Below the pieces are notes generated by a model, which saw only the letters and a list, made by a program, of their open reading frames with translations, was not told the DNA's origin and did not search any database. Positions 1 through 64,000 of a stretch of DNA of 64,000 nucleotides are shown in pieces; positions within the stretch are counted from its first letter, which is position 1, and each line of letters opens with the position of its first letter. The position numbers were made by a program, and so were the translations under genes. This DNA comes from Oscillospiraceae bacterium (GTDB lineage: Bacteria > Bacillota > Clostridia > Oscillospirales > Ruminococcaceae), in contig JAAVIC010000020.1 of NCBI GenBank assembly GCA_014799385.1, forward strand, positions 1 through 64,000. Reading direction: 5' to 3'.

Positions 1-2
1 GG

Positions 3-155
3 TGTTCCGATGGCTTCGATCTTTCGCTTAATGGACTGCTCTATCGGGGAAAGGATCACCCAACTCTGCGAACTGTCAAAGCTGTTTTCAACGGCGTTAT
101 GCTCAAAATAATCGCTCAATATAAATCATCATTTATAAGGAGAGATTTCAAATGA
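3..155 (+). CDS. C-terminal fragment of an unidentified protein (partial)
   Basis: A reading frame enters from the left edge and stays open for 50 codons, ending at a TGA at 153-155. Its last bases overlap the start codon of the recombinase at 152 as ATGA, the usual arrangement of translationally coupled genes. The residues include a basic, hydrophobic tail (RTVKAVFNGVMLKII). I do not recognise the family. The support is the open frame plus the overlap only, so it could be chance. Confidence 0.35.
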   Translation, partial: CSDGFDLSLNGLLYRGKDHPTLRTVKAVFNGVMLKIIAQYKSSFIRRDFK

Positions 156-760
156 ATTATGGGTATATTCGAGTAAGCTCGGATAAGCAGACGGTGGAAA
201 ATCAACGATTTGAGATTCAAAACTTTGCGAAGGCAAACGATCTCACTATTGACGGCTGGATTGAGGAAACCATCAGTGGAACAAAATCCTACGATAAAAG
301 GCAACTGGGGGTGCTCCTTAAAAAAGTTAAAAAAGATGATCTTATAATATGTGCGGAGCTTTCACGGCTGGGAAGAAATTTGTTTATGATAATGGAGATT
401 CTCAACATCTGCATGACCAAAGAGTGTAAGGTCTGGACTATCAAGGACAACTACCGACTGGGAGAGGATATTCAAAGCAAGGTACTCGCGTTTGCGTTCG
501 GGCTTTCCGCTGAAATTGAACGCAACCTGATAAGTCAGCGTACAAAAGAGGCACTTGCAAGAAAACGCTCGGAAGGGATAGTTCTTGGAAGACCTAAAGG
601 CAGCCGTTCATCTCATGTAAAACTCTCGGGCAAGGAAGAAACTATTCGAGTACTGCGGGAACAGAAAGTTTCAAAGTCCGAAATTGCAAGGATATTCGGT
701 GTTCATAGAATGACAGTTGACGCTTTTATAAAAAATAATAATTTGGATTATGCGGATTAG
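152..760 (+). CDS. Serine site-specific recombinase (resolvase/invertase type)
   Basis: This 202-aa protein has the length and layout of small serine recombinases. Residues 1-140 form the catalytic domain, with YIRVSSDKQ at the N-terminus placing the nucleophile at Ser9. The family arginine motif LSRLGRN lies near residue 70 and the E-helix region SAEIERNLISQRTKEAL follows. A GRPKGS hinge near residue 148 leads into a C-terminal helix-turn-helix (SKSEIARIFGVHRMTV) that would bind the crossover site. Such enzymes act as resolvases, invertases or transposon recombinases. The start is supported by AAGGAG upstream. It may belong to a mobile element whose left part lies outside the window. No obvious pair of recombination sites was seen beside it, so its substrate is unknown. 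Confidence 0.9.
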   Translation: MNYGYIRVSSDKQTVENQRFEIQNFAKANDLTIDGWIEETISGTKSYDKRQLGVLLKKVKKDDLIICAELSRLGRNLFMIMEILNICMTKECKVWTIKDNYRLGEDIQSKVLAFAFGLSAEIERNLISQRTKEALARKRSEGIVLGRPKGSRSSHVKLSGKEETIRVLREQKVSKSEIARIFGVHRMTVDAFIKNNNLDYAD

Positions 761-830
761 GTGATTAATTCTCTATCGTGATGCAGCCCTCAGGTGACAA
801 TGGCATACTTTCATATGTTTTAACAAAACG

Positions 831-862
831 ACCGCAGATTCATTGCTGCGGTTATTTCTTTT
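831..862 (+). terminator. Intrinsic terminator after the serine recombinase
   Basis: A 7-bp perfect stem (ACCGCAG at 831-837, CTGCGGT at 846-852) with an 8-nt loop is followed by a T-rich tract. It lies about 70 bp downstream of the recombinase stop codon. Confidence 0.6.
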
Positions 863-1296
863 ATTAAGCAATGCAGTTATAATGCGAGTTTAACTTGGTA
901 TCCTTAAATATGCCATACTCCCTAAACTTGTCTGAAACATATTTGAGAAACAAAATTGTTAACAGATAATCCTTATATTGGGAGATGTCAATATTATATT
1001 ATACAATAATTTTAACGAATTTTCACCACTATTTTACATTTTTTAATCTGCAGGATTTTTATGTTTTGGTAGTAATCACCAAATTAAATGCAGAAGTTTT
1101 GTTGATTTTGTAATATGGGTCACCTTAACTATAATTACATAATGATGTTAAGAAGTGGATTGTGCTTTTTCTATGTAACGGTAAAGAATATTCCTGTATA
1201 TAAATATATCTTCTAGTCGTATCTCGAAACACAAAATTTAAGTTTTCAATATTTTATGAAGACAATTAATGTAAAAATGTTGATACCGTTAATATA
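863..1296. other. AT-rich intergenic stretch without a visible gene
   Basis: This stretch is very AT-rich and has stops in all frames. I see no open frame with a ribosome site, no tRNA and no strong structured element. It separates the recombinase from the leftward TIR/SPFH operon. Confidence 0.5.
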
Positions 1297-1330
1297 ACAA
1301 AACCCGCACACCTTGTTAGGAGCGCGAGTT
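1297..1330 (-). terminator. Probable terminator of the TIR/SPFH operon
   Basis: On the minus strand an 8-bp stem with two G-U pairs (arms at about 1303-1310 and 1322-1329) is followed by TTTTG. It lies about 95 bp past the last gene of the leftward operon. Confidence 0.5.
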
Positions 1331-1423
1331 AAGCTATCCTATTCGGTTTTAGTGATTTCTCCGTTAAGGATATCACCCATTAAGGTCGGCGATAATTAAC
1401 AAAGCTACAAAAAATAAAGCGTA

Positions 1424-2116
1424 TTATGATTTTGATTCTTTGCATCTGCGGTTTCTGTCGGCTAACAAAATGGAAACCTCGTCAATCTTCTTCCGCGCAA
1501 GCTCCTTGTCGGAATTGACAATCGCGGCAAGACTTTTGACTTCACGCTTCAAATTATCCTCAATGTCGAACAATTCGTCGCACGTCACGGGATCGGAAAA
1601 CTTGAATTGATCGGCAAGCTTTTCAAGCACCTTTTTAAGTTCTGTATCGGCACAAATATCAACTATATACTGCATATCCAACCTAAACATTTTCATTTGC
1701 TTAACAGACGCTTGCGTTTGAGCCTGCTGCTCGATTATTATGTCTCGCGCGTTGTCCGTGCCGATAAATCCTATCCCCGCGACTGCGAGAATCACAATCG
1801 AAGCTACAACTGCGACCCATATCGGAACAGCAACAAAGCAACCGACAATCACAATCACACAACCGACAATAATCTGCACGATCATGTATATAAACCCGAC
1901 TTTGAACATCGGAAATCCGTAAATCTTACTTGTCAGTCCCTCGTTTTTGAATGCGTACCAACTGATTCCTGCGCCTGTGCAAATCGCGATTAGTGTGAAC
2001 GCGAATTCTACCCAAGCCGTTCCCGATTTAGGGAACGGGATCACCAAAAACAACACGCAGTAAGCTATAAATATTATCGCGTAAATCAATACAAATGATT
2101 TCATTTTCTTATTCAT
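1424..2116 (-). CDS. Four-helix membrane protein with cytoplasmic coiled tail
   Basis: This 230-aa protein has about four hydrophobic segments within residues 8-120. The rest is a charged, probably helical tail (roughly residues 125-230) rich in Lys, Glu and Leu. I do not recognise a named family. It is the third gene of the leftward TIR - SPFH - membrane operon, 11 bp after the SPFH stop codon, so co-translation is likely. A membrane partner for the SPFH protein would fit, because SPFH proteins assemble on membranes, but that is inference. Confidence 0.75.
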   Translation of the reverse strand: MNKKMKSFVLIYAIIFIAYCVLFLVIPFPKSGTAWVEFAFTLIAICTGAGISWYAFKNEGLTSKIYGFPMFKVGFIYMIVQIIVGCVIVIVGCFVAVPIWVAVVASIVILAVAGIGFIGTDNARDIIIEQQAQTQASVKQMKMFRLDMQYIVDICADTELKKVLEKLADQFKFSDPVTCDELFDIEDNLKREVKSLAAIVNSDKELARKKIDEVSILLADRNRRCKESKS

Positions 2117-2127
2117 GACAGTCTCCT

Positions 2128-3930
2128 TTACGGCGTGGTGCTGTCCGGCTTTTTAGCTCCGCAATCCGGGCAGAATTTTGAAGTGATTCCCTTATATCCG
2201 CAAGTCGGACAATCCCACGCTGCCGGTGGCTCGGGTTTTTTAGTGCCGCAATCAGGGCAGAATTTTGAAGTGATGTTCTTGCAGCCGCAGGAGCAGTCCC
2301 AGCTTTGAGGCGGCGCGGGACGCTTCGCTCCACATTCCGGGCAGCACTTTGATGTAATATTCTGTTCTCCGCAAGAGCAGTTCCATGAATCAAGAGCAAC
2401 AGTCCGTTGCACTCCCTCCGCGACTCCGCCGCCTATAGAACTTGCCGTGTTCATAATAGGATTGAGCGCGTCCCTGGTCATGTTCATAATTCCGCCCATC
2501 GTCCCAAGAGTAACTCCAAGGCTTGCAATATCGCCAATTCCTCCGCTGACACCGCCGCCGGAACCGTTTCCCGTGATACCGTTTTGCATAGCCGCCAAAC
2601 CGACTTGCCGAGCGGTTTCATCCTGATAGGTCATACCCTTCGCCTTCATAACGTTGGCTTCCGCTTCGCCGTGAGCCTGTTCGCCCGCCGCAAGCGTCTG
2701 TTCCATCAGCAGCTTCTTTCGCGCTTCGTTCTGCGCTTTTATGAAATCCACATCAGCGGCTGTTGTCGCGCGTGTGATTTGCTGAGCGCGTTCCGTTTCG
2801 GCGGTCTCCGCTTCGAGAGCGTTCAGCGACTGCGCTGCCAGCTTCTCGCGCATACGTTTGAAGTTGGGATCGTCTTCGGGAAGCGAAATCTTTCTTATGT
2901 AGAACTGCGGCATAAACAGACCGTAGTCTTCAAGCTGTATATTTATCACATCGCGTATAGCCGCCGCCAGCTTATCCTTTTGCTTATCTAAAAGGAAAAT
3001 ATCCAGCTGTTGTTCCTCGATAGTATTCGCGAGAACGTCAACGATCTTATTTAATATCAAATCCTTGAATTGCCCGGCAGCAGAGCTTGTGGAAAAATCT
3101 TCATCGCCGACAATATCTTTCTGCTTAAATTCGTCTATTGTGCCTATGTTTTTAATCAGAAACCTTCGTGCGTCCTTAACGACCATATTAAATGTGCCGA
3201 ACGCGCCGACATCTATGTACATTTTGTACTTCGGCTCTTGAACACCGATTTTGTCGGGAGTACCCCACTTGATTTCCTTCTGTTCGGTCTTGTTTACAAA
3301 ATAAATTTCCGTGCGGAAGGGGTCACCGTTGCTAAACGGCAGCGGCGCAACCTCATTCAGAAGCGGCAGTCTGTCGGTCGTAAGAACATGTCCGCCGGAA
3401 CCAAACGTATCAAGTGCCGCACCGTCCTTAAAGAATACAGCTTCTTGGCTCTCATGAACAATAAGCTTTGAGCCCGTAACAAAATTATCTATCGGGTGAC
3501 GCTTTACAAAAACTGTGTTGTCCATCTTACACTCGATAACGCTGGGCATACCACCACTCTTTGCATTGTTGGCGGCGATTTGTTGCTGAACATCAATCAC
3601 CGTATCACACAGCGGACAAGTATATTCCTTTGCGTTTTTGTCGGCGGACAGCTTGCAGGAGCAAGACGGGCAGGTAAACTCCGTAAGCGCGCTCAGGCTC
3701 TCTTGAGTAACAAGCTGCTGATGGCATACAGGGCACATAGCGTCCGTACCCTTTGTCTGGTCATAGATCGCGGTGTTGCCGCAGTGCGGACAAGTACGCG
3801 TGGTCATCTTGTCCGTGCGCACGTCAATAGTGTATCCGCACGCGCAGTCTATCTTCTTACGGGCCAAAAAGCCGGTTTTCCCCTCGGCGTAGCTGCCGCA
3901 GTGGGGACATTCTATTACGAATTTTGACAT
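2128..3930 (-). CDS. SPFH-domain protein with N- and C-terminal zinc ribbons
   Basis: This 600-aa protein starts with several Cys-pair zinc ribbons (CPHCGSY near residue 9, CPHCGNT near 47, CPVCHQQ, CPSCSCK) over the first ~115 residues. A band-7/SPFH-like domain follows at about 140-380, then an Ala/Glu-rich helical stretch and a Gly-rich linker. It ends with three closely similar zinc-ribbon repeats of the form W-x-C-x-C...I-T-S-K-x-C-P-x-C-G. This matches the 'virion core protein-like' SPFH family of Bacillota, related to YdjI of Bacillus subtilis. Such proteins oligomerise on membranes. The start follows AAGGGAG, and a 7-8 bp inverted repeat (3951-3972) sits in the leader. Its neighbours are a TIR protein upstream and a membrane protein downstream. 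Confidence 0.85.
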   Translation of the reverse strand: MSKFVIECPHCGSYAEGKTGFLARKKIDCACGYTIDVRTDKMTTRTCPHCGNTAIYDQTKGTDAMCPVCHQQLVTQESLSALTEFTCPSCSCKLSADKNAKEYTCPLCDTVIDVQQQIAANNAKSGGMPSVIECKMDNTVFVKRHPIDNFVTGSKLIVHESQEAVFFKDGAALDTFGSGGHVLTTDRLPLLNEVAPLPFSNGDPFRTEIYFVNKTEQKEIKWGTPDKIGVQEPKYKMYIDVGAFGTFNMVVKDARRFLIKNIGTIDEFKQKDIVGDEDFSTSSAAGQFKDLILNKIVDVLANTIEEQQLDIFLLDKQKDKLAAAIRDVINIQLEDYGLFMPQFYIRKISLPEDDPNFKRMREKLAAQSLNALEAETAETERAQQITRATTAADVDFIKAQNEARKKLLMEQTLAAGEQAHGEAEANVMKAKGMTYQDETARQVGLAAMQNGITGNGSGGGVSGGIGDIASLGVTLGTMGGIMNMTRDALNPIMNTASSIGGGVAEGVQRTVALDSWNCSCGEQNITSKCCPECGAKRPAPPQSWDCSCGCKNITSKFCPDCGTKKPEPPAAWDCPTCGYKGITSKFCPDCGAKKPDSTTP

Positions 3931-4019
3931 TTCCTATGTCTCCCTTCTTTACCTTAATTAGCGCATTAAGGTGCGATAATGAATCAATCGGAACTTCTAC
4001 TGCTTTGAGAGGAGAGCAT

Positions 4020-6179
4020 TTATAAATCTATATGATGGTATTTGTTTACTTGATTAATGACCATTTGCTTCTTTTCTGATATTTTTTCACTTTCAAGTAT
4101 TATGATTCGCTTAAAGTTACATTTGTAACATGGTGTGTTCTTATTATCGCAAATTTCAACTGCTCCACATTGAGGACATAGTTTTATTTTACAATTGGTT
4201 ACAAAAGTACCTTTTACGCCCAAATTTGATAGGCTGTTACTTGTCATTTCTGATGAAAATGTTTTCTGCTTACTTGTCATTTCTGATAAAAATGTTTTCT
4301 GCTTATATGAATTTTTGTCGTTGGATTTGACTGCTGCATTCCAAATAGAACCAAACAATAAAAAGCACACAAAGAAAACGAAAACACCACCACCTATTCC
4401 AAAAAGTGCAAAGCCAAAGAACTTTGTTAATCCGCTTGCGTCACTGCGGAAAATCGGAACAGAAATACATATGCAAACTATTAATGCTATAATAAAGGGA
4501 ATTACAAGAAAACTCAGTGCAGCATTTTCTCTTTTTTCATATTTGGTATTTATTTCATCGGCACTGCCATTGTGTTTGATATTTATTTCATTAACGTTGC
4601 TATTGTGTTTGAGGATAATTGATTCTATTTCGCTAAATTTTGAAATTATACCTTCTGCAACGTTTTTTTCCAATTCTATCCACTTTTTAAGTTGAATGTC
4701 ACATTCCTCGGCTTTTTGGGCGGAGTCGGAAAAATCTCCGAGCGATAAAAAATTCTTCCTAGCTTTTTGGAAATCCTCTCCTTTACTGTTTGCCGAATTC
4801 AAAATCTGGACTGCATTGTTATAAACCAGCTGGTTAGCTTTGTGCAAACATTCTTCAGCTTTTTGTGGAGCGTCTTTATAATTTTTTATGGTCTCAAAGA
4901 TTTTTTGGGCTTCATGATACTCTGATTCTGATGCAGCCACAGCCATTTTTGAACAACCGTTGTTATAAATTGCCCTTATCCGATAGTCCTCTATACGCTT
5001 TTTGGTTTCATTGTCCCCAAAGCGTAATATCTTATTGTAGTTATCGAACTCCGTAAATCCTGCTTTGTATGTTGCAAGTTCTGTCTCTTTGTTTAACTTT
5101 AACTCGGACAGAAGCTTGCATAAATATGCATTCGCATTCTCGGGATTTGCGTCAAGTGCCTTTTCTGCGTACTCGTCCGCCTTGGTAAAATCACCGTCTT
5201 CAAGGAACATCATCGCCCGCTTAACCAAAGAATCCGCCGTAGGATTTCCGCTCGCTTGCTGAATAAAATCCGATTGAGCAGTCGTCTTGGGTATGATTTT
5301 CTCAATATTGCTTACCAAATCCTGAAACGCTCTCGGACTGTTCAAATCCTGCCCCTGTAAGCTGCCGAACTCCTTGGGCATATCGTAGGGATCAATGTCG
5401 CGATAGCACGGGATAAGCATTTTTGACTTGTCGTTTTTCATCAATGACAAAAAGCGACTCCATTCGTTCTTAACCCAAACCGCGTTGAAGTACTCGAATT
5501 TCGTGCCGATAGAGAGCATTACCTTAGCCGAATTCAGAGCACTGAATATGTAAGGTTCATAGTCTTGACCGAGCTTCGCTTTGAGCGTTATTCTTGAATA
5601 GAAAACCTTGTAGCCCTTTTCGGTGAGTACATCATAAATATCATGAGCCAGTTCGCTGTCAACGGTGCGCCTACCGTTTTCGTCACTTTCCTTGTAACAA
5701 ATGAAAACATCGAACGGTTGTTCATTTTTTGCGATTTCGAGAATCTCCTTTTGAAGCCTATCTATCTCTTTTGCCTCGTTGCGGAGCTGATTTACCGCAA
5801 GCGCGTCCGCATTTTCGCAAGCTTGGTCAAAGTTTGTATCGTCAAAAATACTCTCAAAGGACGTTCTGTGACACGTTGGAATTTTGTTCGCGGTAGCGGG
5901 ATCGTCCACATACTCAATACCGAACTTGCACAAGCAAAGTCCCCAATATGCCTCGGATTCAGTCGGGAATTCCGCGACAATGCTCTCGTATACGCTCGCC
6001 GCCTTGTCGAAGTCGCACTTGCTGCGCAAACGATTCGCGCGGTTGAACAGATTGACCTTCTTTTCGTTGTCCATACTCGGAACGGTCTGCTGCCGTCCGC
6101 AATATTCGCAGGTTACGACAGTAGTTCCTTCTTGTATTTCAAGGTCTCCGCCGCAGCTCTTACAGTTAAATATAGCCAT
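4020..6179 (-). CDS. Zinc-ribbon / TIR-domain / helical-repeat membrane protein
   Basis: I place the start at the ATG at 6179 (719 aa), preceded by AGAGGTG, instead of an upstream in-frame ATG that has no ribosome site. The order is: zinc ribbon (CKSCGG...CEYCGR, residues 6-30); a helical region with TPR/Sel1-like character; a TIR domain at about 155-300 beginning FDVFICYKESDENG; more TPR-like helices; two membrane segments near residue 600; and a C-terminal CPQCG...CYKC ribbon. Glu208 in LGQDYEPYIF aligns by eye with the catalytic glutamate of NAD-cleaving TIR domains such as SARM1, so NADase activity is plausible. TIR enzymes often act in anti-phage abortive infection. The link to the SPFH gene downstream is common in gut Bacillota, but I know of no defined role. 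Confidence 0.85.
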   Translation of the reverse strand: MAIFNCKSCGGDLEIQEGTTVVTCEYCGRQQTVPSMDNEKKVNLFNRANRLRSKCDFDKAASVYESIVAEFPTESEAYWGLCLCKFGIEYVDDPATANKIPTCHRTSFESIFDDTNFDQACENADALAVNQLRNEAKEIDRLQKEILEIAKNEQPFDVFICYKESDENGRRTVDSELAHDIYDVLTEKGYKVFYSRITLKAKLGQDYEPYIFSALNSAKVMLSIGTKFEYFNAVWVKNEWSRFLSLMKNDKSKMLIPCYRDIDPYDMPKEFGSLQGQDLNSPRAFQDLVSNIEKIIPKTTAQSDFIQQASGNPTADSLVKRAMMFLEDGDFTKADEYAEKALDANPENANAYLCKLLSELKLNKETELATYKAGFTEFDNYNKILRFGDNETKKRIEDYRIRAIYNNGCSKMAVAASESEYHEAQKIFETIKNYKDAPQKAEECLHKANQLVYNNAVQILNSANSKGEDFQKARKNFLSLGDFSDSAQKAEECDIQLKKWIELEKNVAEGIISKFSEIESIILKHNSNVNEINIKHNGSADEINTKYEKRENAALSFLVIPFIIALIVCICISVPIFRSDASGLTKFFGFALFGIGGGVFVFFVCFLLFGSIWNAAVKSNDKNSYKQKTFLSEMTSKQKTFSSEMTSNSLSNLGVKGTFVTNCKIKLCPQCGAVEICDNKNTPCYKCNFKRIIILESEKISEKKQMVINQVNKYHHIDL

Positions 6180-6200
6180 ATTAACACCTCTTAAAGAATA

Positions 6201-6244
6201 ATTATAACATAATTCAACAGCGTTTTGGTCTACTGCTGGTAGAC
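6201..6244 (-). promoter_or_regulatory. TIR-operon promoter with GTCTAC-N5-GTAGAC operator
   Basis: On the minus strand a perfect -10 (TATAAT, 6206-6201) lies 21 bp downstream of a perfect inverted repeat, GTCTAC-N5-GTAGAC (6228-6244), which occupies the place of the -35. The ribosome site and ATG of the TIR gene follow within 25 bp. The same palindrome at the same distance from TATAAT occurs at 19067-19110. A regulator that binds over the -35 is the simplest reading. Confidence 0.7.
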
Positions 6245-6256
6245 TTTTTATCACAC

Positions 6257-6280
6257 AGTCGCAGAATACACCCTACTGCG
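6257..6280 (+). repeat. Left 24-bp inverted repeat of the recombinase segment
   Basis: These 24 bp are the exact reverse complement of 7582-7605. Each copy has internal dyad arms CGCAG and CTGCG separated by 11 bp, the layout of a tyrosine-recombinase core site (two half-sites around a crossover region). Confidence 0.85.
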
Positions 6281-6342
6281 GCAAACACCGTAACAAAGCC
6301 ACTTGAAGCGAATTTCGACTGAAAATTTGACGAGAAATAGCT

Positions 6343-7410
6343 CTACATTGTCAGCATGTCCATGCTGTTCTGCTTTAGTTCAAACGAGGAATGAACATAC
6401 TTGTTCAAGGTCGTTTTTACATCGGCATGACCAAGCAGCTCGGAAAGGGTTTTCACGTCTACTCCAACTTCGATACACCGTGTGGCGAATGTGTGCCGTA
6501 GCGCGTGGAAGTTCGCTTTTTCAAGTCCGCAAGCGGCTACGATCTTTGTGAATTTCCTTTGGAGCAGTCGCGGTTCGACAATATTTCCGTTCTCTTGCAA
6601 GAGAACATTACCGCTTGGCTTTCGGTGTTGTTCAATGACTGACAGCAGAATTTTGGGAATAGGAATTATGCGATCCGATGAACTTGTTTTCGGTGGCAGT
6701 ATCACGATTTCGGTCTTTTCGGAATCAGATTTCAGCCGCTGCATGGTTCTTTGAATATGAATCGTATTAGCAGAAACGTCCTCCCACCGAAGCGCACAAA
6801 CCTCGCCAATACGAAGTCCGGTATAAAGCGTGAGAAGTATTCCAAACGAATAGATGTCATTTTGGTCGAGCAGTTTCTTCACAAGAACTTGCTGTTCCAT
6901 TGGCGAGAAAACTCGCATACTCGCCTTAGAGGTTTTCAAGAAGCGAATCTCGGGCAAAGTCACTTGATACCGTTCGCGGGCATACTTGAATCCCATTCCC
7001 AGAACCATCAAAATTTGATTGATCGTTTCCATTGATAAATGTTTGGCTAACAAACTATCGGAAAATTGCGCGATAATCTGAGCAGTAACACACTTCAAAG
7101 GCAGTTTTCCGAGACGTTCGGAGATGTGATTTTGGACTATCGCCTGATACTTCCGATAACTTGAGATTTTAAGCCGGTTTTTGCTGCTGTCAAGCCATTC
7201 GCTCATCAGCTCGCCGACCGTTTCGGCACACTTTTTGGTGTTTTCTGATTGCTGATTTATCTTGACTAGTTGCTTCGCTTTGACTTCACGGTACGTTTTC
7301 GCGTAAACCGAACCGTACCTCTTCGTTCCGTCAAGCGCGATCTCCTTGATGTACCGCGCCTCCCAACGCCCGTCCTTGCGCTTGTAAATATTTTCTCCTC
7401 GTCTTGGCAT
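6343..7410 (-). CDS. Tyrosine recombinase/integrase, catalytically complete
   Basis: This 355-aa protein has the standard integrase layout: an N-terminal arm-type DNA-binding region (residues 1-60), a SAM-like core-binding domain (about 65-150) and a catalytic domain. The full catalytic set is visible: Arg200 (TGLRIGE), Lys241, His302 and Arg305 (FHALRHTFAT), His328 (LLGHAD) and Tyr338 (LNKYVH). The start has GGAG upstream. The gene lies wholly between the 24-bp inverted repeats at 6257-6280 and 7582-7605, so it probably acts on those sites. Whether it integrates, excises or inverts cannot be told from the protein alone; the inverted orientation of the sites favours inversion. Confidence 0.93.
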   Translation of the reverse strand: MPRRGENIYKRKDGRWEARYIKEIALDGTKRYGSVYAKTYREVKAKQLVKINQQSENTKKCAETVGELMSEWLDSSKNRLKISSYRKYQAIVQNHISERLGKLPLKCVTAQIIAQFSDSLLAKHLSMETINQILMVLGMGFKYARERYQVTLPEIRFLKTSKASMRVFSPMEQQVLVKKLLDQNDIYSFGILLTLYTGLRIGEVCALRWEDVSANTIHIQRTMQRLKSDSEKTEIVILPPKTSSSDRIIPIPKILLSVIEQHRKPSGNVLLQENGNIVEPRLLQRKFTKIVAACGLEKANFHALRHTFATRCIEVGVDVKTLSELLGHADVKTTLNKYVHSSFELKQNSMDMLTM

Positions 7411-7534
7411 GGCGAATTCTCCTTTTTATTTTTATGATAGCACATTGACGGGGCATTTGACCATAATTAGCAAAATTTTACGAAAAACGGCATTGTTAAG
7501 TTCGCGAATATTGTCAATTTTCACCAAAAAGCAC

Positions 7535-7563
7535 TTGACTTTTGCAGAAAATTGTGTTATAAT
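7535..7563 (+). promoter_or_regulatory. Strong outward promoter inside the invertible segment
   Basis: TTGACT (7535-7540), a 17-bp spacer and TATAAT (7558-7563), with a TG one base upstream of the -10 (extended -10). Transcription would start near 7570 and cross the right inverted repeat toward the XRE gene. The spacer shares the 11-mer GCAGAAAATTG with the promoter at 13136-13164. Confidence 0.75.
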
Positions 7564-7581
7564 ATATAATAATTATAGTAT

Positions 7582-7605
7582 CGCAGTAGGGTGTATTCTG
7601 CGACT
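7582..7605 (-). repeat. Right 24-bp inverted repeat of the recombinase segment
   Basis: Perfect reverse complement of 6257-6280. The match ends abruptly on both sides, as expected for a defined recombination site. Confidence 0.85.
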
Positions 7606-7745
7606 AAAAATATCTGTAATTTGCGCTGTTCTACTAATGAGCAACGCATTTTTAATGAATTGGCTCATAGTACATAAATTTCTTAATTTGATATTCTTAG
7701 TATATCACAAATGCAAGAAAATGTCAATAGTCTCTGTAAATATCT

Positions 7746-7782
7746 TTTCAATATTCATATACTAGATATATAGATATTGAAA
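7746..7782 (+). promoter_or_regulatory. Palindromic operator in front of the XRE gene
   Basis: Nine-bp arms TTTCAATAT (7746-7754) and ATATTGAAA (7774-7782) surround a possible -10 (TATACT, 7758-7763), and the right arm runs into the AAGGAGG ribosome site. Auto-repression by the XRE protein is the likely purpose. Confidence 0.5.
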
Positions 7783-7794
7783 GGAGGTACAGAG

Positions 7795-8127
7795 ATGAGC
7801 GAATTATCCAGTGAGATTGGAAAGAGAATACGGAACTACCGAACGCAGTTGAAACTAAGTCAAGAGGAGCTTGCCGAGAGGTGCAGCCTTCACCCGACCT
7901 ACATCGGGCAGGTTGAACGCGGCGAGAAGAACGCGACCATTGAGAGCATAAGCAAAATCGCCGGCGGGCTGAATGTTCCGCTGAGTACGCTGTTTGAGAA
8001 CCTTGAGGGAACTGCTGTGTCCGAAAGAAGCTGCGCAGGGGAAGCATATGATCTGATTCAAGCATTGTCGGTTGATTCACAGGAGAAGGTGCTTGAAATA
8101 TTAAAGGCAATTCTGGAACTGGAATAA
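7795..8127 (+). CDS. XRE/Cro-CI family transcriptional regulator
   Basis: The start is the ATG at 7795, placed just after AAAGGAGG; an upstream in-frame codon overlaps that ribosome site. The 110-aa product has an N-terminal helix-turn-helix (residues 9-65; LSQEELAERCSLHPTYIGQVERGEKN), typical of XRE repressors, and a short C-terminal helical tail probably for dimerisation. It lies about 100 bp upstream of the large helicase gene, in the same direction and downstream of the outward promoter of the invertible segment. A role as regulator of the helicase locus and of its own promoter is likely. Confidence 0.88.
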   Translation: MSELSSEIGKRIRNYRTQLKLSQEELAERCSLHPTYIGQVERGEKNATIESISKIAGGLNVPLSTLFENLEGTAVSERSCAGEAYDLIQALSVDSQEKVLEILKAILELE

Positions 8128-8227
8128 TTGTTAAAGCTTTCTGTATTTTTACGGAAGAGCCTTAATAATGTCATGTTATGAGGCATAGCTAAAATTGTAA
8201 AATACGCAAATCAAATGAGGAGAGCCT

Positions 8228-11200
8228 ATGAAACCGACAATTCTGTTTTTTGATACCGAAATAAGCTGCGACGACAATATCAAAGACCTGGGCGCGATTT
8301 ACGAAAATGGAAACGCTTTTCATTCCGCGTCAATAAGTGAGTTTTCGGAATTTATTTCGGAGGCGGATTTCCTTTGCGGTCACAACATCATTCACCACGA
8401 TTTGAAATACGTTTTGCCGAAATTAAAAAACGCACGATTTAAATATATCGACACGCTGTATCTATCGCCCCTGCTGTTCCCCGAACGCCCTTATCACGCA
8501 CTTCTAAAGGACGATAAGCTGCTCTCCGATGAGCTTAACAATCCGCTTAATGATTCGCAAAAGGCGCAAAAGCTGTTTTACGATGAGGTGAACGCATTTC
8601 TCGAACTTGACGAGCGCATAAAGATAATCTATTATAATCTGCTTAGTTCGCGTGAAGAGTTCAGCGGATTTTTCGATTATTTGGAGTACTCCGGGAAATG
8701 CGATGACATTTCAGCATTTATTCGTGAAACATATTCCGGGAAAATCTGCGAAAACGCCGATATTGGATCACTCTCCGAACAGCGTCCCGTTGAGCTTGTC
8801 TATGCGCTTGCTCTTATCGGTACAGAGGATTATCATTCGGTTACTCCGCCGTGGCTTATCCATAATTTCCCGAATGTCGAAAATGTCGTAAAACTGCTTT
8901 GCGGCACACGATGCAAAAAAGGGTGCGCTTATTGCAGCTCCGCGCTTGATATTCATAAAAAGTTGGGGGAGTTTTTCGGCTTTAACGAGTTCAGAACCTA
9001 TGACGGCGAACCGCTCCAGGAAAATGCCGCGCAAGCCGCTGTTAATGGGAGATCTTTGCTTGCTGTGTTCCCGACGGGAGGTGGAAAATCAATAACATTT
9101 CAGCTGCCCGCTTTAATAGCGGGACAAGCCGAGCGCGGACTTACCGTGATTATTTCCCCGCTTCAGTCGCTGATGAAGGATCAAGTGGACAACCTCTCCG
9201 AAAAGGGGTTGGTGGAAGCGGTTACAATCAACGGATTGCTTTCTCCGATAGAGCGCACCGACGCTATCGAGCGCGTGCAAAGCGGGCTTGCCGCAATGCT
9301 TTATATCTCACCCGAACAGCTGCGTTCCCGTTCAATCGAGCGGCTGCTGCTGTCGCGCAATGTTGTGCGTTTTGTAATAGACGAGGCACATTGCTTTTCT
9401 GCGTGGGGTCAAGATTTCCGCGTGGATTATCTGTACATTGGTGATTTTATCCGCGAGTATCAGGAGAAAAAGGCACTCGGCGGCACGATTCCCGTTTCCT
9501 GTTTTACCGCAACGGCAAAGCAAAAGGTTATAAGCGATATTCGCGACTATTTCAAGGAAAAGTTAGGTCTTGAACTGGAGCTTTTCGCCACCGATGCACA
9601 GCGCCGGAACTTACATTACACCGTGCTTTACAAAGCAGGCGACGGGGAAAAATACGCGGCTTTGCGCGGACTTATCGCGAGGAAAAACTGTCCAACGATA
9701 GTCTACGTTTCAAGGACCCGCAAAACCCGGGAACTTGCCGAAGCATTGTCAAAGGACGGCTTTCCCGCTCTGCCTTATAACGGGAAAATGGATTCTCCCG
9801 AAAAAGTCGCCAACCAAGAGGCATTTATGAACGGCGAGGTAAATATCATTGTCGCTACCTCCGCTTTCGGAATGGGAGTGGACAAAAGCGATGTCGGTCT
9901 GGTGGTACATTACGATATTTCGGATTCACTGGAAAATTACGTTCAGGAGGCGGGCAGAGCGGGGCGCGATCCCTCTCTTAACGCTGACTGCTACGTTCTG
10001 TTCAACGATGAGGATCTGAATAAGCATTTTATTCTGTTGAATCAAACTAAGGTGAGTATCGGTGATATTCAACAGGTTTGGTCTGCTATGAAAGAAATGA
10101 TGAAATATCGCCCTACCGTGTGCAGTTCTCCGTTGGAGATCGCGCGTAAGGCGGGTTGGGACGATACGGTGAGCGATGTGGAAACCCGCGTCAAGACCGC
10201 GATCGCAGCACTTGAACAGGCAGGCTATATCAAGCGCGGGCATAATGTGCCGCACGTTTACGCCACGGGTTTGACGGTGAAAAATCAAGAGGAAGCGCGC
10301 ATAAAAATCGAAAACTCAAATCTGTTTTCGGAGGAACAGAAGAAACAATCCATACGTATTATAAAATGCTTGATTTCCGAAAGGAGCCGTTCAAAAACCG
10401 ATTCCGAACAAGCCGAATCGCGAATTGATTATCTTGCCGATAATCTGTCTATGGACAAGCGTGACGTTATCAACTGCGTGAATTTAATGCGCCAAGCGGG
10501 AGTTCTTGCCGATACTATGGATATGTCGGCGTATATTTACAGCGGGGACAGCGAAAACCGCGCTTTGAAAATTCTCAATCAGTTTGCGGGATTGGAGAGA
10601 TTTTTGCTCGATCAATTCTCCGAGGAGGAAAAAGAATATAACCTCAAGGAACTGAATGAAGCCTCCCAGAACACGGGAATAAATTTTGCCAATGTCAAAA
10701 GAATAAATACTGTTTTGAATTTTCTGACAACAAAGGAATATATCACAAGGGAACGTACAGGCGGCGACAATGTAAAAATCTGCTTCAAAAGCAAGCTGGA
10801 TGAGCTTAGGGAGCGGTTCTACAGACGATATAAAATTGCCGAATTTGCCGTAAAAAAGCTTTATTCCGAGGCGTTGGCTTCAATACAAACAGCAACCTCA
10901 AAAAACAAAGCACTGATACAGTTTTCGGTTGTAGGAATTTTAAGCGAATTTTCAGAGCAGTCCGATTTGACAATAGGCGAAATTTCTCTTTCTGATGTTG
11001 AGGACGCGCTTTTGTATTTATCCCAAATCGGTTCAATGGAACTTGAGGGCGGTTTTTTCGTGCTGTATAACGGCTTGGAATTAAAGAGACTTATTCTCGA
11101 CAACAAAATACGTTACAAAAAAGAAGATTACTGCTCTCTTGACGACTACTATAAGCACAAGATCCAGCAGATACATATAGTCGGCGAGTTTGCAAATTTA

Positions 11201-13048
11201 ATGGTTAAGGACTATGATTCCGCTTTGCGGTTCGTACAGGACTATTTCCAAATGGACTTCAAGAAATTCATCGCTAAATATTTCAAAGGCGAACGCGCTG
11301 TGGAAATTATGCGTAATATCTCTCCCGAAAAATATCACCAAATAGTGGACGATTTGTCTGACATTCAAAAGCAGATCATTAACGATACCGAATCGAAATA
11401 TATTGTAGTTGCAGCAGGTCCCGGAAGCGGAAAAACGCGCGTTTTGGTGCACAAACTAGCGTCACTTATGATGCTGGAGGACGCGAAGCACGAGCAGCTT
11501 TTGATGCTGACGTTCTCCCGCGCGGCGGCAACCGAGTTCAAAAAGCGACTGATAGAGCTTATCGGAAACGCGGCAAATTTCGTTGAAATAAAGACATTCC
11601 ATTCATATTGCTTTGACCTGCTTGGAAAAATCGGCAGTCTTGACGGAGTAAAGGAAGTAATTCCAAAAGCCGTGGAGATGATAAAAAATGGAGAGGTGGA
11701 GCAAGGGAGAATTACGAAAACCGTGCTTTTAATCGATGAAGCGCAGGATATGGATAAGCACGAACACGCGCTTGTTCGCGCTCTTATGAGCCGAAACGAG
11801 GATATGCGCGTTATCGCGGTAGGCGATGATGATCAGAATATATATGAGTGGCGCGGCTCAAGCTCCGAATATATGCGTTCTTTTATTGACGAATTGGGCG
11901 CGACAAAATACGAGCTTACCCAAAATTACCGCAGCCGCCCCAATATCGTTGAGCTTGCGAACGAACTGGTGAAAACCATTCATAATCGAATGAAAATAAT
12001 ACCGATTTCCGCTGTAAATTCCGAAAACGGTATTGTTGAAATAACCCGTTATAAGAGTATAAATCTTGAGGAACCCATTGTAGAAAATGTTATTGAAACA
12101 TATCGCGGCGGCAAAGCTTGTGTTTTGACAGTCACCAATGAGGAAGCCTTGCGCGTTTGCACTCTGCTTAACAAGCGCGGTATCCGCGCACGGCTTATCC
12201 AGTCGCTTGACGGGTTTAGATTAAGCAATCTGGCGGAAATCAGGTTCTTCTTGAAGAAGATAGACTCGGAACTGAAATCCGCCGTAATAAGCAATGAAAT
12301 TTGGGAGAACGCAAAACGCTCTCTTAATGAATGTTTCCGAGAAAGTGAGTGTCTGGAAAATTGCGACAATCTCATTTCGGATTTTGAGAAAACTCACACC
12401 TATTCAAAATACCGTACCGATTTGGAGGAATTTATTAATCAATCGAATTACGAGGATTTTTATACGGACGAATTGGACGCGGTTTACGTTTCAACTATTC
12501 ACAAGGCAAAGGGCAGAGAGTTTGGTAACGTTTATATGCTTCTTAATAACTTCACTCTCGACGGCGGGGCGGAAAGCCGCAATCTGTATGTCGGTATGAC
12601 AAGAGCCAAAAACGAGCTTTATATCCATTGCGGCAACGGAATTTTTGAAATGTTCAACATTCCGGATATTAATAAAACGTATGATGAGAAAATGTATACC
12701 GCTCCCGATGAAATTACTTTATCGCTTACTCTCAAAGACGTTGTGCTAAGTTTTTTCAAAGGGAAAAAGCCGCTTATTTTCAGACTTCAAAGCGGTATGC
12801 CGTTAAATGTTGACGGAAGCTATCTCACCGCCGTGATAGACGGTGAGATACAACGGATTGCGAAGCTTTCAAAAGGCTGCGTTGAAAAAATCGAAGGACT
12901 TACCTCAAAGGGATATTCGCCGGTCGGCGCGAAAGTGCGGTTTATTGTCGCGTGGAAAGAAGATACCGACGAGGAAGAGAGTGCGGTGGTGTTGGCAGAT
13001 TTATATATGGAAAAATGGGATCGGAGATATTATCAATTTCTACAATAG
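8228..13048 (+). CDS. Exonuclease-like / RecQ / UvrD-like fusion helicase (1,606 aa)
   Basis: The protein joins three activities. Residues 1-~110 resemble a DnaQ-type 3'-5' exonuclease (FFDTE, then GHNIIHHDLKYV). A Cys cluster near residue 230 (CGTRCKKGCAYC) may bind zinc. A RecQ-type superfamily 2 helicase follows, with Walker A FPTGGGKS near 280, DEAHC near 382, and AGRAGRD. From about residue 1055 a UvrD/Rep-type superfamily 1 helicase has AAGPGSGKT, DEAQDMD, GDDDQNIYEWRG, TIHKAKG and VGMTRAK. ATP-driven DNA unwinding coupled to strand trimming is the expected chemistry. Similar giant RecQ-UvrD fusions occur sporadically in bacteria. Placement between recombinases and an ATPase/TOPRIM pair suggests genome defence or DNA repair; this is inference. 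The start follows GAGGAGAG. Confidence 0.88.
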   Translation: MKPTILFFDTEISCDDNIKDLGAIYENGNAFHSASISEFSEFISEADFLCGHNIIHHDLKYVLPKLKNARFKYIDTLYLSPLLFPERPYHALLKDDKLLSDELNNPLNDSQKAQKLFYDEVNAFLELDERIKIIYYNLLSSREEFSGFFDYLEYSGKCDDISAFIRETYSGKICENADIGSLSEQRPVELVYALALIGTEDYHSVTPPWLIHNFPNVENVVKLLCGTRCKKGCAYCSSALDIHKKLGEFFGFNEFRTYDGEPLQENAAQAAVNGRSLLAVFPTGGGKSITFQLPALIAGQAERGLTVIISPLQSLMKDQVDNLSEKGLVEAVTINGLLSPIERTDAIERVQSGLAAMLYISPEQLRSRSIERLLLSRNVVRFVIDEAHCFSAWGQDFRVDYLYIGDFIREYQEKKALGGTIPVSCFTATAKQKVISDIRDYFKEKLGLELELFATDAQRRNLHYTVLYKAGDGEKYAALRGLIARKNCPTIVYVSRTRKTRELAEALSKDGFPALPYNGKMDSPEKVANQEAFMNGEVNIIVATSAFGMGVDKSDVGLVVHYDISDSLENYVQEAGRAGRDPSLNADCYVLFNDEDLNKHFILLNQTKVSIGDIQQVWSAMKEMMKYRPTVCSSPLEIARKAGWDDTVSDVETRVKTAIAALEQAGYIKRGHNVPHVYATGLTVKNQEEARIKIENSNLFSEEQKKQSIRIIKCLISERSRSKTDSEQAESRIDYLADNLSMDKRDVINCVNLMRQAGVLADTMDMSAYIYSGDSENRALKILNQFAGLERFLLDQFSEEEKEYNLKELNEASQNTGINFANVKRINTVLNFLTTKEYITRERTGGDNVKICFKSKLDELRERFYRRYKIAEFAVKKLYSEALASIQTATSKNKALIQFSVVGILSEFSEQSDLTIGEISLSDVEDALLYLSQIGSMELEGGFFVLYNGLELKRLILDNKIRYKKEDYCSLDDYYKHKIQQIHIVGEFANLMVKDYDSALRFVQDYFQMDFKKFIAKYFKGERAVEIMRNISPEKYHQIVDDLSDIQKQIINDTESKYIVVAAGPGSGKTRVLVHKLASLMMLEDAKHEQLLMLTFSRAAATEFKKRLIELIGNAANFVEIKTFHSYCFDLLGKIGSLDGVKEVIPKAVEMIKNGEVEQGRITKTVLLIDEAQDMDKHEHALVRALMSRNEDMRVIAVGDDDQNIYEWRGSSSEYMRSFIDELGATKYELTQNYRSRPNIVELANELVKTIHNRMKIIPISAVNSENGIVEITRYKSINLEEPIVENVIETYRGGKACVLTVTNEEALRVCTLLNKRGIRARLIQSLDGFRLSNLAEIRFFLKKIDSELKSAVISNEIWENAKRSLNECFRESECLENCDNLISDFEKTHTYSKYRTDLEEFINQSNYEDFYTDELDAVYVSTIHKAKGREFGNVYMLLNNFTLDGGAESRNLYVGMTRAKNELYIHCGNGIFEMFNIPDINKTYDEKMYTAPDEITLSLTLKDVVLSFFKGKKPLIFRLQSGMPLNVDGSYLTAVIDGEIQRIAKLSKGCVEKIEGLTSKGYSPVGAKVRFIVAWKEDTDEEESAVVLADLYMEKWDRRYYQFLQ

Positions 13049-13135
13049 CTTTTCTGTGTCCAATCATAAATACGGTTCTGTATAATATTAATTGAAAAAT
13101 GTCGAAGCCCTCCGTAATTTTTTTACGAAAGACTA

Positions 13136-13164
13136 TTGACATAGGCAGAAAATTGCGGTATAAT
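13136..13164 (+). promoter_or_regulatory. Sigma-A promoter of the ATPase/TOPRIM pair
   Basis: TTGACA (13136-13141), a 17-bp spacer and TATAAT (13159-13164). The spacer contains GCAGAAAATTG, identical to the spacer of the promoter at 7535-7563. Confidence 0.8.
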
Positions 13165-13196
13165 AGATATATAGCGTTAGTGATGGGGGGATATCT

Positions 13197-14336
13197 GTGC
13201 TTAAGCTTTTCGAGGTTGAGGGATTCAAGAATTTCAAGGACAAAATAACCTTTGACTTTTCCGATGTTAGGGATTATAAATTTAATACGCAGTGCATTTC
13301 CAATAATTTGTTAGGCAAGACCATTGTTTACGGAAAAAATTCTGTGGGTAAGACTAACCTTGGGTTTGCGATGTTTGATATTGTTACACATTTGACAACA
13401 AACAATGTTAATCTCGATTTGTATGAAAATTATATGTGTTCCATCGAATTTTACAAATTTATGAGTGAGGGTATACGGTTTCATTATATTTTTTTATTTG
13501 AATCCAATATAATAGATTACGTCTATACTAAAGATCTTAGACAAAACTTACTCTATGAGAAGATTGAAATAAACAGTAAATTGTTATTTGAATATAGTTT
13601 TGCTGATAAATCCGGGAATCTTGAAGCGTTAAAAGAGTTGTCACCGACATTAAATTTATCTATGATCAATATGAGTTCCGTTTTAAGATATGTAGTGAAC
13701 AATACTGTTCTTTCTGATGATCACCCATTACGTCAGCTGATTCAGTTTGTTTCAAAGATGTTGTGGTTTGCAGGCTCTGATAAAAATCGTTTTATCGGAT
13801 ACAAAGCGAATAATAAAGATTATTATGATTTTATATCTGAAAATGATAATCTTTGTGAATTTGAAAAAATGCTTCATGATGCCGGAATAAAAGGTAATTT
13901 ACATGTTTGCACAGATAATGACGGAAAGAAGCGGCTATATTTTACGGGAAAACATGATAAAATAACGAATAGTTCGTTAAATATGCCTTTTTTCTCGGTC
14001 GCTTCCAGTGGCACCAAAGCGCTCTACAACTTCTTTTATTGGTACAAAACCGCCGCAGATGTATCGCTTATGTTTATTGACGAATTTGACGCTTATTATC
14101 ATTATGAATTGTCAGAAACGATTGTCAAGATTCTCGAAAAAATGAGCAATACACAGGTGATTTTGACATCACATAATACGAATTTGCTCTCAAATCGGAT
14201 TATGCGTCCAGACTGCTTCTTTATAATGACGGAGCGTGGTTTAACCTCGTTTGCCAATGCTACAGATCGCGAACTTCGAGAGGGTCACAATCTTGAAAAA
14301 TTGTATATGAGCGGTGAATTCGATGGCGGGAAATAA
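13197..14336 (+). CDS. AAA ATPase of the OLD/RloA/AbiL-like group
   Basis: This 379-aa protein starts at a GTG preceded by a G-run. The N-terminus FEVEGFKNF is the hallmark of RecF/SMC-like ATP-binding proteins of the AAA_15/AAA_21 group, with Walker A GKNSVGKT at 46-53. Near the C-terminus are a Walker B-like MFIDEFDAYYHYEL and VILTSHNTNLLS (switch histidine). Such ATPases pair with a nuclease in several defence systems (AbiL, PARIS, Septu, Gabija-like). The next gene overlaps its end by 14 bp and is TOPRIM-like, giving a two-gene module. The exact system is not established by motifs alone. The region is AT-richer than the helicase gene before it, which may indicate separate acquisition. Confidence 0.82.
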   Translation: MLKLFEVEGFKNFKDKITFDFSDVRDYKFNTQCISNNLLGKTIVYGKNSVGKTNLGFAMFDIVTHLTTNNVNLDLYENYMCSIEFYKFMSEGIRFHYIFLFESNIIDYVYTKDLRQNLLYEKIEINSKLLFEYSFADKSGNLEALKELSPTLNLSMINMSSVLRYVVNNTVLSDDHPLRQLIQFVSKMLWFAGSDKNRFIGYKANNKDYYDFISENDNLCEFEKMLHDAGIKGNLHVCTDNDGKKRLYFTGKHDKITNSSLNMPFFSVASSGTKALYNFFYWYKTAADVSLMFIDEFDAYYHYELSETIVKILEKMSNTQVILTSHNTNLLSNRIMRPDCFFIMTERGLTSFANATDRELREGHNLEKLYMSGEFDGGK

Positions 14337-15051
14337 GTCGAAAATTCTGGTGCTGGTCGAGGGTGCTAAGACTGATGTTAGACTTATGGAACACTTGCTG
14401 AATATCTATGGCATAAGCGAAAAACACACGATTGTTCCGTATTACACGAATATCTACACCTTGTACAACGAAATGTTCCGTGATAACAATCCCGATGAGA
14501 TCGATTTGCGCCAGTTGCTTAAGGAACGTGAGCAAGACCCGGAAAAGAAGCTTATTTTTGATGAAAACTATTCGGATATTTTGCTGATATTTGATTTAGA
14601 TCCGCACGCTCCGGATTTTTCGGCGGATAAGATACGGGAAATGTCCGAATATTTTAACGAATCATCGGATATGGGCAAGTTGTATATCAATTATCCTATG
14701 GTAGAGGCTTTTTATCATATGAATAGTATTCCCGACATGGAATACTATTCGCGGTATGCGACAATAGAAGAACTTCAGGCGAAAGAATACAAACAGCGCG
14801 TCAACAGAGAAAACCGCAATCATGATTACAGTAAATTCGCGGTTGACAAAGCCGAATGTAATATAGTTATTCGCCAGAATATTGATAAGGGATTCTTATT
14901 ATGCGGCATTGACGATCCGCAAGTGCCGCTGCCCGATTCTGCCGAGATTTTAAGCGTTCAACTTGACACTATCGAAAAGGAGCAGAGAATGGCGGTGCTT
15001 TGCACCTGCGCGTTCTACATAGTTGATTATAATCCCAAGCTGATCGAGTAA
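14323..15051 (+). CDS. TOPRIM-like putative nuclease partner of the ATPase
   Basis: I take the ATG at 14323 as start (242 aa); a GTG nine bases upstream is also possible. The N-terminal VLVEGAKTD (Glu13) and the IFDLDPH motif (Asp91, Asp93) match the metal-binding pattern of TOPRIM domains as found in RloB, AbiLii, AriB and OLD nucleases. The rest has no recognised motif. Overlap with the upstream ATPase gene implies coupled translation and a stable complex, in which the ATPase would sense and this protein would cut nucleic acid. Function is inferred from the pairing. Confidence 0.7.
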   Translation: MAGNKSKILVLVEGAKTDVRLMEHLLNIYGISEKHTIVPYYTNIYTLYNEMFRDNNPDEIDLRQLLKEREQDPEKKLIFDENYSDILLIFDLDPHAPDFSADKIREMSEYFNESSDMGKLYINYPMVEAFYHMNSIPDMEYYSRYATIEELQAKEYKQRVNRENRNHDYSKFAVDKAECNIVIRQNIDKGFLLCGIDDPQVPLPDSAEILSVQLDTIEKEQRMAVLCTCAFYIVDYNPKLIE

Positions 15052-15076
15052 CACATTTGTTGGGGGAGGGGAGTAT

Positions 15077-16284
15077 ATGGCTAATGTAATCACACGGAAG
15101 CGCAACGGGAAATGGGAGTACCGTTTTGAGGGCGCGAAAATCGAAGGAAAACGTAAACAGTTTTCAAAGAGCGGCTTCAACACCAAGAAAGAAGCGTTAG
15201 AAGCAGGGAACAAGGCACTTGCTAAGTATAATCAAACCGGGACAGTGATTCAACCCTCCGAGATCGGATTCTCCGACTTTCTGGACTTGTGGTATGAGAG
15301 CTATTGCAAAAACAACTTAAAGCCGGCTACTCTTACCAATTACCAAAAGAAAATCAGACTTCATCTCAAACCCGCGCTCGGAATGTACAAACTGAAATCG
15401 CTTGATCCCGCTAAGCTCCAGCAATTTATTACGGATAAATTCAACGAGGGGTACAGCAGAAACACATTGTCGGTTATTAAGGGAATTCTCTCCAACTGTT
15501 TGAGTTATGCTGTTGAGCCTATGAAGTACTTGGAAAATAATCCCATGGCTTTTGTTAAGCTGCCATTCAAGAGAGTTGAGCCTAAAATCAAATCGAGGGT
15601 TTCTCCACACGTTTTTATCCCAAAGGAGAAAATCACCGAAATTTTTGAGAGATTCCCGGAGGGTTCATCAACACATATCCCGCTGATGTTCGGATACAAG
15701 TGCGGACTTCGGCTCGGAGAAGCGTTCGCCGTTGCTTGGGAAGATATCGACTTTGAAAGTCGGAAATTATCCGTCAACAGACAAGTTCAATGGCGCGAGA
15801 AAGACGGCGATACACCCGGGTACTGGTTCTTCACTAAGCCGAAATATGATTCCGTGCGCGTGATCGACTTGGACGAGGGGCTAGTCTCACTGTTGATACG
15901 AGCTAAAGAAAAACAGGAACGCGCGAAGGTCTTTTATGCCGAGGAATACATACACAATTACGAGGCTTCGGATCATGCTTTGAATCAAGTGGGAAACGGA
16001 AAACCTATCGACTTAGTGTGTGTTAGAGAATCGGGCGAGTTCATTCAACCGCGGACTATTCAGCACACCTGCCGTGTTATTCACGGGAGTATGAACTACC
16101 CAGAGTTTGATTTCCACAGCTTACGGCATACGCACTGCTCAATGCTGCTTGAGGCGGGGCGGCACCGAAATATGTTCAAGAGCGTTTAGGACACAAGAAC
16201 CTACAGGTTACGATGAACATATATCAGCACCTTACTCCGAAAATGGCGGAGAGCGGAAACGCTATTCTCAATGCGCTTTACTAA
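15077..16284 (+). pseudogene. Tyrosine integrase broken by a one-base frameshift
   Basis: A phage/ICE-type integrase starts at 15077 after GGGGAGG. It shows the arm-binding N-terminus, Arg212 (CGLRLGEAF), His347 and Arg350 (FHSLRHTHC). The frame then breaks in a run of four G (16156-16159) and ends at a TAG at 16187-16189. One more G would restore a frame reading YVQERLGHKNLQVT and NIYQHL, i.e. the missing catalytic His and Tyr, to a natural stop at 16282-16284 (about 402 aa). So the gene is recently inactivated or the sequence has a base-call error. It probably served an integrated element covering part of the defence island. Confidence 0.85.
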
Positions 16285-16294
16285 CTTTGGTGGT

Positions 16295-16341
16295 CGCCCA
16301 CCTCGCGTCCACCAAAATTAAAGCTGGTGGGCGGACTTTTT
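16295..16341 (+). terminator. Terminator after the integrase
   Basis: An 8-bp stem, CGCCCACC (16295-16302) with GGTGGGCG (16326-16333), is followed by GACTTTTTG. The loop is long (23 nt), so the call is moderate. Confidence 0.5.
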
Positions 16342-16360
16342 GTCCGCAGTGACTGATAAT

Positions 16361-16399
16361 AAAAAATAGTACGCCATATCGTCTAGAGATACGGCGTAC
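16361..16399 (-). terminator. Long hairpin with T-run on the minus strand
   Basis: A 12-bp stem with one mismatch (arms 16369-16380 and 16388-16399, loop of 7) is followed on the minus strand by TATTTTTT. No leftward gene is visible between here and the kinase start, so it may protect the island from read-through or be a remnant. Confidence 0.5.
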
Positions 16400-16527
16400 C
16401 GATTTATCAAAATCTATTGATCATTATGTGACCCTCGGCGAGAAAAAAATCTAATCCGTTGAACATTTTGCTGTTATCCTTATATTGTTCATATTGCAGC
16501 GCGCCTCCGCAAATGATTAAGGGCGTG
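16400..16527. other. Intergenic stretch without a gene (part of 16285-16620)
   Basis: The 336-bp gap between the integrase and the kinase contains the two stem-loops above and the kinase promoter. The remaining bases show no open frame or tRNA-like sequence. An attachment site could lie here, because integrases usually border theirs, but no direct repeat was recognised. Confidence 0.4.
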
Positions 16528-16556
16528 TTGACATTTTTGTGTTGGTGTGATATAAT
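16528..16556 (+). promoter_or_regulatory. Promoter of the kinase operon
   Basis: Perfect TTGACA (16528-16533), 17-bp spacer and perfect TATAAT (16551-16556), 65 bp before the kinase start. Confidence 0.8.
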
Positions 16557-16620
16557 AGGGACAGCCAATATCCTAAAAAATTACATTTGATTAAAGTCAG
16601 CGCAATATTGGGAACTGAAA

Positions 16621-18519
16621 ATGTGGGGTGAGTTTTTGGACTACGAATATGTGGAATCGGTCAATTTCAAAAGCACGAAAATTCGTCTTGTATCCGACAA
16701 GAACGGTCGATTGTTTGTTCGGAAAAATGTTCGCGTTGACAGATTGCTTGCCGAAAAGCTCAAGGGTATTTCCAGCCCTTATATTGTAAAATTCATAGAG
16801 TTCGGCGAGGATAATGACGGCGCGTATGTTATAGAGGAATATGTTGAGGGAGTTACCGCCGCCGAGCGTTCTTTCACGAAAAAACAGGCAGTGAAGATAC
16901 TAATTGAGCTGTGCGATGCGCTTGACGCTCTGCATTCCGCGAAAATTGTTCACCGCGATATCAAGCCGTCCAACATAATCATCACAAAGGACGAGCATAT
17001 CAAGCTCATCGATTTTGACGCGTCCCGTATCGAGAAGGTCGTCAAGGACAGGGATACTCAGATACTCGGCACGGAGGGATTCGCGCCGCCCGAGCAGTTC
17101 GGTTTTTCACAGACCGATAGCCGCTCGGATATTTATTCGTTTGGAGTAACAATGAATTTGCTGCTAGGCGAAAATTCCATGCCTTTTAACAAGATAATCA
17201 AAAAATGCAAGGCACTCGACCCCGATGACCGCTATGATAGCATTTCCGCAGTGAAAACCGCCATAAGGCTCGCGGTATTAAAGAGGTTCGCGGCAATACC
17301 GATGGCAGCGCTTTTGCTAATTGTGTTTACAACAGTTTTTTCAGCGGTTTTGAATAATCGAGATTTCACAGACCATACGAGCGCCCCCTACTCGGAAAGC
17401 TACATTAGCTCTGTTTCCGATACAACGCAGCCGCTGCCCATAGATTCGCAGCCGGAAAGCGGCAAAGACAGCACTGATAGCACCGATAGTTCCTCGGGCG
17501 GAATTGATTCCGACAGTTTATCAACATCATCGGAAAGCCCAAGCGAACCCGAAACTTCAAAGCCGCCGGAAAGCTCACCGCCTACTCAAAGCTCCGAATC
17601 CTCAAAGCCGCCTGAAATCCCGCAATCCACGCAAAATTCCGAACCGCCACAGACCTCCGAGCCATCGGGTATCACTCAGTTTTTCACCACTATTACAAAT
17701 TCATCGGGTGACTACGAGGACGTGTGCAATTATACTTTTAATGATGATTCCTTGGTTCACGGAACTTGGAATGCAGTCGGCACGCTTGAAAAAGACCGGC
17801 TGAAGAGCTTTACCAGAGGCAGAACAGACCTCCTGAACAGAACCATAGATAATATGCTGATACAAAACGTCACGCTCAGCGCGGACGGCTCGGCGGACGT
17901 GAACAACGGCGCGGGGGCTAAGTGGACAAAGGACTATTTTATCCTAAGATACAACAACGCGCAATATGTTCAAGGGCTTATATACGCCAAGGTGAACGGC
18001 ACGGAATATCTGCTTATCGAAAATAAAACCGACGGCTACGCGAAAACCGGCACCACGAAAAATTATTTTGTCTTTATGAATGCCAATTCACGCAAAATCA
18101 GATATACTACGGTCATCAACGACAAAGGAAATTATGAAGATATTTGTGATTTGGTTTTCTATGACGATCCTGCTGTTTACGGAACTTGGGAAATGGTCGG
18201 CTACTTAAACAAGGACTACTACGGCGAATGGCTCTGGGGAGCAATAGATGCTTTTTCCGGCAACGGCTATTGGCTGAGGGAAATCACTTTTTTATCATCC
18301 GGTATAGCGAGAACACAATATGGAAACTTTGAATATTACGACAATATCTGGACTAACGGTTATTTTATTCCTTCAGAGGATATGAGTTTTCACATATGTG
18401 AATATTTTATTGTCACTCGAAAAGGTACTGACTACCTCTTGTTTGAAAACAAAGTCGGTGATTACACACGCTACGGAATAAGCGACACCTATTCTATACT
18501 TACACGCAAAAATGATTAG
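16621..18519 (+). CDS. Membrane Ser/Thr protein kinase with duplicated ectodomain
   Basis: This 632-aa protein has a cytoplasmic eukaryotic-like kinase domain (residues 1-~215): Lys35, catalytic HRDIKPSN (Asp113), DFDASR in place of DFG-x-x-R (Asp131), and APPEQ. The glycine loop is weak. One membrane helix lies near 222-243, then a Ser/Pro/Thr-rich spacer (about 255-350). The outside part carries two related modules, each beginning GDYEDVC/GNYEDIC and containing VxGTWxxVG, with no PASTA domains. A sensor for an extracellular signal is plausible. The HTH gene 57 bp downstream probably forms an operon with it. The ribosome site is weak (GGGAAC). Confidence 0.85.
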   Translation: MWGEFLDYEYVESVNFKSTKIRLVSDKNGRLFVRKNVRVDRLLAEKLKGISSPYIVKFIEFGEDNDGAYVIEEYVEGVTAAERSFTKKQAVKILIELCDALDALHSAKIVHRDIKPSNIIITKDEHIKLIDFDASRIEKVVKDRDTQILGTEGFAPPEQFGFSQTDSRSDIYSFGVTMNLLLGENSMPFNKIIKKCKALDPDDRYDSISAVKTAIRLAVLKRFAAIPMAALLLIVFTTVFSAVLNNRDFTDHTSAPYSESYISSVSDTTQPLPIDSQPESGKDSTDSTDSSSGGIDSDSLSTSSESPSEPETSKPPESSPPTQSSESSKPPEIPQSTQNSEPPQTSEPSGITQFFTTITNSSGDYEDVCNYTFNDDSLVHGTWNAVGTLEKDRLKSFTRGRTDLLNRTIDNMLIQNVTLSADGSADVNNGAGAKWTKDYFILRYNNAQYVQGLIYAKVNGTEYLLIENKTDGYAKTGTTKNYFVFMNANSRKIRYTTVINDKGNYEDICDLVFYDDPAVYGTWEMVGYLNKDYYGEWLWGAIDAFSGNGYWLREITFLSSGIARTQYGNFEYYDNIWTNGYFIPSEDMSFHICEYFIVTRKGTDYLLFENKVGDYTRYGISDTYSILTRKND

Positions 18520-18576
18520 CTGCCCGACTCGGCAAATTGACAAAGATTTCCATATGGCGGGAAAAGGAGAAATATT

Positions 18577-19011
18577 ATGACAATCACAAAGGAAAAAACC
18601 ACGGGAGAGCTTGAAAACGAACTTAAGACCGCCGGCAGCGCGGACGAATACCTCATTCAAAATTCCGATTATCTTTTAAGGCAAAGTATTTCCGATGCCT
18701 TAAACGAGGCACTTTACAGAGCGGATATGACCATCTCAAAGGTGATCAAGGACAGCGGTCTTACACGCTCGCATGTTTATCATATTTTCGGCGGAAAACG
18801 TATGCCCTCGCGCGATAAACTGATTGCAATCGCGTTCGGATTGGGTTTGGGCTGCGATGAAACCAACTCGCTGCTGAAAAAATGCCGATTCGCGCCGCTG
18901 TACGCCAAGGACGCCAGGGATGCGGTGATTATGTTCAACCTCGCCCATAACAAGGATGTTTTTGAAACAAATTCCGACCTTGAGGAACAAGGTTTTGAAG
19001 TTCTTAATTGA
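18577..19011 (+). CDS. HTH transcriptional regulator paired with the kinase
   Basis: This 144-aa protein has a helix-turn-helix in its middle (ISKVIKDSGLTRSHVYHIF, about residues 53-75) followed by SRDKLIAIAFGLGL and a C-terminal helical part. HTH proteins of this type sit beside eukaryotic-like kinases in many gut Bacillota. It might be a phosphorylation target of the kinase or its repressor; neither is shown. The start has GGAG upstream, and a strong terminator ends the operon at 19027-19056. Confidence 0.82.
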   Translation: MTITKEKTTGELENELKTAGSADEYLIQNSDYLLRQSISDALNEALYRADMTISKVIKDSGLTRSHVYHIFGGKRMPSRDKLIAIAFGLGLGCDETNSLLKKCRFAPLYAKDARDAVIMFNLAHNKDVFETNSDLEEQGFEVLN

Positions 19012-19026
19012 GAAGTAGATTGCAAA

Positions 19027-19056
19027 ATCCCGACTGAAAAACAGTCGGGATTTTTT
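19027..19056 (+). terminator. Strong intrinsic terminator of the kinase/HTH operon
   Basis: A perfect 10-bp stem (ATCCCGACTG at 19027-19036, CAGTCGGGAT at 19042-19051) with a 5-nt A loop is followed by TTTTT. Confidence 0.9.
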
Positions 19057-19066
19057 GTCGAAAATT

Positions 19067-19110
19067 GTCTACAGTGGGTAGACCAAAAGTCATTTTAAGA
19101 ATGCTATAAT
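19067..19110 (+). promoter_or_regulatory. Promoter with GTCTAC-N5-GTAGAC operator
   Basis: The palindrome GTCTAC-N5-GTAGAC (19067-19083) stands 21 bp before TATAAT (19105-19110), exactly as at the TIR-operon promoter on the other strand. It reads rightward, but the next gene is antisense (19199-19432). It may drive a short RNA or a 27-codon frame starting near 19137 that lacks a good ribosome site. A 9-bp inverted repeat followed by T-rich sequence (19169-19205) could end such a transcript. Confidence 0.55.
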
Positions 19111-19198
19111 AAATATTGTAGAATACTGTTGTGTATGCTTCGGAAAGCCTTGATGGCGGTGAAAACTATACAAAATAAACCTATGAAATTTTGTATGT

Positions 19199-19432
19199 TT
19201 ATTTTTGTGGCTTTTTGAACGAGTTAATTTCGTTTGTTCTCCCTGCGATATAATCAAGACTTACACCATAATAATCCGCAAGAGCAATTGCGCGGTCAAA
19301 CGGAATCACTATCTTGCCGCTTTCGTATTTTCCGTAATGCTGCTGTGATGTGCCGATTATCTTCGCCGCCTGTGCTTGTGTGAGATCGTGATCCTCACGT
19401 AAGTCCTTGAGTCGGATTTGATAATTATTCAC
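19199..19432 (-). CDS. Small XRE-family repressor
   Basis: The most likely start is the GTG at 19432, spaced six bases after AGAGGTG; a GTG nine bases further out overlaps the ribosome site. The product of 77 aa is almost entirely a Cro/CI helix-turn-helix (LTQAQAAKIIGTSQQHYGKYESG), followed by a short basic tail. It is divergent from the Cys-rich gene at 19572 and may control that promoter and its own, and is a candidate to bind the palindrome at 19067. This is inferred from position only. Confidence 0.82.
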   Translation of the reverse strand: MNNYQIRLKDLREDHDLTQAQAAKIIGTSQQHYGKYESGKIVIPFDRAIALADYYGVSLDYIAGRTNEINSFKKPQK

Positions 19433-19493
19433 AAATTTCACCTCTAAATTTTGTTGTATTTACATAAATATAACATTTTTTAGTAAATAGGGG

Positions 19494-19522
19494 TTGATTT
19501 TAAGTCTTATATGACTTATAAT
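19494..19522 (+). promoter_or_regulatory. Promoter of the Cys-rich gene with spacer palindrome
   Basis: TTGATT (19494-19499), 17-bp spacer, TATAAT (19517-19522). The spacer holds the inverted repeat TAAGTC-N5-GACTTA, a likely repressor site. Confidence 0.6.
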
Positions 19523-19571
19523 ATTATTAGTTAGGATATTTATTCTAATTATTAGCTTGGAGGATAATTTT

Positions 19572-19784
19572 ATGAAAGTAACCTGCAATATCAATACCAC
19601 TAAGAGATGCGCATTCTGCAAGTATTGGTACGACCCCGCTAACTCGGCTATTGAACCGGACAACCCCGCAAGGGGATATTGGAAGCTTAATACCGACGTA
19701 AAAGCGAAGTGCATAAAAACCAATTGCACTCGTTGCTCAGATAATAGCGCCTGCAATGATTACGTGTGCAAATTACCACGCTGA
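19572..19784 (+). CDS. Cys-rich 70-aa protein
   Basis: The ATG at 19572 follows GGAGG. The 70-aa product has eight cysteines (positions 5, 13, 16, 47, 52, 55, 61, 66), including CAFC followed by KYWYDP. The pattern suggests one or two structural zinc or iron sites or disulfides. No signal peptide is visible, so a cytoplasmic metal-binding fold is more likely. I know no function. It has its own regulated promoter and may be co-transcribed with the Sel1 gene 91 bp downstream. Confidence 0.7.
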   Translation: MKVTCNINTTKRCAFCKYWYDPANSAIEPDNPARGYWKLNTDVKAKCIKTNCTRCSDNSACNDYVCKLPR

Positions 19785-19875
19785 TTTTGCGGCGTGTATA
19801 GCGAACCCATGATTCAAACCGCGTGTACTCAAATGCCACGGTCAAATTATAAAAAACCACGGAGGAAAAACAATT

Positions 19876-20265
19876 ATGGATAGAGAAATACAAGAGACAG
19901 TAGAGATGATTCTTAATGCACAAAAGCCTATGATGGAATCATCGTTTGAGGACACCGAAATAGATATTGATGATCTTATAGACGTTGCCGAATCTGGTGA
20001 TAGTGACGCGCAAGGTTCGGTGGGGTTACTGTATCTGTACGGCATTCAGGTACACAGAAACTATGAAAAAGCGGCAAAGTGGTTGGAGAAAAGCGCACGT
20101 CAAGGAAATGCAGGCTCAGAATTTCAATTAGGATTGTGTTATTCTATCGGAATGGGCGTTGAGGAAGATCTTGACGAGGCTATCAGGTGGGTTAGAAGGT
20201 CTGTTAAACATGGTTTTACAGAAGGAATGCCTTTTCTTATTATATTGGAAAGCTGTTATGATTAA
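19876..20265 (+). CDS. Sel1-like repeat protein
   Basis: This 129-aa protein has an acidic N-terminus (residues 1-40) and two Sel1-like helical repeats: AQGSVGLLYLYG...YEKAAKWLEKSARQGN and SEFQLGLCYSIGMGV...LDEAIRWVRRSV. Such repeats mediate protein-protein contact. No enzymatic motif is present. It begins after GGAGG and lies between the Cys-rich gene and a membrane-protein gene in the same direction. Confidence 0.8.
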   Translation: MDREIQETVEMILNAQKPMMESSFEDTEIDIDDLIDVAESGDSDAQGSVGLLYLYGIQVHRNYEKAAKWLEKSARQGNAGSEFQLGLCYSIGMGVEEDLDEAIRWVRRSVKHGFTEGMPFLIILESCYD

Positions 20266-20313
20266 TAATCTTTCAAAAACGAAAAGAAACTCTGATTCGA
20301 GGAAGATAGACTT

Positions 20314-21024
20314 ATGGGAATACTTAGCATGATTAACAATGCTGTGATGGGATATGTGGTTGTAAGAGAAACGGTCAATGGTATAATGTCGAAGGGCATA
20401 GACACTTTCGGAAATCTTGTGCCGAAATTTTCAATGGAAATAAAGCGGCTTATCCAAGAAAAACTCAAAAAAACAATTAAAAAAAATACTCTAAGTCTTT
20501 TGCTGTACATAGGCGCATTGTTAATAAGCTACTTTGCCTTTCCCAACAAAACCGTGGCTACTTATATAACGTCAATAATTCTGCTTGTGGTATTGGCGAC
20601 AACTGTAATACGCGTTATAAAACTTATCATAAAATACCATTATTATATTTTCTGCTTGATTAGAAACCGATTCAAGCTGTTTGATTCGATTGTTTATTAT
20701 GTACGCTGTAAAAAGGGAACCGCAGCAAAAATTGCCATGAAAATTTTAAGTATTCTTGTCAAGAGTCATTTTATAAAGGACAGCACCATAAAACAACTAA
20801 AGCGACAAGTGGTAAAATCGGCTTTGGGAATTGCAAAAATCATGGTTGCGGATTTGATTTTCTTTGCTGTATATATGATTGTTGTGTCAAAGGTAGTCAG
20901 ACCGATGCTATTGGATAATATGGTGGGACTGACTTCACTACAGTTGTACATATATCCGTTTGTCAAATCTATTGATTTTATTTTTCACACGTCTCTATGC
21001 TCGTTTTTTGGAATTAGTATTTAG
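20314..21024 (+). CDS. Membrane protein of unknown function
   Basis: This 236-aa, Lys- and Ile-rich protein has hydrophobic segments at about 60-80, 84-105 and 172-192, with a basic region (about 110-165) between. Only 48 bp separate it from the Sel1 gene, so an operon is likely. No family recognised. Its AT-rich codon use matches the accessory genes around it and differs from the GC-richer trp and flagellar genes. Confidence 0.65.
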   Translation: MGILSMINNAVMGYVVVRETVNGIMSKGIDTFGNLVPKFSMEIKRLIQEKLKKTIKKNTLSLLLYIGALLISYFAFPNKTVATYITSIILLVVLATTVIRVIKLIIKYHYYIFCLIRNRFKLFDSIVYYVRCKKGTAAKIAMKILSILVKSHFIKDSTIKQLKRQVVKSALGIAKIMVADLIFFAVYMIVVSKVVRPMLLDNMVGLTSLQLYIYPFVKSIDFIFHTSLCSFFGISI

Positions 21025-21546
21025 GGCAACACCGCATAAAGATTAATTATGATAAAGAACTGTACAAATGCAGAAACGAAATTAAAAAATTTTTTTGCCG
21101 CTTAAAACACTTCCGTAAGGTGTTTACCGTTATTTGATAGATATTAGTATTATACGCAATGTGCTATCTGCGCAAAACCAACCGCAAGGTTACATACAGA
21201 GGAGTGACATATCCCGTATACCGCGCGGTAACAGTTATTCGGTAATCGCTTAGGATTTGTAAACTAAACGTGACAAAAAAGAAATTATGCCCGCAAACGG
21301 CTCTACTAAGCCGCTTGCGGGCATAATATTTTGCAAAATCAAGATTCACGCTCCGCAGATATTTTCTACACGAAAACGGCAAGGTCGAACGAAGTTCGAT
21401 TCGTGAACTCCCCTGCAAAATTCAGGCGGTTGAATTTATGCAGCTCGCACAAAGAACCTGTAAATTGCTTCTCTCTAATTATGAGAGAGCTTGAAAATAA
21501 ACAAATACTCAAACAATTTACAGAAAAAATTTGTGCAAATGTGTGG
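21025..21546. other. Long intergenic region with repeat-like sequence
   Basis: About 520 bp without a convincing gene. It contains the self-complementary TACCGCGCGGTA, the long hairpin at 21284-21327, and a sequence beginning GGCAACACCGCATAAAG just after the membrane-protein stop. The look is that of a dispersed non-coding repeat. A minus-strand open frame (21164-21418) crosses the hairpin and has no ribosome site, so I do not call it. Confidence 0.45.
21284..21327. repeat. 19-bp-stem hairpin
   Basis: Arms 21284-21302 and 21309-21327 are complementary over 19 bp with one mismatch and a 6-nt loop. The minus-strand side is followed by TTTCTTTTTTG and the plus-strand side by ATTTTG, so it could end transcription both ways. 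Confidence 0.7.
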
Positions 21547-21575
21547 TTGACATTTTTCTCATAATATGCTAAAAT
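21547..21575 (+). promoter_or_regulatory. Promoter of the MarR operon
   Basis: TTGACA (21547-21552), 17-bp spacer, TAAAAT (21570-21575). Just downstream are two copies of TTAGAATT about 16 bp apart, likely MarR sites giving auto-regulation. Confidence 0.65.
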
Positions 21576-21622
21576 ATAATTAGAATTTTAATTGTTAGAA
21601 TTATAAGAAAGCGGGTTATTTA

Positions 21623-22045
21623 ATGGAAGAAACTTTTCATTATTTGATTATGACAAATCATTTTATATTTCAAAAACAGCTTTTCTCGATGATCAGGGAT
21701 ACGGAGCTGTCTTTAGGACAGCCGAAGATACTTGATTATCTCAGAGATCACAACGGTTCAATTCAAAAGGACATTTCCGCGGCCTGTCATATTGAACAGG
21801 CTTCTCTGACGTCTGTTTTGAACGGAATGGAGAAAAAGGGCTTGATCATTCGAAAAATGCGCGATGGAAACCGGCGGTCGCTGTATGTTTTTCTGACCGA
21901 AAAGGGCAGCGAGCTTGCCGAACGAATTGCGGCAGAGTTTGAAAAAATTGAAAAGTCAGCTATGGAGGGATTTTCCGATAAGGAAAAAGAATCGCTTATA
22001 ACGCTTCTTTCCAGAGTGTACAGAAATATTTGTAATAACGAATAA
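21623..22045 (+). CDS. MarR-family transcriptional regulator
   Basis: This 140-aa protein has the MarR winged-helix layout: an N-terminal dimerisation helix, the recognition region KDISAACHIEQASLTSVLNGMEKKGLI (split across residues ~52-78), a wing (RKMRDGNRRSLYVFLT) and C-terminal dimerisation helices. MarR proteins repress neighbouring genes and are released by small ligands. The membrane protein starting 37 bp downstream is the probable regulated partner. Confidence 0.9.
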   Translation: MEETFHYLIMTNHFIFQKQLFSMIRDTELSLGQPKILDYLRDHNGSIQKDISAACHIEQASLTSVLNGMEKKGLIIRKMRDGNRRSLYVFLTEKGSELAERIAAEFEKIEKSAMEGFSDKEKESLITLLSRVYRNICNNE

Positions 22046-22082
22046 TGGCGTGTTTCCGTTTTTAATATGGAGGTTTTTGATT

Positions 22083-22766
22083 ATGGGTTCAACTAAAATG
22101 ACTAAAACAGAGATGCTGAAAAGGTACGTTTTACTTATCATAGGACTGTTTTTTTCCGCAATGGGAGTTGCGGTCACGAAACGCGGAGATCTCGGTGTTT
22201 CGCCAATTTCTTCGGTAGCAAATGTTATAGCGGAAAAATTCAGCTTTTTTACTTTGGGCAACTGGCTTATTGTCTGGAATTGCGTATTGATCGTAGGGCA
22301 GATAATTTTATTAAGGAAGAAGTTTAATCCTGTTCAGCTGCTGCAAATTCCGCTATCTTTTTTGTTTGGGTGGTTTACTGATTTCGGGGTATGGTGCGCT
22401 TCGTTTATACCCGTTGAAATTTACCCCGTAAGGCTGCTGATGGTAATTGTCGGTACTGTTATTCTGGGATTTGGAATAACCATTTGCGTAATCGCGAACG
22501 TTGTTATGAATTCCGGAGAAGCGTTTGTTAAGGCTGTTTCGGATACAACACACAAAAACTTCGGTAATGTTAAAATAGCCTTTGATATCGGCTGCGTAAT
22601 TATGGCAGTTATTCTTTCACTGATGTTCTTCAATTTCAAAATTGTCGGAACACGGGAGGGAACGATTATTGCCGCGCTTTGCACGGGTTTGGTTGTGAAA
22701 TTCTTTTCAAAATTGCTTCACGATCCCGCAACAAAATTCTTAACCGGTAATGGGGTTCGTGTTTGA
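22083..22766 (+). CDS. YczE/DUF6198-like integral membrane protein
   Basis: The start is the ATG at 22083 after GGAGG; an open frame extends upstream to 22050 without a ribosome site. The 227-aa protein has about five or six hydrophobic segments and the motif MGVAVTKRGDLGVSPISSV, characteristic of the YczE/YitT-like membrane family, with NSGEAFVKAVS later. The molecular function of the family is unclear; the MarR neighbour suggests a transport or stress role. It is the last gene of the MarR operon and is followed by a terminator. Confidence 0.8.
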   Translation: MGSTKMTKTEMLKRYVLLIIGLFFSAMGVAVTKRGDLGVSPISSVANVIAEKFSFFTLGNWLIVWNCVLIVGQIILLRKKFNPVQLLQIPLSFLFGWFTDFGVWCASFIPVEIYPVRLLMVIVGTVILGFGITICVIANVVMNSGEAFVKAVSDTTHKNFGNVKIAFDIGCVIMAVILSLMFFNFKIVGTREGTIIAALCTGLVVKFFSKLLHDPATKFLTGNGVRV

Positions 22767-22803
22767 ATCTCATTGGGTATCTACCTCCCCATAAACGCGA
22801 AAT

Positions 22804-22833
22804 GCCCCTAGCGAAAAGCTAGGGGCTAAATAT
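22804..22833 (+). terminator. Terminator of the MarR/YczE operon
   Basis: A perfect 9-bp stem GCCCCTAGC (22804-22812) / GCTAGGGGC (22818-22826), loop GAAAA, followed by an AT-rich tail with few consecutive T. Confidence 0.7.
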
Positions 22834-22893
22834 ATTCTCATAAGCATACATAAGCACAATTCAGTTGCAACTAACTAGCGGGAACAAAAAAGC

Positions 22894-23234
22894 TTTAATT
22901 AAATGTGTAACTATAATCATCTAGGTTTACGCCGTCGACTTCGTCCTGAGGGACGGGGTTGCGACAGTATTGTGCGTCCTCTCTTGACATATAAAAATTG
23001 GAACCCTCTTTCCAGTAGGTTCCTCCAGGTTTTGTTACCCATCTGCCGGTCATTTCATAACCCTCAATGTTATGGTTTTCATCAATAGGTTTCCGCTCCG
23101 GTGCAGGGGGTTCTGTCCAAACAGGGGCGGGTTCTGGTGTCGTCGGTTGTGTCGGGGTCGCACCCCGTGAATATGCTCGTCATAAGCGCGGCTGCGATAA
23201 GCCCGCTTATGAGCTTTCGGGTTTCTTGTTTCAT
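22894..23234 (-). pseudogene. Small lipoprotein gene with a frameshift
   Basis: An ATG at 23234 follows a perfect GGAGG and a strong promoter. It encodes a signal peptide ending SIFTGC, a lipobox. Read straight, the frame stops after 48 codons. A one-base change in the run of four G/C at 23154-23157 would switch to a frame encoding a Pro-rich spacer (PTTPEPAPVWTEPPAPE) and a C-terminal domain with GYEMTGRWVTKPGGTYW, ending at 22894 (about 112 aa). The continuity of a sensible protein shows the gene was intact. It is either a recent pseudogene or a base-call error. Family unknown. Confidence 0.75.
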
Positions 23235-23264
23235 AATAATACCTCCTTAAGGTCTATCAAATAC

Positions 23265-23293
23265 ATTATACCACTTTTGGTTGGATTTGTCAA
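23265..23293 (-). promoter_or_regulatory. Promoter of the lipoprotein gene
   Basis: On the minus strand TTGACA (23293-23288), 17-bp spacer and TATAAT (23270-23265). Confidence 0.8.
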
Positions 23294-23385
23294 GAGGGCG
23301 GCACTTTCAAGGAGCTTTGCCAAAAAAGACCGACCGCTTCCGCGTTTTTTGTCGGGGAAACTGCGCGATATAGCACTATTTTCAC

Positions 23386-23414
23386 TTGACAAACCAAAAT
23401 CATTATTGTATAAT
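23386..23414 (+). promoter_or_regulatory. Promoter of the DUF362 operon
   Basis: Perfect TTGACA (23386-23391), 17-bp spacer, perfect TATAAT (23409-23414). A small hairpin (TTGATTT-TGG-AAATCA) follows in the leader. Confidence 0.8.
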
Positions 23415-23486
23415 AAAAACAGAGGTTGATTTTGGAAATCAGCCAACTAACCACTCAAAACCAACAACTATAAGGAGGAATCCCCA

Positions 23487-24350
23487 ATGAGCAACGTTTA
23501 TTTCACGAAAAACATCACCCCGGAGAGCCTTGTCGCGGTTTACAACGCGATGAAGTGGCAGCCCACGGGAAAGTGCGCGGTTAAGCTCTCTACCGGAGAG
23601 CCGCCCGCTTCCAACTATCTGCGCCCCGCGCTTATCAAGGATCTTGTTCAGCTCGTAAACGGCACGATCGTAGAGTGCAACACCGCCTATGACGGCGCGC
23701 GCATTAAAACTTCCGACCACTATCAGGTCGCAAAAGACCACGGTTTCACCGACATCGCTCCGTTCCAAATTCAGGACGAGGACGGTTCTATGACGCTCCC
23801 CATAAACGGAGGAAAGCGACTTCGGGAGAACTATGTGGGAAAAGCGTTTACCGACTATGAATCTTACCTGATTTTGTCGCACTTCAAGGGGCATATGATG
23901 GCAGGATTCGGCGGCGCGATAAAGAACATCTCCATCGGTCTTGGTTCAAGCGAGGGCAAAGCGTGGATCCACAGCGGTGGTACTAGTCTTACCGACCCGT
24001 GGCACGGCGAACAGGACGCGTTCCTCGAATCGATGGCGGAAGCGGGCAAGTCTGTTGCGGATTACCTCGGTGAGCGGATCTGCTACGTTAATGTAATGAA
24101 CCGCCTGTCCATCGACTGCGACTGTGACGGACACCCTCACGAGCCTGAAATGGCGGACGTTGGTGTATTGTCCTCGCTCGACCCCGTAGCTCTCGACCAG
24201 GCGTGTATTGATTTCGTATACGCGCAGAAGGACGGCGATGGAAAGTCCCTCGTCAACCGAATCGAGGAGAGAAACGGCTTGCTGACGCTAAAGCACGCTG
24301 CGGAAATAGGTCTCGGAAGCCGCGAATACACCCTGATTTCACTTGACTGA
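23487..24350 (+). CDS. DUF362 domain protein
   Basis: This 287-aa protein matches DUF362 family proteins: VECNTAYDGARI near residue 65, LILSHFKGHMMAGFGGAIKN near 129, GLGSSEGK, CDCDGHPHEPE near 213 and GVLSSLDPVALDQA near 228. Family members are often fused to ferredoxin domains and linked to redox or metal chemistry; here no 4Fe-4S CxxCxxC cluster follows, so this is the stand-alone form. The role is not known. The start follows AAGGAGG. It heads an operon with an ECF-type S-component and a P-loop kinase-like gene. Confidence 0.85.
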   Translation: MSNVYFTKNITPESLVAVYNAMKWQPTGKCAVKLSTGEPPASNYLRPALIKDLVQLVNGTIVECNTAYDGARIKTSDHYQVAKDHGFTDIAPFQIQDEDGSMTLPINGGKRLRENYVGKAFTDYESYLILSHFKGHMMAGFGGAIKNISIGLGSSEGKAWIHSGGTSLTDPWHGEQDAFLESMAEAGKSVADYLGERICYVNVMNRLSIDCDCDGHPHEPEMADVGVLSSLDPVALDQACIDFVYAQKDGDGKSLVNRIEERNGLLTLKHAAEIGLGSREYTLISLD

Positions 24351-24367
24351 AAAGGCAAAACACGAAA

Positions 24368-24931
24368 ATGAAAGAAACTACAAAAAAATTAACCCTCTCG
24401 GCAATGTTCATCGCAATCGGAATACTGCTCCCGTTTTTGACGGGGCAGATTCCGCAGGTTGGCAGTATGATGCTGCCAATGCACATTCCCGTATTCCTGT
24501 GCGGGCTGATTTGCGGCTGGCAGTATGGCGCGGCGGTTGGATTTATTCTTCCGCTGCTGCGCTCGGTGATTTGCGCTGCGCCAGCAATGTTCCCTATGGC
24601 GGTTTCAATGGCATTGGAGCTGATGACTTACGGGCTTGTCGCGGGGCTTCTCTACGGAATCTCGCGGCATCAGTGCATTATTGCGCTGTATCGCTCGATG
24701 ATTGCGGCAATGCTCGGCGGGCGTGTGATATTCGGGCTTGCAATGCTTATTTTCACGGGGATTCAAGGCAACGGGTATACGTGGAGCGCGTATTTTGCCT
24801 CGGTATTCCTGCAGGCGATACCCGGGATAATAATCCAACTCACGCTGATTCCCGCGATTATGCTCGCGCTCCACAAAACGGGATTGGTGACGTTTAAGCG
24901 GCATTCTTCGGGAGTGAAAAATGAGAGCTGA
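24368..24931 (+). CDS. ECF transporter substrate-binding (S) component
   Basis: This 187-aa membrane protein begins KKLTLSAMFIAIGILLPFL, typical of ECF S-components, and has five or six hydrophobic segments. S-components capture a vitamin or cofactor and join a shared EcfAA'T energising module encoded elsewhere; no ATPase lies beside it here. The substrate cannot be read from the sequence, and I see no riboswitch in the short 17-bp gap before it. It overlaps the next gene by 11 bp. The ribosome site is weak, so translation may be coupled to the DUF362 gene. Confidence 0.8.
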   Translation: MKETTKKLTLSAMFIAIGILLPFLTGQIPQVGSMMLPMHIPVFLCGLICGWQYGAAVGFILPLLRSVICAAPAMFPMAVSMALELMTYGLVAGLLYGISRHQCIIALYRSMIAAMLGGRVIFGLAMLIFTGIQGNGYTWSAYFASVFLQAIPGIIIQLTLIPAIMLALHKTGLVTFKRHSSGVKNES

Positions 24932-25496
24932 GGAGATCGCGAGAGCCGTTGTCAACGCGGCGGAACAAATCCCCGCAAAGCGAATTGTAATCGCAATTGA
25001 CGGACGCTGCGCCGCCGGAAAGACCACCCTCGCGAAGATGATTTGCGAACGGACGAATTGGAACGCAGTCCATATGGACGACTTCTTTCTTCGCCCCGAG
25101 CAGCGCACTGCGGAGCGGCTTGCCGAGCCGGGCGGCAATGTGGATTGGGAGCGGTTTCGCGAGGAGATTTTAGTTCCGTTGGAGGGCGGCTGTTCCGTGA
25201 TAAAATTCCGCTCGTTCGACTGCCGAACGCAGCGGCTCTCCGAGCCGATTTTTGTGAATGTTGGCGATGTCTGCATAATTGAAGGCTCATACAGTTGTCA
25301 CCCCGAGCTGCGCGGATTTTACGGCTTGCGCGTGTTTCTGACGGTGAATCCCGAGGAGCAAATGCGCAGGATTATACTCAGAAACGGCGCTGAAAGGGCA
25401 GAGCAGTTCGCCGAAAAATGGATTCCGCTAGAGGAAGAATATTTCGCGAAATGTGATGTAGAGCGGTTATGCGAACTGAAATTCAATACGGATTAA
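24921..25496 (+). CDS. P-loop kinase of the uridine kinase-like family
   Basis: This 191-aa protein has Walker A GRCAAGKTT at residues 28-36, then HMDDFFLRPEQR (substrate-binding Asp pair) and a lid region with RRIILRNG, as in uridine/pantothenate/nicotinamide riboside kinases. It most likely phosphorylates a small hydroxylated substrate. It overlaps the S-component gene by 11 bp, so a natural idea is that it traps the vitamin or nucleoside imported by that transporter; this is inference. GAGGAG-like bases precede it within the overlap. Confidence 0.8.
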   Translation: MRAEEIARAVVNAAEQIPAKRIVIAIDGRCAAGKTTLAKMICERTNWNAVHMDDFFLRPEQRTAERLAEPGGNVDWERFREEILVPLEGGCSVIKFRSFDCRTQRLSEPIFVNVGDVCIIEGSYSCHPELRGFYGLRVFLTVNPEEQMRRIILRNGAERAEQFAEKWIPLEEEYFAKCDVERLCELKFNTD

Positions 25497-25505
25497 ACGA
25501 AAACT

Positions 25506-25726
25506 GGGGAGCGCAAGCTCCCCGCAGACTGTCGATAAACCCTCGCACCGCCCCGCCGCTTTGCGGCGGGGCTTACTTCGTCAACCGCACGGCGGCAGCC
25601 ACAAAGGCTAGCCGCCGCACGTAGGTTGACCGCAAAGCGGTCATTCGTCCTCGTCTGCGAGGTTTTCTCGACAGTCTGAAAGAGTAGTCTTTTTCTACAA
25701 ACTGAACGGGGGAGCGCAAGCTCCCC
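25506..25726. repeat. Cluster of GC-rich hairpins (dispersed repeat family)
   Basis: This gap holds two copies of the same hairpin GGGGAGC-GCAA-GCTCCCC (25506-25523 and 25709-25726), a CCCCGCCGC/GCGGCGGGG hairpin near 25551-25572, GGCGGC/GCCGCC and GACCGC-AAA-GCGGTC stems. The bases TTTTTCTACAAACT before the second copy recur at about 38966 beside other GC hairpins. They could act as bidirectional terminators between the convergent genes. Confidence 0.6.
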
Positions 25727-25729
25727 GGT

Positions 25730-26338
25730 TTAATTTCGTTCAAACAAAAAATCAAAGCTCCCTCTGGGCGTTTTGAGGCAGGTTTCAAGGACGTTCGCGA
25801 AGATTTTCAGCTTTCGCATAATCGATGGGTCGTCCTGCCTTGAATCGTCAAGGAACACCGTCAATGTCGTGAGAATAATTTCCGCGCTTTCTTTGGGGTA
25901 TTCGGTTTTTATCGAACCCTCCTCGATGCCTTGTTCAAGCAGCACGGTGAGAATCGGCGACAGCTCCTGAACCGCCACGGTTTTCAGCTTGATGTGTAAA
26001 ATCGCGTCCTCGTGCAAATGCAGCGTCATAAGTAAATTCTGTTTGTTGCCGAAGTCCTCGGCGGTTGCGCAGCGGAACAACTGTTTGATCCGCCCGAGCG
26101 CGGTCTGCTCGCTTGTCACGGAGTTCAGATACTCGCGTATCGCACGGCGATAGCTCCGCTCAATCAAATTGTCGAGGATCTCCTCCTTGCTGTCGAAGTA
26201 GTAGTACACAGTGCCCTTGGCAACGCCCGCCGCGCGCGCTATCGAATCCACCGAAATGTCCTTGAACGGCACCGTGTTCATCAGATCCCCAAGCGCGTCA
26301 AATATCAGCTCACGTTTGTCCGATTTGACTTGTTTCAT
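25730..26338 (-). CDS. TetR-family repressor
   Basis: The start is the ATG at 26338, six bases after AGAGGTG (202 aa); a GTG nine bases upstream lies inside the ribosome site. Residues ~8-55 form the TetR helix-turn-helix (ISVDSIARAAGVAKGTVYYYFDSKEE). The C-terminal two-thirds is the variable ligand and dimer domain. It is divergent from the hydrolase/condensation/carrier/ligase operon. Two copies of GACTG-Y-CGGTC lie in the gap, one over the -35 of that operon, so it probably represses the cluster until a lipid or drug-like ligand binds. Confidence 0.9.
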   Translation of the reverse strand: MKQVKSDKRELIFDALGDLMNTVPFKDISVDSIARAAGVAKGTVYYYFDSKEEILDNLIERSYRRAIREYLNSVTSEQTALGRIKQLFRCATAEDFGNKQNLLMTLHLHEDAILHIKLKTVAVQELSPILTVLLEQGIEEGSIKTEYPKESAEIILTTLTVFLDDSRQDDPSIMRKLKIFANVLETCLKTPRGSFDFLFERN

Positions 26339-26440
26339 ACTTCTCACCTCTAAAATTACCAGTATTCGTGTGGATTTACCGTCCTCTTTTGTATTATATC
26401 ACAAATTTTCGGGAATTTCAAGTATTTTTTCAAAAAAGTA

Positions 26441-26469
26441 TTGACTGCCGGTCAGTTATATGGTAATAT
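26441..26469 (+). promoter_or_regulatory. Promoter with TetR-type operator O1
   Basis: TTGACT (26441-26446), 17-bp spacer and TAATAT (26464-26469). The near-palindrome GACTGCCGGTC (26443-26453) overlaps the -35. Confidence 0.7.
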
Positions 26470-26541
26470 TAATATAAGGAAAACAGCAAATAATAAGTCG
26501 GAGATAGCATACTATCGCCGATTAAATCAAAAGGTAAATTT

Positions 26542-26552
26542 GACTGTCGGTC
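26542..26552 (+). promoter_or_regulatory. Second TetR-type operator O2
   Basis: GACTGTCGGTC differs from the first operator by one central base and lies 20 bp before the hydrolase start, where a bound repressor would block elongation. Confidence 0.6.
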
Positions 26553-26571
26553 GAATTTGAAAGGAGATTCC

Positions 26572-27540
26572 GTGAAGAAAATGACACCTTTAGTTATAGC
26601 GGCAGGCGTTGGAGGATTGGCAGCGGTAGGAGCTGCGGCATCTTTTATCGGCGCAAAGACGCTGTTCAACCGCGTAATTCCGCGCCAGGACGGCGTTCGC
26701 GTGGACACAAGCGAGATGGCAGACGCGGAAAAGTGGGAAAGCTACATTGTAGGTATCCGCGCCGTTAGAGAGAAATTCCAGACGCGTCCGTCCGAACACA
26801 TCACCATCAAATCCCGTGACGGACTTACGCTCCACGGCGACCTGTTCTCCGCGGAAAAGCCCGCAAACCGCATAGCAATAATGTTTCACGGTTATACAAG
26901 CTGCGGAATAAACGATTGCTCGAATATGGCGGAGTACTTTATGCAGCGCGGGTACAGCACACTGATAGTTGACCAGCGGTCACACGGAAAGAGCGAGGGA
27001 CAGTGGATAGGCTTTGGAATCCTCGACCGCTTTGACTGCATAGGGTGGATAAACTACGTACAGGAGCGTTTCGGCAAGGACTGCGAGGTGGCTCTGTACG
27101 GCGTTTCGATGGGAGCGTCAACTGTGTTGATGGCAACCGGCACGGAGGGATTTCCTGCGAATGTCAAGGCGGTTGTTTCCGATTGCGCGTTCACATCGCC
27201 GTATGACGTTTTTGTTCATATCCTGAAGCGCGACTATCACTTGCCGCCGCACCCGATAATGGACATAAACGACAAGCTCTGCCGAGAGCGCGCGGGATAT
27301 GGATTCAAGGATTTTTCCACACTGGACGCGGTGAAAAAGGGCGTATGCCCGATTCTGTTTATCCACGGCGCGGACGATACATTTGTTCCCGCGTATATGA
27401 CAGATCAGAATTACGCGGCTTGCACCGGAGAGAAAAGTCGACTGATAGTCGAAAACGCGGGTCACGCGGCGGCTCTGTACGAAAACCGCGAGCTTTACTA
27501 CAAGACGGTCAGCGAGTTCCTCGATAAATACAAAATGTGA
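26572..27540 (+). CDS. Alpha/beta hydrolase with N-terminal membrane anchor
   Basis: The GTG at 26572 is spaced five bases after AAGGAG (322 aa). A hydrophobic segment covers residues 6-30, then an alpha/beta hydrolase fold: MFHGYTSCG (oxyanion loop), nucleophile Ser179 in YGVSMGAS, Asp in FIHGADDTFVP and His in ENAGHAAALY. This is the full triad of an esterase, lipase or acyltransferase anchored at the membrane. It is the first gene of the TetR-controlled cluster. Next to a condensation-domain protein it may release or process an acyl product, but its substrate is unknown. Confidence 0.85.
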   Translation: MKKMTPLVIAAGVGGLAAVGAAASFIGAKTLFNRVIPRQDGVRVDTSEMADAEKWESYIVGIRAVREKFQTRPSEHITIKSRDGLTLHGDLFSAEKPANRIAIMFHGYTSCGINDCSNMAEYFMQRGYSTLIVDQRSHGKSEGQWIGFGILDRFDCIGWINYVQERFGKDCEVALYGVSMGASTVLMATGTEGFPANVKAVVSDCAFTSPYDVFVHILKRDYHLPPHPIMDINDKLCRERAGYGFKDFSTLDAVKKGVCPILFIHGADDTFVPAYMTDQNYAACTGEKSRLIVENAGHAAALYENRELYYKTVSEFLDKYKM

Positions 27541-27557
27541 GTAATTAAGGAGCAATT

Positions 27558-28970
27558 ATGAAAGAGTTCAATATCAACGGCACTGTAATGCAGTGCTACC
27601 CGCTTACAGCCGCACAGCGACTTCACTTCTACACGCTCAAGTACGCGCCGCACCAGGTGACGAATATCGGCACGGGCTTGTATATAAAAAACGATGTGGA
27701 TTTCGGAGTGCTCAAACAAAGCATTATGGAGGCTGTCGCCAAGTTTGATACCATGCGCCTTCGCTTTGTCGAGGACGAGGACGGAACGGTTTATCAGTAT
27801 GTAGTTCCTTTTGATGAAAGAGAACTAGGGTTCTTTGACTTCTCGAATTGGAGGGAAGAGGACGCTCACCGCGAGATGGAGCAATGGACGCAAAAGCCGT
27901 TTGAGCGTTTCAATGCCGCGATGAACAGGGTCGTAATGATAAAATACCCCAACGGTTACAACGGAGTTTATCTCAAAGTCGATCATATGACGATGGATTC
28001 AAGCTCGCTTATCGAGTTTAATAAGCTCGTGCTGGAGTTGTACTGCGCGAAGATGTACAACTATCCGCAGCCCAAGCCCTTGCAGCCGTATATCAAGGCG
28101 CTTTTGCACGACCTTGAATATGAAAAGAGAGGCAATGCGGCGCGTAAGGCTGACGAGGCATTCTGGAAAGAGCAAATTGAAGATAAGAGCGAGCCTATGT
28201 ATACCGATTTTACGGGTCCCGGCAGATTGCTCACCCAGCGCCGTGAAAGCGGAAATCCGAAGCTCAGAAGCGCAATGGTAATTTCCAGAGACCCTTCCGC
28301 GTCAATATCGGTTTATCACCTTGAAAGCGAACCATCGGCAAGACTGATGAAGTTCTGCGAGGAGAACCGCGTTCCAATGGCGAGCCTGCTCTTGATGGGG
28401 CTTCGCACGGTTTTGTCGAAGTTCAACAACGATGAAAAGGACGTTTCCGTCAAGACTTGTGTAGCGCGCCGCGGAACGCTGCTCGAAAAGCACAGCGGCG
28501 GCACAAGAATCCACTTCTTCCCGCTGCGTACCATTCTTGAACCCGAACAAACGTTTCTTGACGGAATCCACACGATTCAGACCGAGCAGAACAAGATTTT
28601 CCGTCACGCGAATTACGACCCTATCGAGCTTACCATGAAACGCTCGAAGTATCGTAAATTTACGCCCGGCGCAAGCTACGAGAGCATTTCGCTCACCTAT
28701 CAGCCGCTGACTATAAACAGCAAGACCGCGAATCTTCCCGATATTGATTATAAAACGTTCTGGTATTCAAACGGCGTAGCCGGGCAGCCCTTGTATCTCA
28801 CGGTAATGCACCGCCCCGAGGACAACGGCTTGAATTTCAATTTTGAATACCGCAAGGACTGCGTAACCAAACAGGAGATGGAATTTTTCTACTACTATCT
28901 GTGCCGCGTATTGTTCAGCGGCATTGAGGATAAAGACCGCACTATCGGCGAGATTCTGGAAATGATATAA
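27558..28970 (+). CDS. Stand-alone condensation-domain protein
   Basis: This 470-aa protein resembles a single NRPS-type condensation domain or related acyltransferase: the N-terminal YPLTAAQRLHFY and the active-site segment VDHMTMDS, which keeps His143 and Asp147 of the HHxxxDG motif but lacks the first His and the Gly. Later regions fit the C-terminal half of the fold. Such enzymes join a carrier-bound acyl group to an amine or alcohol. The carrier protein and adenylating ligase that follow make a complete minimal C-T-A set. It starts after AAGGAG. Confidence 0.78.
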   Translation: MKEFNINGTVMQCYPLTAAQRLHFYTLKYAPHQVTNIGTGLYIKNDVDFGVLKQSIMEAVAKFDTMRLRFVEDEDGTVYQYVVPFDERELGFFDFSNWREEDAHREMEQWTQKPFERFNAAMNRVVMIKYPNGYNGVYLKVDHMTMDSSSLIEFNKLVLELYCAKMYNYPQPKPLQPYIKALLHDLEYEKRGNAARKADEAFWKEQIEDKSEPMYTDFTGPGRLLTQRRESGNPKLRSAMVISRDPSASISVYHLESEPSARLMKFCEENRVPMASLLLMGLRTVLSKFNNDEKDVSVKTCVARRGTLLEKHSGGTRIHFFPLRTILEPEQTFLDGIHTIQTEQNKIFRHANYDPIELTMKRSKYRKFTPGASYESISLTYQPLTINSKTANLPDIDYKTFWYSNGVAGQPLYLTVMHRPEDNGLNFNFEYRKDCVTKQEMEFFYYYLCRVLFSGIEDKDRTIGEILEMI

Positions 28971-29003
28971 CCCGCCGAGCATAATAAATAAGGAGGATTT
29001 GTG

Positions 29004-29237
29004 ATGTTAGAGGAACTTAAGGAACTCATCTGCAACTATGTTGAGGTTGAACCGGAGAAAATCACACTTAAATCGAAATTCGTTGACGATCTGGGATTCA
29101 ACTCGTTTGATTTTATCACGCTGTTGGGCGAAGTCGAGGAGAAGTACGGCGTCAACGTAAACGAGGAAGAGGTTCTCGGTCTTACGACCGTGGGTGACGC
29201 GATTGAGTATATCGAGAAGCTGAGAGGTAAGAAATGA
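29004..29237 (+). CDS. Acyl/peptidyl carrier protein (TetR cluster)
   Basis: A 77-aa acidic carrier protein with DLGFNSFDF placing the phosphopantetheine serine at Ser34. The ATG at 29004 follows AGGAGG; a GTG three bases earlier is possible. It overlaps the next gene by ATGA, so the ligase probably loads this carrier. It is distinct from the second carrier at 39058-39306. Confidence 0.9.
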   Translation: MLEELKELICNYVEVEPEKITLKSKFVDDLGFNSFDFITLLGEVEEKYGVNVNEEEVLGLTTVGDAIEYIEKLRGKK

Positions 29238-30781
29238 GTGAAATGAAAACTCTGTTCGACTTGGTAAGCGGAGCGAAAAGCAGCTTTGAAAACAACGTTT
29301 ATATCCGCGAAAAGTCCAAAACGGGCGATGGAATAACCGATAAGACTTTCGGGCAGTTTTACACGGACGCTCTGAAAATTTCCGCGTTTCTGAAAGACAA
29401 GTTCGGAAAAAAGATTCACGCGTCTGTTATCGGACCCACAAGCTACGGATACCTGGTGGGCTATATCGGCTCGATGATTGGCGGAAACGTGGGCGTTCCG
29501 ATTGACGCTCAGCTCTCTCCCACGGACGCAGGCGAATTGATGGATAGAGCGGACGTGGAAATTCTGTTTTATGATGAGCGGTTTGCGTCCTCTATTCCCA
29601 CATTCAAGGAGAACTGCCCGAACATCAAGGAGTACGTTCTGCTGTCGGATAAGACGGACTGCGAGGAATTGACGCTCGGAAAGGTGCTGGCTCAATATCA
29701 GCCCGAGATTCCCGAGGAAAAGCCGGCTGCGGATTCCCTTGCGGCGATTCTGTTCACTTCGGGAACCACGGGCAAGGCAAAGGGCGTAATGCTCTCCCAC
29801 GGCAATTTTATGGATAACGTTATGTGCTGCGACAACGAGGCGATCCCCGAGGACGTGATTTTGACGGTGCTTCCCGTTCACCACGTTTATTGCTTTACTT
29901 GTGATATTCTGTTGTCGCTGCGTTACGGAAACAGCGTGTGCGTAAATGATTCGCTGATGAAAGTCGCGCAGAATCTCAAGCTGTTCGCGCCGACAATAAT
30001 TCTGCTCGTTCCGATGATAGTTTCCACGATTTATAAGCAGATAAAACACGTTTCAAAGACTATGCCGCTTATCCCGATGAAGGTTATCGCGAAGAAGGCA
30101 TTCGGCGGCAGACTCAAGACAATGTACAGCGGCGGCGCGTATCTTAATCCCGAACTCATCACAGCTTACGAAAAGCTGGGAATAAAAATCGCGCAAGGCT
30201 ACGGAATGACGGAGTGTTCTCCGAGAATCACAACAGGCGATCTGAGCCGCAAATCCAACGGCGATGTTGGTACGATCGTTCGCGGATGTGAGGTAAAAAT
30301 CGTTGACAATGAGATTACGGTAAAAAGCCCCTCCGTAATGCAAGGTTATTACAAAGACTCGCAGTCTACCGCCGAAACGCTCCGTGACGGCTGGCTCTAC
30401 ACGGGAGATTTGGGTTATGCGGACGAAGAGGGCAGACTGTACATTACGGGACGCAAAAAAAATCTGATTATCCTGTCGAACGGCGAGAATGTTTCTCCCG
30501 AGGAGCTTGAAAACAAGCTCGAAGCGGCGGAAATCGCACAGGAACTCCTTGTATATGACGAGGACGAGGTACTCACCGCGGAGCTTTTCCCGGGTGAAAT
30601 GTACCGTAGGAAATCCCGCGATAAAATGATTTCCGAAATCAAGGCGAAGATCACCAAGGTGAACAAGGAGCTGCCGAGCGCGAAAAATATCCGCAAAATC
30701 AGACTCCGCGAAGTGGAATTTGAGAAAACCACATCACGTAAAATTAAGCGCAAACAGAGCGTTCAAGGCGAAATCGTATAA
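29234..30781 (+). CDS. AMP-binding acyl/aminoacyl ligase
   Basis: This 515-aa protein is a full adenylate-forming enzyme: the P-loop FTSGTTGKAKG near residue 175, QGYGMTECSPR near 325, YTGDLGY near 390, and a C-terminal subdomain ending in TSRKIKR, whose Lys is the likely catalytic A10 residue. It would activate a carboxylic acid with ATP and load it onto the carrier protein encoded just before it. Substrate specificity cannot be read with confidence. A bidirectional terminator follows. Confidence 0.88.
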   Translation: MSEMKTLFDLVSGAKSSFENNVYIREKSKTGDGITDKTFGQFYTDALKISAFLKDKFGKKIHASVIGPTSYGYLVGYIGSMIGGNVGVPIDAQLSPTDAGELMDRADVEILFYDERFASSIPTFKENCPNIKEYVLLSDKTDCEELTLGKVLAQYQPEIPEEKPAADSLAAILFTSGTTGKAKGVMLSHGNFMDNVMCCDNEAIPEDVILTVLPVHHVYCFTCDILLSLRYGNSVCVNDSLMKVAQNLKLFAPTIILLVPMIVSTIYKQIKHVSKTMPLIPMKVIAKKAFGGRLKTMYSGGAYLNPELITAYEKLGIKIAQGYGMTECSPRITTGDLSRKSNGDVGTIVRGCEVKIVDNEITVKSPSVMQGYYKDSQSTAETLRDGWLYTGDLGYADEEGRLYITGRKKNLIILSNGENVSPEELENKLEAAEIAQELLVYDEDEVLTAELFPGEMYRRKSRDKMISEIKAKITKVNKELPSAKNIRKIRLREVEFEKTTSRKIKRKQSVQGEIV

Positions 30782-30786
30782 AAATA

Positions 30787-30818
30787 AATCCGAGCTTACA
30801 CGGCTCGGATTCCTTTTT
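30787..30818. terminator. Bidirectional terminator between the ligase and MATE genes
   Basis: A perfect 9-bp stem AATCCGAGC (30787-30795) / GCTCGGATT (30803-30811) is followed by CCTTTTT on the plus side. Confidence 0.8.
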
Positions 30819-30825
30819 ATCTCGA

Positions 30826-32202
30826 TTAAAGGCTTTCCAATTTCTTCTTGACGGAAATTTTTCTCCAAAGAACCGCTGCGGCAATAACCGTCAATATCTC
30901 CGCAATCGGGAAAACACACCACAAAAGCCAACTCATATCACTGTTTGATTTTGCAATTGCCGCAAACCAAAAAGCGAACGGGAACACAAACAGCAGTTGT
31001 CTTCCGACAGATACCGCGAGCGAACCTATCCCGCTGCCGACCGCCTGAAAAACTCCTTGAAACGCTGTATTTATCCCCGCGAACACAAGGCTTATCGACA
31101 CAATGTGTATCGCGCCAAGGCAGAAATTCAGCGTTTCGCCGGACAGATTAAACATATTCGCGAACGGATTTGCGAATATTTCCAAAACGATTGTTCCCGC
31201 CAACATTATAATGCCGGTGTATAGCTGCCCGAATTTCACGCAGTCCTTAATTCGTTTGCTGTCGCGCATTCCATATCCGAAAGCGGTTATCGGAGTGATT
31301 GCATCACGCATTCCGAAAGCCGCAAACAGCAGGAACTGCTGAATTTTATAGTACAGTCCGTAAGCTGTCACCATATTTTCACTGATACTGCGAAGAATTA
31401 AATTCATTCCGTAGGTCATAACGGAAATCAGCGCTTGGGAGATAATCGCGGGCAGCCCAATCGAGTAAATCATTCCGATTGTTCGGAGCGACGGCTTAAT
31501 ATCCCGAAGCCGTATGCGGATTGACTTGTTGAATTTCAAATGGAAAATCAACGCTGCGATAAAGGACACGACTTGCCCGATAACAGTCGCGTATGCCGCG
31601 CCCTTTACCCCCATTTCGGGAAGACCGAGCCGTCCATAGATAAAAATCGGATCAAGAACGATATTCGTGACAGCACCGAGTATCTGCGCAATTGTGGAGC
31701 AAAGCGAATGCCCGGCAGACTGAAGCATTTTCTCGAAAATCGCGAACATCGCCATTCCGAACGAAAGTACACAGCAAATGCGTAAATATTCGATTCCCAT
31801 TTCGGAAACAACGATGTTGTCGGTCTGCGAATTTATATAGGTTTCCGTTCCGAAAATTCCGAAGAGCAGAAAAACGATATAAATCGCGATTCCGAGGAAA
31901 ACCGCGTTTCCCGCTGTTTTGTTCGTAAGCTCGCTGTCCTTTTGCCCAAGACTTTTGGCGATAAGGACGTTTGCTCCCACGCCCGTTCCGATTCCGACCG
32001 CAACCATCAGAACCTGCAATGGAAACGCCAGCGTCAGCGCGTTCAGTCCGTCCTCGCCGTTGACCGCCATATTTGACACAAACGCGCTGTCCACGATATT
32101 GTAGACTGCTTGCAGAACCATTGAAATTATCATCGGAATCCCCATCGAAAGCATCAGCTTTTTCACGGGAACAGTCGCCATTTTCTCGTCTTTTAAGTTC
32201 AT
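30826..32202 (-). CDS. MATE-family multidrug exporter
   Basis: This 458-aa protein has about twelve hydrophobic segments and the MATE hallmarks: PMIISMVLQAVYNIVDSAFV near the N-terminus and an equivalent start of the second half (GLPAIISQALISV). MATE proteins expel cationic drugs and metabolites using H+ or Na+. The start is the ATG at 32202 after GGAGG. The upstream 65-nt leader contains a 10-codon peptide inside an intrinsic terminator, so expression is probably controlled by attenuation (see 32217-32265). Confidence 0.9.
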   Translation of the reverse strand: MNLKDEKMATVPVKKLMLSMGIPMIISMVLQAVYNIVDSAFVSNMAVNGEDGLNALTLAFPLQVLMVAVGIGTGVGANVLIAKSLGQKDSELTNKTAGNAVFLGIAIYIVFLLFGIFGTETYINSQTDNIVVSEMGIEYLRICCVLSFGMAMFAIFEKMLQSAGHSLCSTIAQILGAVTNIVLDPIFIYGRLGLPEMGVKGAAYATVIGQVVSFIAALIFHLKFNKSIRIRLRDIKPSLRTIGMIYSIGLPAIISQALISVMTYGMNLILRSISENMVTAYGLYYKIQQFLLFAAFGMRDAITPITAFGYGMRDSKRIKDCVKFGQLYTGIIMLAGTIVLEIFANPFANMFNLSGETLNFCLGAIHIVSISLVFAGINTAFQGVFQAVGSGIGSLAVSVGRQLLFVFPFAFWFAAIAKSNSDMSWLLWCVFPIAEILTVIAAAVLWRKISVKKKLESL

Positions 32203-32216
32203 TATATACCTCCAAA

Positions 32217-32263
32217 AATAAAAAAGTGCAGCTTACCGATTGGAATTACGCAGTAAGCTACAC
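32217..32263 (-). terminator. Attenuator terminator in the MATE leader
   Basis: On the minus strand an 11-bp stem (arms 32263-32253 and 32236-32226, one G-U or mismatch pair) with a 16-nt loop is followed by TTTTTTATTTTT and then the MATE ribosome site. It lies between promoter and gene, so it must be overcome for expression. Confidence 0.75.
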
Positions 32264-32265
32264 AT
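32233..32265 (-). CDS. Ten-codon leader peptide MCSLLRNSNR
   Basis: The ATG at 32265 lies only two or three bases after the predicted transcription start, so it would be translated as a nearly leaderless frame. The ten codons and TAA stop overlap the whole left arm and loop of the terminator stem. A ribosome stalled here by an antibiotic would keep the stem from forming and let transcription enter the MATE gene. The placement is seen; the mechanism is inferred by analogy with ribosome-mediated attenuation of resistance genes. Confidence 0.6.
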   Translation of the reverse strand: MCSLLRNSNR

Positions 32266-32273
32266 CTAGATTA

Positions 32274-32302
32274 ATTATATAAAATTTGCGGAAAAATGTC
32301 AA
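32274..32302 (-). promoter_or_regulatory. Promoter of the MATE gene
   Basis: On the minus strand TTGACA (32302-32297), 17-bp spacer and TATAAT (32279-32274). Start of transcription expected near 32267. Confidence 0.85.
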
Positions 32303-32370
32303 GGGATATTTTGCACAATTTTTTTGCCGAAAAAGATTGAATTTTTGTTGTTTGCACATAACCCGAATGA

Positions 32371-32781
32371 TTACCGTAACAGCGGAAGGCTTCCCGTTAA
32401 ACGGTTCACTTTCTTTTTTGAGCCGCACAGCGCGATTCCGAAATACCGCAAATCTTCCGCCGAGCTTATCTTATCTATAAATTCATCATATGTTCCGCAG
32501 CTTTGCGCTATATCGGTAAAATCCGCGATTGTGAGGTCAGCGTATTCCTTGTCGTACAACGAGAGCCGCAGCGTGCCGAGCATTTCGGCAGAAGCCTTTA
32601 GAATTGGCACGGGGAACTCGATAATCCCCATATGTTCTAGATTCCGACCATCGCGGACGTTCGCGCCCACAACATCGGGAAGCCGCGCGCCGAGCGTAAT
32701 TCCGAGAATCGCGGCGGTGTTCGCGATGATTCCGATAGGCAGATTTTCGTCAACCACGATCACACATTTTCTGTCATTCAT
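32371..32781 (-). CDS. DUF2000 family protein
   Basis: The ATG at 32781 is preceded by GGAAAGG and overlaps the end of the AraC gene by 8 bp; the open frame upstream of it is a shadow of AraC. The 136-aa product has MNDRKCVIVVDENLPIGIIA and NTAAILGITLGAR, typical of DUF2000 proteins, a small alpha/beta fold related to peptidyl-tRNA hydrolase 2. No function is established. It is probably co-expressed with the AraC regulator. Confidence 0.82.
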   Translation of the reverse strand: MNDRKCVIVVDENLPIGIIANTAAILGITLGARLPDVVGANVRDGRNLEHMGIIEFPVPILKASAEMLGTLRLSLYDKEYADLTIADFTDIAQSCGTYDEFIDKISSAEDLRYFGIALCGSKKKVNRLTGSLPLLR

Positions 32782-33604
32782 TTTGATTATCCTTTCCGTT
32801 GAGTACGGCACGTCTGTAAGCGGTCGGAGACAATCCGATAAATGTTCCGAATGAGTTGGTGAAGTGACTCTGATCGGAAAAACCTGTCTGAAACGCCGCG
32901 TCAATCGGCTTTGCGCCTTGTTCGAGCAGCTCCTTTGCCTTGCCGATGCGCACCGCCTGTAAATACCTGTACGGCGTAATTCCGCGCGCCCTTGTAAATG
33001 ACCGCAGCAGCGTTGACTTGCTTAATCCGCTGCACTCGCAGAGCTGCTCCAGAGTGATATGCTCCGAGAAGTGTTCTTTCATAAATTCACACGCGCGGTC
33101 GATTTGCGCGGAATTACGTGAAATTTGTTCCAGAAACGGCATTCCCGAAATCCGAATCAACTCGGAAATCACCGACAGCAGCACCTCCTCCTTTTCAAAT
33201 TCGCCGCAGCCTTGCATTATCATTTCATGCAATTTACGGAATTGCTCCGAGATTTCGCTGTCGCGGATAACATTCGCCGAAAAACGCGGCAATTCCGATT
33301 CGCCTGTGATTTCACGCGACAATTCGCCCATTACGCGTTCAGAAATATTCATCGCGCGGTAATCCAGCGTGCCCTTCGTCTGAACGCACCCGTGAGAATC
33401 AGACGGCGCAAGCAGCAGAATATCCCCATCGGACAGCGTGTATTCGCGGTTTCCGCACATCATCACCCGTTCGCCGCTTTCAATCATGCCAATCACATAA
33501 TAATCATGAAAGTGGTTCGGAAACCGTTGTTCAACACCCTCAAACCGATATGCCTCGATTTGCAGCATATCATCGAAAACTGCAGTTCGGATTTCTTTTT
33601 TCAT
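32774..33604 (-). CDS. AraC-family regulator with cupin sensor domain
   Basis: This 276-aa protein has an N-terminal AraC-type cupin (HFHDYYVIGMIESGE near residue 31) and a C-terminal pair of helix-turn-helix motifs (LEQLCECSGLSKSTLLRSF and IDAAFQTGFSDQSHFTNSF with the signature G-F-S-D-Q-S-H-F). It would sense a small ligand and activate nearby genes. DUF2000 overlaps its end, so the two are one unit. The ribosome site is weak (GGAAACCG). Confidence 0.88.
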   Translation of the reverse strand: MKKEIRTAVFDDMLQIEAYRFEGVEQRFPNHFHDYYVIGMIESGERVMMCGNREYTLSDGDILLLAPSDSHGCVQTKGTLDYRAMNISERVMGELSREITGESELPRFSANVIRDSEISEQFRKLHEMIMQGCGEFEKEEVLLSVISELIRISGMPFLEQISRNSAQIDRACEFMKEHFSEHITLEQLCECSGLSKSTLLRSFTRARGITPYRYLQAVRIGKAKELLEQGAKPIDAAFQTGFSDQSHFTNSFGTFIGLSPTAYRRAVLNGKDNQNE

Positions 33605-33633
33605 TTTTTTCGGTTTCCATTCAACGTTGAATT

Positions 33634-33662
33634 AACGCAATATTTCATAGAGATATTGCGTT
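33634..33662. repeat. Perfect 10-bp inverted repeat upstream of AraC
   Basis: AACGCAATAT (33634-33643) and ATATTGCGTT (33653-33662) flank a 9-bp centre; TTTTTCTTTATT follows on the plus side. A related ATATTACGTT lies about 30 bp to the right. It may be a terminator facing right, or sites for the AraC protein. Confidence 0.5.
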
Positions 33663-33789
33663 TTTCTTTATTATACCATATTTTTAGTTCCCAATATTAC
33701 GTTAATTTTAGTCGAACATTATTTTCTGTAAGGATATTGGGTTGTTTTTATTATACCACAAGTAAGCGGAAAAGTCTTGTAAAATATCG

Positions 33790-34407
33790 TCACTTTTTCA
33801 GCCACATCACTGCGATTTGCGTTCGGTGCTCCAGACCCGTTTTTTCGAGAATCGCGCTGATGTGGTTTCTTACCGTGCCCTCCGCGAGGAACAGCCGTTC
33901 GGCGATTTGACGGTTGGACATCCCCTCGGCGATAAGCCTCACTATATCCGATTCGCGTTCCGAAAGTTCGCGGAACAGCTCGGGACTGCCTGTTCCGCTG
34001 ATTTTATCCCGCACGTATTTCAGAATATCCTCCTGGAAAACCGTTCCGCCCGCGTTTACGGTGCGAATCGCGTTCAGGATTCGTTCGGCGGGGGAGTTCT
34101 TCAGAATATACCCGCCGATTTCGCTTTTCAACGCGCGTAGGATAAAGTCCTCCTCATCGAATGTAGTCAGCAGAAGCGGCGCGCATAGCCCCTCGCCGAG
34201 CATTTGCTCCGCTGCGGAAATTCCGTCACACTCCGGCATTCGGATATCCAAAAGCGCAACATCCGGGCGAACGCTCCGCGCGATTTTTACAGCGGCATTG
34301 CCGTTTTCCGCCTCGCCCGCAATCTCCATATCTGCCTGCGAGGAAATAATCATTTTCAGCCCCTCGCGCACGATAATATCGTCATCGGCAATCATTACCT
34401 TGATCAT
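33790..34407 (-). CDS. NarL/LuxR-type response regulator
   Basis: This 205-aa protein has an N-terminal receiver domain with the acidic pocket at residues 8-9, phosphorylatable Asp54 (ALLDIRMP), Thr near 82 and Lys near 103, then a LuxR-type helix-turn-helix (LSERESDIVRLIAEGMSNRQI). Its start overlaps the stop of the kinase gene by ATGA. It closes the ABC exporter/two-component operon and presumably controls that operon. Confidence 0.92.
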   Translation of the reverse strand: MIKVMIADDDIIVREGLKMIISSQADMEIAGEAENGNAAVKIARSVRPDVALLDIRMPECDGISAAEQMLGEGLCAPLLLTTFDEEDFILRALKSEIGGYILKNSPAERILNAIRTVNAGGTVFQEDILKYVRDKISGTGSPELFRELSERESDIVRLIAEGMSNRQIAERLFLAEGTVRNHISAILEKTGLEHRTQIAVMWLKK

Positions 34408-35522
34408 AGATTCACCTCAAAAATATTTATTGCTGCAAACCCCGTAATCCCGCATTGGAACAGGCATTTCCCGCCGCAGAGAGCCGTTCGCTCCTCGATT
34501 CCCTCCAACCCCAGACCGGGGGTAAATCCGTGCGGATTTCTGCCATTATCGGAAAATTCGGCGCGGATAATTTTGTTGCACACGCGGATTTTCAGCGCGA
34601 ATTTACTCGCGGAGCTGTGTTTTATCGTGTTGGTGAGCGATTCGGTGAGGTTTTCGGTTATGCATTTCCATACGGTGGGCGGGATTCTCTCCTCATCTCC
34701 ATCAAGCGTAAACTCGGATTTAATGCCATAATCCGCCGAAAAACGCTCCAGAATTTCGCGCAGAGAGGCAGAGCTTGCGGCGGCGCGTTCGGGACGCTCC
34801 TCGCGCAGAGCCGCGCGTATCTCGCCCACGCTTTTGCGGAGATTTTCCGTTACCAAATCAATGCATTTTTCCGCATTTTCCGGATTGGTTTTAAGGTTCA
34901 TTCGTGCGCCCTCCAACAGGATTATGCTGCCCGAAATTCCGTGACCGAGCTTGTCGTGAATCCGCGTGGAGAAACGCTTGCGCTCCTCCAGCGCGGCGGA
35001 TTCGCGCAGCGTTTTGGAATGGGCTTTCAGCGCGGAAATCTTTCCGTTCAGCGCGTCTATCTGTTCCCGTTGCTCCTCGGACAGCGCGCGGAAATATTCC
35101 ACTCGCTCAACGGCAATCCGCGCGAACAATCCCGTTGCGCAAAGCAGAACCGCTGCAATCAGCGTGGAATTATCGGGGCGGAAAATCATCGCCGCCAACA
35201 GCGCGGACGCGCCGGAAATCCCGTAAAAATATCCGCCCGAATCCAACAAGTCCGCAAGCTCGAAAATCCCCGTCAGCAGCAGTGGAAAATATTCCTCCGC
35301 GCCAAGTACAATGCACGCTGTGATTCCGATAACTGTGCAGATTATCGGTAGAGTTTTCGTTTTCATCAGCGTAGAAAAGAGGTAGTCCGCCGCGAATAAA
35401 CAGCAAAAGGCGAGTGCGCCCGCGACCGTTTCGCCGCGCAGCGTATCCGCCGAAAAATATTCACCGAAAACCGCCGCCAAAGCCGCGGTTTTCAGCGTTA
35501 AATAAAGTGTGTTTTTATTCAT
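34404..35522 (-). CDS. Sensor histidine kinase (HisKA_3, DesK/LiaS type)
   Basis: This 372-aa protein has about five N-terminal membrane segments (residues 1-135), a coiled region, the phospho-acceptor His189 in RIHDKLGHGISGS, and an ATPase domain with the N-box NLTESLTNTIKHS and G-box GLGLEGI. It lacks a large extracellular sensor, as in kinases that sense membrane state or antibiotics via a partner transporter. It lies directly downstream of two permease genes. Confidence 0.9.
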   Translation of the reverse strand: MNKNTLYLTLKTAALAAVFGEYFSADTLRGETVAGALAFCCLFAADYLFSTLMKTKTLPIICTVIGITACIVLGAEEYFPLLLTGIFELADLLDSGGYFYGISGASALLAAMIFRPDNSTLIAAVLLCATGLFARIAVERVEYFRALSEEQREQIDALNGKISALKAHSKTLRESAALEERKRFSTRIHDKLGHGISGSIILLEGARMNLKTNPENAEKCIDLVTENLRKSVGEIRAALREERPERAAASSASLREILERFSADYGIKSEFTLDGDEERIPPTVWKCITENLTESLTNTIKHSSASKFALKIRVCNKIIRAEFSDNGRNPHGFTPGLGLEGIEERTALCGGKCLFQCGITGFAAINIFEVNL

Positions 35523-35535
35523 TTTCTATTCCGTT

Positions 35536-36672
35536 TCAGGTTTTCTTACGTGTGAAAATCACAGCCGAAATCAAGAATACCAGCACAGTTGCCAACACAA
35601 GAACGCTGATATTCGGGAGGAACTCGAACCCTGAATTTGGGTGATAATTCCGCAGTAAATTCATTGTCCAGTATTGCGGGAAAATTTTCGCGACTCCGCT
35701 TACCGCGCCGAGATTTTCGCTGATAGGGAACCACGCGCCGCCCAGCATACTGCCGATACATGCGAATCCCACGCCCACTGTCATAAGCGTCATCTGGGAT
35801 TTTATACACAGACCGAACATTATTGAAATTCCCACCAAAAACAGCATAAACATCTCCGTTGTAAAGAATGCCATTCCGAATGGAATTGCAAGCCCCTCGC
35901 TCGTTACAAACACGAAAACCGTAAATATCAGATTCAGCATGGTGGTGCAGATTACCCCGAAAAGACTGATTCCGAGAATGTATTCGGGGGATTTCATTGA
36001 GGAACATCTCATCCTGTCAAACGTTCCGAGCTGTCTATCATCGAGTATCTGTTTGGAGATGATCAATGTTATGGCGGAAAGCATCATCATAATGAACCCC
36101 ACCGCCGAGGAGTACGCGCTTGTGGTTTTTTCCCGGGAATCCACCATTAAATTCGCTTCGGAGGATATTACCTCGTTTGGCAGTTTCTCGGAGTTCAGCA
36201 TTTCGGAGAACATCTGTTCATCGCCGTTTGCCGCCTGAGAGATTACCGAGATTCCCTGCATATAGGTATCCAGATACACCTCAATAAACGCAGCATTCTC
36301 GTAATCTCCAAGGGTGGTGATTCTCAGCTTTTTGATTTCCTTGCGCGCGGCGGACTCGTAAAATCCAACGGGTACTTCTATTATAGCAGAAATTTTTCTG
36401 TCAATCAAGTCTTTTGACAAAGAATCGTAATCATTTTCCGATGTCCTCATTCCGAGGGTGTCTTCAAGATAGTTCTTGAGATTGTCCGAAATCTCGCCGT
36501 CATAATCGACAAGCCCGACAGTGATCTTATCTTCCTCGGCAGCCGTGTTGTCAGAACCGCTTGATCCAATACGGAAAATAAAGCACGCAACCGTTGCTGC
36601 GGCAAGGGTGAGAAGTATCATCAGCTTGTTTCGCAGAACGCTGTTCACGAATATCACAAGTATGTTCTTCAT
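35536..36672 (-). CDS. ABC-2 type permease (second)
   Basis: The real start is the ATG at 36672, overlapping the stop of the upstream permease by ATGA (378 aa). It has an N-terminal membrane helix, a large extracytoplasmic loop (about 45-190) and five C-terminal helices, the ABC2 layout. It should pair with the other permease and the ATPase to export a peptide, lipid or drug. Confidence 0.88.
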   Translation of the reverse strand: MKNILVIFVNSVLRNKLMILLTLAAATVACFIFRIGSSGSDNTAAEEDKITVGLVDYDGEISDNLKNYLEDTLGMRTSENDYDSLSKDLIDRKISAIIEVPVGFYESAARKEIKKLRITTLGDYENAAFIEVYLDTYMQGISVISQAANGDEQMFSEMLNSEKLPNEVISSEANLMVDSREKTTSAYSSAVGFIMMMLSAITLIISKQILDDRQLGTFDRMRCSSMKSPEYILGISLFGVICTTMLNLIFTVFVFVTSEGLAIPFGMAFFTTEMFMLFLVGISIMFGLCIKSQMTLMTVGVGFACIGSMLGGAWFPISENLGAVSGVAKIFPQYWTMNLLRNYHPNSGFEFLPNISVLVLATVLVFLISAVIFTRKKT

Positions 36673-37763
36673 ACGTTCTTCCTCCTTGTGTTTACTTTTA
36701 TCCAGCAGGTGAGCAGTATTACCGCGAAAATCCCCAGCGCCCACAGCAGAACGCTCACTGCCCGTTCAGAGCGGGAAAATACCGTCAAATCAAATGCCGC
36801 GTTCAGCATAATATTAGCGGGGAGATATTCGGAAAATCCCGGTATGCATATGTCTCCGTCAAATGCTCCCGAAAAGAAAAGAATGATCCACATTATCGGC
36901 ATAAGAACCGCCCATGAATTGGATTTCGGGAAGAAAAGGTTCATCAGAACACCTATGGACATCGCTGCCAGACCGCAGCAGATAAACATCGCGATAAGCA
37001 GCAGGTTTTCTGTAAGAGTGACGCAATAGTGAGCACCGAAAAATACCGTGCTAACAATCATTACCGTGCCCACCTGAACCAGTACCAGCGGAAGCAGCCC
37101 GATAATTTTACCGAAGAAGATTCCGGTTTGACTGATAGGCGAGATGTTCAGACGGTTGATAGTACGCGATGAGTGCTCTATGCTGTATGCCTCCGCGCCG
37201 CCTATTGTCGCACCGAAAAATATGATGACCACCGTCATTGCCACCGCGTAATAGTCCATCATCGAGCGCGTTCTGCCGAAATCGTGCGGTTCAACGAGAT
37301 TATCCTCCGAAAGAACAATACTGCCAAGAGCCTGAGGGTTTACCGCCGCCACGCTCATATATGACGCGGCGGTTTGGTTGTAGCCGTCCATCAAGGCTTT
37401 TACCGTGCGGTTCTGAATCGCGTTTGTGCCGTTGTATATGCGGATTTCCGAACCGTTAAGCTCCACGGCGGCAGAGTATTTTTCCGCAGCAGAATCAAGC
37501 TTTTCCGAAGGGATTTTCACTGCGGTAATGGTCGAATCCTCATCAAGCGACAGGATAAATTCCTCGAAATCGTTTGCGGAATATCCGCCCTCCTCAACGC
37601 AGTACGCAAGATTTAGTTCGCCCACGGCATTATCTGCGACTTGGATATTTTCAAGCAGCGTTCCGAGAAAAAACGTCATAATGCTTGGAAAAAATATCGA
37701 AAAGAAGATAGTCGGACCGTTACGAAAGCTGGCGCGAATCGTATTTAATATAACGTATATCAC
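36669..37763 (-). CDS. ABC-2 type permease (first)
   Basis: This 364-aa protein has the ABC2 topology: one N-terminal helix, an external loop (about 40-165) and five or six helices in the C-terminal half, with YSIEHSSRTINRLNISP in the coupling region. It follows the ATPase gene by 3 bp and overlaps the second permease. The two permeases likely form a heterodimer. Confidence 0.88.
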   Translation of the reverse strand: MIYVILNTIRASFRNGPTIFFSIFFPSIMTFFLGTLLENIQVADNAVGELNLAYCVEEGGYSANDFEEFILSLDEDSTITAVKIPSEKLDSAAEKYSAAVELNGSEIRIYNGTNAIQNRTVKALMDGYNQTAASYMSVAAVNPQALGSIVLSEDNLVEPHDFGRTRSMMDYYAVAMTVVIIFFGATIGGAEAYSIEHSSRTINRLNISPISQTGIFFGKIIGLLPLVLVQVGTVMIVSTVFFGAHYCVTLTENLLLIAMFICCGLAAMSIGVLMNLFFPKSNSWAVLMPIMWIILFFSGAFDGDICIPGFSEYLPANIMLNAAFDLTVFSRSERAVSVLLWALGIFAVILLTCWIKVNTRRKNV

Positions 37764-37766
37764 GGC

Positions 37767-38711
37767 TTATCTCAGCTCCTTTCCCGTCAGAGCGATAAAG
37801 ATGTCCTCTAGGTTTACGGATTCCGAGGTGATTCCGCGAATCGGCAGTCCGCGCTGCTTTATATGCTCCGGATAGAGCGCGAAATCGCGGCAGGAGGTCT
37901 TGATTTCCAGTATGATTTCGTTCTCGTCAATGCGCGCGTGATTTACATCGGGCAGGCTCGAAAGCTCGGAGAGAAGCTCCTTTACGGGGAAATCGGACTT
38001 GATTTTAGTGGTGATTTTCAGCGTTTTGCTGTCGCTGAGTTTGGAGATCAATTCCTGTTCCGTGCCGCTTGCTATGGACTTGCCGTGGTCGATTATGGTG
38101 ATTCGGTCGCATATCTCCTCCACTTCGTTCATATAGTGAGAGGTGTAGATAACGGTCGCGCCGCGTTCTCTCAGCGTTTTGATTGAGCCTAAAATATGCT
38201 CGCGGGACTGCGCGTCAACACCGACAGTCGGTTCGTCCATAATTATCAGCTTTGGGTTATGGGCGATTCCGCACGCGATATTCAAGCGGCGTTTCATACC
38301 GCCCGACATCTTTTTGGGTTTCATTTTCGCGCGGTCGGAAAGCCCGACAAATTCCAGAGCCTCATTTACCGCCGTGTGAAGTTTCTTTCCGCGAAGCCCG
38401 TACAGCGAGGCGAAGAATTTCACGTTTTCCTCCGCAGTCAAAAACGGATACAAAGCCAAGTCCTGCGGAACCATTCCGATGATTCGCTTGACATCGCTGC
38501 GGTTTTTCACGAGGTCGAATCCGTCCACGGTAACCTTTCCGCGCGTGAAGTCGCACAACGTGGAAATCACGTTCATAGTTGTGGATTTTCCCGCGCCGTT
38601 CGGACCGAGCAGTCCGAAAATCTCGCCCTCGTTCACCGAAAAGCTGAGATTATCCACGGCTGTAAAATCCCCGTAATTTTTAACCAGATTTTGTACGCTT
38701 AAAAATTCCAT
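37767..38711 (-). CDS. ABC transporter ATP-binding protein
   Basis: This 314-aa ATPase has Walker A GPNGAGKST at residues 36-44, Q-loop, signature KMSGGMKRRL, Walker B LIIMDEPTVGVD and the switch His in TSHYMNE. It belongs to the bacitracin/daunorubicin-type (BcrA/DrrA) exporters, with a C-terminal extension. It is the first gene of the operon ATPase - permease - permease - kinase - regulator, a usual arrangement for self-regulated antimicrobial or lipid exporters. Confidence 0.93.
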   Translation of the reverse strand: MEFLSVQNLVKNYGDFTAVDNLSFSVNEGEIFGLLGPNGAGKSTTMNVISTLCDFTRGKVTVDGFDLVKNRSDVKRIIGMVPQDLALYPFLTAEENVKFFASLYGLRGKKLHTAVNEALEFVGLSDRAKMKPKKMSGGMKRRLNIACGIAHNPKLIIMDEPTVGVDAQSREHILGSIKTLRERGATVIYTSHYMNEVEEICDRITIIDHGKSIASGTEQELISKLSDSKTLKITTKIKSDFPVKELLSELSSLPDVNHARIDENEIILEIKTSCRDFALYPEHIKQRGLPIRGITSESVNLEDIFIALTGKELR

Positions 38712-38735
38712 ATCAATACCACCTTTCTGTTAATA

Positions 38736-38764
38736 AGTATAACACATTTTGCGGTCGGCGGCAA
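38736..38764 (-). promoter_or_regulatory. Promoter of the ABC/two-component operon
   Basis: On the minus strand TTGCCG (38764-38759), 17-bp spacer and TATACT (38741-38736) with a TG before the -10. The -35 is imperfect, consistent with activation by the response regulator. Confidence 0.5.
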
Positions 38765-38804
38765 GTAACTTTTGTCAGAACATCGTATGACATTTGTCAT
38801 AAAA

Positions 38805-39057
38805 AAGGCGGTGCCGCACTGTCGCCGCAAACTGTAAAAATACATTATAACCGTACAGCGAAAAGGTATGAAACCTTGATTAAGCGGTATTGGGAATTGG
38901 GATTCTTAAGGGGCATTGCCCCTTAAGCGGGGGTGTGGGGGCGGAGCCCCCACATTGAATCACTGATTTTTTCTACAAACTAAGGCGATGCCGCAGCACC
39001 GCCTTATGTCAATGTTCCTATGAGGGAGCGCGTTATTGGGACGCGCAGAACTTGTTC
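38805..39057. repeat. Intergenic hairpin cluster
   Basis: The gap between the ABC operon and the carrier-protein operon contains several GC hairpins: TTAAGGGGC-ATT-GCCCCTTAA near 38909-38929, GTGGGGGC/GCCCCCAC near 38937-38953, and an AAGGCG-type stem at 38982-39005 with a degenerate relative near 38808. TTTTTTCTACAAACT precedes the last one and recurs at about 25690. No gene is seen. They may terminate the leftward carrier-protein operon. Confidence 0.55.
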
Positions 39058-39306
39058 TCACTTTCCTCTTTCCAGAATGATCTCCGCCATTTCCCCAACG
39101 TTCTTCATTCCGCTGACCTCGCGCATTGTAAACCGCATTTTGAACGCCTTTTCGACTGCGGAAATAAGCGTGATATGTTCAAGAGAATCCCACGCTTCGA
39201 TGTCATCAGCGGTGGTGGAATCCGAAATCTCAATATTTTCATCGTCAAACACATCGCGGAAAATTTCCGTCAAACGCTCCATTATCTGCTCTTTGCTCAT
39301 AATCAT
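39058..39306 (-). CDS. Acyl carrier protein of the FkbH/MBOAT operon
   Basis: An 82-aa acidic carrier protein; Ser41 in EAWDSLEHI is the phosphopantetheine site. Its start overlaps the stop of the FkbH-like gene by ATGA (an ATG six bases later is possible). It is the last gene of the leftward operon and the expected acceptor of the group loaded by the FkbH-like enzyme, in the place DltC has in the dlt operon. Confidence 0.88.
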   Translation of the reverse strand: MIMSKEQIMERLTEIFRDVFDDENIEISDSTTADDIEAWDSLEHITLISAVEKAFKMRFTMREVSGMKNVGEMAEIILERGK

Positions 39307-41072
39307 TCTCCAATCTGAATTTTTGTATCTATCGGATCAAACGCTTCCACGTTTAGTTTCCATACGGAATTACCCTCGTCCTCGGACGTTTTCGTAAATC
39401 CGAACTCCGCGAACAGATCCTTCACCATCGCATTCTTTTTGGTAGGGAAGTAGTATCCGAAAATCTCACGGATTCCCAACTCACGGCATTTCGCGACCAA
39501 CGTGTTCAGCATTGCGAATTCCATTCCGCGTTTCAGAACGCGGCAGCTCATCAGCCATAAATCCAGATGAAGAGCGGCGTTATCGCGTTTCCCGATAACC
39601 ACGGAAACGATACCGTTGTCTCCGAATTTGTCCGTAAGCCGCCCGCAAAGCCGAACGTAATCAGTGCTTGCGGCGACCTCCTCCATTTCGGCGAGGGTGT
39701 AGCGTTTTGTCGTCACGTTGAATTGGTTGCTCTTGTTGGTGAGCTGGGTAATTCTCGGAATATGAATCGGCTCGAAATCTCCGATTTCCGCGCGCATTTC
39801 CAATGATTCAAGAAAGTCATCGTAGCTCTCGAACCGCTTGCTCTGTTCTTCGCGCTGAGCGTTCGCGCGGTACATTTCACCGCGCTTCGCGTCGTCCTCG
39901 GAGAGCGTTGTTACTTCAAATAACCCGCACCCGTCCAATACGCGCAAGCACTCTTCGGGGCTGTCGAAATCCAAGACCGTAACCTCCGGCAGCTGCGCGC
40001 GTACTATCTCGCGCTCCGCAGGATTGTCGTCCACGAACACTATGCTCTCGGGCAGAAGATTCAGCTCCCGCGCTGTTTCCTCCAGATTCCGCCATTTCTC
40101 GTCCCAATTCGCTTTAATACATACAAAATCGCTTGGTTTTAACGCGCCGTCCGGGTGATTCAAGCCCTCAATCGCGTTCTCCATATCGTTTTTCGAGCAA
40201 ACCGTCAACAGGATTCCCAAATCCTTCATACGCTTGATATACTTCTGGAGTGCGAGAAAGCTCTGCCCCTCGGAGGTTTCGCTGCCGATTTCGATCCCCG
40301 AAATCCCGTCATCTCCGATTACGCCGCCCCATAACGTATTGTCCAGATCCAACGCGAGAACCTTTTTATTGCGCCCCATAACGGAGCAGATAATCGAAGC
40401 AACGCTGTGCGCCACATCGGGAATCGCCGAAACGCTCATCGCGTACTTATAGAGGTGCCAGTGCCGCTCCTCGTGCCAACGCTCCAGACCGTACCGCGCG
40501 GCGAGGTAATTCAGGTCATTCACATAAAAGCTCTTGTGATTTCGCGCGTACTCATAAATCTGCGCGTTAAGCCGTGAAATAAAGTCGATTCGCCCGGACG
40601 AAGCCTCGCGGTTTCCCATCAGACGTTCGCTCGGAAGCTCAAAATTATTCTGGATAATTATGCACCCATATCGCTCCGAAAGCGCTTTCCAAATCGCCTC
40701 AAACCGCGCGGACTCTCGTTCCGCCTTGGAATTTACCGATTCGGGATTTTCGTTTATTTCGGGAAGTTCCTCGATATTGCGCGAGGTGGTATGAATAAAC
40801 ACGATTTCGGGCTTGAACGCGTCCAATTCGGGATTCCCGAACAACGCGTCACTCTGATACTGCGCGTATTCTGACTCGTAAAACGTAGGAATTATCCCTC
40901 TGTCGCGCAAAAACAGCTCCACAACCTTGACAATATCCGAGGTCGTAGAACCGCCCAATACCGCGATTCTCAGCGGGATTCCGCCCTCGCGCTCTTTCAG
41001 AATCCTCAGCAGCTTACGTTTCGAGCGCATAATCTCGTCATTGTCAAACGGGAACTCCAGTTCCTTAAGCAT
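39303..41072 (-). CDS. FkbH-like HAD-IIIC phosphatase/acyltransferase
   Basis: This 589-aa protein has an N-terminal region with GGSTTSDIV resembling an SGNH-like fold, a central HAD domain with DLDNTLWGGVIGDDG (Asp242, Asp244) and FVDDNPAERE, and a C-terminal GNAT-like part (residues ~430-570). FkbH enzymes dephosphorylate 1,3-bisphosphoglycerate and transfer the glyceryl group to a carrier protein. The carrier gene directly downstream fits. The upstream DHHW and MBOAT genes suggest the glyceryl (or a derived acyl) group is transferred across the membrane. The substrate is inferred from family knowledge. Confidence 0.88.
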   Translation of the reverse strand: MLKELEFPFDNDEIMRSKRKLLRILKEREGGIPLRIAVLGGSTTSDIVKVVELFLRDRGIIPTFYESEYAQYQSDALFGNPELDAFKPEIVFIHTTSRNIEELPEINENPESVNSKAERESARFEAIWKALSERYGCIIIQNNFELPSERLMGNREASSGRIDFISRLNAQIYEYARNHKSFYVNDLNYLAARYGLERWHEERHWHLYKYAMSVSAIPDVAHSVASIICSVMGRNKKVLALDLDNTLWGGVIGDDGISGIEIGSETSEGQSFLALQKYIKRMKDLGILLTVCSKNDMENAIEGLNHPDGALKPSDFVCIKANWDEKWRNLEETARELNLLPESIVFVDDNPAEREIVRAQLPEVTVLDFDSPEECLRVLDGCGLFEVTTLSEDDAKRGEMYRANAQREEQSKRFESYDDFLESLEMRAEIGDFEPIHIPRITQLTNKSNQFNVTTKRYTLAEMEEVAASTDYVRLCGRLTDKFGDNGIVSVVIGKRDNAALHLDLWLMSCRVLKRGMEFAMLNTLVAKCRELGIREIFGYYFPTKKNAMVKDLFAEFGFTKTSEDEGNSVWKLNVEAFDPIDTKIQIGE

Positions 41073-42202
41073 TACAGAATGTCCTCCAATTCGTACTGAT
41101 TATCGCCCGTTGCGCTGAACGTACACATACAGAACAGCACGTCAGTAATCCCATGGTCCTTGACAAACTGCGAAATGCTCAGCTGGAACGTGCGCATATC
41201 CACTGCCCAGATTTCCTCAAACGAGTTTGTAAGGCAGGGAACAAGCGGATTCGCGTAGCTGTCCTTTACCACAAGCAGCTTGCGGTTGTTCTTCTTGTCC
41301 GTTGTAACGTGCGTTATTCCGCCATCGTCCACATGGTACACAAGATAGCAGTTCCACAAATCAACCGCCTGAAGATTGTCAAACAGATAGCTCTGCTGTC
41401 CGTTTGTCATATCAGAATTGTAATGCTCGGTGGAGTAGTTGTTTTGCGGGATATAAATGGTAAATGTCTCCGGATTGTCCAAGATTCGCTTATCATGATC
41501 GCTGAAACCGTCAAACGTTCCTACATATCCATCGCGCGACTGTACTTCGTAATCGGACATCGGAGCAAAATCGGTAAGCGCGGTTTTTGCAAATTCTTCT
41601 GCCGCGTAGAACGCTCCCAACGGCGCCCAGTGATGGTCTGTCGAAAGGTAGATATGCTCGTCCACGTGCTTTGAAAGCGCGGTGTATGCGTCCACGGGGA
41701 TTACGCCGTCCAAATGCTCGTTGATATACTCAATGTTATCCCATTCGCTCGCCATATAGTTCTTGTACTTTTCGGGAAGATAGAACGACCCGTGAGTGGG
41801 CGCAACCAGCGAAAACACGTTTACCTTGTCCCCAACTCGGTTTTTTATCTCGTTGAGCGACTTCGCGTAATTCTCGCCGCGGCTGTATCCGCCGCCGTAC
41901 AGTTGAATGCCCATACCGTTTTCCAGCACAAACACTTTTCCCGACATCTCTCCGTCATTATGTCCGTTGTTGGGATTGGGCGGTTCTGTTTGGGAAGTTG
42001 GTGTGCTGGCACTGTGCCAGTCGTCAGAACTGCTTTGGTTGCTGCCCTGATTGCCTTGATTTTCCGTGGAGGTGTTGTCCGCCGGAGTCGAAATAAGTCC
42101 CGGATTCCCCTGTAAATCGGAGCTGCCCGAATCCGTGCCGCTGCAAGCCGTCATTGACATCAAGAGTGCCATTACTACCGGAATTGAAATTGATTTTCTC
42201 AT
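41072..42202 (-). CDS. DHHW-family lipoprotein (AlgX/DltD-like acyltransferase)
   Basis: This 376-aa protein begins with a signal peptide and lipobox (MSMTACSG), so it is anchored outside the membrane. A Ser/Thr/Asn-rich spacer follows. The catalytic signature TDHHWAPLGA (Asp189, His191) and KDSYAN (Ser315) match the SGNH-like DHHW group related to AlgJ/AlgX. Such proteins move acyl groups onto extracellular polymers in partnership with an MBOAT protein. It shares one base with the FkbH-like gene and is a paralogue of the next protein upstream. Confidence 0.85.
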   Translation of the reverse strand: MRKSISIPVVMALLMSMTACSGTDSGSSDLQGNPGLISTPADNTSTENQGNQGSNQSSSDDWHSASTPTSQTEPPNPNNGHNDGEMSGKVFVLENGMGIQLYGGGYSRGENYAKSLNEIKNRVGDKVNVFSLVAPTHGSFYLPEKYKNYMASEWDNIEYINEHLDGVIPVDAYTALSKHVDEHIYLSTDHHWAPLGAFYAAEEFAKTALTDFAPMSDYEVQSRDGYVGTFDGFSDHDKRILDNPETFTIYIPQNNYSTEHYNSDMTNGQQSYLFDNLQAVDLWNCYLVYHVDDGGITHVTTDKKNNRKLLVVKDSYANPLVPCLTNSFEEIWAVDMRTFQLSISQFVKDHGITDVLFCMCTFSATGDNQYELEDIL

Positions 42203-42254
42203 ATTGTTTTCCCCCTGATTAATAATATATGTTGTTTGTTGTATGTAATACTCC

Positions 42255-43625
42255 TCACATAATATTCACAAGATTTTTTTGTGATGACCCCGCTGCGCTT
42301 TCTATATTCATCGCAAACAGCACATCGGTTATTCCCTCATCTTTGGCAAGCTCCAAAACGCTCTTCTCAAAATACCGCATATCCACCACCCAAATCTCCT
42401 CAAAAGAGGACGTGAGAAACGCTGGGAGCGCGTCGCCGTAGCTGTCCTTGACCATCAGCAGTCTGCGGCCATTTTTGCAGGCGGTATTGATGTTGACCGT
42501 GTAATTGTCTCCGCACATATTCACCAGATACCAACTGTTCACGGCTATGCTGTCTATATCGAGCATCATAGCTCCCGTATATTGATAGTTCAACGAATGG
42601 TCGTAATACGCGCAGGTGTATTCGGTTTTCGGCTTGTAGTAGGTGAATGTTTCGGGATTGTCCTTGATTCGCTGATCGTAATCGCTGTAACCGTAAAGCG
42701 TCCCGACATATCCATCGCGTGACACAAACTCGAAATTGTCCGTGTTAAGCGCGGGGAAGTCAACCTGAGCCGTTTTCGCGAACTCCTCCGCCGCGTAGTA
42801 CGCTCCCAGAGATTGCCAGTGGTTGTCTGTCCGCAGATAAATCTCCTCATCGATGTGTTTTGCGATTGCCGAATACGCGTCCACGGGAATCACACCATCG
42901 AGCAGACCGTTGATGTGGTCAATGTGTTCCGATTCGCTGGACGTCATATTCGAGTATTTTTCGGGAAGATAAAACGATGTTGACGTAGGAATGGTCATTG
43001 AATAGACATTCACATTATCGCCTAATCGCGCCTTGTATTCATTCAGCGTTTTGGCGTAATTCTCCCCGGAAGAGTAGCTCCCGTAGAACATAACCAGTCC
43101 GCGTCCATCGCCGAGGACAAAGACTGTTCCCGACATTTCGCCCTCTATGGGGTCAAGCTCAACGGGCTGCTTATCCGTGGAGCTTGTTTCCTCCGTACTC
43201 TGATTGTCCGCGGAGGTGCTCGGCGTATTGTCAACCTGGTCGGGAATCACCACCACAACGGGTTTTTTTGAGGATGAAGAAGAATTGGCAGGCTTTTCGG
43301 GACGGCTCTCAATATCGGGAACTCCGCCGTGAATATAAACGCCGCCGTCATACTTCACGCCCAAATTCGCCCTGAATACCGAAATAAACGACTTGAACGT
43401 ACTTCTCATCGGAACGGTATCGTTGTAAAATTTCGCGAAATCACTTGTGAAGTCGCCCTTAAAGTAGCTCTCTATTGTAAACTTCGGGCATTCAGCCAGA
43501 TTGCGTCTTTCCTCGGTTGAAACCGTGGGACGCTTTCCGAATGCCATAAACAGCGCAATTCCGCCCATTATAACAAGAATTACTGCCGCATTCACGGTAA
43601 CAAGAATCTTTTTTCGTTTATCCAT
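42255..43625 (-). CDS. DHHW-family membrane-anchored protein (second copy)
   Basis: The ATG at 43625 follows GGAGG (456 aa); the open frame upstream is not translated sense. An N-terminal membrane helix (residues ~6-28) anchors an extracytoplasmic domain. It keeps TDNHWQSLGA (Asp267, His269; the first His of DHHW is Asn) and KDSYGD (Ser395), so the triad remains. Clear similarity to the neighbouring lipoprotein indicates duplication. Possibly the two act in sequence or on different acceptors. Confidence 0.85.
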   Translation of the reverse strand: MDKRKKILVTVNAAVILVIMGGIALFMAFGKRPTVSTEERRNLAECPKFTIESYFKGDFTSDFAKFYNDTVPMRSTFKSFISVFRANLGVKYDGGVYIHGGVPDIESRPEKPANSSSSSKKPVVVVIPDQVDNTPSTSADNQSTEETSSTDKQPVELDPIEGEMSGTVFVLGDGRGLVMFYGSYSSGENYAKTLNEYKARLGDNVNVYSMTIPTSTSFYLPEKYSNMTSSESEHIDHINGLLDGVIPVDAYSAIAKHIDEEIYLRTDNHWQSLGAYYAAEEFAKTAQVDFPALNTDNFEFVSRDGYVGTLYGYSDYDQRIKDNPETFTYYKPKTEYTCAYYDHSLNYQYTGAMMLDIDSIAVNSWYLVNMCGDNYTVNINTACKNGRRLLMVKDSYGDALPAFLTSSFEEIWVVDMRYFEKSVLELAKDEGITDVLFAMNIESAAGSSQKNLVNIM

Positions 43626-43721
43626 CAGAACCTCCGGCACGGTATCCGTGCAGTCAATTCCCATTATTGCGCATAATGGAAACATTTCGTTTTCGCTGTA
43701 CGGCTATAATGTGGTTTTTAA

Positions 43722-45125
43722 TCAGAACCTCCAGTACAGGAACGCGTTGGTAGTCGCGTCAACCAACAGCACGCTGCTTAATAGCAGCATTCCCGCGCAG
43801 ACCACTGTCCTCGACACAGAAATTGCCGTATCCCAACCCTCCGAGCGCGCCGCGAGCTTTTTCGCCGCCGCCATAATCGGAAACGTGCAGATTACCGCCG
43901 CGACAATAAGCCACAGATTGTTGCACAGCGAAATGACTTCTATCACGCTTCCCCAGCCGTTCGGGTTCGCGGGAGTGAGGTTGCGGAAAAACATTCCAAG
44001 CTCGTTGAAATCCTCAAAGTAGAAGATTCCGAAACCGATGATGATTACAAGTTTGCTGTAAATATGCCGTATCACTATCGGGATCTTGTTCATACGTTTC
44101 TTGCCGAGAGCGTTCTCCAACATAATGAACGCTCCGTAATACAGACCCCAGATGACGTAATTCCATGATGCGCCGTGCCATATGCCGGTGCAGAGCCATA
44201 TCAGCAGCAGACTTAAGTATTTGTTGCGCCGTCCGAAGAATGTCACCGGCATCAGGTAGTCGCGGAAGAACGAGCCAAGCGAGATGTGCCACCTCTGCCA
44301 GAACTCCTGAATATCCTTGCAGAGATACGGGTGATTGAAGTTCTCGTTGAAATGAAACCCGAACATTCTGCCCATACCGATTGCCATATCGGAATATCCC
44401 GAAAAGTCGAAATATATGTACAGCGAGTAGAGGATTATTCCGTACCAAGTACCCGCAACGGTCAATGTTCCGACTTTTCCTTGCAGAAAATCATTAACGA
44501 TACGCAGCAATTGGTCTGCCAGAATCACCTTTTTCGCAAGACCCACCACAAACCGCGTCAGACCCTCGCTCAAATCGGCGATTGAAGTATGACGGTTGTC
44601 TATCTCCTCGGCGATGGTGCTGTAACGCACGATAGGTCCGGCAATAAGCTGCGGAAACAGGCAGATGTAAAGCAGCAGCTTGAAGAAGTTCTTTTGCGGC
44701 TCGACCTTGCCCCAATAACAGTCCACGATGTAGGAGATTATCTGGAACGTGTAGAAGCTGATTCCCGCCATCACCGCGATGTCCGGCACGGGGATATTCG
44801 CTCGGAAAATCGAGTTGATGTTTTCGGTTATGAATCCGCTGTACTTAAACACGCCGATCATACCGATGTTATAGACAAGCCCGCCCGCGAGGAGGAGCTT
44901 TTGTATTTTATCGGTTTTCGCCTTGCCGATACCGATTCCGATGAAGTAGTTGATTACCGAAGAGAGCAGCAGAAACGCGATTCTTACAGGCTCGCCCCAT
45001 GCATAAAACACCAGTGAAAAGACAATTAAAACCGCGTTTTTCCCCTTGATTGGCTTAACAAGAAAGTAAGCTATCAAACAAAGCGGAAAAAACGCGTACA
45101 AAAATATCAGTGATGAGAAAATCAT
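43722..45125 (-). CDS. MBOAT membrane O-acyltransferase (AlgI/DltB-like)
   Basis: This 467-aa protein has about eleven membrane segments and the MBOAT signatures FWQRWHISLGSFFRDY and GIWHGASWNYVIWG, with His317 as the conserved active-site histidine. MBOAT proteins of this kind take an acyl group from the cytoplasm and pass it to an extracytoplasmic acceptor. It is the first gene of the operon MBOAT - DHHW - DHHW - FkbH - carrier protein and has a strong promoter. Confidence 0.93.
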   Translation of the reverse strand: MIFSSLIFLYAFFPLCLIAYFLVKPIKGKNAVLIVFSLVFYAWGEPVRIAFLLLSSVINYFIGIGIGKAKTDKIQKLLLAGGLVYNIGMIGVFKYSGFITENINSIFRANIPVPDIAVMAGISFYTFQIISYIVDCYWGKVEPQKNFFKLLLYICLFPQLIAGPIVRYSTIAEEIDNRHTSIADLSEGLTRFVVGLAKKVILADQLLRIVNDFLQGKVGTLTVAGTWYGIILYSLYIYFDFSGYSDMAIGMGRMFGFHFNENFNHPYLCKDIQEFWQRWHISLGSFFRDYLMPVTFFGRRNKYLSLLLIWLCTGIWHGASWNYVIWGLYYGAFIMLENALGKKRMNKIPIVIRHIYSKLVIIIGFGIFYFEDFNELGMFFRNLTPANPNGWGSVIEVISLCNNLWLIVAAVICTFPIMAAAKKLAARSEGWDTAISVSRTVVCAGMLLLSSVLLVDATTNAFLYWRF

Positions 45126-45206
45126 AATATATTATCCCCAATTAAATATATCTATTCATTAAACGTATTTCGGGCGGAAAACTCACATCTTCTATCCGTC
45201 CATATA

Positions 45207-45235
45207 ATTATAACACACCTTTCGTCAAATGTCAA
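45207..45235 (-). promoter_or_regulatory. Promoter of the MBOAT/FkbH operon
   Basis: On the minus strand TTGACA (45235-45230), 17-bp spacer, TATAAT (45212-45207) with TG before the -10. Confidence 0.8.
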
Positions 45236-45317
45236 CAATTTTTTGGTTACAATTTAGTTACGAATTTATTACATTTTCGTAAGATTTATGCGGACTTTTA
45301 TTTGTTCTTAAAATAAA

Positions 45318-45354
45318 GACAACACCGCACAAATTGTACGGTGCTGTCATAATT
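45318..45354 (-). terminator. Terminator after the YwaF-like gene
   Basis: On the minus strand a 10-bp stem with one G-U pair (GACAGCACCG / CGGTGTTGTC) is followed by TTTATTTT, directly after the stop codon. Confidence 0.75.
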
Positions 45355-46092
45355 CTAAGATTTACTGTTATTCCGTTCCCGCCGCGCAAAAAAGGCGGGA
45401 ACATATGCTGTCATAACCACCAGAATCCCCACCAGCTCCAGCCAAAAGAACGCGGGCATAGCATTCAGGAACGGGTATATCTCGTAAAGCTGATCCGGCA
45501 ATGATGTAAGCATTACATAGTTCGTCCCGATAATCGAGTTCATTACCGCGATTGCTCCGACATAGCCGTTGCCGACAAAGAACGCAGCGACAGCGCTTTT
45601 GATACCGGTTTCATACCCGAGGACGAGCAGACAATACGCGCTAACCAAAATCAAAAAATGATGACTGATGATGAATTGGTAGAACACCCAACCCGAAGGT
45701 CCGCGGTGAAGGTCGGGCCAGACAATCGCGGGGAGCGGTCCGATGAGCGTAAAGAAGTAGACCACCCGATACAGTTTATGCTTGTTGTCGGTGAATAGTA
45801 TGTACATCATAAAAAAGTTCGTGACAAAGCAGATATGCAGCGGCAAATCCTCTTCAAGGCTCCAGATACCAAGGATTATCCGCGCGGCATAGTGAATAAA
45901 CATATTCGCGAACAGAATTGCAGCCGCTGTTCTGCGGATTACCGTATAATGCCCGAACTTGCGTAATTTCTTACGGAACACGACAATCAGTATTAAAAGA
46001 ATCACGAATACAATCGAAATTGCGATATGCATTGGATTGAAGAGCTTCATGCCTGGGTCGTTTGGAAGTTCTTTGGCAAAAAAATCTATCAT
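45355..46092 (-). CDS. YwaF/TIGR02206-like integral membrane protein
   Basis: The start is the ATG at 46092 following GAGGTAAT (245 aa); the longer frame upstream crosses the promoter. The protein has six or seven membrane segments with LPLHICFVTNFFMMYI and GPLPAIVWPDL, which fit the YwaF family of predicted membrane proteins. The cellular role is not known. It is a single-gene unit, divergent from the methyltransferase gene. Confidence 0.8.
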   Translation of the reverse strand: MIDFFAKELPNDPGMKLFNPMHIAISIVFVILLILIVVFRKKLRKFGHYTVIRRTAAAILFANMFIHYAARIILGIWSLEEDLPLHICFVTNFFMMYILFTDNKHKLYRVVYFFTLIGPLPAIVWPDLHRGPSGWVFYQFIISHHFLILVSAYCLLVLGYETGIKSAVAAFFVGNGYVGAIAVMNSIIGTNYVMLTSLPDQLYEIYPFLNAMPAFFWLELVGILVVMTAYVPAFFARRERNNSKS

Positions 46093-46158
46093 AATTATTA
46101 CCTCACTGATACAGTAAAATATGTACTCCGGCTTTTCTGTGAAGTCGTTACAATTATA

Positions 46159-46187
46159 ATTATACAATATAACAAACGTTTTGTCAA
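46159..46187 (-). promoter_or_regulatory. Promoter of the YwaF-like gene
   Basis: On the minus strand TTGACA (46187-46182), 17-bp spacer, TATAAT (46164-46159). Confidence 0.8.
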
Positions 46188-46203
46188 TAGTAGTATTTGA
46201 ATG

Positions 46204-46232
46204 TTGACAAACCTTGAAAGTTGTGGTATAAT
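46204..46232 (+). promoter_or_regulatory. Promoter of the methyltransferase gene
   Basis: TTGACA (46204-46209), 17-bp spacer, TATAAT (46227-46232), back to back with the leftward promoter; the two -35 boxes are 16 bp apart. Confidence 0.8.
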
Positions 46233-46308
46233 AATAAACAGTAATATCCCTACAGAAATTAAAGTTCAATTCATTACTAATTGGGAACTGAAAAGGAGAG
46301 CAGAAAAA

Positions 46309-47097
46309 ATGCAAAATATTGTCGGCGGCAAAAACTCAGGTATGGCAAATAAAATTAAGATGGACAATGCCTATGTTCATGAGATAAATACCGAGTTTTG
46401 GGGCACAATAGGCAGCCAATCCTTGGGAGTAACTGCTTTACCCGATTGGGGAGGATTTTGTCCGTCAGAAGATAAGCTGCGTTTGCTTGGAGATTTATCG
46501 GGGAAAAAAGTGCTTGAAATTGGCTGCGGTCATGGGCATTCATTGAAATATGCCGCGGATTTGGGCGCGGTTGAGTTGTGGGGACTGGATATATCCAAAA
46601 GTCAGCTTGAAATCGCGGAGAGCTTTCTTGAAAAGCAAGGCGTCAGCGCAAACCTTATCTGTTCCCCTATGGAAGAAGAATGTGGGCTGCCAACCGATTA
46701 TTTCGATTTGGCTTATTCTGTTTTCGGAATCGGTTGGTCAACAGATTTGGATAAAACCTTCAAGCTTATTCACTCATATTTGAAAAAAGGCGGTGAGCTT
46801 GTTTTCGGTTGGTCGCACCCAATCCATAAATGTGTATCGGTTGAGGACGGAAAATTTATTTTTGTCAACTCATATTTTGATGAAGAATGGTATTGCGGCG
46901 ATTTGACAAATAAGGAGCTTGTGCTGTCCAATCGTATGATGAGTACATACATTAACGCTTTAGCCGATAATGGTTTTATCATTGAAAAGCTTGTTGAGGA
47001 AACCGACAAAGAAAAAGCTGCCGCGTCGGGCAGCGATTACGGAAGAAAGGCATTGATGTTGCCTACAGTTTTTGTTATTAAATCAAGAGCAGACTGA
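46309..47097 (+). CDS. Class I SAM-dependent methyltransferase
   Basis: The ATG at 46309 follows AAGGAGAG (262 aa); the open frame extending to 46201 overlaps the promoter. Motif I VLEIGCGHGHS (residues 68-78), the acidic LWGLDISKSQL and the motif IV-like FDLAYSVFGIGWS mark a class I Rossmann methyltransferase of the Methyltransf_11/25 type. Substrate not evident. It is a single-gene unit ended by a strong hairpin. Confidence 0.88.
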   Translation: MQNIVGGKNSGMANKIKMDNAYVHEINTEFWGTIGSQSLGVTALPDWGGFCPSEDKLRLLGDLSGKKVLEIGCGHGHSLKYAADLGAVELWGLDISKSQLEIAESFLEKQGVSANLICSPMEEECGLPTDYFDLAYSVFGIGWSTDLDKTFKLIHSYLKKGGELVFGWSHPIHKCVSVEDGKFIFVNSYFDEEWYCGDLTNKELVLSNRMMSTYINALADNGFIIEKLVEETDKEKAAASGSDYGRKALMLPTVFVIKSRAD

Positions 47098-47105
47098 ATA
47101 AAACC

Positions 47106-47131
47106 TGCCGCACAGCAATAGCTGTGCGGCA
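47106..47131. terminator. Bidirectional terminator between methyltransferase and trpA
   Basis: A perfect 11-bp stem (47106-47116 with 47121-47131). The minus side is followed by GGTTTTATT and the plus side by TTGTCTT. Confidence 0.75.
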
Positions 47132-47136
47132 TTGTC

Positions 47137-47916
47137 TTAAATGTTATGCACCGCGTCCGTCATCGACTTTACATATTTGTAAATCTCGTCTGCCACGTTT
47201 TCGCCGTATTTTTCAATGATACGCACTATTGCCGAGCCGACAATCGCGCCATCGGAAATCGCCGCCATTTTCGCCGCCTGTTCTGGAGTGGAGATTCCGA
47301 ATCCGATTGCCGCAGGAACTTTCGCGTATTTTTTCACGCTCTCCATAATGCTCGCCAAATCGGTTTTGATCTCGCTGCGCACTCCCGTAACTCCCAGCGA
47401 GCTTACAATGTACAAGAATCCCTCCGCGCTTTCGGCTATGGATTTGATACGCTCCTCTGAGGTGGGTGCTATCATCGAGATTATGGAAATCCCGTGCGAT
47501 TTCGCGATTTTATCCGCCTCGGATTTCTCCTCAAACGGCATATCGGGGCAGATAAGCCCGTCCACGCCGATTTCGGCGCATTTCGCGAAAAACCTGTCAT
47601 ACCCGTACTTAAACACGGGGTTCAGATATGTCATAAACACCAGCGGAATATCCGTTTCGGCGCGGACTTTTGCGGCAAGCTCAAACGCGCGGTCGGTGGT
47701 CATTCCGCCGTTCAGCGCGCGAACGTCCGCGTTCTGAATCACGGGGCCCTCCGCAATCGGGTCGGAGAACGGAATGCCTATCTCGATTAAATCCGCGCCG
47801 CCCTTTACCATAGCCATAATGTTGTCAAACGAGCTGTCAAACGTTGGGTCACCCGCCGTCAGAAAGCCGATGAACGCTTTTTTATTCTCGAATGCCGTTG
47901 AAATTCTGTTACTCAT
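47137..47916 (-). CDS. trpA: Tryptophan synthase alpha chain
   Basis: The alpha subunit cleaves indole-3-glycerol phosphate to indole and glyceraldehyde 3-phosphate. The start at 47916 overlaps the trpB stop by 8 bp (259 aa, usual family length). [13 protein letters not shown] carries the catalytic Glu and Asp, and GVTGVRSEI and [11 protein letters not shown] bind phosphate. Last gene of the trp operon. Confidence 0.95.
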
Positions 47917-49093
47917 GCAAATCAATCCCCCTATACCGCGCAATTGCCGCAACGTCCTTATCTCCGCGTCCCGAAAGGCAGCAGATGATTATATCGTCCT
48001 TGCTCATAGTCGGCGCGATTTTCATCATATGCGCCACCGCGTGCGCGGATTCTATCGCGCAGATGATACCCTCGGTTCTCGCGATGTATTCAAACGCGTT
48101 CACCGCCTCGTCGTCCGTCACGGGAACATACTCCGCGCGTCCGATGTCGTGCAGGTACGCGTGTTCCGGACCGATTCCGGGATAATCCAGCCCCGCCGAA
48201 ATCGAATAGACGGGCGCGATTTGTCCGTATTCGTTCTGACAAAACAGGCTCTTCATTCCGTGGAATATTCCGAGCGTTCCCGTAGCGATCGTTGCGGCGG
48301 TTTCACCCGTATCAACTCCGCGCCCCGCAGCTTCGCAGCCGATAAGACGAACTTCCTTGTCGTTGATAAAATTGTAGAACATTCCCATAGCGTTTGAGCC
48401 GCCGCCCACGCAAGCCATAACCGCAGTCGGCAGCTTGCCTTCAAGCTCCAGAATCTGTTCGCGCGCTTCCTTGGAAATCACGCTCTGGAAATCTCTTACA
48501 ATCATCGGGAACGGGTGCGGACCCATAACCGAGCCGAGAACATACAACGTATCGTCAACGCGGGTAGTCCAGTCGCGCATTGCCTCGTTAACCGCGTCCT
48601 TAAGCGTCATTGTGCCGGTGGTTACGGGGTTTACCTTTGCGCCGAGCAGCTCCATACGATAGACGTTCAGAGCCTGTCTTACCGTGTCCTCTTTGCCCAT
48701 AAAGATTTCACATTCCAAACCCATAAGAGCCGCCGCAGTCGCCGCCGCAACGCCGTGCTGACCAGCGCCCGTTTCCGCGATAATGCGCTTTTTGCCCATC
48801 TTTTTCGCAAGCAGGCACTGCCCGAGAACGTTGTTGATTTTATGCGAACCTGTGTGATTCAAGTCCTCGCGCTTGAAATAAATCTTCGCGCCGCCGAGGT
48901 CCTTTGTCATCTTCTCCGCGTAGTAGAGCAGGGAAGGACGTCCCGCGTATTCGCGGCTGAGCTTATCCAGTTCCGCGATAAATTCGGGGTCTTTGGAGAA
49001 ACGCTCATACGCTTCCTCCAGCTTGTGAATTTCGTTCATCAGCGTTTCGGGGATATACTGTCCGCCGAAATCGCCATATCTTCCGTTTGCCAT
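47909..49093 (-). CDS. trpB: Tryptophan synthase beta chain
   Basis: The beta subunit joins indole and serine using pyridoxal phosphate. At 394 aa it is standard length; Lys85 in HTGSHKINN binds PLP, and GGGSNAMG binds the cofactor phosphate. The start follows AGGAG. It is of the TrpB1 type, paired with trpA. A structured 227-bp gap separates it from the hydrolase gene upstream. Confidence 0.97.
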
Positions 49094-49115
49094 ATCATTC
49101 TCCTTATCTAAAATG

Positions 49116-49309
49116 GCAAATCCGAAACCACGCAGATGAAATCCGCTTTGCGGATTTCATCTGCGTTTGCTGAGCGTTACCTCACACCTTCGGTGTTCGG
49201 CAACGCTCGCATTTCGGATTTGCATGAGTCTCCGGTAGGTTGTTTCGTGTTATACACTCGCGTTTTGAATTTGCACGAGTAACCGGTAGGTTGTTTTGTT
49301 TTTACACTC
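49116..49309. repeat. Nested stem-loops and 40-bp direct repeat between the hydrolase and trpB
   Basis: Outer arms 49116-49127 and 49212-49223 (12 bp, perfect) enclose a perfect 17-bp hairpin (49130-49146 / 49150-49166) and a smaller stem with GCGTT/AACGC arms. Next to it a 40-bp sequence is directly repeated with about 80% identity (49220-49259 and 49270-49309), both with CCGGTAGGTTGTTT. It looks like a non-coding repeat element. Confidence 0.75.
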
Positions 49310-49320
49310 CATATTACACC

Positions 49321-50388
49321 TCACATATTCTCCGCAAAGAAATTCTCAATTTGTGTGAGAAATTCCGCGTTCGGAGCATTGACTAAATCTCTGTCGGAAT
49401 CCGCGTAGATTTTCTCACGCTCCGTATCGGGAATCTCGCCGCCGTAGCTGTCGCTTAGTTTTTTATAGTCTGCGTTGAATTTGTCTATGTATTCCCGCGC
49501 CTCATCGGTATAGAACATATTGCTGTGCGCTATTCCGTTCAGCGTGATATATTCCGTATTGGGATTGGTGATCCGCGCTTTCTCGCTGATGATGCTTGAC
49601 TTGTCATAGCCGATTTTCTTATCATCCGTTCCGTGGATTATCAGCACGGGAACGTCCGACTTATTTATTCCGTCAACCGCCGTCATTCCCGCATATTTCC
49701 CGAAGAGAGAGGTGTTGTAAGTCCAGATAAACGGCACCATCGCGTAACGGAATCCGCCCATCATACCCTCAGCCTCCTCAAGAATCATTTCGAGCGGCTC
49801 ATTGTATCCCGAAATACTTGCAACAGCGGAGATTTTGTGGTCGAAGTTCAGCACCGCCGTCACAGCGTAACCTCCCCAACTATGCCCCATCAGGCACACG
49901 GGCAGGGAATTGAGCAGTTCATCGTTTTCAACGAACGTGAGAGCCGCGTCCAAGTCCAACGCAGATTGAGAAAGTCCGCGTGTTCCGTCCCCCTCGCTGT
50001 ATCCGCTGCCCGTCGCGTCATACGCGAACACGCGCCAACCCTCGTCCACGAACCACATCAGATTCTTGATATAATGCTCGTGACCGCTGCCGATTCCGTG
50101 CGCAAACACCAACAGTCCCTTGTCATTCTCCGCGCCGTAGATAAAGCCTTTAAGTGTGTTTTTCCCCGATTGGAACTCCACCTCCTCGCGCGGGTAATCC
50201 GTCTTGTAATGCTCGTAGTGGTATTCGGTGGTGAATCGCGCGTCCGTATAATCTCCGCGCCGGAAATTTTTCCCCATCAACGTGGAAGTGGCAATCATTC
50301 CCGCCGTGAAAATCAGCACCAAAGCCGCCGCGACAATTATCAGCACAATTTTCAGCTTGGATTTCTGTTTGTTTTTTGTTTTAATCAT
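49321..50388 (-). CDS. Membrane-anchored alpha/beta hydrolase inside the trp operon
   Basis: This 355-aa protein has an N-terminal membrane helix (residues 13-35) and an alpha/beta hydrolase domain: FAHGIGSGHEHY, nucleophile Ser170 in MGHSWGGYA, Asp in IIHGTDDKK and His in NGIAHSN. It likely faces outside as an esterase or peptidase. It overlaps the end of trpF by 8 bp, so it is translated with the trp genes. It has no known part in tryptophan synthesis, which makes its position odd. Confidence 0.85.
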   Translation of the reverse strand: MIKTKNKQKSKLKIVLIIVAAALVLIFTAGMIATSTLMGKNFRRGDYTDARFTTEYHYEHYKTDYPREEVEFQSGKNTLKGFIYGAENDKGLLVFAHGIGSGHEHYIKNLMWFVDEGWRVFAYDATGSGYSEGDGTRGLSQSALDLDAALTFVENDELLNSLPVCLMGHSWGGYAVTAVLNFDHKISAVASISGYNEPLEMILEEAEGMMGGFRYAMVPFIWTYNTSLFGKYAGMTAVDGINKSDVPVLIIHGTDDKKIGYDKSSIISEKARITNPNTEYITLNGIAHSNMFYTDEAREYIDKFNADYKKLSDSYGGEIPDTEREKIYADSDRDLVNAPNAEFLTQIENFFAENM

Positions 50389-51010
50389 CTTTTAGTTCCC
50401 TCAATTCGTGAATTGCTTTAACCGCCGCCAAAATCTTTGTGCGGTCTTTGAGCTTGTTCGTTTCGATTCCGCTGGACAAATCCACAGCATACGGATTAAC
50501 CTCACGAGCGGCTTGCGCGAGATTTTCGGGAGTAAGTCCCCCCGCAAGAAAGAACGGTTTAAAGATTTTATCACGTTGAATCACCGAGTGGTCGAACGTT
50601 TTGCCGCTGCCCGTGCCGCTGTCAAGGAGAAGAAAATCCGCGTCAAGCGTTTCAGCCGCCTTAATATCGGAAAAGTCCGTGACTTTGACCGCCTTGATTA
50701 TCGGCGCATTCGTCAGCGTTCGCAGACGCGCGATGTATTCCGCGTTCTCGCTTCCGTGGAGCTGGAGCAGATCCGCCGCGCCCGAACGCGCAAACTCCGC
50801 GAATTGCTCCACGGGTGCGTCCACCGAAACAGCCACGGATCTGATACGCGAATCCAATCGTTTCTTCAGCTGCAGAGCCGTTTCAAGGTCGATATTGCGG
50901 TGGCTTTTCGGGAACATCACGATAAAACCGATGTAGTCTGGCAGAGCCTCGTTCACATAGTCAATGTCATCATCACGGAACATTCCGCAGAGCTTGATTT
51001 TAACGCTCAT
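50381..51010 (-). CDS. trpF: Phosphoribosylanthranilate isomerase
   Basis: This enzyme isomerises phosphoribosylanthranilate to the ribulose form (209 aa). KLCGMFRDDDIDYV replaces the usual KICG-x-T/R start and carries the catalytic Cys; LLDSGTGSGKTFD holds the catalytic Asp; FLAGGLTPEN and VDLSSGIE bind phosphate. It follows trpC by 1 bp. Confidence 0.93.
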   Translation of the reverse strand: MSVKIKLCGMFRDDDIDYVNEALPDYIGFIVMFPKSHRNIDLETALQLKKRLDSRIRSVAVSVDAPVEQFAEFARSGAADLLQLHGSENAEYIARLRTLTNAPIIKAVKVTDFSDIKAAETLDADFLLLDSGTGSGKTFDHSVIQRDKIFKPFFLAGGLTPENLAQAAREVNPYAVDLSSGIETNKLKDRTKILAAVKAIHELRELKDD

Positions 51011-51011
51011 T

Positions 51012-51788
51012 TTAACCCCTCAGTTCGTTTAGCTTTGCTTTCTTATCGGGAGCGCGCATAAGCGTTTCGCCGATCAGCACCGCGTTCGCGCCCATTTCGC
51101 GAAGTTTTTGAACGTCCTCGGCGGATTGGATTCCGCTTTCGGATACGAAAATTCTGTCGCGCGGAACAAGCTCCCGCAAATGCGCGGAATTGCCCGTATC
51201 CACCGAGAACGTCCGCAAATCTCGGTTGTTAACGCCGATAATTTCCGCGCCGATTTTCACCGCCGTTTCAATCTCGGATTCGTTGTGCGCCTCTACCAAA
51301 GCCGACAGCCCCAGCGAATGCGCAAGAGCCAGATATTCGCGCAGTTCACCCTCGTTCAGAATCGCGCAAATCAGCAGAACCGCCGCCGCGCCCAACGCTT
51401 TAGCCTCGTAAATCATATACGGACTTATTGTGAAGTCCTTGCGCAGTACGGGAATTTTCACGTTTTGCGTGATTTCGCGAAGATACTCATCGCTGCCCTT
51501 GAACCAAAACGGCTCTGTAAGACAGGAAATCGCCGCCGCGCCCGCGTTTTCATACTCCCGCGCGATTTGCAGATACGGGAAATCCTCGGCGATTATGCCC
51601 TTTGAGGGGCTTGCCTTTTTAACCTCGCAGATGAACGCAATATCATCGTTCATAATCGCTTTCTTGAACGGAAAATCACCGTTGCTCGGCATATTCTCGG
51701 CAGTTCTGCGAATTTCAGCAAGCGGGATTTGACGCTCCCGTTCGGTGATTCGCTCACGAGTTTTCTCCGCAATTTCGTCTAATATCAT
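51012..51788 (-). CDS. trpC: Indole-3-glycerol phosphate synthase
   Basis: This enzyme closes the indole ring (258 aa). EVKKASPSKG, VLRKDF, EAHNE, GVNNRDL and SESGI are the usual active-site segments. A structured repeat gap of about 190 bp separates it from trpD upstream. Confidence 0.96.
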   Translation of the reverse strand: MILDEIAEKTRERITERERQIPLAEIRRTAENMPSNGDFPFKKAIMNDDIAFICEVKKASPSKGIIAEDFPYLQIAREYENAGAAAISCLTEPFWFKGSDEYLREITQNVKIPVLRKDFTISPYMIYEAKALGAAAVLLICAILNEGELREYLALAHSLGLSALVEAHNESEIETAVKIGAEIIGVNNRDLRTFSVDTGNSAHLRELVPRDRIFVSESGIQSAEDVQKLREMGANAVLIGETLMRAPDKKAKLNELRG

Positions 51789-51795
51789 ATCTAAA

Positions 51796-51976
51796 ATTAA
51801 AATCCAAAATTCCCAAACGCTTAGGCTCCGCTTCGCTTCGCAGTGTGACCGCCTTTTGTGCGCGGCGTCCGTGCCGCGCTTGGGCGGTCACCTTGCGACT
51901 TCGTGTCGCCAGCGTTCGGGAACCGGTCAAAATTCTCTGCGAGAATTTTGACACTTTTTGGATTTCCTGCCTCCCT
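51796..51976. repeat. Nested stem-loops between trpD and trpC
   Basis: The gap contains GTGACCGCC/GGCGGTCAC arms (51845-51853 / 51883-51891) enclosing GCGCGGC/GCCGCGC (51860-51866 / 51873-51879), then a perfect 12-bp hairpin (51926-51937 / 51941-51952) followed by ACTTTTTGG. Weaker outer complementarity (TTCCCaaACGCT with AGCGTtcGGGAA) would close the whole into a branched structure. Confidence 0.7.
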
Positions 51977-51977
51977 A

Positions 51978-52985
51978 TTAAAGTTGATTGGATATAGTCA
52001 CGAGCTTCTCCAGAGTTTTCAATGCCGCGCCGCTGTCGATTGTTTCGGCGGCGAGCTTTATGCCCTCATCAATCGTGATACCTTTATAAATATGCAGAGC
52101 TGCGCCCGCGTTCAGCAGCACGGAATCGCGCCCCGCGCCGCTTTCGCCGCAGAGGATTTTCCGTGCCAGTTCCGCGTTGACGGAGGGTTCGCCGCCACGC
52201 AGCTCCGAGATGTCGTGACGCGGCAGTCCAAACTGTTCGGGAGTGATTTCATATTCGTTGAATTTCTCGCCCTCAAACTCCACAACGCTTGTAGGCGCGC
52301 CAACGGAGATCTCGTCCAGACCATCTTGACCGAAAACCGCCATTCCGCGCTTTACACCGAGCTTTGAGAGGGTTTTCGCCATTGGCGTCAGCAGCTCTTT
52401 TTTGTATACTCCCAGTAACTGTAAATTCGCGTGAGCCGGGTTGGTGAGTGGTCCGAGAATATTGAACACGGTCGGGATTCCGATTTCCTTGCGAACCGGA
52501 CCGACATATTTCATCGCGGTGTGATACCGTTGCGCAAACATAAAGCACATACCAACCTCGTCCAACAGCCGCGCACAGCCCTCGGGCGATACGGAGATAC
52601 GCACACCGAGTGCTTCCAGGCAGTCCGCCGCGCCGCATTTCGAGGACGCTGCGCGGTTGCCGTGCTTGGCAACCTTCGCGCCAGCCGCCGCGCAGACGAT
52701 CCCCGAAATGGTGGAAACATTGATGGATTGCGCGCCGTCACCGCCGGTGCCGACAATCTCCATCACATCGCCGTTGTACGTCACGCGGTCGGCGCAGTCG
52801 CGCATAACATACGCGGACGCGCTCACCTCGTCAATGTTCTCGCCGTTAATGTGCAGTGCGGTGAGGTATGCCGAGGTCTGGGCGGACGTTGTATCGCCTG
52901 TCATAATCTCGCGCATAACCGTCGCCGCTTCATCATAGGTCATATGTTCGCCGTTCGCGACCTTGAAAATCGCCTCTTTGATCAT
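51978..52985 (-). CDS. trpD: Anthranilate phosphoribosyltransferase
   Basis: This enzyme adds phosphoribose to anthranilate. The start at 52985 follows GGAGG (335 aa, normal length). GTGGDGAQSINVST binds PRPP, KHGNRAASSKCGAAD is the second conserved block, and NILGPLTNPA the third. It is free-standing, not fused to trpG. Confidence 0.96.
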   Translation of the reverse strand: MIKEAIFKVANGEHMTYDEAATVMREIMTGDTTSAQTSAYLTALHINGENIDEVSASAYVMRDCADRVTYNGDVMEIVGTGGDGAQSINVSTISGIVCAAAGAKVAKHGNRAASSKCGAADCLEALGVRISVSPEGCARLLDEVGMCFMFAQRYHTAMKYVGPVRKEIGIPTVFNILGPLTNPAHANLQLLGVYKKELLTPMAKTLSKLGVKRGMAVFGQDGLDEISVGAPTSVVEFEGEKFNEYEITPEQFGLPRHDISELRGGEPSVNAELARKILCGESGAGRDSVLLNAGAALHIYKGITIDEGIKLAAETIDSGAALKTLEKLVTISNQL

Positions 52986-53249
52986 TGAAATTACCTCCAA
53001 AAAATAAGTGGATTTTTTATGTTGATTTTGCCGTCAAAATCACGCGAATTTTGCGTATAAAAGCTACCCAAAAAACACTCCGAAAATCGCGCTTGAAAAA
53101 AGTGCATCCTACACCGTCAAAATGGCTTAACCTCGCCAAAATTTCGAGTTTTCAACGTGCCAGAAAACGAGCTGATTTTGACGCTGAATTCGGCAATTTC
53201 TTTGAGGTGTTTTTTCGCGGATTTTTGCCCCCGAAAAACACCCAAAAAA
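52986..53249. other. Gap between trpG and trpD without a gene
   Basis: This 264-bp stretch is A-rich on the plus strand, with no ribosome site, clear hairpin or promoter. It may be decayed sequence. Confidence 0.4.
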
Positions 53250-53819
53250 TCACCCGATTTCGAGGAAGTTTTGCATCATTTTTTTGCCGTGCTGTGTGAG
53301 GATACTTTCGGGGTGAAATTGCAGCCCGAAAATCGGGAATTTTTCATGCTCCACTGCCATAATTTCGCCGTCATATGTCCGCGCCGTAACACGCAATTCA
53401 CTCGGGAAACCATCGTCTGCCGCCGCCAGAGAGTGATACCGCGCAACATCGAAATCTCCGTCCAAACCGCGGAAAATCACAGCTTCGGAATCGAATTTGA
53501 TCGGCGATTTTTTGCCGTGCATAAGCTGCTTCGCGTAGGTTACAGTCGCGCCGAACACCTCGCAGATTGCCTGATGACCCAGACACACGCCCAAAATCGG
53601 GATTTTCCCCGCAGCCTTTAGGATCAAATCCTCGCAAATGCCCGCGTCACACGGTTTTCCGGGTCCCGGGCTGATGATGATATGCTCGGGAGCAAGCTCC
53701 AAAATCTCTTCGGGAGTCAGCTCATCATTACGAACCACCTTAATGTTTTTGTCAATTTCACCAATTAATTGAAACAAATTATATGAAAAACTGTCATAAT
53801 TATCAATAAGCAGAATCAT
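53250..53819 (-). CDS. trpG: Anthranilate synthase glutamine amidotransferase subunit
   Basis: The small subunit supplies ammonia from glutamine (189 aa). Cys79 in LGVCLGHQ, PGPG near 51 and FHPESI near the C-terminus form the class I amidotransferase site. The start overlaps the end of trpE by ATGA. Confidence 0.95.
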   Translation of the reverse strand: MILLIDNYDSFSYNLFQLIGEIDKNIKVVRNDELTPEEILELAPEHIIISPGPGKPCDAGICEDLILKAAGKIPILGVCLGHQAICEVFGATVTYAKQLMHGKKSPIKFDSEAVIFRGLDGDFDVARYHSLAAADDGFPSELRVTARTYDGEIMAVEHEKFPIFGLQFHPESILTQHGKKMMQNFLEIG

Positions 53820-55288
53820 AAATCCTCCCTCTGCGCCGCTTCAAGCGCGACCACGACCGCCTTAGCCTTGTTGACGCTCTCCATATATTCGGTTTCGGGA
53901 ACGCTGTCCGCAACGATTCCGCCGCCCGAACGCACGAAAACGCGTCCATTTTTCTTATAGCACAGCCGTATTCCGATACAAGTGTCAAGGCTGCCCGAAA
54001 AACCGATGTAGCCTACCGCGCCGCCGTAGATTCCGCGCTTGTTCTGTTCAAGCTCGTTGATGATTTCGCACGCGCGGATTTTCGGCGCGCCCGACAACGT
54101 TCCGGCGGGCAATACGGAATTAACCGCGTCAAGTGCCGTCAGACCGCTTCTTATCTCGCCGCGCACGGTTGAGCAGATGTGCATAATGTGCGAGAATTTG
54201 AGAATCTGCATATATTTTTCGACCTCAACGCTGCCGAATTTGGAAATTCTGCCCAGGTCGTTCCGACCCAGATCCACCAACATATTGTGTTCGGAAAGCT
54301 CCTTTTCGTCCGTATGCAGTTCAGCCTCGAATTTCGCGTCCTCGGCTTCATTGCGTCCGCGCGGGCGTGAACCCGCAATCGGGAAAGTGTGCAGAATACC
54401 GTCCTCCAGTTTTACAAGCGTTTCGGGAGACGCTCCCGCGACTTCCATATCATCGCTCGAAAAGTAGAACATATACGGCGATGGATTGGTGGTTCTCAGC
54501 ACGCGGTAAACGTCCAGCAAACTGCCCTCAAAGTCAGCGTCCAAGCGGTTTGACAGTACAACCTGAAAGATATCGCCCTCGAAAATATAATGCTTTGCGC
54601 GTTCTACCATTTCGCAGAAACGCTCTTTGGTGAACAACGGGCGGAACTCGCTTTTTAGTTTCGCGGGCGGGATTTCGGCGGGTTTTCCGTGACGAATTAG
54701 GTTCGTCATTTCGTCCAAATCCCACTCCGCTTTTTTGTATTCTTCAACAATATTTTTGGTGGAAATGTTAGTAATCAGGATAATTTTTTGTTGAACATTA
54801 TCAAATGCGATTACCTTGTCAAACAACATCAAGTCCACATCTTTGAAGTTTTCTTCATCGGGAGCGTCCAATTTCAGCCGCGGCTCGTTGTACTTGATGT
54901 AGTCATAGCCGAAATAGCCCACCAGACCGCCCGTAAAACTCGGGAATCCCTTTAGTTTCGGAGAGGTGTATTCGCGCATTAAATCACTGATGTAGTTCGC
55001 GGGGTGGGCGGTATTTTGGCGCGTAACCTCGCCGGTTTGAATATTCTTGACTGTAAGCTCGCCGTTAAGGCAGGAGATTTCCAACGCGGGGTTATAGCCG
55101 AGAAATGTGTAGCGTCCCCATTTTTCACGATCCTCGACCGATTCGAGAATGTACACGTGGCGGCTGACACCGCGTAGGATTTTCAGAACCTCGATCGGGG
55201 TTTTGATGTCGGCGAAAATTTCGCGTTTGATTGGAATTACGCCGTATTCGGAGAGCTTTTGCGCCTCCTCAAGTGTTGGTGTAAGCAT
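53816..55288 (-). CDS. trpE: Anthranilate synthase component I
   Basis: The large subunit converts chorismate and ammonia to anthranilate. The ATG at 55288 follows AAGGAGG (490 aa); the longer frame lies in the T-box leader. Key chorismate-binding motifs are IAGSRPRG, LVDLGRNDLGRIS, GTLSGAPKIRA and YGGAVGYIGF. The N-terminal YILESVEDREKWGRYTF carries the LLES-type tryptophan feedback site. Confidence 0.96.
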   Translation of the reverse strand: MLTPTLEEAQKLSEYGVIPIKREIFADIKTPIEVLKILRGVSRHVYILESVEDREKWGRYTFLGYNPALEISCLNGELTVKNIQTGEVTRQNTAHPANYISDLMREYTSPKLKGFPSFTGGLVGYFGYDYIKYNEPRLKLDAPDEENFKDVDLMLFDKVIAFDNVQQKIILITNISTKNIVEEYKKAEWDLDEMTNLIRHGKPAEIPPAKLKSEFRPLFTKERFCEMVERAKHYIFEGDIFQVVLSNRLDADFEGSLLDVYRVLRTTNPSPYMFYFSSDDMEVAGASPETLVKLEDGILHTFPIAGSRPRGRNEAEDAKFEAELHTDEKELSEHNMLVDLGRNDLGRISKFGSVEVEKYMQILKFSHIMHICSTVRGEIRSGLTALDAVNSVLPAGTLSGAPKIRACEIINELEQNKRGIYGGAVGYIGFSGSLDTCIGIRLCYKKNGRVFVRSGGGIVADSVPETEYMESVNKAKAVVVALEAAQREDL

Positions 55289-55315
55289 AATCTGCCTCCT
55301 TTTAGTAAAAATGCA

Positions 55316-55644
55316 CAAAAAAACCGCCCCAAAACAGAATAATTCTGTCATAAGGACGGAGAAAACTCACCGCGTTGCCACCTTATTTCGCGGAAAACCG
55401 CGCACTCATCGGATACAAACATATCCCCGCGATTAACGCTCGCACACGTCACGGAATACTCGAAATTCCGATTCGGCGAATCCGCGCCAAAACACGAATA
55501 TGCCGTAAGAATCTCTTTGACCGCGCCCTCGGCAGTCCATTTGATACTCTGCGTTCTGCGGCATTCCCAGCACCGTCCGCTCTCTGTGAGTGCACAAATA
55601 TCTTTATCTCTGCTTCATTGGTTTTTAAGGGCATATTTAATTGC
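55316..55644 (-). ncRNA. Tryptophan T-box leader of the trp operon
   Basis: On the minus strand the leader has the T-box sequence AAGGTGGCAACGCGG (55384-55370), which pairs with the uncharged tRNA end, followed by a terminator stem (CCGTCC with GGGCGG, around 55324-55359) and a run of seven T. Stem I begins near AGAGAGCGG, and a TGG codon at 55539-55537 within AAATGGAC is the likely Trp specifier. Uncharged tRNA-Trp would favour the antiterminator and trp expression. Another TGG near 55567 is less well placed. Confidence 0.88.
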
Positions 55645-55650
55645 TATTAT

Positions 55651-55679
55651 ATTTTATCACAGAAATTTGTTTTTGTCAA
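55651..55679 (-). promoter_or_regulatory. trp operon promoter
   Basis: On the minus strand TTGACA (55679-55674), 17-bp spacer, TAAAAT (55656-55651), just upstream of the T-box. Confidence 0.8.
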
Positions 55680-55874
55680 GGGATTTTTCAAAAAATCCAT
55701 TATTTTGGACGCTATTGGTGATTTCGACGAAATTTTTGCTCTTGATTTATTGATTATGCACAATGATGTCAAAAAAGGGCTTAAAAAAGCGTTTTTTTAC
55801 ATAAAAATTCCCACAATTTCCCTGTTTCGGAAACATATGCTTATTAAATAAGAGAAAAAATTTGTCCCAAAGGC

Positions 55875-55903
55875 TTGAAATTTTAAGAATTATAGTGTAT
55901 AAT
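55875..55903 (+). promoter_or_regulatory. Promoter of the flagellar operon
   Basis: TTGAAA (55875-55880), 17-bp spacer, TATAAT (55898-55903). This is a sigma-A type sequence; no clear sigma-D (TAAA-N15-GCCGATAA) element is seen. Confidence 0.65.
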
Positions 55904-55947
55904 AAATAGTGAGATAATTTGCTATGGGCGAGTTATGCCTATAGTGG

Positions 55948-55990
55948 TATGGATACAAAATTCAAGAGTATGGATACAAGAGTTTAAGAA
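55948..55990 (+). repeat. Tandem 21-bp direct repeat in the flgB leader
   Basis: Two adjacent copies share TATGGATACAA followed by a similar TT-AAGA stretch (55948-55968, 55969-55989). They lie between the promoter and the flgB ribosome site and could be regulator sites in DNA or RNA. Confidence 0.55.
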
Positions 55991-56004
55991 GTGAGGTATG
56001 TACA

Positions 56005-56370
56005 ATGGCACTCTTCGACACCACCGCGTTCAGAATCTGCGAGCAGGGACTTGCTGTTCTGTGGCAGAAGCAACAGGTTATTTCTCAGAACATCATCAAT
56101 CAGGATACTCCGAATTACAACTGTAAATATCTGGAGTTCGGCGGTATCCTCAAGGATAAGCTGCGTGCGAACGGCACTGTTAAAAAGGAACTTAACCTTG
56201 CTCAAAGGTTGGTTATCGATACCGCGACAAGCGACCAGGGCGACCGCAACAATGTTGACAATGATGTTCAGCAAGCGGAGTACACACGCGTGGCGTATCA
56301 GATTGACGCGCTGATCAATCAGATGAATGGCAACTTCTCGCGTATGCGCAGCGCGATCGTCACCAAGTGA
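56005..56370 (+). CDS. flgB: Flagellar basal-body rod protein FlgB
   Basis: This 121-aa rod protein has the family pattern LWQKQQVISQNIINQDTPNYN near residue 22, where disordered termini fold on assembly into the proximal rod. It begins after GAGGT and is the first gene of the fla/che-type operon. It is short, as is usual for FlgB. Confidence 0.9.
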   Translation: MALFDTTAFRICEQGLAVLWQKQQVISQNIINQDTPNYNCKYLEFGGILKDKLRANGTVKKELNLAQRLVIDTATSDQGDRNNVDNDVQQAEYTRVAYQIDALINQMNGNFSRMRSAIVTK

Positions 56371-56382
56371 TGGAGGTAAAAT

Positions 56383-56859
56383 ATGGCATTTTTAAGCTCG
56401 CTAAATATCCCGCTTTCGGGAATGACAGCTCAGCGTCTTAGGTTTGACATTGCTTCGCAGAACATTGCGCTGGCGAATACATACGCGACCAGACCCGAGG
56501 ACGCATATAAGCGCCAGATGGTGGTGTTCGCGGAGGATAAGTCGTTTAATAAGCTGTTGGCGCGGAAGATCACATCGGATGACTTCGACCCGCTTCAGTT
56601 TACCAACAATGTGTATGATTACATTGATTTGAAGGGCGTTCAGGTGGTTCGCGTGGTTGACGACCCAACCCCCCCGGAGCCTGTGTACAGCCCGAACAAT
56701 CCGCTTGCGGACGAGTACGGCTACGTTTACGAATCGAATGTCGACAAGGCAATCGAGGAGATGGACGCAATGGAGGCGCAGAGAGCCTTCGAGGTAAACA
56801 AATCGGTGTTCGAGGCGATGCAAGGGATCATTCAGGCGTCGCTGAATATCGGAAAATAA
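56383..56859 (+). CDS. flgC: Flagellar basal-body rod protein FlgC
   Basis: This 158-aa rod protein has the N-terminal SGMTAQRLRFDIASQNIALANTYAT signature split over residues 12-36 and the C-terminal coiled assembly region (EMDAMEAQRAFEVNKSV). It follows flgB by 12 bp with GGAGG. Confidence 0.93.
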   Translation: MAFLSSLNIPLSGMTAQRLRFDIASQNIALANTYATRPEDAYKRQMVVFAEDKSFNKLLARKITSDDFDPLQFTNNVYDYIDLKGVQVVRVVDDPTPPEPVYSPNNPLADEYGYVYESNVDKAIEEMDAMEAQRAFEVNKSVFEAMQGIIQASLNIGK

Positions 56860-56917
56860 CAGCTTCCGCCAATAGCGGCGGGTAATACATTATATATAAT
56901 ACCGGAGGACAAATTTA

Positions 56918-57271
56918 ATGGCTTCTATTTATCCTATCGAATCAGTGGGAGTTCTTACGCCGCTTGAGCGTATGGAAAAAATGGAAAGAATGCAGAAAAT
57001 GCTGCCAATGGGGGCGGATGATGGAAAAACCGTTATCGCCGACCCGCAGAACATCTCATTTCTGGACATTTTCAAGGGCTTGATCACCAACGCTGTTGAA
57101 ACCAACGAGCAGGTTGACCGCGATACGATCGACATTATGCTCGGCAACGTTGACGATTTGGCGACCATTCAGGCGCATATCAACAAGGCGGGAATCGCCG
57201 TGGATACGCTGGTTACCGTGAAGAACGAGGTGCTCAGCACATACAACTCTATTATAAATATGCAAATTTAA
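56918..57271 (+). CDS. fliE: Flagellar hook-basal body protein FliE
   Basis: This 117-aa protein joins the MS ring to the rod. The C-terminal part VDDLATIQAHINKAGIAVDT and VKNEVLSTYNSIINMQI are typical. The N-terminus is Met-rich. GGAGG precedes it. Confidence 0.88.
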   Translation: MASIYPIESVGVLTPLERMEKMERMQKMLPMGADDGKTVIADPQNISFLDIFKGLITNAVETNEQVDRDTIDIMLGNVDDLATIQAHINKAGIAVDTLVTVKNEVLSTYNSIINMQI

Positions 57272-57321
57272 GCGGCTTTGTGGATTGCGCCGTCAAGGCT
57301 GTTTAGGAGGCTTATTACTTA

Positions 57322-58965
57322 ATGAATGAAAGAATAAAAAAGGTTACCACCGTTGTCAAGGACAAGTGGACGGGATTTTCCAAGGCGGTGAAGATTTTGA
57401 TTATCGCGATTCCCATCGCGCTTATCGCAATCATCATCATTCTGGCGAATCTGCTGAACCACACCAGCGATGTGGTGTTGTACTCGGGACTTACCGCGGC
57501 GGAAGCGGGCGAGATTTCCGGGAAAATCCAGGAGATGGGCGTAAATGATGTCACCGTCAAGGGCGGGGAGATCATCGTTCCGTCCAATCAGGCGGATTAT
57601 CTGCGTATGGAGCTTGCCGTGCAGGGCTATCCGAAAAGCTCGGGAGACTACTCCATCTGGAATGACGGACTTGACCTATGGTCCACCGATAAGGATAAAC
57701 GCGAGGTTATGCGTCAGCAGCGCGAACACAACATCGCGGTTACCTTGGCGAAGCTGAAGCCCGTAAGGGAAGCGACTGTACTGTTGGATGTTCCCGAAAC
57801 GCGCGATTATGTAATCACTCAAAAGGAAGAAGTTCCCAGATGTTCGATTACGCTGACGCTGCGCGAGGACGAGGAGCTTACAAACGAGCAGGTTCGCGCG
57901 ATTTTCGCGACCGTTTCCAACGCGGTTGAAGGACTTACATATGACAATATTTCTGTAGTCGATACTCAAGGACGTCCCTATGAGTGGATTTCCAAGGAGG
58001 AAGAGGAAGCATTGGGCACTGATAAATCCGGTGTGCCGATTGCGAAAAAGCGTTGGGAGTTCCAGCGTCTGATGCGTGATTTGCTGATGCAGGATCTGAA
58101 ATCATTCCTCGAACCGATTTACGGTGCAAAAGGGTATTCCATAAGCGTTGGCGCGTGGCTCAATTACGATGCCAAAACGGTTGAGGAGATTCAATATTAT
58201 CCCGTGGAGGGTACAGACCACGGCGTTCTCGAACAAGAGGATAAGGTGAACTGGTACAACTCCCTCGGAAATACCGGCGGAATCCCCGGTGTAACCACCA
58301 ACGGCGACCAATCGCCCGAATATCCCACGCTGGACGGTCTTGAGGATGGTCAGGCATACTATTATAATAAGGATCAGAAACAGTATGACGTTTCCAATAT
58401 CAAGACCAAAATTGAGAAAGACGGCTATGAGATCGAAAGGCTGACTGTGGGAGTCGCGGTGGACGCCAACTCAATCACCGAGGCACAGCGAGAGGCAATT
58501 GAGACGGTAGTTATGAATGCTGTTGCGGCGACTTCCGTATCGGTTATGGCAACGCCGTTTGCGCTGCCGTCCGCTCCCGGAACGTCCTCCAACACCGGAA
58601 TCTTTACGCAGCCTGTGGATCCTTATCGCAATATGCTATTGTTCTTGGTTATTGTGTTGGGCGTTGTCCTTATTGCGTTGTTAATCGTTTCGCTGTGTAT
58701 GGGTCACAGCCGTAAAAAGAAAATCCGCCGCAGACAGGAGCAGGCGCTTATTGCCGCTCAGTCAGCCGCAGAGGATATCAATGGAGGTTTTGGTATGGAG
58801 CACGAGGCTCCCGAAGAGATCGACTTCAACATCGCTTCCCTTACCGAGGAGGCGGGCAAGGATTCCCGCGAAACGATCCTCAAGCGGGAGATTGCCGAAT
58901 TTGCGCGATCCAGTCCCGATATTGTAGCGTCTATTATTAAAAATATGTTGAGGGACGAAAGCTAA
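57322..58965 (+). CDS. fliF: Flagellar MS-ring protein FliF
   Basis: This 547-aa protein has membrane helices at about 25-47 and 438-460, a large periplasmic-side ring domain (VLYSGLTAAEAGEISGKIQEMG is its start) and a cytoplasmic tail (470-547) that binds FliG. GGAGG lies upstream of the ATG. Confidence 0.96.
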   Translation: MNERIKKVTTVVKDKWTGFSKAVKILIIAIPIALIAIIIILANLLNHTSDVVLYSGLTAAEAGEISGKIQEMGVNDVTVKGGEIIVPSNQADYLRMELAVQGYPKSSGDYSIWNDGLDLWSTDKDKREVMRQQREHNIAVTLAKLKPVREATVLLDVPETRDYVITQKEEVPRCSITLTLREDEELTNEQVRAIFATVSNAVEGLTYDNISVVDTQGRPYEWISKEEEEALGTDKSGVPIAKKRWEFQRLMRDLLMQDLKSFLEPIYGAKGYSISVGAWLNYDAKTVEEIQYYPVEGTDHGVLEQEDKVNWYNSLGNTGGIPGVTTNGDQSPEYPTLDGLEDGQAYYYNKDQKQYDVSNIKTKIEKDGYEIERLTVGVAVDANSITEAQREAIETVVMNAVAATSVSVMATPFALPSAPGTSSNTGIFTQPVDPYRNMLLFLVIVLGVVLIALLIVSLCMGHSRKKKIRRRQEQALIAAQSAAEDINGGFGMEHEAPEEIDFNIASLTEEAGKDSRETILKREIAEFARSSPDIVASIIKNMLRDES

Positions 58966-58989
58966 CGCGTAAACTGAGGAGGGATTAAA

Positions 58990-60015
58990 ATGCCTGCAAA
59001 TAACCAAAAAGGCGATGGCGAGATTACAGCCGCACAAAAAAGCGCGATTGTACTCGCTTCAATGGGCGCGGAGAACGCTTCCGCGATATATAAGCACCTT
59101 TCCGATGAAGAGGTTGAGGCGATTTCCGTAGAGCTTGCGCGTATGGAATATCACCCGATGGAAGTCGTTGAGGAAACTCTCAACGAGTTCTATGAGATGT
59201 GTTTGACGCAGAAAGTGGTTGCCGAGGGCGGTTTGGATTACGCACGGAACGTTTTGGAAAAAGCGTTCGGCAAGGAAGCGGCAGATATGCTGCTTAACCG
59301 CATAACCAAGCAGCTTGAAACCAAGTCTTTCGACTTTGTGCGCAAGGCGGACTACAAAAACCTGCTGGCAATTGTTCAGAACGAGCACCCGCAGACCATC
59401 GCGCTGATTTTGTCATACGCGCGAACCGACCAGGCATCGGCGATTCTGTCTGAGCTGCCCAAGGAGAAGCGCGTGGAGGTCGTTGAGAGAATTGCGAATA
59501 TGGACCGTGCTTCGCCAGAGGTAGTTAAGGCCATCGAGGGTTCGTTGGAGAAGAAGTTCGCGACACTTGCAAGCTCCGATTCTATGGAGGTCGGCGGCGT
59601 TGCATATGTTGCGGAGATTATGAACAATGTAGACCGCGCAACGGAGAAATACATATTCGACGAGCTGTCGGTGCGCGACCAGAAGCTGGCAGACCTCATC
59701 AAGCAGAAGATGTTCGTGTTCGAGGATATTGTCAGTCTCGATTCCGTGGCGATCCAGGAATTTGTCAAGCAGGTGGATTCCAAGGATCTGGCGGTTGCAA
59801 TCAAAGGCTCGACACAAGAGGTTGCGGAGTGCATTTTCGCGAACGTTTCCTCGCGTGCAAGAGAAAATCTTCAGGCAGATATCGAGTATCTGCACAATGT
59901 GCGTATGCGTGATGTCGAGGAAGCGCAGCAGCGTATTGTCGGCATTATCAGACGGCTTGAACAAGAGGGAACGATTACCATTTCCCGCGGCGGAAGTGAC
60001 GAGATCATTGCTTAA
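58990..60015 (+). CDS. fliG: Flagellar motor switch protein FliG
   Basis: This 341-aa switch protein binds FliF and generates torque with the stator. It shows AAQKSAIVLASMGAENAS, the EHPQT motif (NEHPQTIALILSY) and the C-terminal VFEDIVSLDSVAIQEFVKQVD torque helix region. GAGGAGG precedes it. Confidence 0.97.
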   Translation: MPANNQKGDGEITAAQKSAIVLASMGAENASAIYKHLSDEEVEAISVELARMEYHPMEVVEETLNEFYEMCLTQKVVAEGGLDYARNVLEKAFGKEAADMLLNRITKQLETKSFDFVRKADYKNLLAIVQNEHPQTIALILSYARTDQASAILSELPKEKRVEVVERIANMDRASPEVVKAIEGSLEKKFATLASSDSMEVGGVAYVAEIMNNVDRATEKYIFDELSVRDQKLADLIKQKMFVFEDIVSLDSVAIQEFVKQVDSKDLAVAIKGSTQEVAECIFANVSSRARENLQADIEYLHNVRMRDVEEAQQRIVGIIRRLEQEGTITISRGGSDEIIA

Positions 60016-60041
60016 ATTTACCGTGATTCGGAGGGATATTT

Positions 60042-61016
60042 TTGGGAGTATTGAAATACGGCTCCGTGCGGTATGGCGGTGGAGTGGATATTCAGAATAC
60101 CGTCAGCTTTGCGAAAACGAATATTCCCGAGGAAGTGCCTGTTGAGCCGACCAAAGAGGAGATTCCCGAACCCGTTGAGGAAGAAACTGTCGAGGAGATT
60201 CAGCCGCGTTTTTCGGTGGAGGAGATCCTTGCGCAGCGCGAAACGGAGCTGATTCTCCGGGAGCGGCGCGCCGAGGAGCTTGAAAAGCAGCTTGCCGCGT
60301 TGAAGGAGCAGTACATCGAGCAAGGCAAAGAAGTCATTCTCGAGGCGAAGAGACGTGCTGAAAATCTTGTGCAGAACGCACAAAATGAGGCGGCGGAAAT
60401 CGTGAAAGATGCCGAAACCAACCGCGAGGGAATGTTCATAAAGGCGCGCGCCGAGGGCTTTGAACAGGGCAAAAAGGACGCTGTGGCGGCTCTGCTGGCG
60501 CAGGGTCAGGATGTTCTGGACGAGGCAAGGACGTTCGCGGAGCGAATCAATTCCGAGAAAGCGGAGTTATTCGCAAGCTACGAGAAGGAAATCTACGAGA
60601 CCGCAATGGAAATCGCCAACAAGGTAACGTTGGGTTCGATGTCCGTAAAGGACGGCACGGCGGCGAAAAAGCTCATCAAAAAGGCGGCGAAGGAGTTCCG
60701 CAACGCGCAGCTTATCCGCATTACATTGGACGAAAACGGCGCAACAACCGAGCTTGCGGGTGATCACGAGTATCTGAGCGAGCTTTGCGGCGGCATTCCG
60801 CACGTTGAGGTGGAGCTGGTTGCCGATGCCGCGCCGGGAACGGTGATTGTCGACAACGGCGAAGAAATTATCGATGCGGGTATCAACACACAGCTTAAAA
60901 TGATTCGCGAACTGGGTGACGGGAAGTTCAAATCACCCGAGCCGAAAACGCGCCGCAGAAAGAAGTCCGCAGGCGAAGAGCCGGCGGAAGAACCCGAGAA
61001 ATCGGGAGAAGATTAA
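60042..61016 (+). CDS. fliH: Flagellar export apparatus protein FliH
   Basis: This 324-aa protein starts at a TTG, well spaced from GGAGGG. A Glu/Pro-rich N-terminus is followed by a long coiled region (about 60-170) and a FliH/V-ATPase E-like C-terminal domain. FliH holds the ATPase FliI at the export gate. Its tail is Lys/Glu-rich. Confidence 0.88.
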   Translation: MGVLKYGSVRYGGGVDIQNTVSFAKTNIPEEVPVEPTKEEIPEPVEEETVEEIQPRFSVEEILAQRETELILRERRAEELEKQLAALKEQYIEQGKEVILEAKRRAENLVQNAQNEAAEIVKDAETNREGMFIKARAEGFEQGKKDAVAALLAQGQDVLDEARTFAERINSEKAELFASYEKEIYETAMEIANKVTLGSMSVKDGTAAKKLIKKAAKEFRNAQLIRITLDENGATTELAGDHEYLSELCGGIPHVEVELVADAAPGTVIVDNGEEIIDAGINTQLKMIRELGDGKFKSPEPKTRRRKKSAGEEPAEEPEKSGED

Positions 61017-61042
61017 GTTATCAAACGGGAGGGCAATCGGAT

Positions 61043-62365
61043 ATGTTAAATTTTGCCGGTTTCCGTGACGATATAAAGGGCAGCGACTTGTTTCGCTATA
61101 TGGGCAGAATTGAAAAGATTGTCGGAATGACCATTGAGGCAAGCGGTCCGCAGTGCAATATCGGCGATGTTTGCCGAATCTTTTCAAAGGATATGCAAAG
61201 TTACATTTGCGCCGAGGTGGTGGGCTTCAACAAGAGTAATATCCTGTTGATGCCGTACACCGAAATTGAGGGTATCGGCCCGGGAAGCATTGTCGACAAC
61301 ACCGGCGACAAGCTGAATGTTCGGGTTGGTCCGGGTTTGGTGGGACGCATTATTGACGCAACGGGCAATCCGTTGGACGGTGGTCCGCCCGTGGACTACG
61401 TTGACGAGGTTTCCATAACGGGTATTCCCGTGAATCCGTTCACGCGACCGCCGATACACGAAACGATCCAACTCGGAGTTAAGGCGATTGACGGAATGCT
61501 CACCATGGGCAAAGGACAAAGAATGGGCATTTTCGCGGGTTCGGGCGTCGGAAAATCCACGTTGATGGGTATGATAGCCCGAAAAGTCAAGGCGGACGTC
61601 AACGTTATCGCGCTTGTAGGCGAACGTGGACGTGAGGTGCGAGAGTTTATCGAGCGCGACCTCGGCGAGGAGGGTATGGCGCGGTCGGTGTTGGTGGTTG
61701 CCACTTCCGACCAGCCAGCGATGATGCGCTCGAAGTGTCCGCTTACCGCAACTGCGATTGCCGAATACTTTATGCGGCAGGGCAACGATGTGCTGCTGAT
61801 GATGGACAGCTTGACGCGTTACGCGATGGCACTGCGCGAGGTGGGACTTTCCACGGGCGAGCCGCCGATAGCGCGCGGTTACACTCCGTCCATTTACAGC
61901 GCGCTTCCGAAGCTGCTCGAACGAGCGGGGAATTTCCCGCAAGGCTCGATTACGGGCATCTACACGGTGCTTGTTGAGGGTGATGACACTAACGAGCCGA
62001 TTGCCGATACCGTTCGCGGTATCATTGACGGGCACATAATTCTATCGCGTAAAATCGCGGCGCAGAACCACTATCCCGCGATTGACATACTCCCAAGCGT
62101 ATCGCGACTTATGAGCGAGATCGCCACTCCCGAGCACAAAAAGGCGGCGGGTCAGCTGCGAAATCTGATGTCGCTGTATGAGCAGAATTTCGACCTGATT
62201 TCCATAGGCGCGTACAAGCACGGCACAAATCCCGCGCTGGATGAGGCGATAAACAAGATTGACGCAATAAACGGCTTCCTTATGCAGGCGGTTAACGAAA
62301 GCGTGAGCTTTGACGAAACGGTGCGCCGCCTGATTGAGTCGGTCAGTGATAAAAAGGGCGCGTGA
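61043..62365 (+). CDS. fliI: Flagellum-specific export ATPase FliI
   Basis: This 440-aa ATPase is F1-beta-like: Walker A at residues 166-173 (GSGVGKST), ALVGERGREV, the Walker B region LLMMDSLTRYA and GEPPIARGYTPS. It powers unfolding and export of flagellar proteins. GGAGGG precedes the ATG. Confidence 0.97.
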   Translation: MLNFAGFRDDIKGSDLFRYMGRIEKIVGMTIEASGPQCNIGDVCRIFSKDMQSYICAEVVGFNKSNILLMPYTEIEGIGPGSIVDNTGDKLNVRVGPGLVGRIIDATGNPLDGGPPVDYVDEVSITGIPVNPFTRPPIHETIQLGVKAIDGMLTMGKGQRMGIFAGSGVGKSTLMGMIARKVKADVNVIALVGERGREVREFIERDLGEEGMARSVLVVATSDQPAMMRSKCPLTATAIAEYFMRQGNDVLLMMDSLTRYAMALREVGLSTGEPPIARGYTPSIYSALPKLLERAGNFPQGSITGIYTVLVEGDDTNEPIADTVRGIIDGHIILSRKIAAQNHYPAIDILPSVSRLMSEIATPEHKKAAGQLRNLMSLYEQNFDLISIGAYKHGTNPALDEAINKIDAINGFLMQAVNESVSFDETVRRLIESVSDKKGA

Positions 62366-62405
62366 TTTGGCGCGCGGTGTTGCTTTAAGATAAGAGGGAT
62401 AAGAG

Positions 62406-62858
62406 TTGAAGAAATTCCAATTCTCACTGCAAAAGCTGATGGATTTCCGTCAACAGGAGCTTGACAGGCAGAAGAACATTCTGTCGGCGCTTCAGGCGGA
62501 AAAGCGGCAAATTGAGGAGTCGCGCGAGCTGTTGGTGGTTAAAGTCACCGAGCAGAGCGAGCAGCTTGACAGAGTGTACCGATTAGGCTCGACCGCCTCG
62601 GACATCGCCATGCGCAAGCGGTATATAGTCACGCTCCAACAGGAGATTCACGCGCGCGAACAGCAGGCAATCGAAAAGCAGCGCGAAATCGAGGAGCAGT
62701 TATCGGTTGTCGTTGAGGCAACAAAGGAAGTCAAAACGCTTGAAAAGCTCGAAGAAAAACAGCTTGAGGAGTACAAAAATGCCGCAAACAAGGAAAACGA
62801 GCTGTTCATCGAGGAGTTTGTAAGCTCCCAGTCCGTTCGTGCGGCAAGCGGCGAATAA
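62406..62858 (+). CDS. fliJ: Flagellar export chaperone FliJ
   Basis: This 150-aa protein starts at a TTG after AGAGGGA. It is almost wholly coiled coil, with FQFSLQKLMDFRQQELD at the N-terminus typical of FliJ, and it follows fliI as expected. Confidence 0.85.
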   Translation: MKKFQFSLQKLMDFRQQELDRQKNILSALQAEKRQIEESRELLVVKVTEQSEQLDRVYRLGSTASDIAMRKRYIVTLQQEIHAREQQAIEKQREIEEQLSVVVEATKEVKTLEKLEEKQLEEYKNAANKENELFIEEFVSSQSVRAASGE

Positions 62859-62920
62859 TTACGGTATCTCGGCAGTAAAACGCCTTGATATATACATTAC
62901 AATATAAAGGAGGTGTGTAA

Positions 62921-64000
62921 ATGACAGTACCAATGAATATGGGCAGCACGGGCAATTACCGCTCGGACTTTATGATCAGCGACGCGGCTCTTCCGCAGCG
63001 CGTTGAACAGGCGGATATGCAAGAGAATCACTTTATGCGGATTCTGAACGAGGTCGGCGGCGTGGCGAAGATTACGCGGGTTGAAACCGCGGAAACCGTT
63101 GAAACGTCCGATTATGTGGACTTCAGCCAATTGGACGATCTGGAGCTTGCAATGAAGGTTGTCAAGGGCGAAGTGGACATCAAGGACATTCCCGCAGAGC
63201 GCATTACGCCGAGGTTTTTGCTGATGCTTGCGATTGCAAAGCGGCTTGCAAAGCGCGATAAGGACGATGAGGACGAGAAGTTCGAGAATCTCGGCGAAAA
63301 GATGAAGTCCAATGTGTTCAATCCCGCAGAGGCGGCGAATGCCCAGGAGCAACTTGCGCAGTTGATTGACGGTATGGAGATGGATATACTCCTGATTCTG
63401 AACCGTATCCGCGCGGGCGAAACCGAAAAAACGGAAGCTGTGGGCGAAATATCCGAGCTGATGGAGTCGCTGAGCAATGGTTTGCCGATTGCGGCGGATT
63501 TGGAGCAGCCGACATATGGCGAAGGTTTTATCGCCGAAATCATCGACCGAATGGTTGAAACGGCGTCAGAGGGTCAGGAGCAGGCGGAGCAATCCGTGAA
63601 TGCGGACTTGTTTGTTCCGAGTGAGAGCGCGAAAACGGCGGTTGTTGAGGAAACGTTCTCAGCCGAAACGCAGACCATTCTGGAGAAAGCCGTTAAGAAC
63701 GGTGAAATCGAGCAGACCAGGGTAATCGAATCCGAGGAGCAGTCCGAGGTTAAGACCGTAACAGAGCAAGCTGTAAAGCCAAGCTCCAATGCGCAGAGTC
63801 TTGACGACCGCGCAAAGAAGCTCGCCGAGGAGTTGGAAATGCTCCGTAACGCAAAGGCGGCGAAGTCCGCGCCCAAGGAGTTTGAAATCGAAGCTCCCAA
63901 GGACGAGGCTAAGCCCGTTCAAGCGGCAAATCCGCTGATGGCGGATAGTCCCGTGGTGTTCACGCGCGAGGACGGAAGCGAAATCTCCGTTAAGCCGAGC
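62921..64000 (+). CDS. FliK-position protein, N-terminal part (runs off the window)
   Basis: An ATG after AAAGGAGG opens a frame that stays open for 360 codons to the window end. The sequence is acidic and low in complexity (many Glu, Ala, Lys), with an early block QENHFMRILNEVGG and no clear domain. In this operon the gene after fliJ is normally fliK (hook-length control), whose N-terminal part is variable and whose conserved domain is C-terminal. The conserved domain would lie beyond the window, so the name is tentative. Confidence 0.6.
   Translation, partial: MTVPMNMGSTGNYRSDFMISDAALPQRVEQADMQENHFMRILNEVGGVAKITRVETAETVETSDYVDFSQLDDLELAMKVVKGEVDIKDIPAERITPRFLLMLAIAKRLAKRDKDDEDEKFENLGEKMKSNVFNPAEAANAQEQLAQLIDGMEMDILLILNRIRAGETEKTEAVGEISELMESLSNGLPIAADLEQPTYGEGFIAEIIDRMVETASEGQEQAEQSVNADLFVPSESAKTAVVEETFSAETQTILEKAVKNGEIEQTRVIESEEQSEVKTVTEQAVKPSSNAQSLDDRAKKLAEELEMLRNAKAAKSAPKEFEIEAPKDEAKPVQAANPLMADSPVVFTREDGSEISVKPS

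What the first reader, a model, noticed from the sequence alone, without database searches (positions are those of the whole stretch)
6257..7605. Self-contained invertible promoter between two accessory systems
Perfect 24-bp inverted repeats, each with CGCAG/CTGCG half-sites around an 11-bp centre, enclose a complete tyrosine recombinase and a consensus extended -10 promoter that points out of the right end. Flipping the segment would turn the promoter from the XRE/helicase side to the TIR/SPFH side. This would be a phase switch choosing between two putative defence units, with the recombinase carried inside the moving segment. The repeats, gene and promoter are seen; the switch is inferred.
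Basis: partly seen in the sequence, partly recalled or inferred. Interest (0 to 1): 0.85.

Follow-up and report, generated by a model that had tools for sequence, protein, structure and literature searches.

The report
Self-flipping promoter cassette beside TIR operon
A 1.35-kilobase piece of DNA in a clostridium-like bacterium carries its own probable flipping enzyme and an outward promoter; it belongs to a family of such cassettes, and here it most likely turns a neighbouring TIR-protein operon on and off rather than choosing between two defence systems.

Summary
In detail: perfect 24-bp inverted repeats (6257-6280, 7582-7605) enclose a tyrosine recombinase and a near-consensus promoter (7535-7563) pointing right. 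It is one of a family. Of 90 recombinases examined, 68 lie between such repeats, and 60 of those 68 carry a strong outward promoter. Repeats differ between elements but match within each, as recombination between them would maintain. Homologous genes lie on opposite sides of the cassette in 31 locus pairs, but no pair has both flanks swapped, so insertion in either orientation is not excluded. Flipping of this copy is inferred.

The "choice between two defence units" is not supported. In the family the promoter usually faces a terminator-like hairpin (44 of 62, against 12 of 62 on the other side). The window fits: the promoter faces a hairpin (7622-7648) and an RNA structure hiding the XRE start site, while no terminator-like site was found on the way to the TIR-SPFH operon after a flip. 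Best reading: an ON/OFF switch for the TIR operon, assembled OFF. Neither gene next to the cassette is a proven defence gene. Closest known: the Hin segment (serine enzyme) and fim/RecV switches (enzyme outside).

The parts
6257..6280 (+). left inverted repeat / recombination site
   Evidence: family site pattern
7582..7605 (-). right inverted repeat / recombination site, identical to the left one
6343..7410 (-). tyrosine recombinase, 355 aa, inside the segment
   Evidence: Pfam Phage_integrase and SAM-like N-terminal domain; fetched relatives 35-63% identical
7535..7563 (+). outward promoter TTGACT-N17-TATAAT with extended -10; would point left to the TIR operon after inversion
7622..7648 (+). 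terminator-like hairpin followed by TTTTT, directly in the path of the present promoter
   Evidence: (-10.7 kcal/mol, z -3.03); not listed by the consensus scan
7699..7727 (-). leftward promoter-like site TTGACA-N17-TATACT in the XRE upstream block, pointing into the cassette
   Evidence: upstream block conserved with two XRE relatives, L130 and L131
7730..7796 (+). RNA hairpin that covers the XRE ribosome-binding site and most of the start codon in a long transcript; a transcript starting near 7765 leaves them free
   Evidence: -27.8 kcal/mol, z -7.35; short form -0.2; weaker in two cassette-free relatives (-12.2 and -15.9)
7795..8127 (+). XRE-type regulator, 110 aa from the ATG
   Evidence: Pfam HTH_3; ATG read
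8228..13048 (+). RecQ-UvrD helicase fusion, 1606 aa; not shown to be controlled by the cassette
   Evidence: without XRE and with a different upstream region in L129
4020..6179 (-). TIR-TPR protein, first gene of the likely target operon
   Evidence: start inferred from homologues that match from residue 23-28 of the longer ORF in most cases
2128..3930 (-). SPFH/Band-7 protein, likely target operon
   Evidence: same gene order in L132
1424..2116 (-). 230-aa protein, likely target operon, no Pfam match
6201..6206 (-). extended -10 of a probable promoter of the TIR gene itself, with an upstream palindrome at 6227-6245
   Evidence: a like palindrome plus extended -10 upstream of 2 of the 5 TIR homologues looked at (one in L140, one in L141)

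Best explanation
This is a self-contained promoter-inversion cassette. The recombinase acts on the two inverted sites and flips the 1.35-kb segment that carries its own gene and a strong outward promoter beside its 5' end. In the assembled orientation the promoter fires right, into a terminator-like hairpin and then an XRE leader whose start site is masked: the OFF state. After inversion the promoter fires left, with no terminator-like site found in its path, into the TIR-SPFH-230aa operon: the ON state, added to that operon's own probable promoter. SHOWN here: repeats, gene, promoter, hairpins, the family layout, and cassettes in either direction relative to homologous operons. INFERRED: that cassettes flip in living cells, that this copy still does, that the hairpin stops transcription, and that the TIR operon is the target.
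For: Inverted repeats flank 68 of 90 recombinases; among those with at least 260/150 nt of flank 67 of 80, against 3 of 269 other genes tested in like manner. A 14-mer is shared across the gene in 65 of 90 true pairs and 3 of 90 mismatched pairs. Repeats are perfect in 62 of 68, with 66 distinct sequences. Outward promoter score at least 9 in 60 of 68; inward 0 of 68; downstream side 0 of 68. Terminator-like hairpin on the promoter-facing side 44 of 62, other side 12 of 62; shuffles 15 of 186 and 7 of 186; facing side only 39, other side only 7. Homologous adjacent genes on opposite sides in 31 locus pairs. L010 and L018: cassettes 93% identical, homologous operon at opposite ends, and one spacer substitution carried by both repeats of each element. 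Window: hairpin and masked start site.
Against: No reads and no second strain of this species, so inversion of this copy is unseen. No locus pair has both flanks swapped (0 pairs), while 4 pairs have both flanks on the same side; L010 and L018 share only the operon flank. So independent insertion in either direction could explain the opposite cases. One near-identical element has the same orientation in every copy found (L078, L080, L081, L156-L158, possibly partly the same genomes). The 7622-7648 hairpin is weaker (-10.7) than most listed and was not listed. The TIR gene may have its own promoter. 13 of 80 relatives with enough flank gave no repeat at first; 3 of those 13 did with mismatches allowed. 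The loci are related, so the Fisher value (1e-8) is not a clean probability. My confidence was 0.68 before and is lowered for it.
Confidence: 0.62

Rival explanations
1. Two-way toggle: right orientation expresses XRE-helicase, left orientation expresses TIR-SPFH.
For: Genes point outward on both sides. 23 of 68 cassettes, the window among them, have outward genes on both sides. The right hairpin is modest.
Against: A terminator-like hairpin plus a masked XRE start site lie in the right path. Of 21 non-duplicate cassettes with outward genes on both sides, 9 have a terminator-like site only on the promoter-facing side, 6 only on the other, 2 on both and 4 on neither. The abortive-infection-like pair has its own promoter-like site. 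A defence role of the TIR, SPFH or helicase genes is unproven.
Confidence: 0.18
2. Locked remnant: the cassette once inverted but is now fixed, and the promoter is a passive leftover.
For: Only one orientation is held for this species. Near-identical L078-type copies all share one orientation.
Against: Open recombinase frame with a near-full catalytic-domain match; repeats still perfect at 24 nt, although identity would be expected to decay without recombination.
Confidence: 0.11
3. A small moving element whose ends are the repeats, inserted in either direction, with the outward promoter incidental or selected only when it faces a gene.
For: L127 and L128 cassettes are 89% identical with identity ending within two bases of the outer repeat ends and no match in 1.2 kb of flank. 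No pair has both flanks swapped.
Against: Sites are inverted, not direct, so simple excision is not expected of this enzyme class (established knowledge). No duplicated target bases outside the window repeats. The promoter more often faces a terminator-like site than an open path, which makes sense only if it can turn. Both repeats of an element share the same spacer change.
Confidence: 0.09

Closest known systems
Hin segment of Salmonella flagellar phase variation
   Same: Recombinase gene inside the invertible segment, with inverted sites at the ends; a paper names Hin as the example of a recombinase within its segment (PMC5903667, passages seen). Outward promoter in the segment (recalled).
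   Different: Hin is a serine recombinase (passage in PMC11868660). Here a tyrosine recombinase with two arms around a short variable centre.
FimB/FimE fimS switch and C. difficile RecV switches
   Same: Tyrosine recombinase, inverted repeats, ON/OFF expression (PMC5903667, passages; fim recalled).
   Different: RecV is needed for several separate switches; the gene lies outside the segment (recalled). Here it is inside, with element-specific sites.
Invertons catalogued in gut bacteria (PhaseFinder and successors)
   Same: Invertible promoters, also in Clostridia-like Firmicutes_A; inverton group 139, mostly Firmicutes_A, has tyrosine-type recombinase genes enriched nearby (PMC11892184, passages). 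Such groups could include relatives of this cassette; I could not compare sequences.
   Different: The original PhaseFinder catalogue is described as intergenic regions (PMC11868660, passage), which would tend to leave out a segment filled by a gene (inference). PMC11892184 did also look at genes overlapping invertons. Jiang 2019 itself was not held.

Membership tests
Invertible promoter (inverton) | inverted repeats around a promoter | tested here: met
Invertible promoter (inverton) | both orientations observed at one locus | tested here: inconclusive
   31 locus pairs with homologous genes on opposite sides, but 0 pairs with both flanks swapped; no reads for this copy
Invertible promoter (inverton) | orientation changes expression of the neighbour | not testable with these tools
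   needs RNA
Hin-type self-contained inversion segment | recombinase encoded inside the segment | tested here: met
Hin-type self-contained inversion segment | serine recombinase | tested here: not met
   Pfam Phage_integrase, a tyrosine recombinase family
FimB/RecV-type tyrosine switch | tyrosine recombinase with inverted repeats | tested here: met
   (sequence level; activity not tested)
FimB/RecV-type tyrosine switch | recombinase gene outside the switch | tested here: not met
   gene between the repeats
Insertion sequence / transposon | target-site duplication outside the repeats | tested here: not met
   different bases on the two sides of the window copy
Known anti-phage system on the left (TIR-SPFH) | match to a curated defence model | tested here: not met
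   PADLOC none; NCBIfam Thoeris ThcB4 at 23 bits against a cut-off of 220
Candidate anti-phage system on the right (PDC-M12) | both subunits match the models | tested here: met
   PDC-M12A 5.7e-112 and PDC-M12B 4.2e-87; a candidate system with its own promoter-like site, not adjacent to the cassette

The most novel reading that the evidence does not exclude
A widespread family of portable bet-hedging modules in Clostridia: a tyrosine recombinase, its own private pair of sites and an outward promoter form a unit that moves between loci and mobile elements, and makes whatever operon it lands beside phase-variable, defence-type, surface, regulatory and other genes alike, with a terminator on the far side as the OFF sink.
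Probability: 0.5. Interest if true: 0.8.

Novelty: new variant of a known kind. Interest (0 to 1): 0.6.

Why it matters
If true, a class of ON/OFF switches in gut Clostridia has probably been under-counted, because the first catalogue of invertible promoters covered intergenic DNA and these segments hold a gene. The private sites would make each switch independent of the others. The module can be recognised from sequence alone (repeats, recombinase, promoter, terminator), so its targets and its ON fraction could be measured in existing long-read gut data.

Tried and rejected
Excising element: direct-orientation 14-mers across the gene were as rare as in mismatched pairs, 3 of 90 each. A second copy of the site elsewhere in the own genome: none at up to 3 mismatches. 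The exact site in viral contigs: none. The site in 197 genomes of the family: 10 matched at up to 3 mismatches, the own genome among them; the other nine were not pursued. Inversion shown through near-identical L078 copies: all found in the same orientation. A viral-contig search with the L078 recombinase gave nine loci (L147-L155), not analysed further. Plasmid search with the L078 block: no record covers 80% of the query, and the rows listed cover only its far end. Search for a locus pair with both flanks swapped: none. Naive gene calling on the flanks misjudged the XRE side and was replaced by a coding-score caller; its counts (outward gene on the downstream side 58 of 68, on the upstream side 28 of 68) miss short genes. 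Literature searches showed, in the parts listed (25 of 76, 18 of 18, 0, 11 of 12, 25 of 110, 2 and 7 papers), no title or abstract start on a tyrosine-recombinase family inside its own invertible promoter; the library lacks most subscription papers, so this is no proof of absence. No structure prediction was made. No tRNA in the window and no Rfam match in 1-20000.

Full report
What is there. The sequence at 6257-7605 is as described. The repeats are perfect, each with CGCAG-N11-CTGCG. The enclosed ORF is a tyrosine recombinase on the minus strand. A promoter with 11 of 12 consensus positions and an extended -10 lies at 7535-7563 on the plus strand. The core site is found twice in the own genome at up to 3 mismatches, both here.

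A family, not a single case. With the window that is 90. They are not all independent; L078, L080 and L081 are near-identical. I asked whether inverted repeats flank each gene. They do in 68 of 90, and in 67 of 80 with enough flank, against 3 of 269 other genes tested in like manner. Pairing one locus's upstream side with another's downstream side gives a shared 14-mer in 3 of 90, the true pairing in 65 of 90. The repeats are perfect in 62 of 68, yet there are 66 different sequences: each element keeps its own pair. Of the 68 sites, 53 that hold an anchor motif were stacked: two arms, about TTTCGYAGAGT and ACTCTRCGAA, stand around a variable centre of 5-6 bases. Part of the left arm is conserved by the choice of anchor; the right arm is not. 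This is the usual form of a tyrosine-recombinase site (established knowledge).

The promoter is part of the design. Between the recombinase start and its upstream repeat, a promoter pointing outward scores at least 9 (my own weights) in 60 of 68 loci. Promoters pointing inward reach that in 0 of 68, and on the downstream side in 0 of 68. The 14 best further loci from the same genus all have repeats of at least 20 nt; 10 of 14 reach 9 outward, four (L107-L110) do not, and one (L116) also reaches 9 inward.

Either direction beside homologous operons. Genes next to the cassette were compared between loci. Homologues lie on the same side in 52 locus pairs and on opposite sides in 31; several of the 31 are weak (22-30% identity), and the recombinases of these pairs are 54-97% identical. 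The best case is L010 and L018: cassettes 93% identical over 1475 bases, the homologous operon (71% over 711 bases) beginning at the repeat in both, at opposite ends. One spacer base differs between the two elements, and in each element both repeats carry its version, as expected if recombination keeps them equal. Against this reading: L010 and L018 share only the operon flank; no pair among the loci compared has both flanks swapped, while 4 have both flanks on the same side; and the L078-type element, identical or 97% alike, has the same orientation in every copy found. Insertion in either direction is therefore not excluded by these comparisons. The equal repeats are the stronger sign of recombination.

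A terminator where the promoter points. In 62 cassettes with at least 150 nt of flank (four others and two duplicates left out), a terminator-like hairpin of -10 kcal/mol or better within 200 nt lies on the side the promoter faces in 44, on the other side in 12. Shuffled flanks give 15 of 186 and 7 of 186. Facing side only: 39. Other side only: 7. Both: 5. Neither: 11. A looser rule gives 49 of 64 and 24 of 64. In 26 of 30 loci with a converging gene on the facing side and an outward gene on the other, only the facing side has the hairpin. Some of these hairpins will belong to the converging genes; they would insulate all the same. Thus the promoter usually faces a stop with an operon behind the other end, which looks like an OFF state. 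In 33 of 65 cassettes a further terminator-like hairpin follows the recombinase inside the segment; the window has none by that rule.

The window in this light. Facing right, the promoter meets a hairpin at 7622-7648 (-10.7 kcal/mol, z -3.03) with five T. Next comes the XRE leader, whose long form folds at -27.8 kcal/mol (z -7.35) and covers the ribosome-binding site and most of the start codon, while a transcript starting near 7765 leaves them free. In two relatives of the XRE without a cassette the fold is weaker, -12.2 and -15.9. So XRE looks shielded from upstream transcription. Facing left after inversion, the hairpin at 6227-6245 is listed as terminator-like on the plus strand only, and no leftward terminator-like site was found on that side. 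The likely target is the operon TIR (4020-6179), SPFH (2128-3930), 230-aa protein (1424-2116); the same three genes stand in this order in L132. The TIR gene may have its own promoter, a palindrome with an extended -10, also seen upstream of 2 of 5 TIR homologues looked at (one each in L140 and L141). The cassette would add to it.

Defence or not. The TIR and SPFH proteins match no PADLOC model; an NCBIfam Thoeris match is far below its cut-off. The helicase is RecQ plus UvrD; an 85%-identical copy in L129 has no XRE before it, though the contig ends soon after the gene. Behind it in the window, PDC-M12A and B match strongly but have a consensus promoter of their own. Other family members do lie near defence-type genes: PglX as second gene in L007, an HKD-Snf2/DrmD-like helicase behind an XRE gene in L048, a HerA-like protein behind an XRE gene in L089. 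Of 10 proteins scanned there, four had no PADLOC hit. Targets in general are mixed: of 98 downstream-side outward genes scanned (of 104 listed), 9 match HTH_3, with two, three or single matches to surface, transport and peptidase families among the 25 of 141 families shown; of 42 upstream-side ones, 5 match HTH_3 and 5 TetR_N.

Movement. L127 and L128, the nearest relatives (62-63% to the window recombinase), have cassettes 89% identical with the same repeat, identity ending within two bases of the outer repeat ends, and no match in 1.2 kb of flank on either side. L005 and L006 (82%) also have unrelated flanks, but their identity stops about 45 bases short of the upstream end and their repeats differ. 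The cassette thus seems to change place as a unit; how is not known. Exchange between two places flanked by like repeats is one possibility (inference).

Literature. Passages only were seen: PMC5903667, PMC11892184, PMC11868660, PMC10939037. PMC11892184 reports, for inverton group 139, mostly Firmicutes_A, a nearby enrichment of tyrosine-type recombinases; relatives of this cassette may be among them, which would lower the novelty. Listings are told in Tried and rejected.

Noticed in passing
window 13197-15051: Two-gene candidate defence unit PDC-M12A/B (AbiLi-like ATPase plus partner) with a consensus promoter at 13136-13164.
   Followed up: partly
window 15077-16189: Tyrosine integrase whose best Pfam match stops at profile position 144 of 172; probably incomplete at its C-terminus, perhaps a trace of a former mobile element.
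   Followed up: no
window 7667-8127: XRE gene with about 130 bp of upstream DNA conserved in L130 and L131; homologues at 60-62% identity in L130, L131, L134 next to unrelated genes, and at 49-71% near other cassettes (L013, L034, L084). The XRE may have arrived together with the cassette.
   Followed up: partly
window 1424-6179 and 16621-19011; L132, L140, L141: TIR-SPFH-230aa module recurs in the genus, in L132 next to a kinase-like and a 143-aa gene resembling those at 16621-19011 of the window (judged by eye from the ORF lists); second TIR copies in L140 and L141. Function unknown.
   Followed up: partly
L055 7401-7766 and 9175-9540: 366 bp perfect inverted repeat made of the flanks themselves on both sides of a cassette; real duplication or assembly of both orientations.
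   Followed up: no
L078 9530-9800: A near-identical block with a cassette, shared between Butyricicoccus, Agathobaculum and Blautia records, has an erm(B)-type gene beyond its downstream end.
   Followed up: partly
L107-L110: Same-genus cassettes with good repeats but no outward promoter scoring 9; they may use another promoter class.
   Followed up: no
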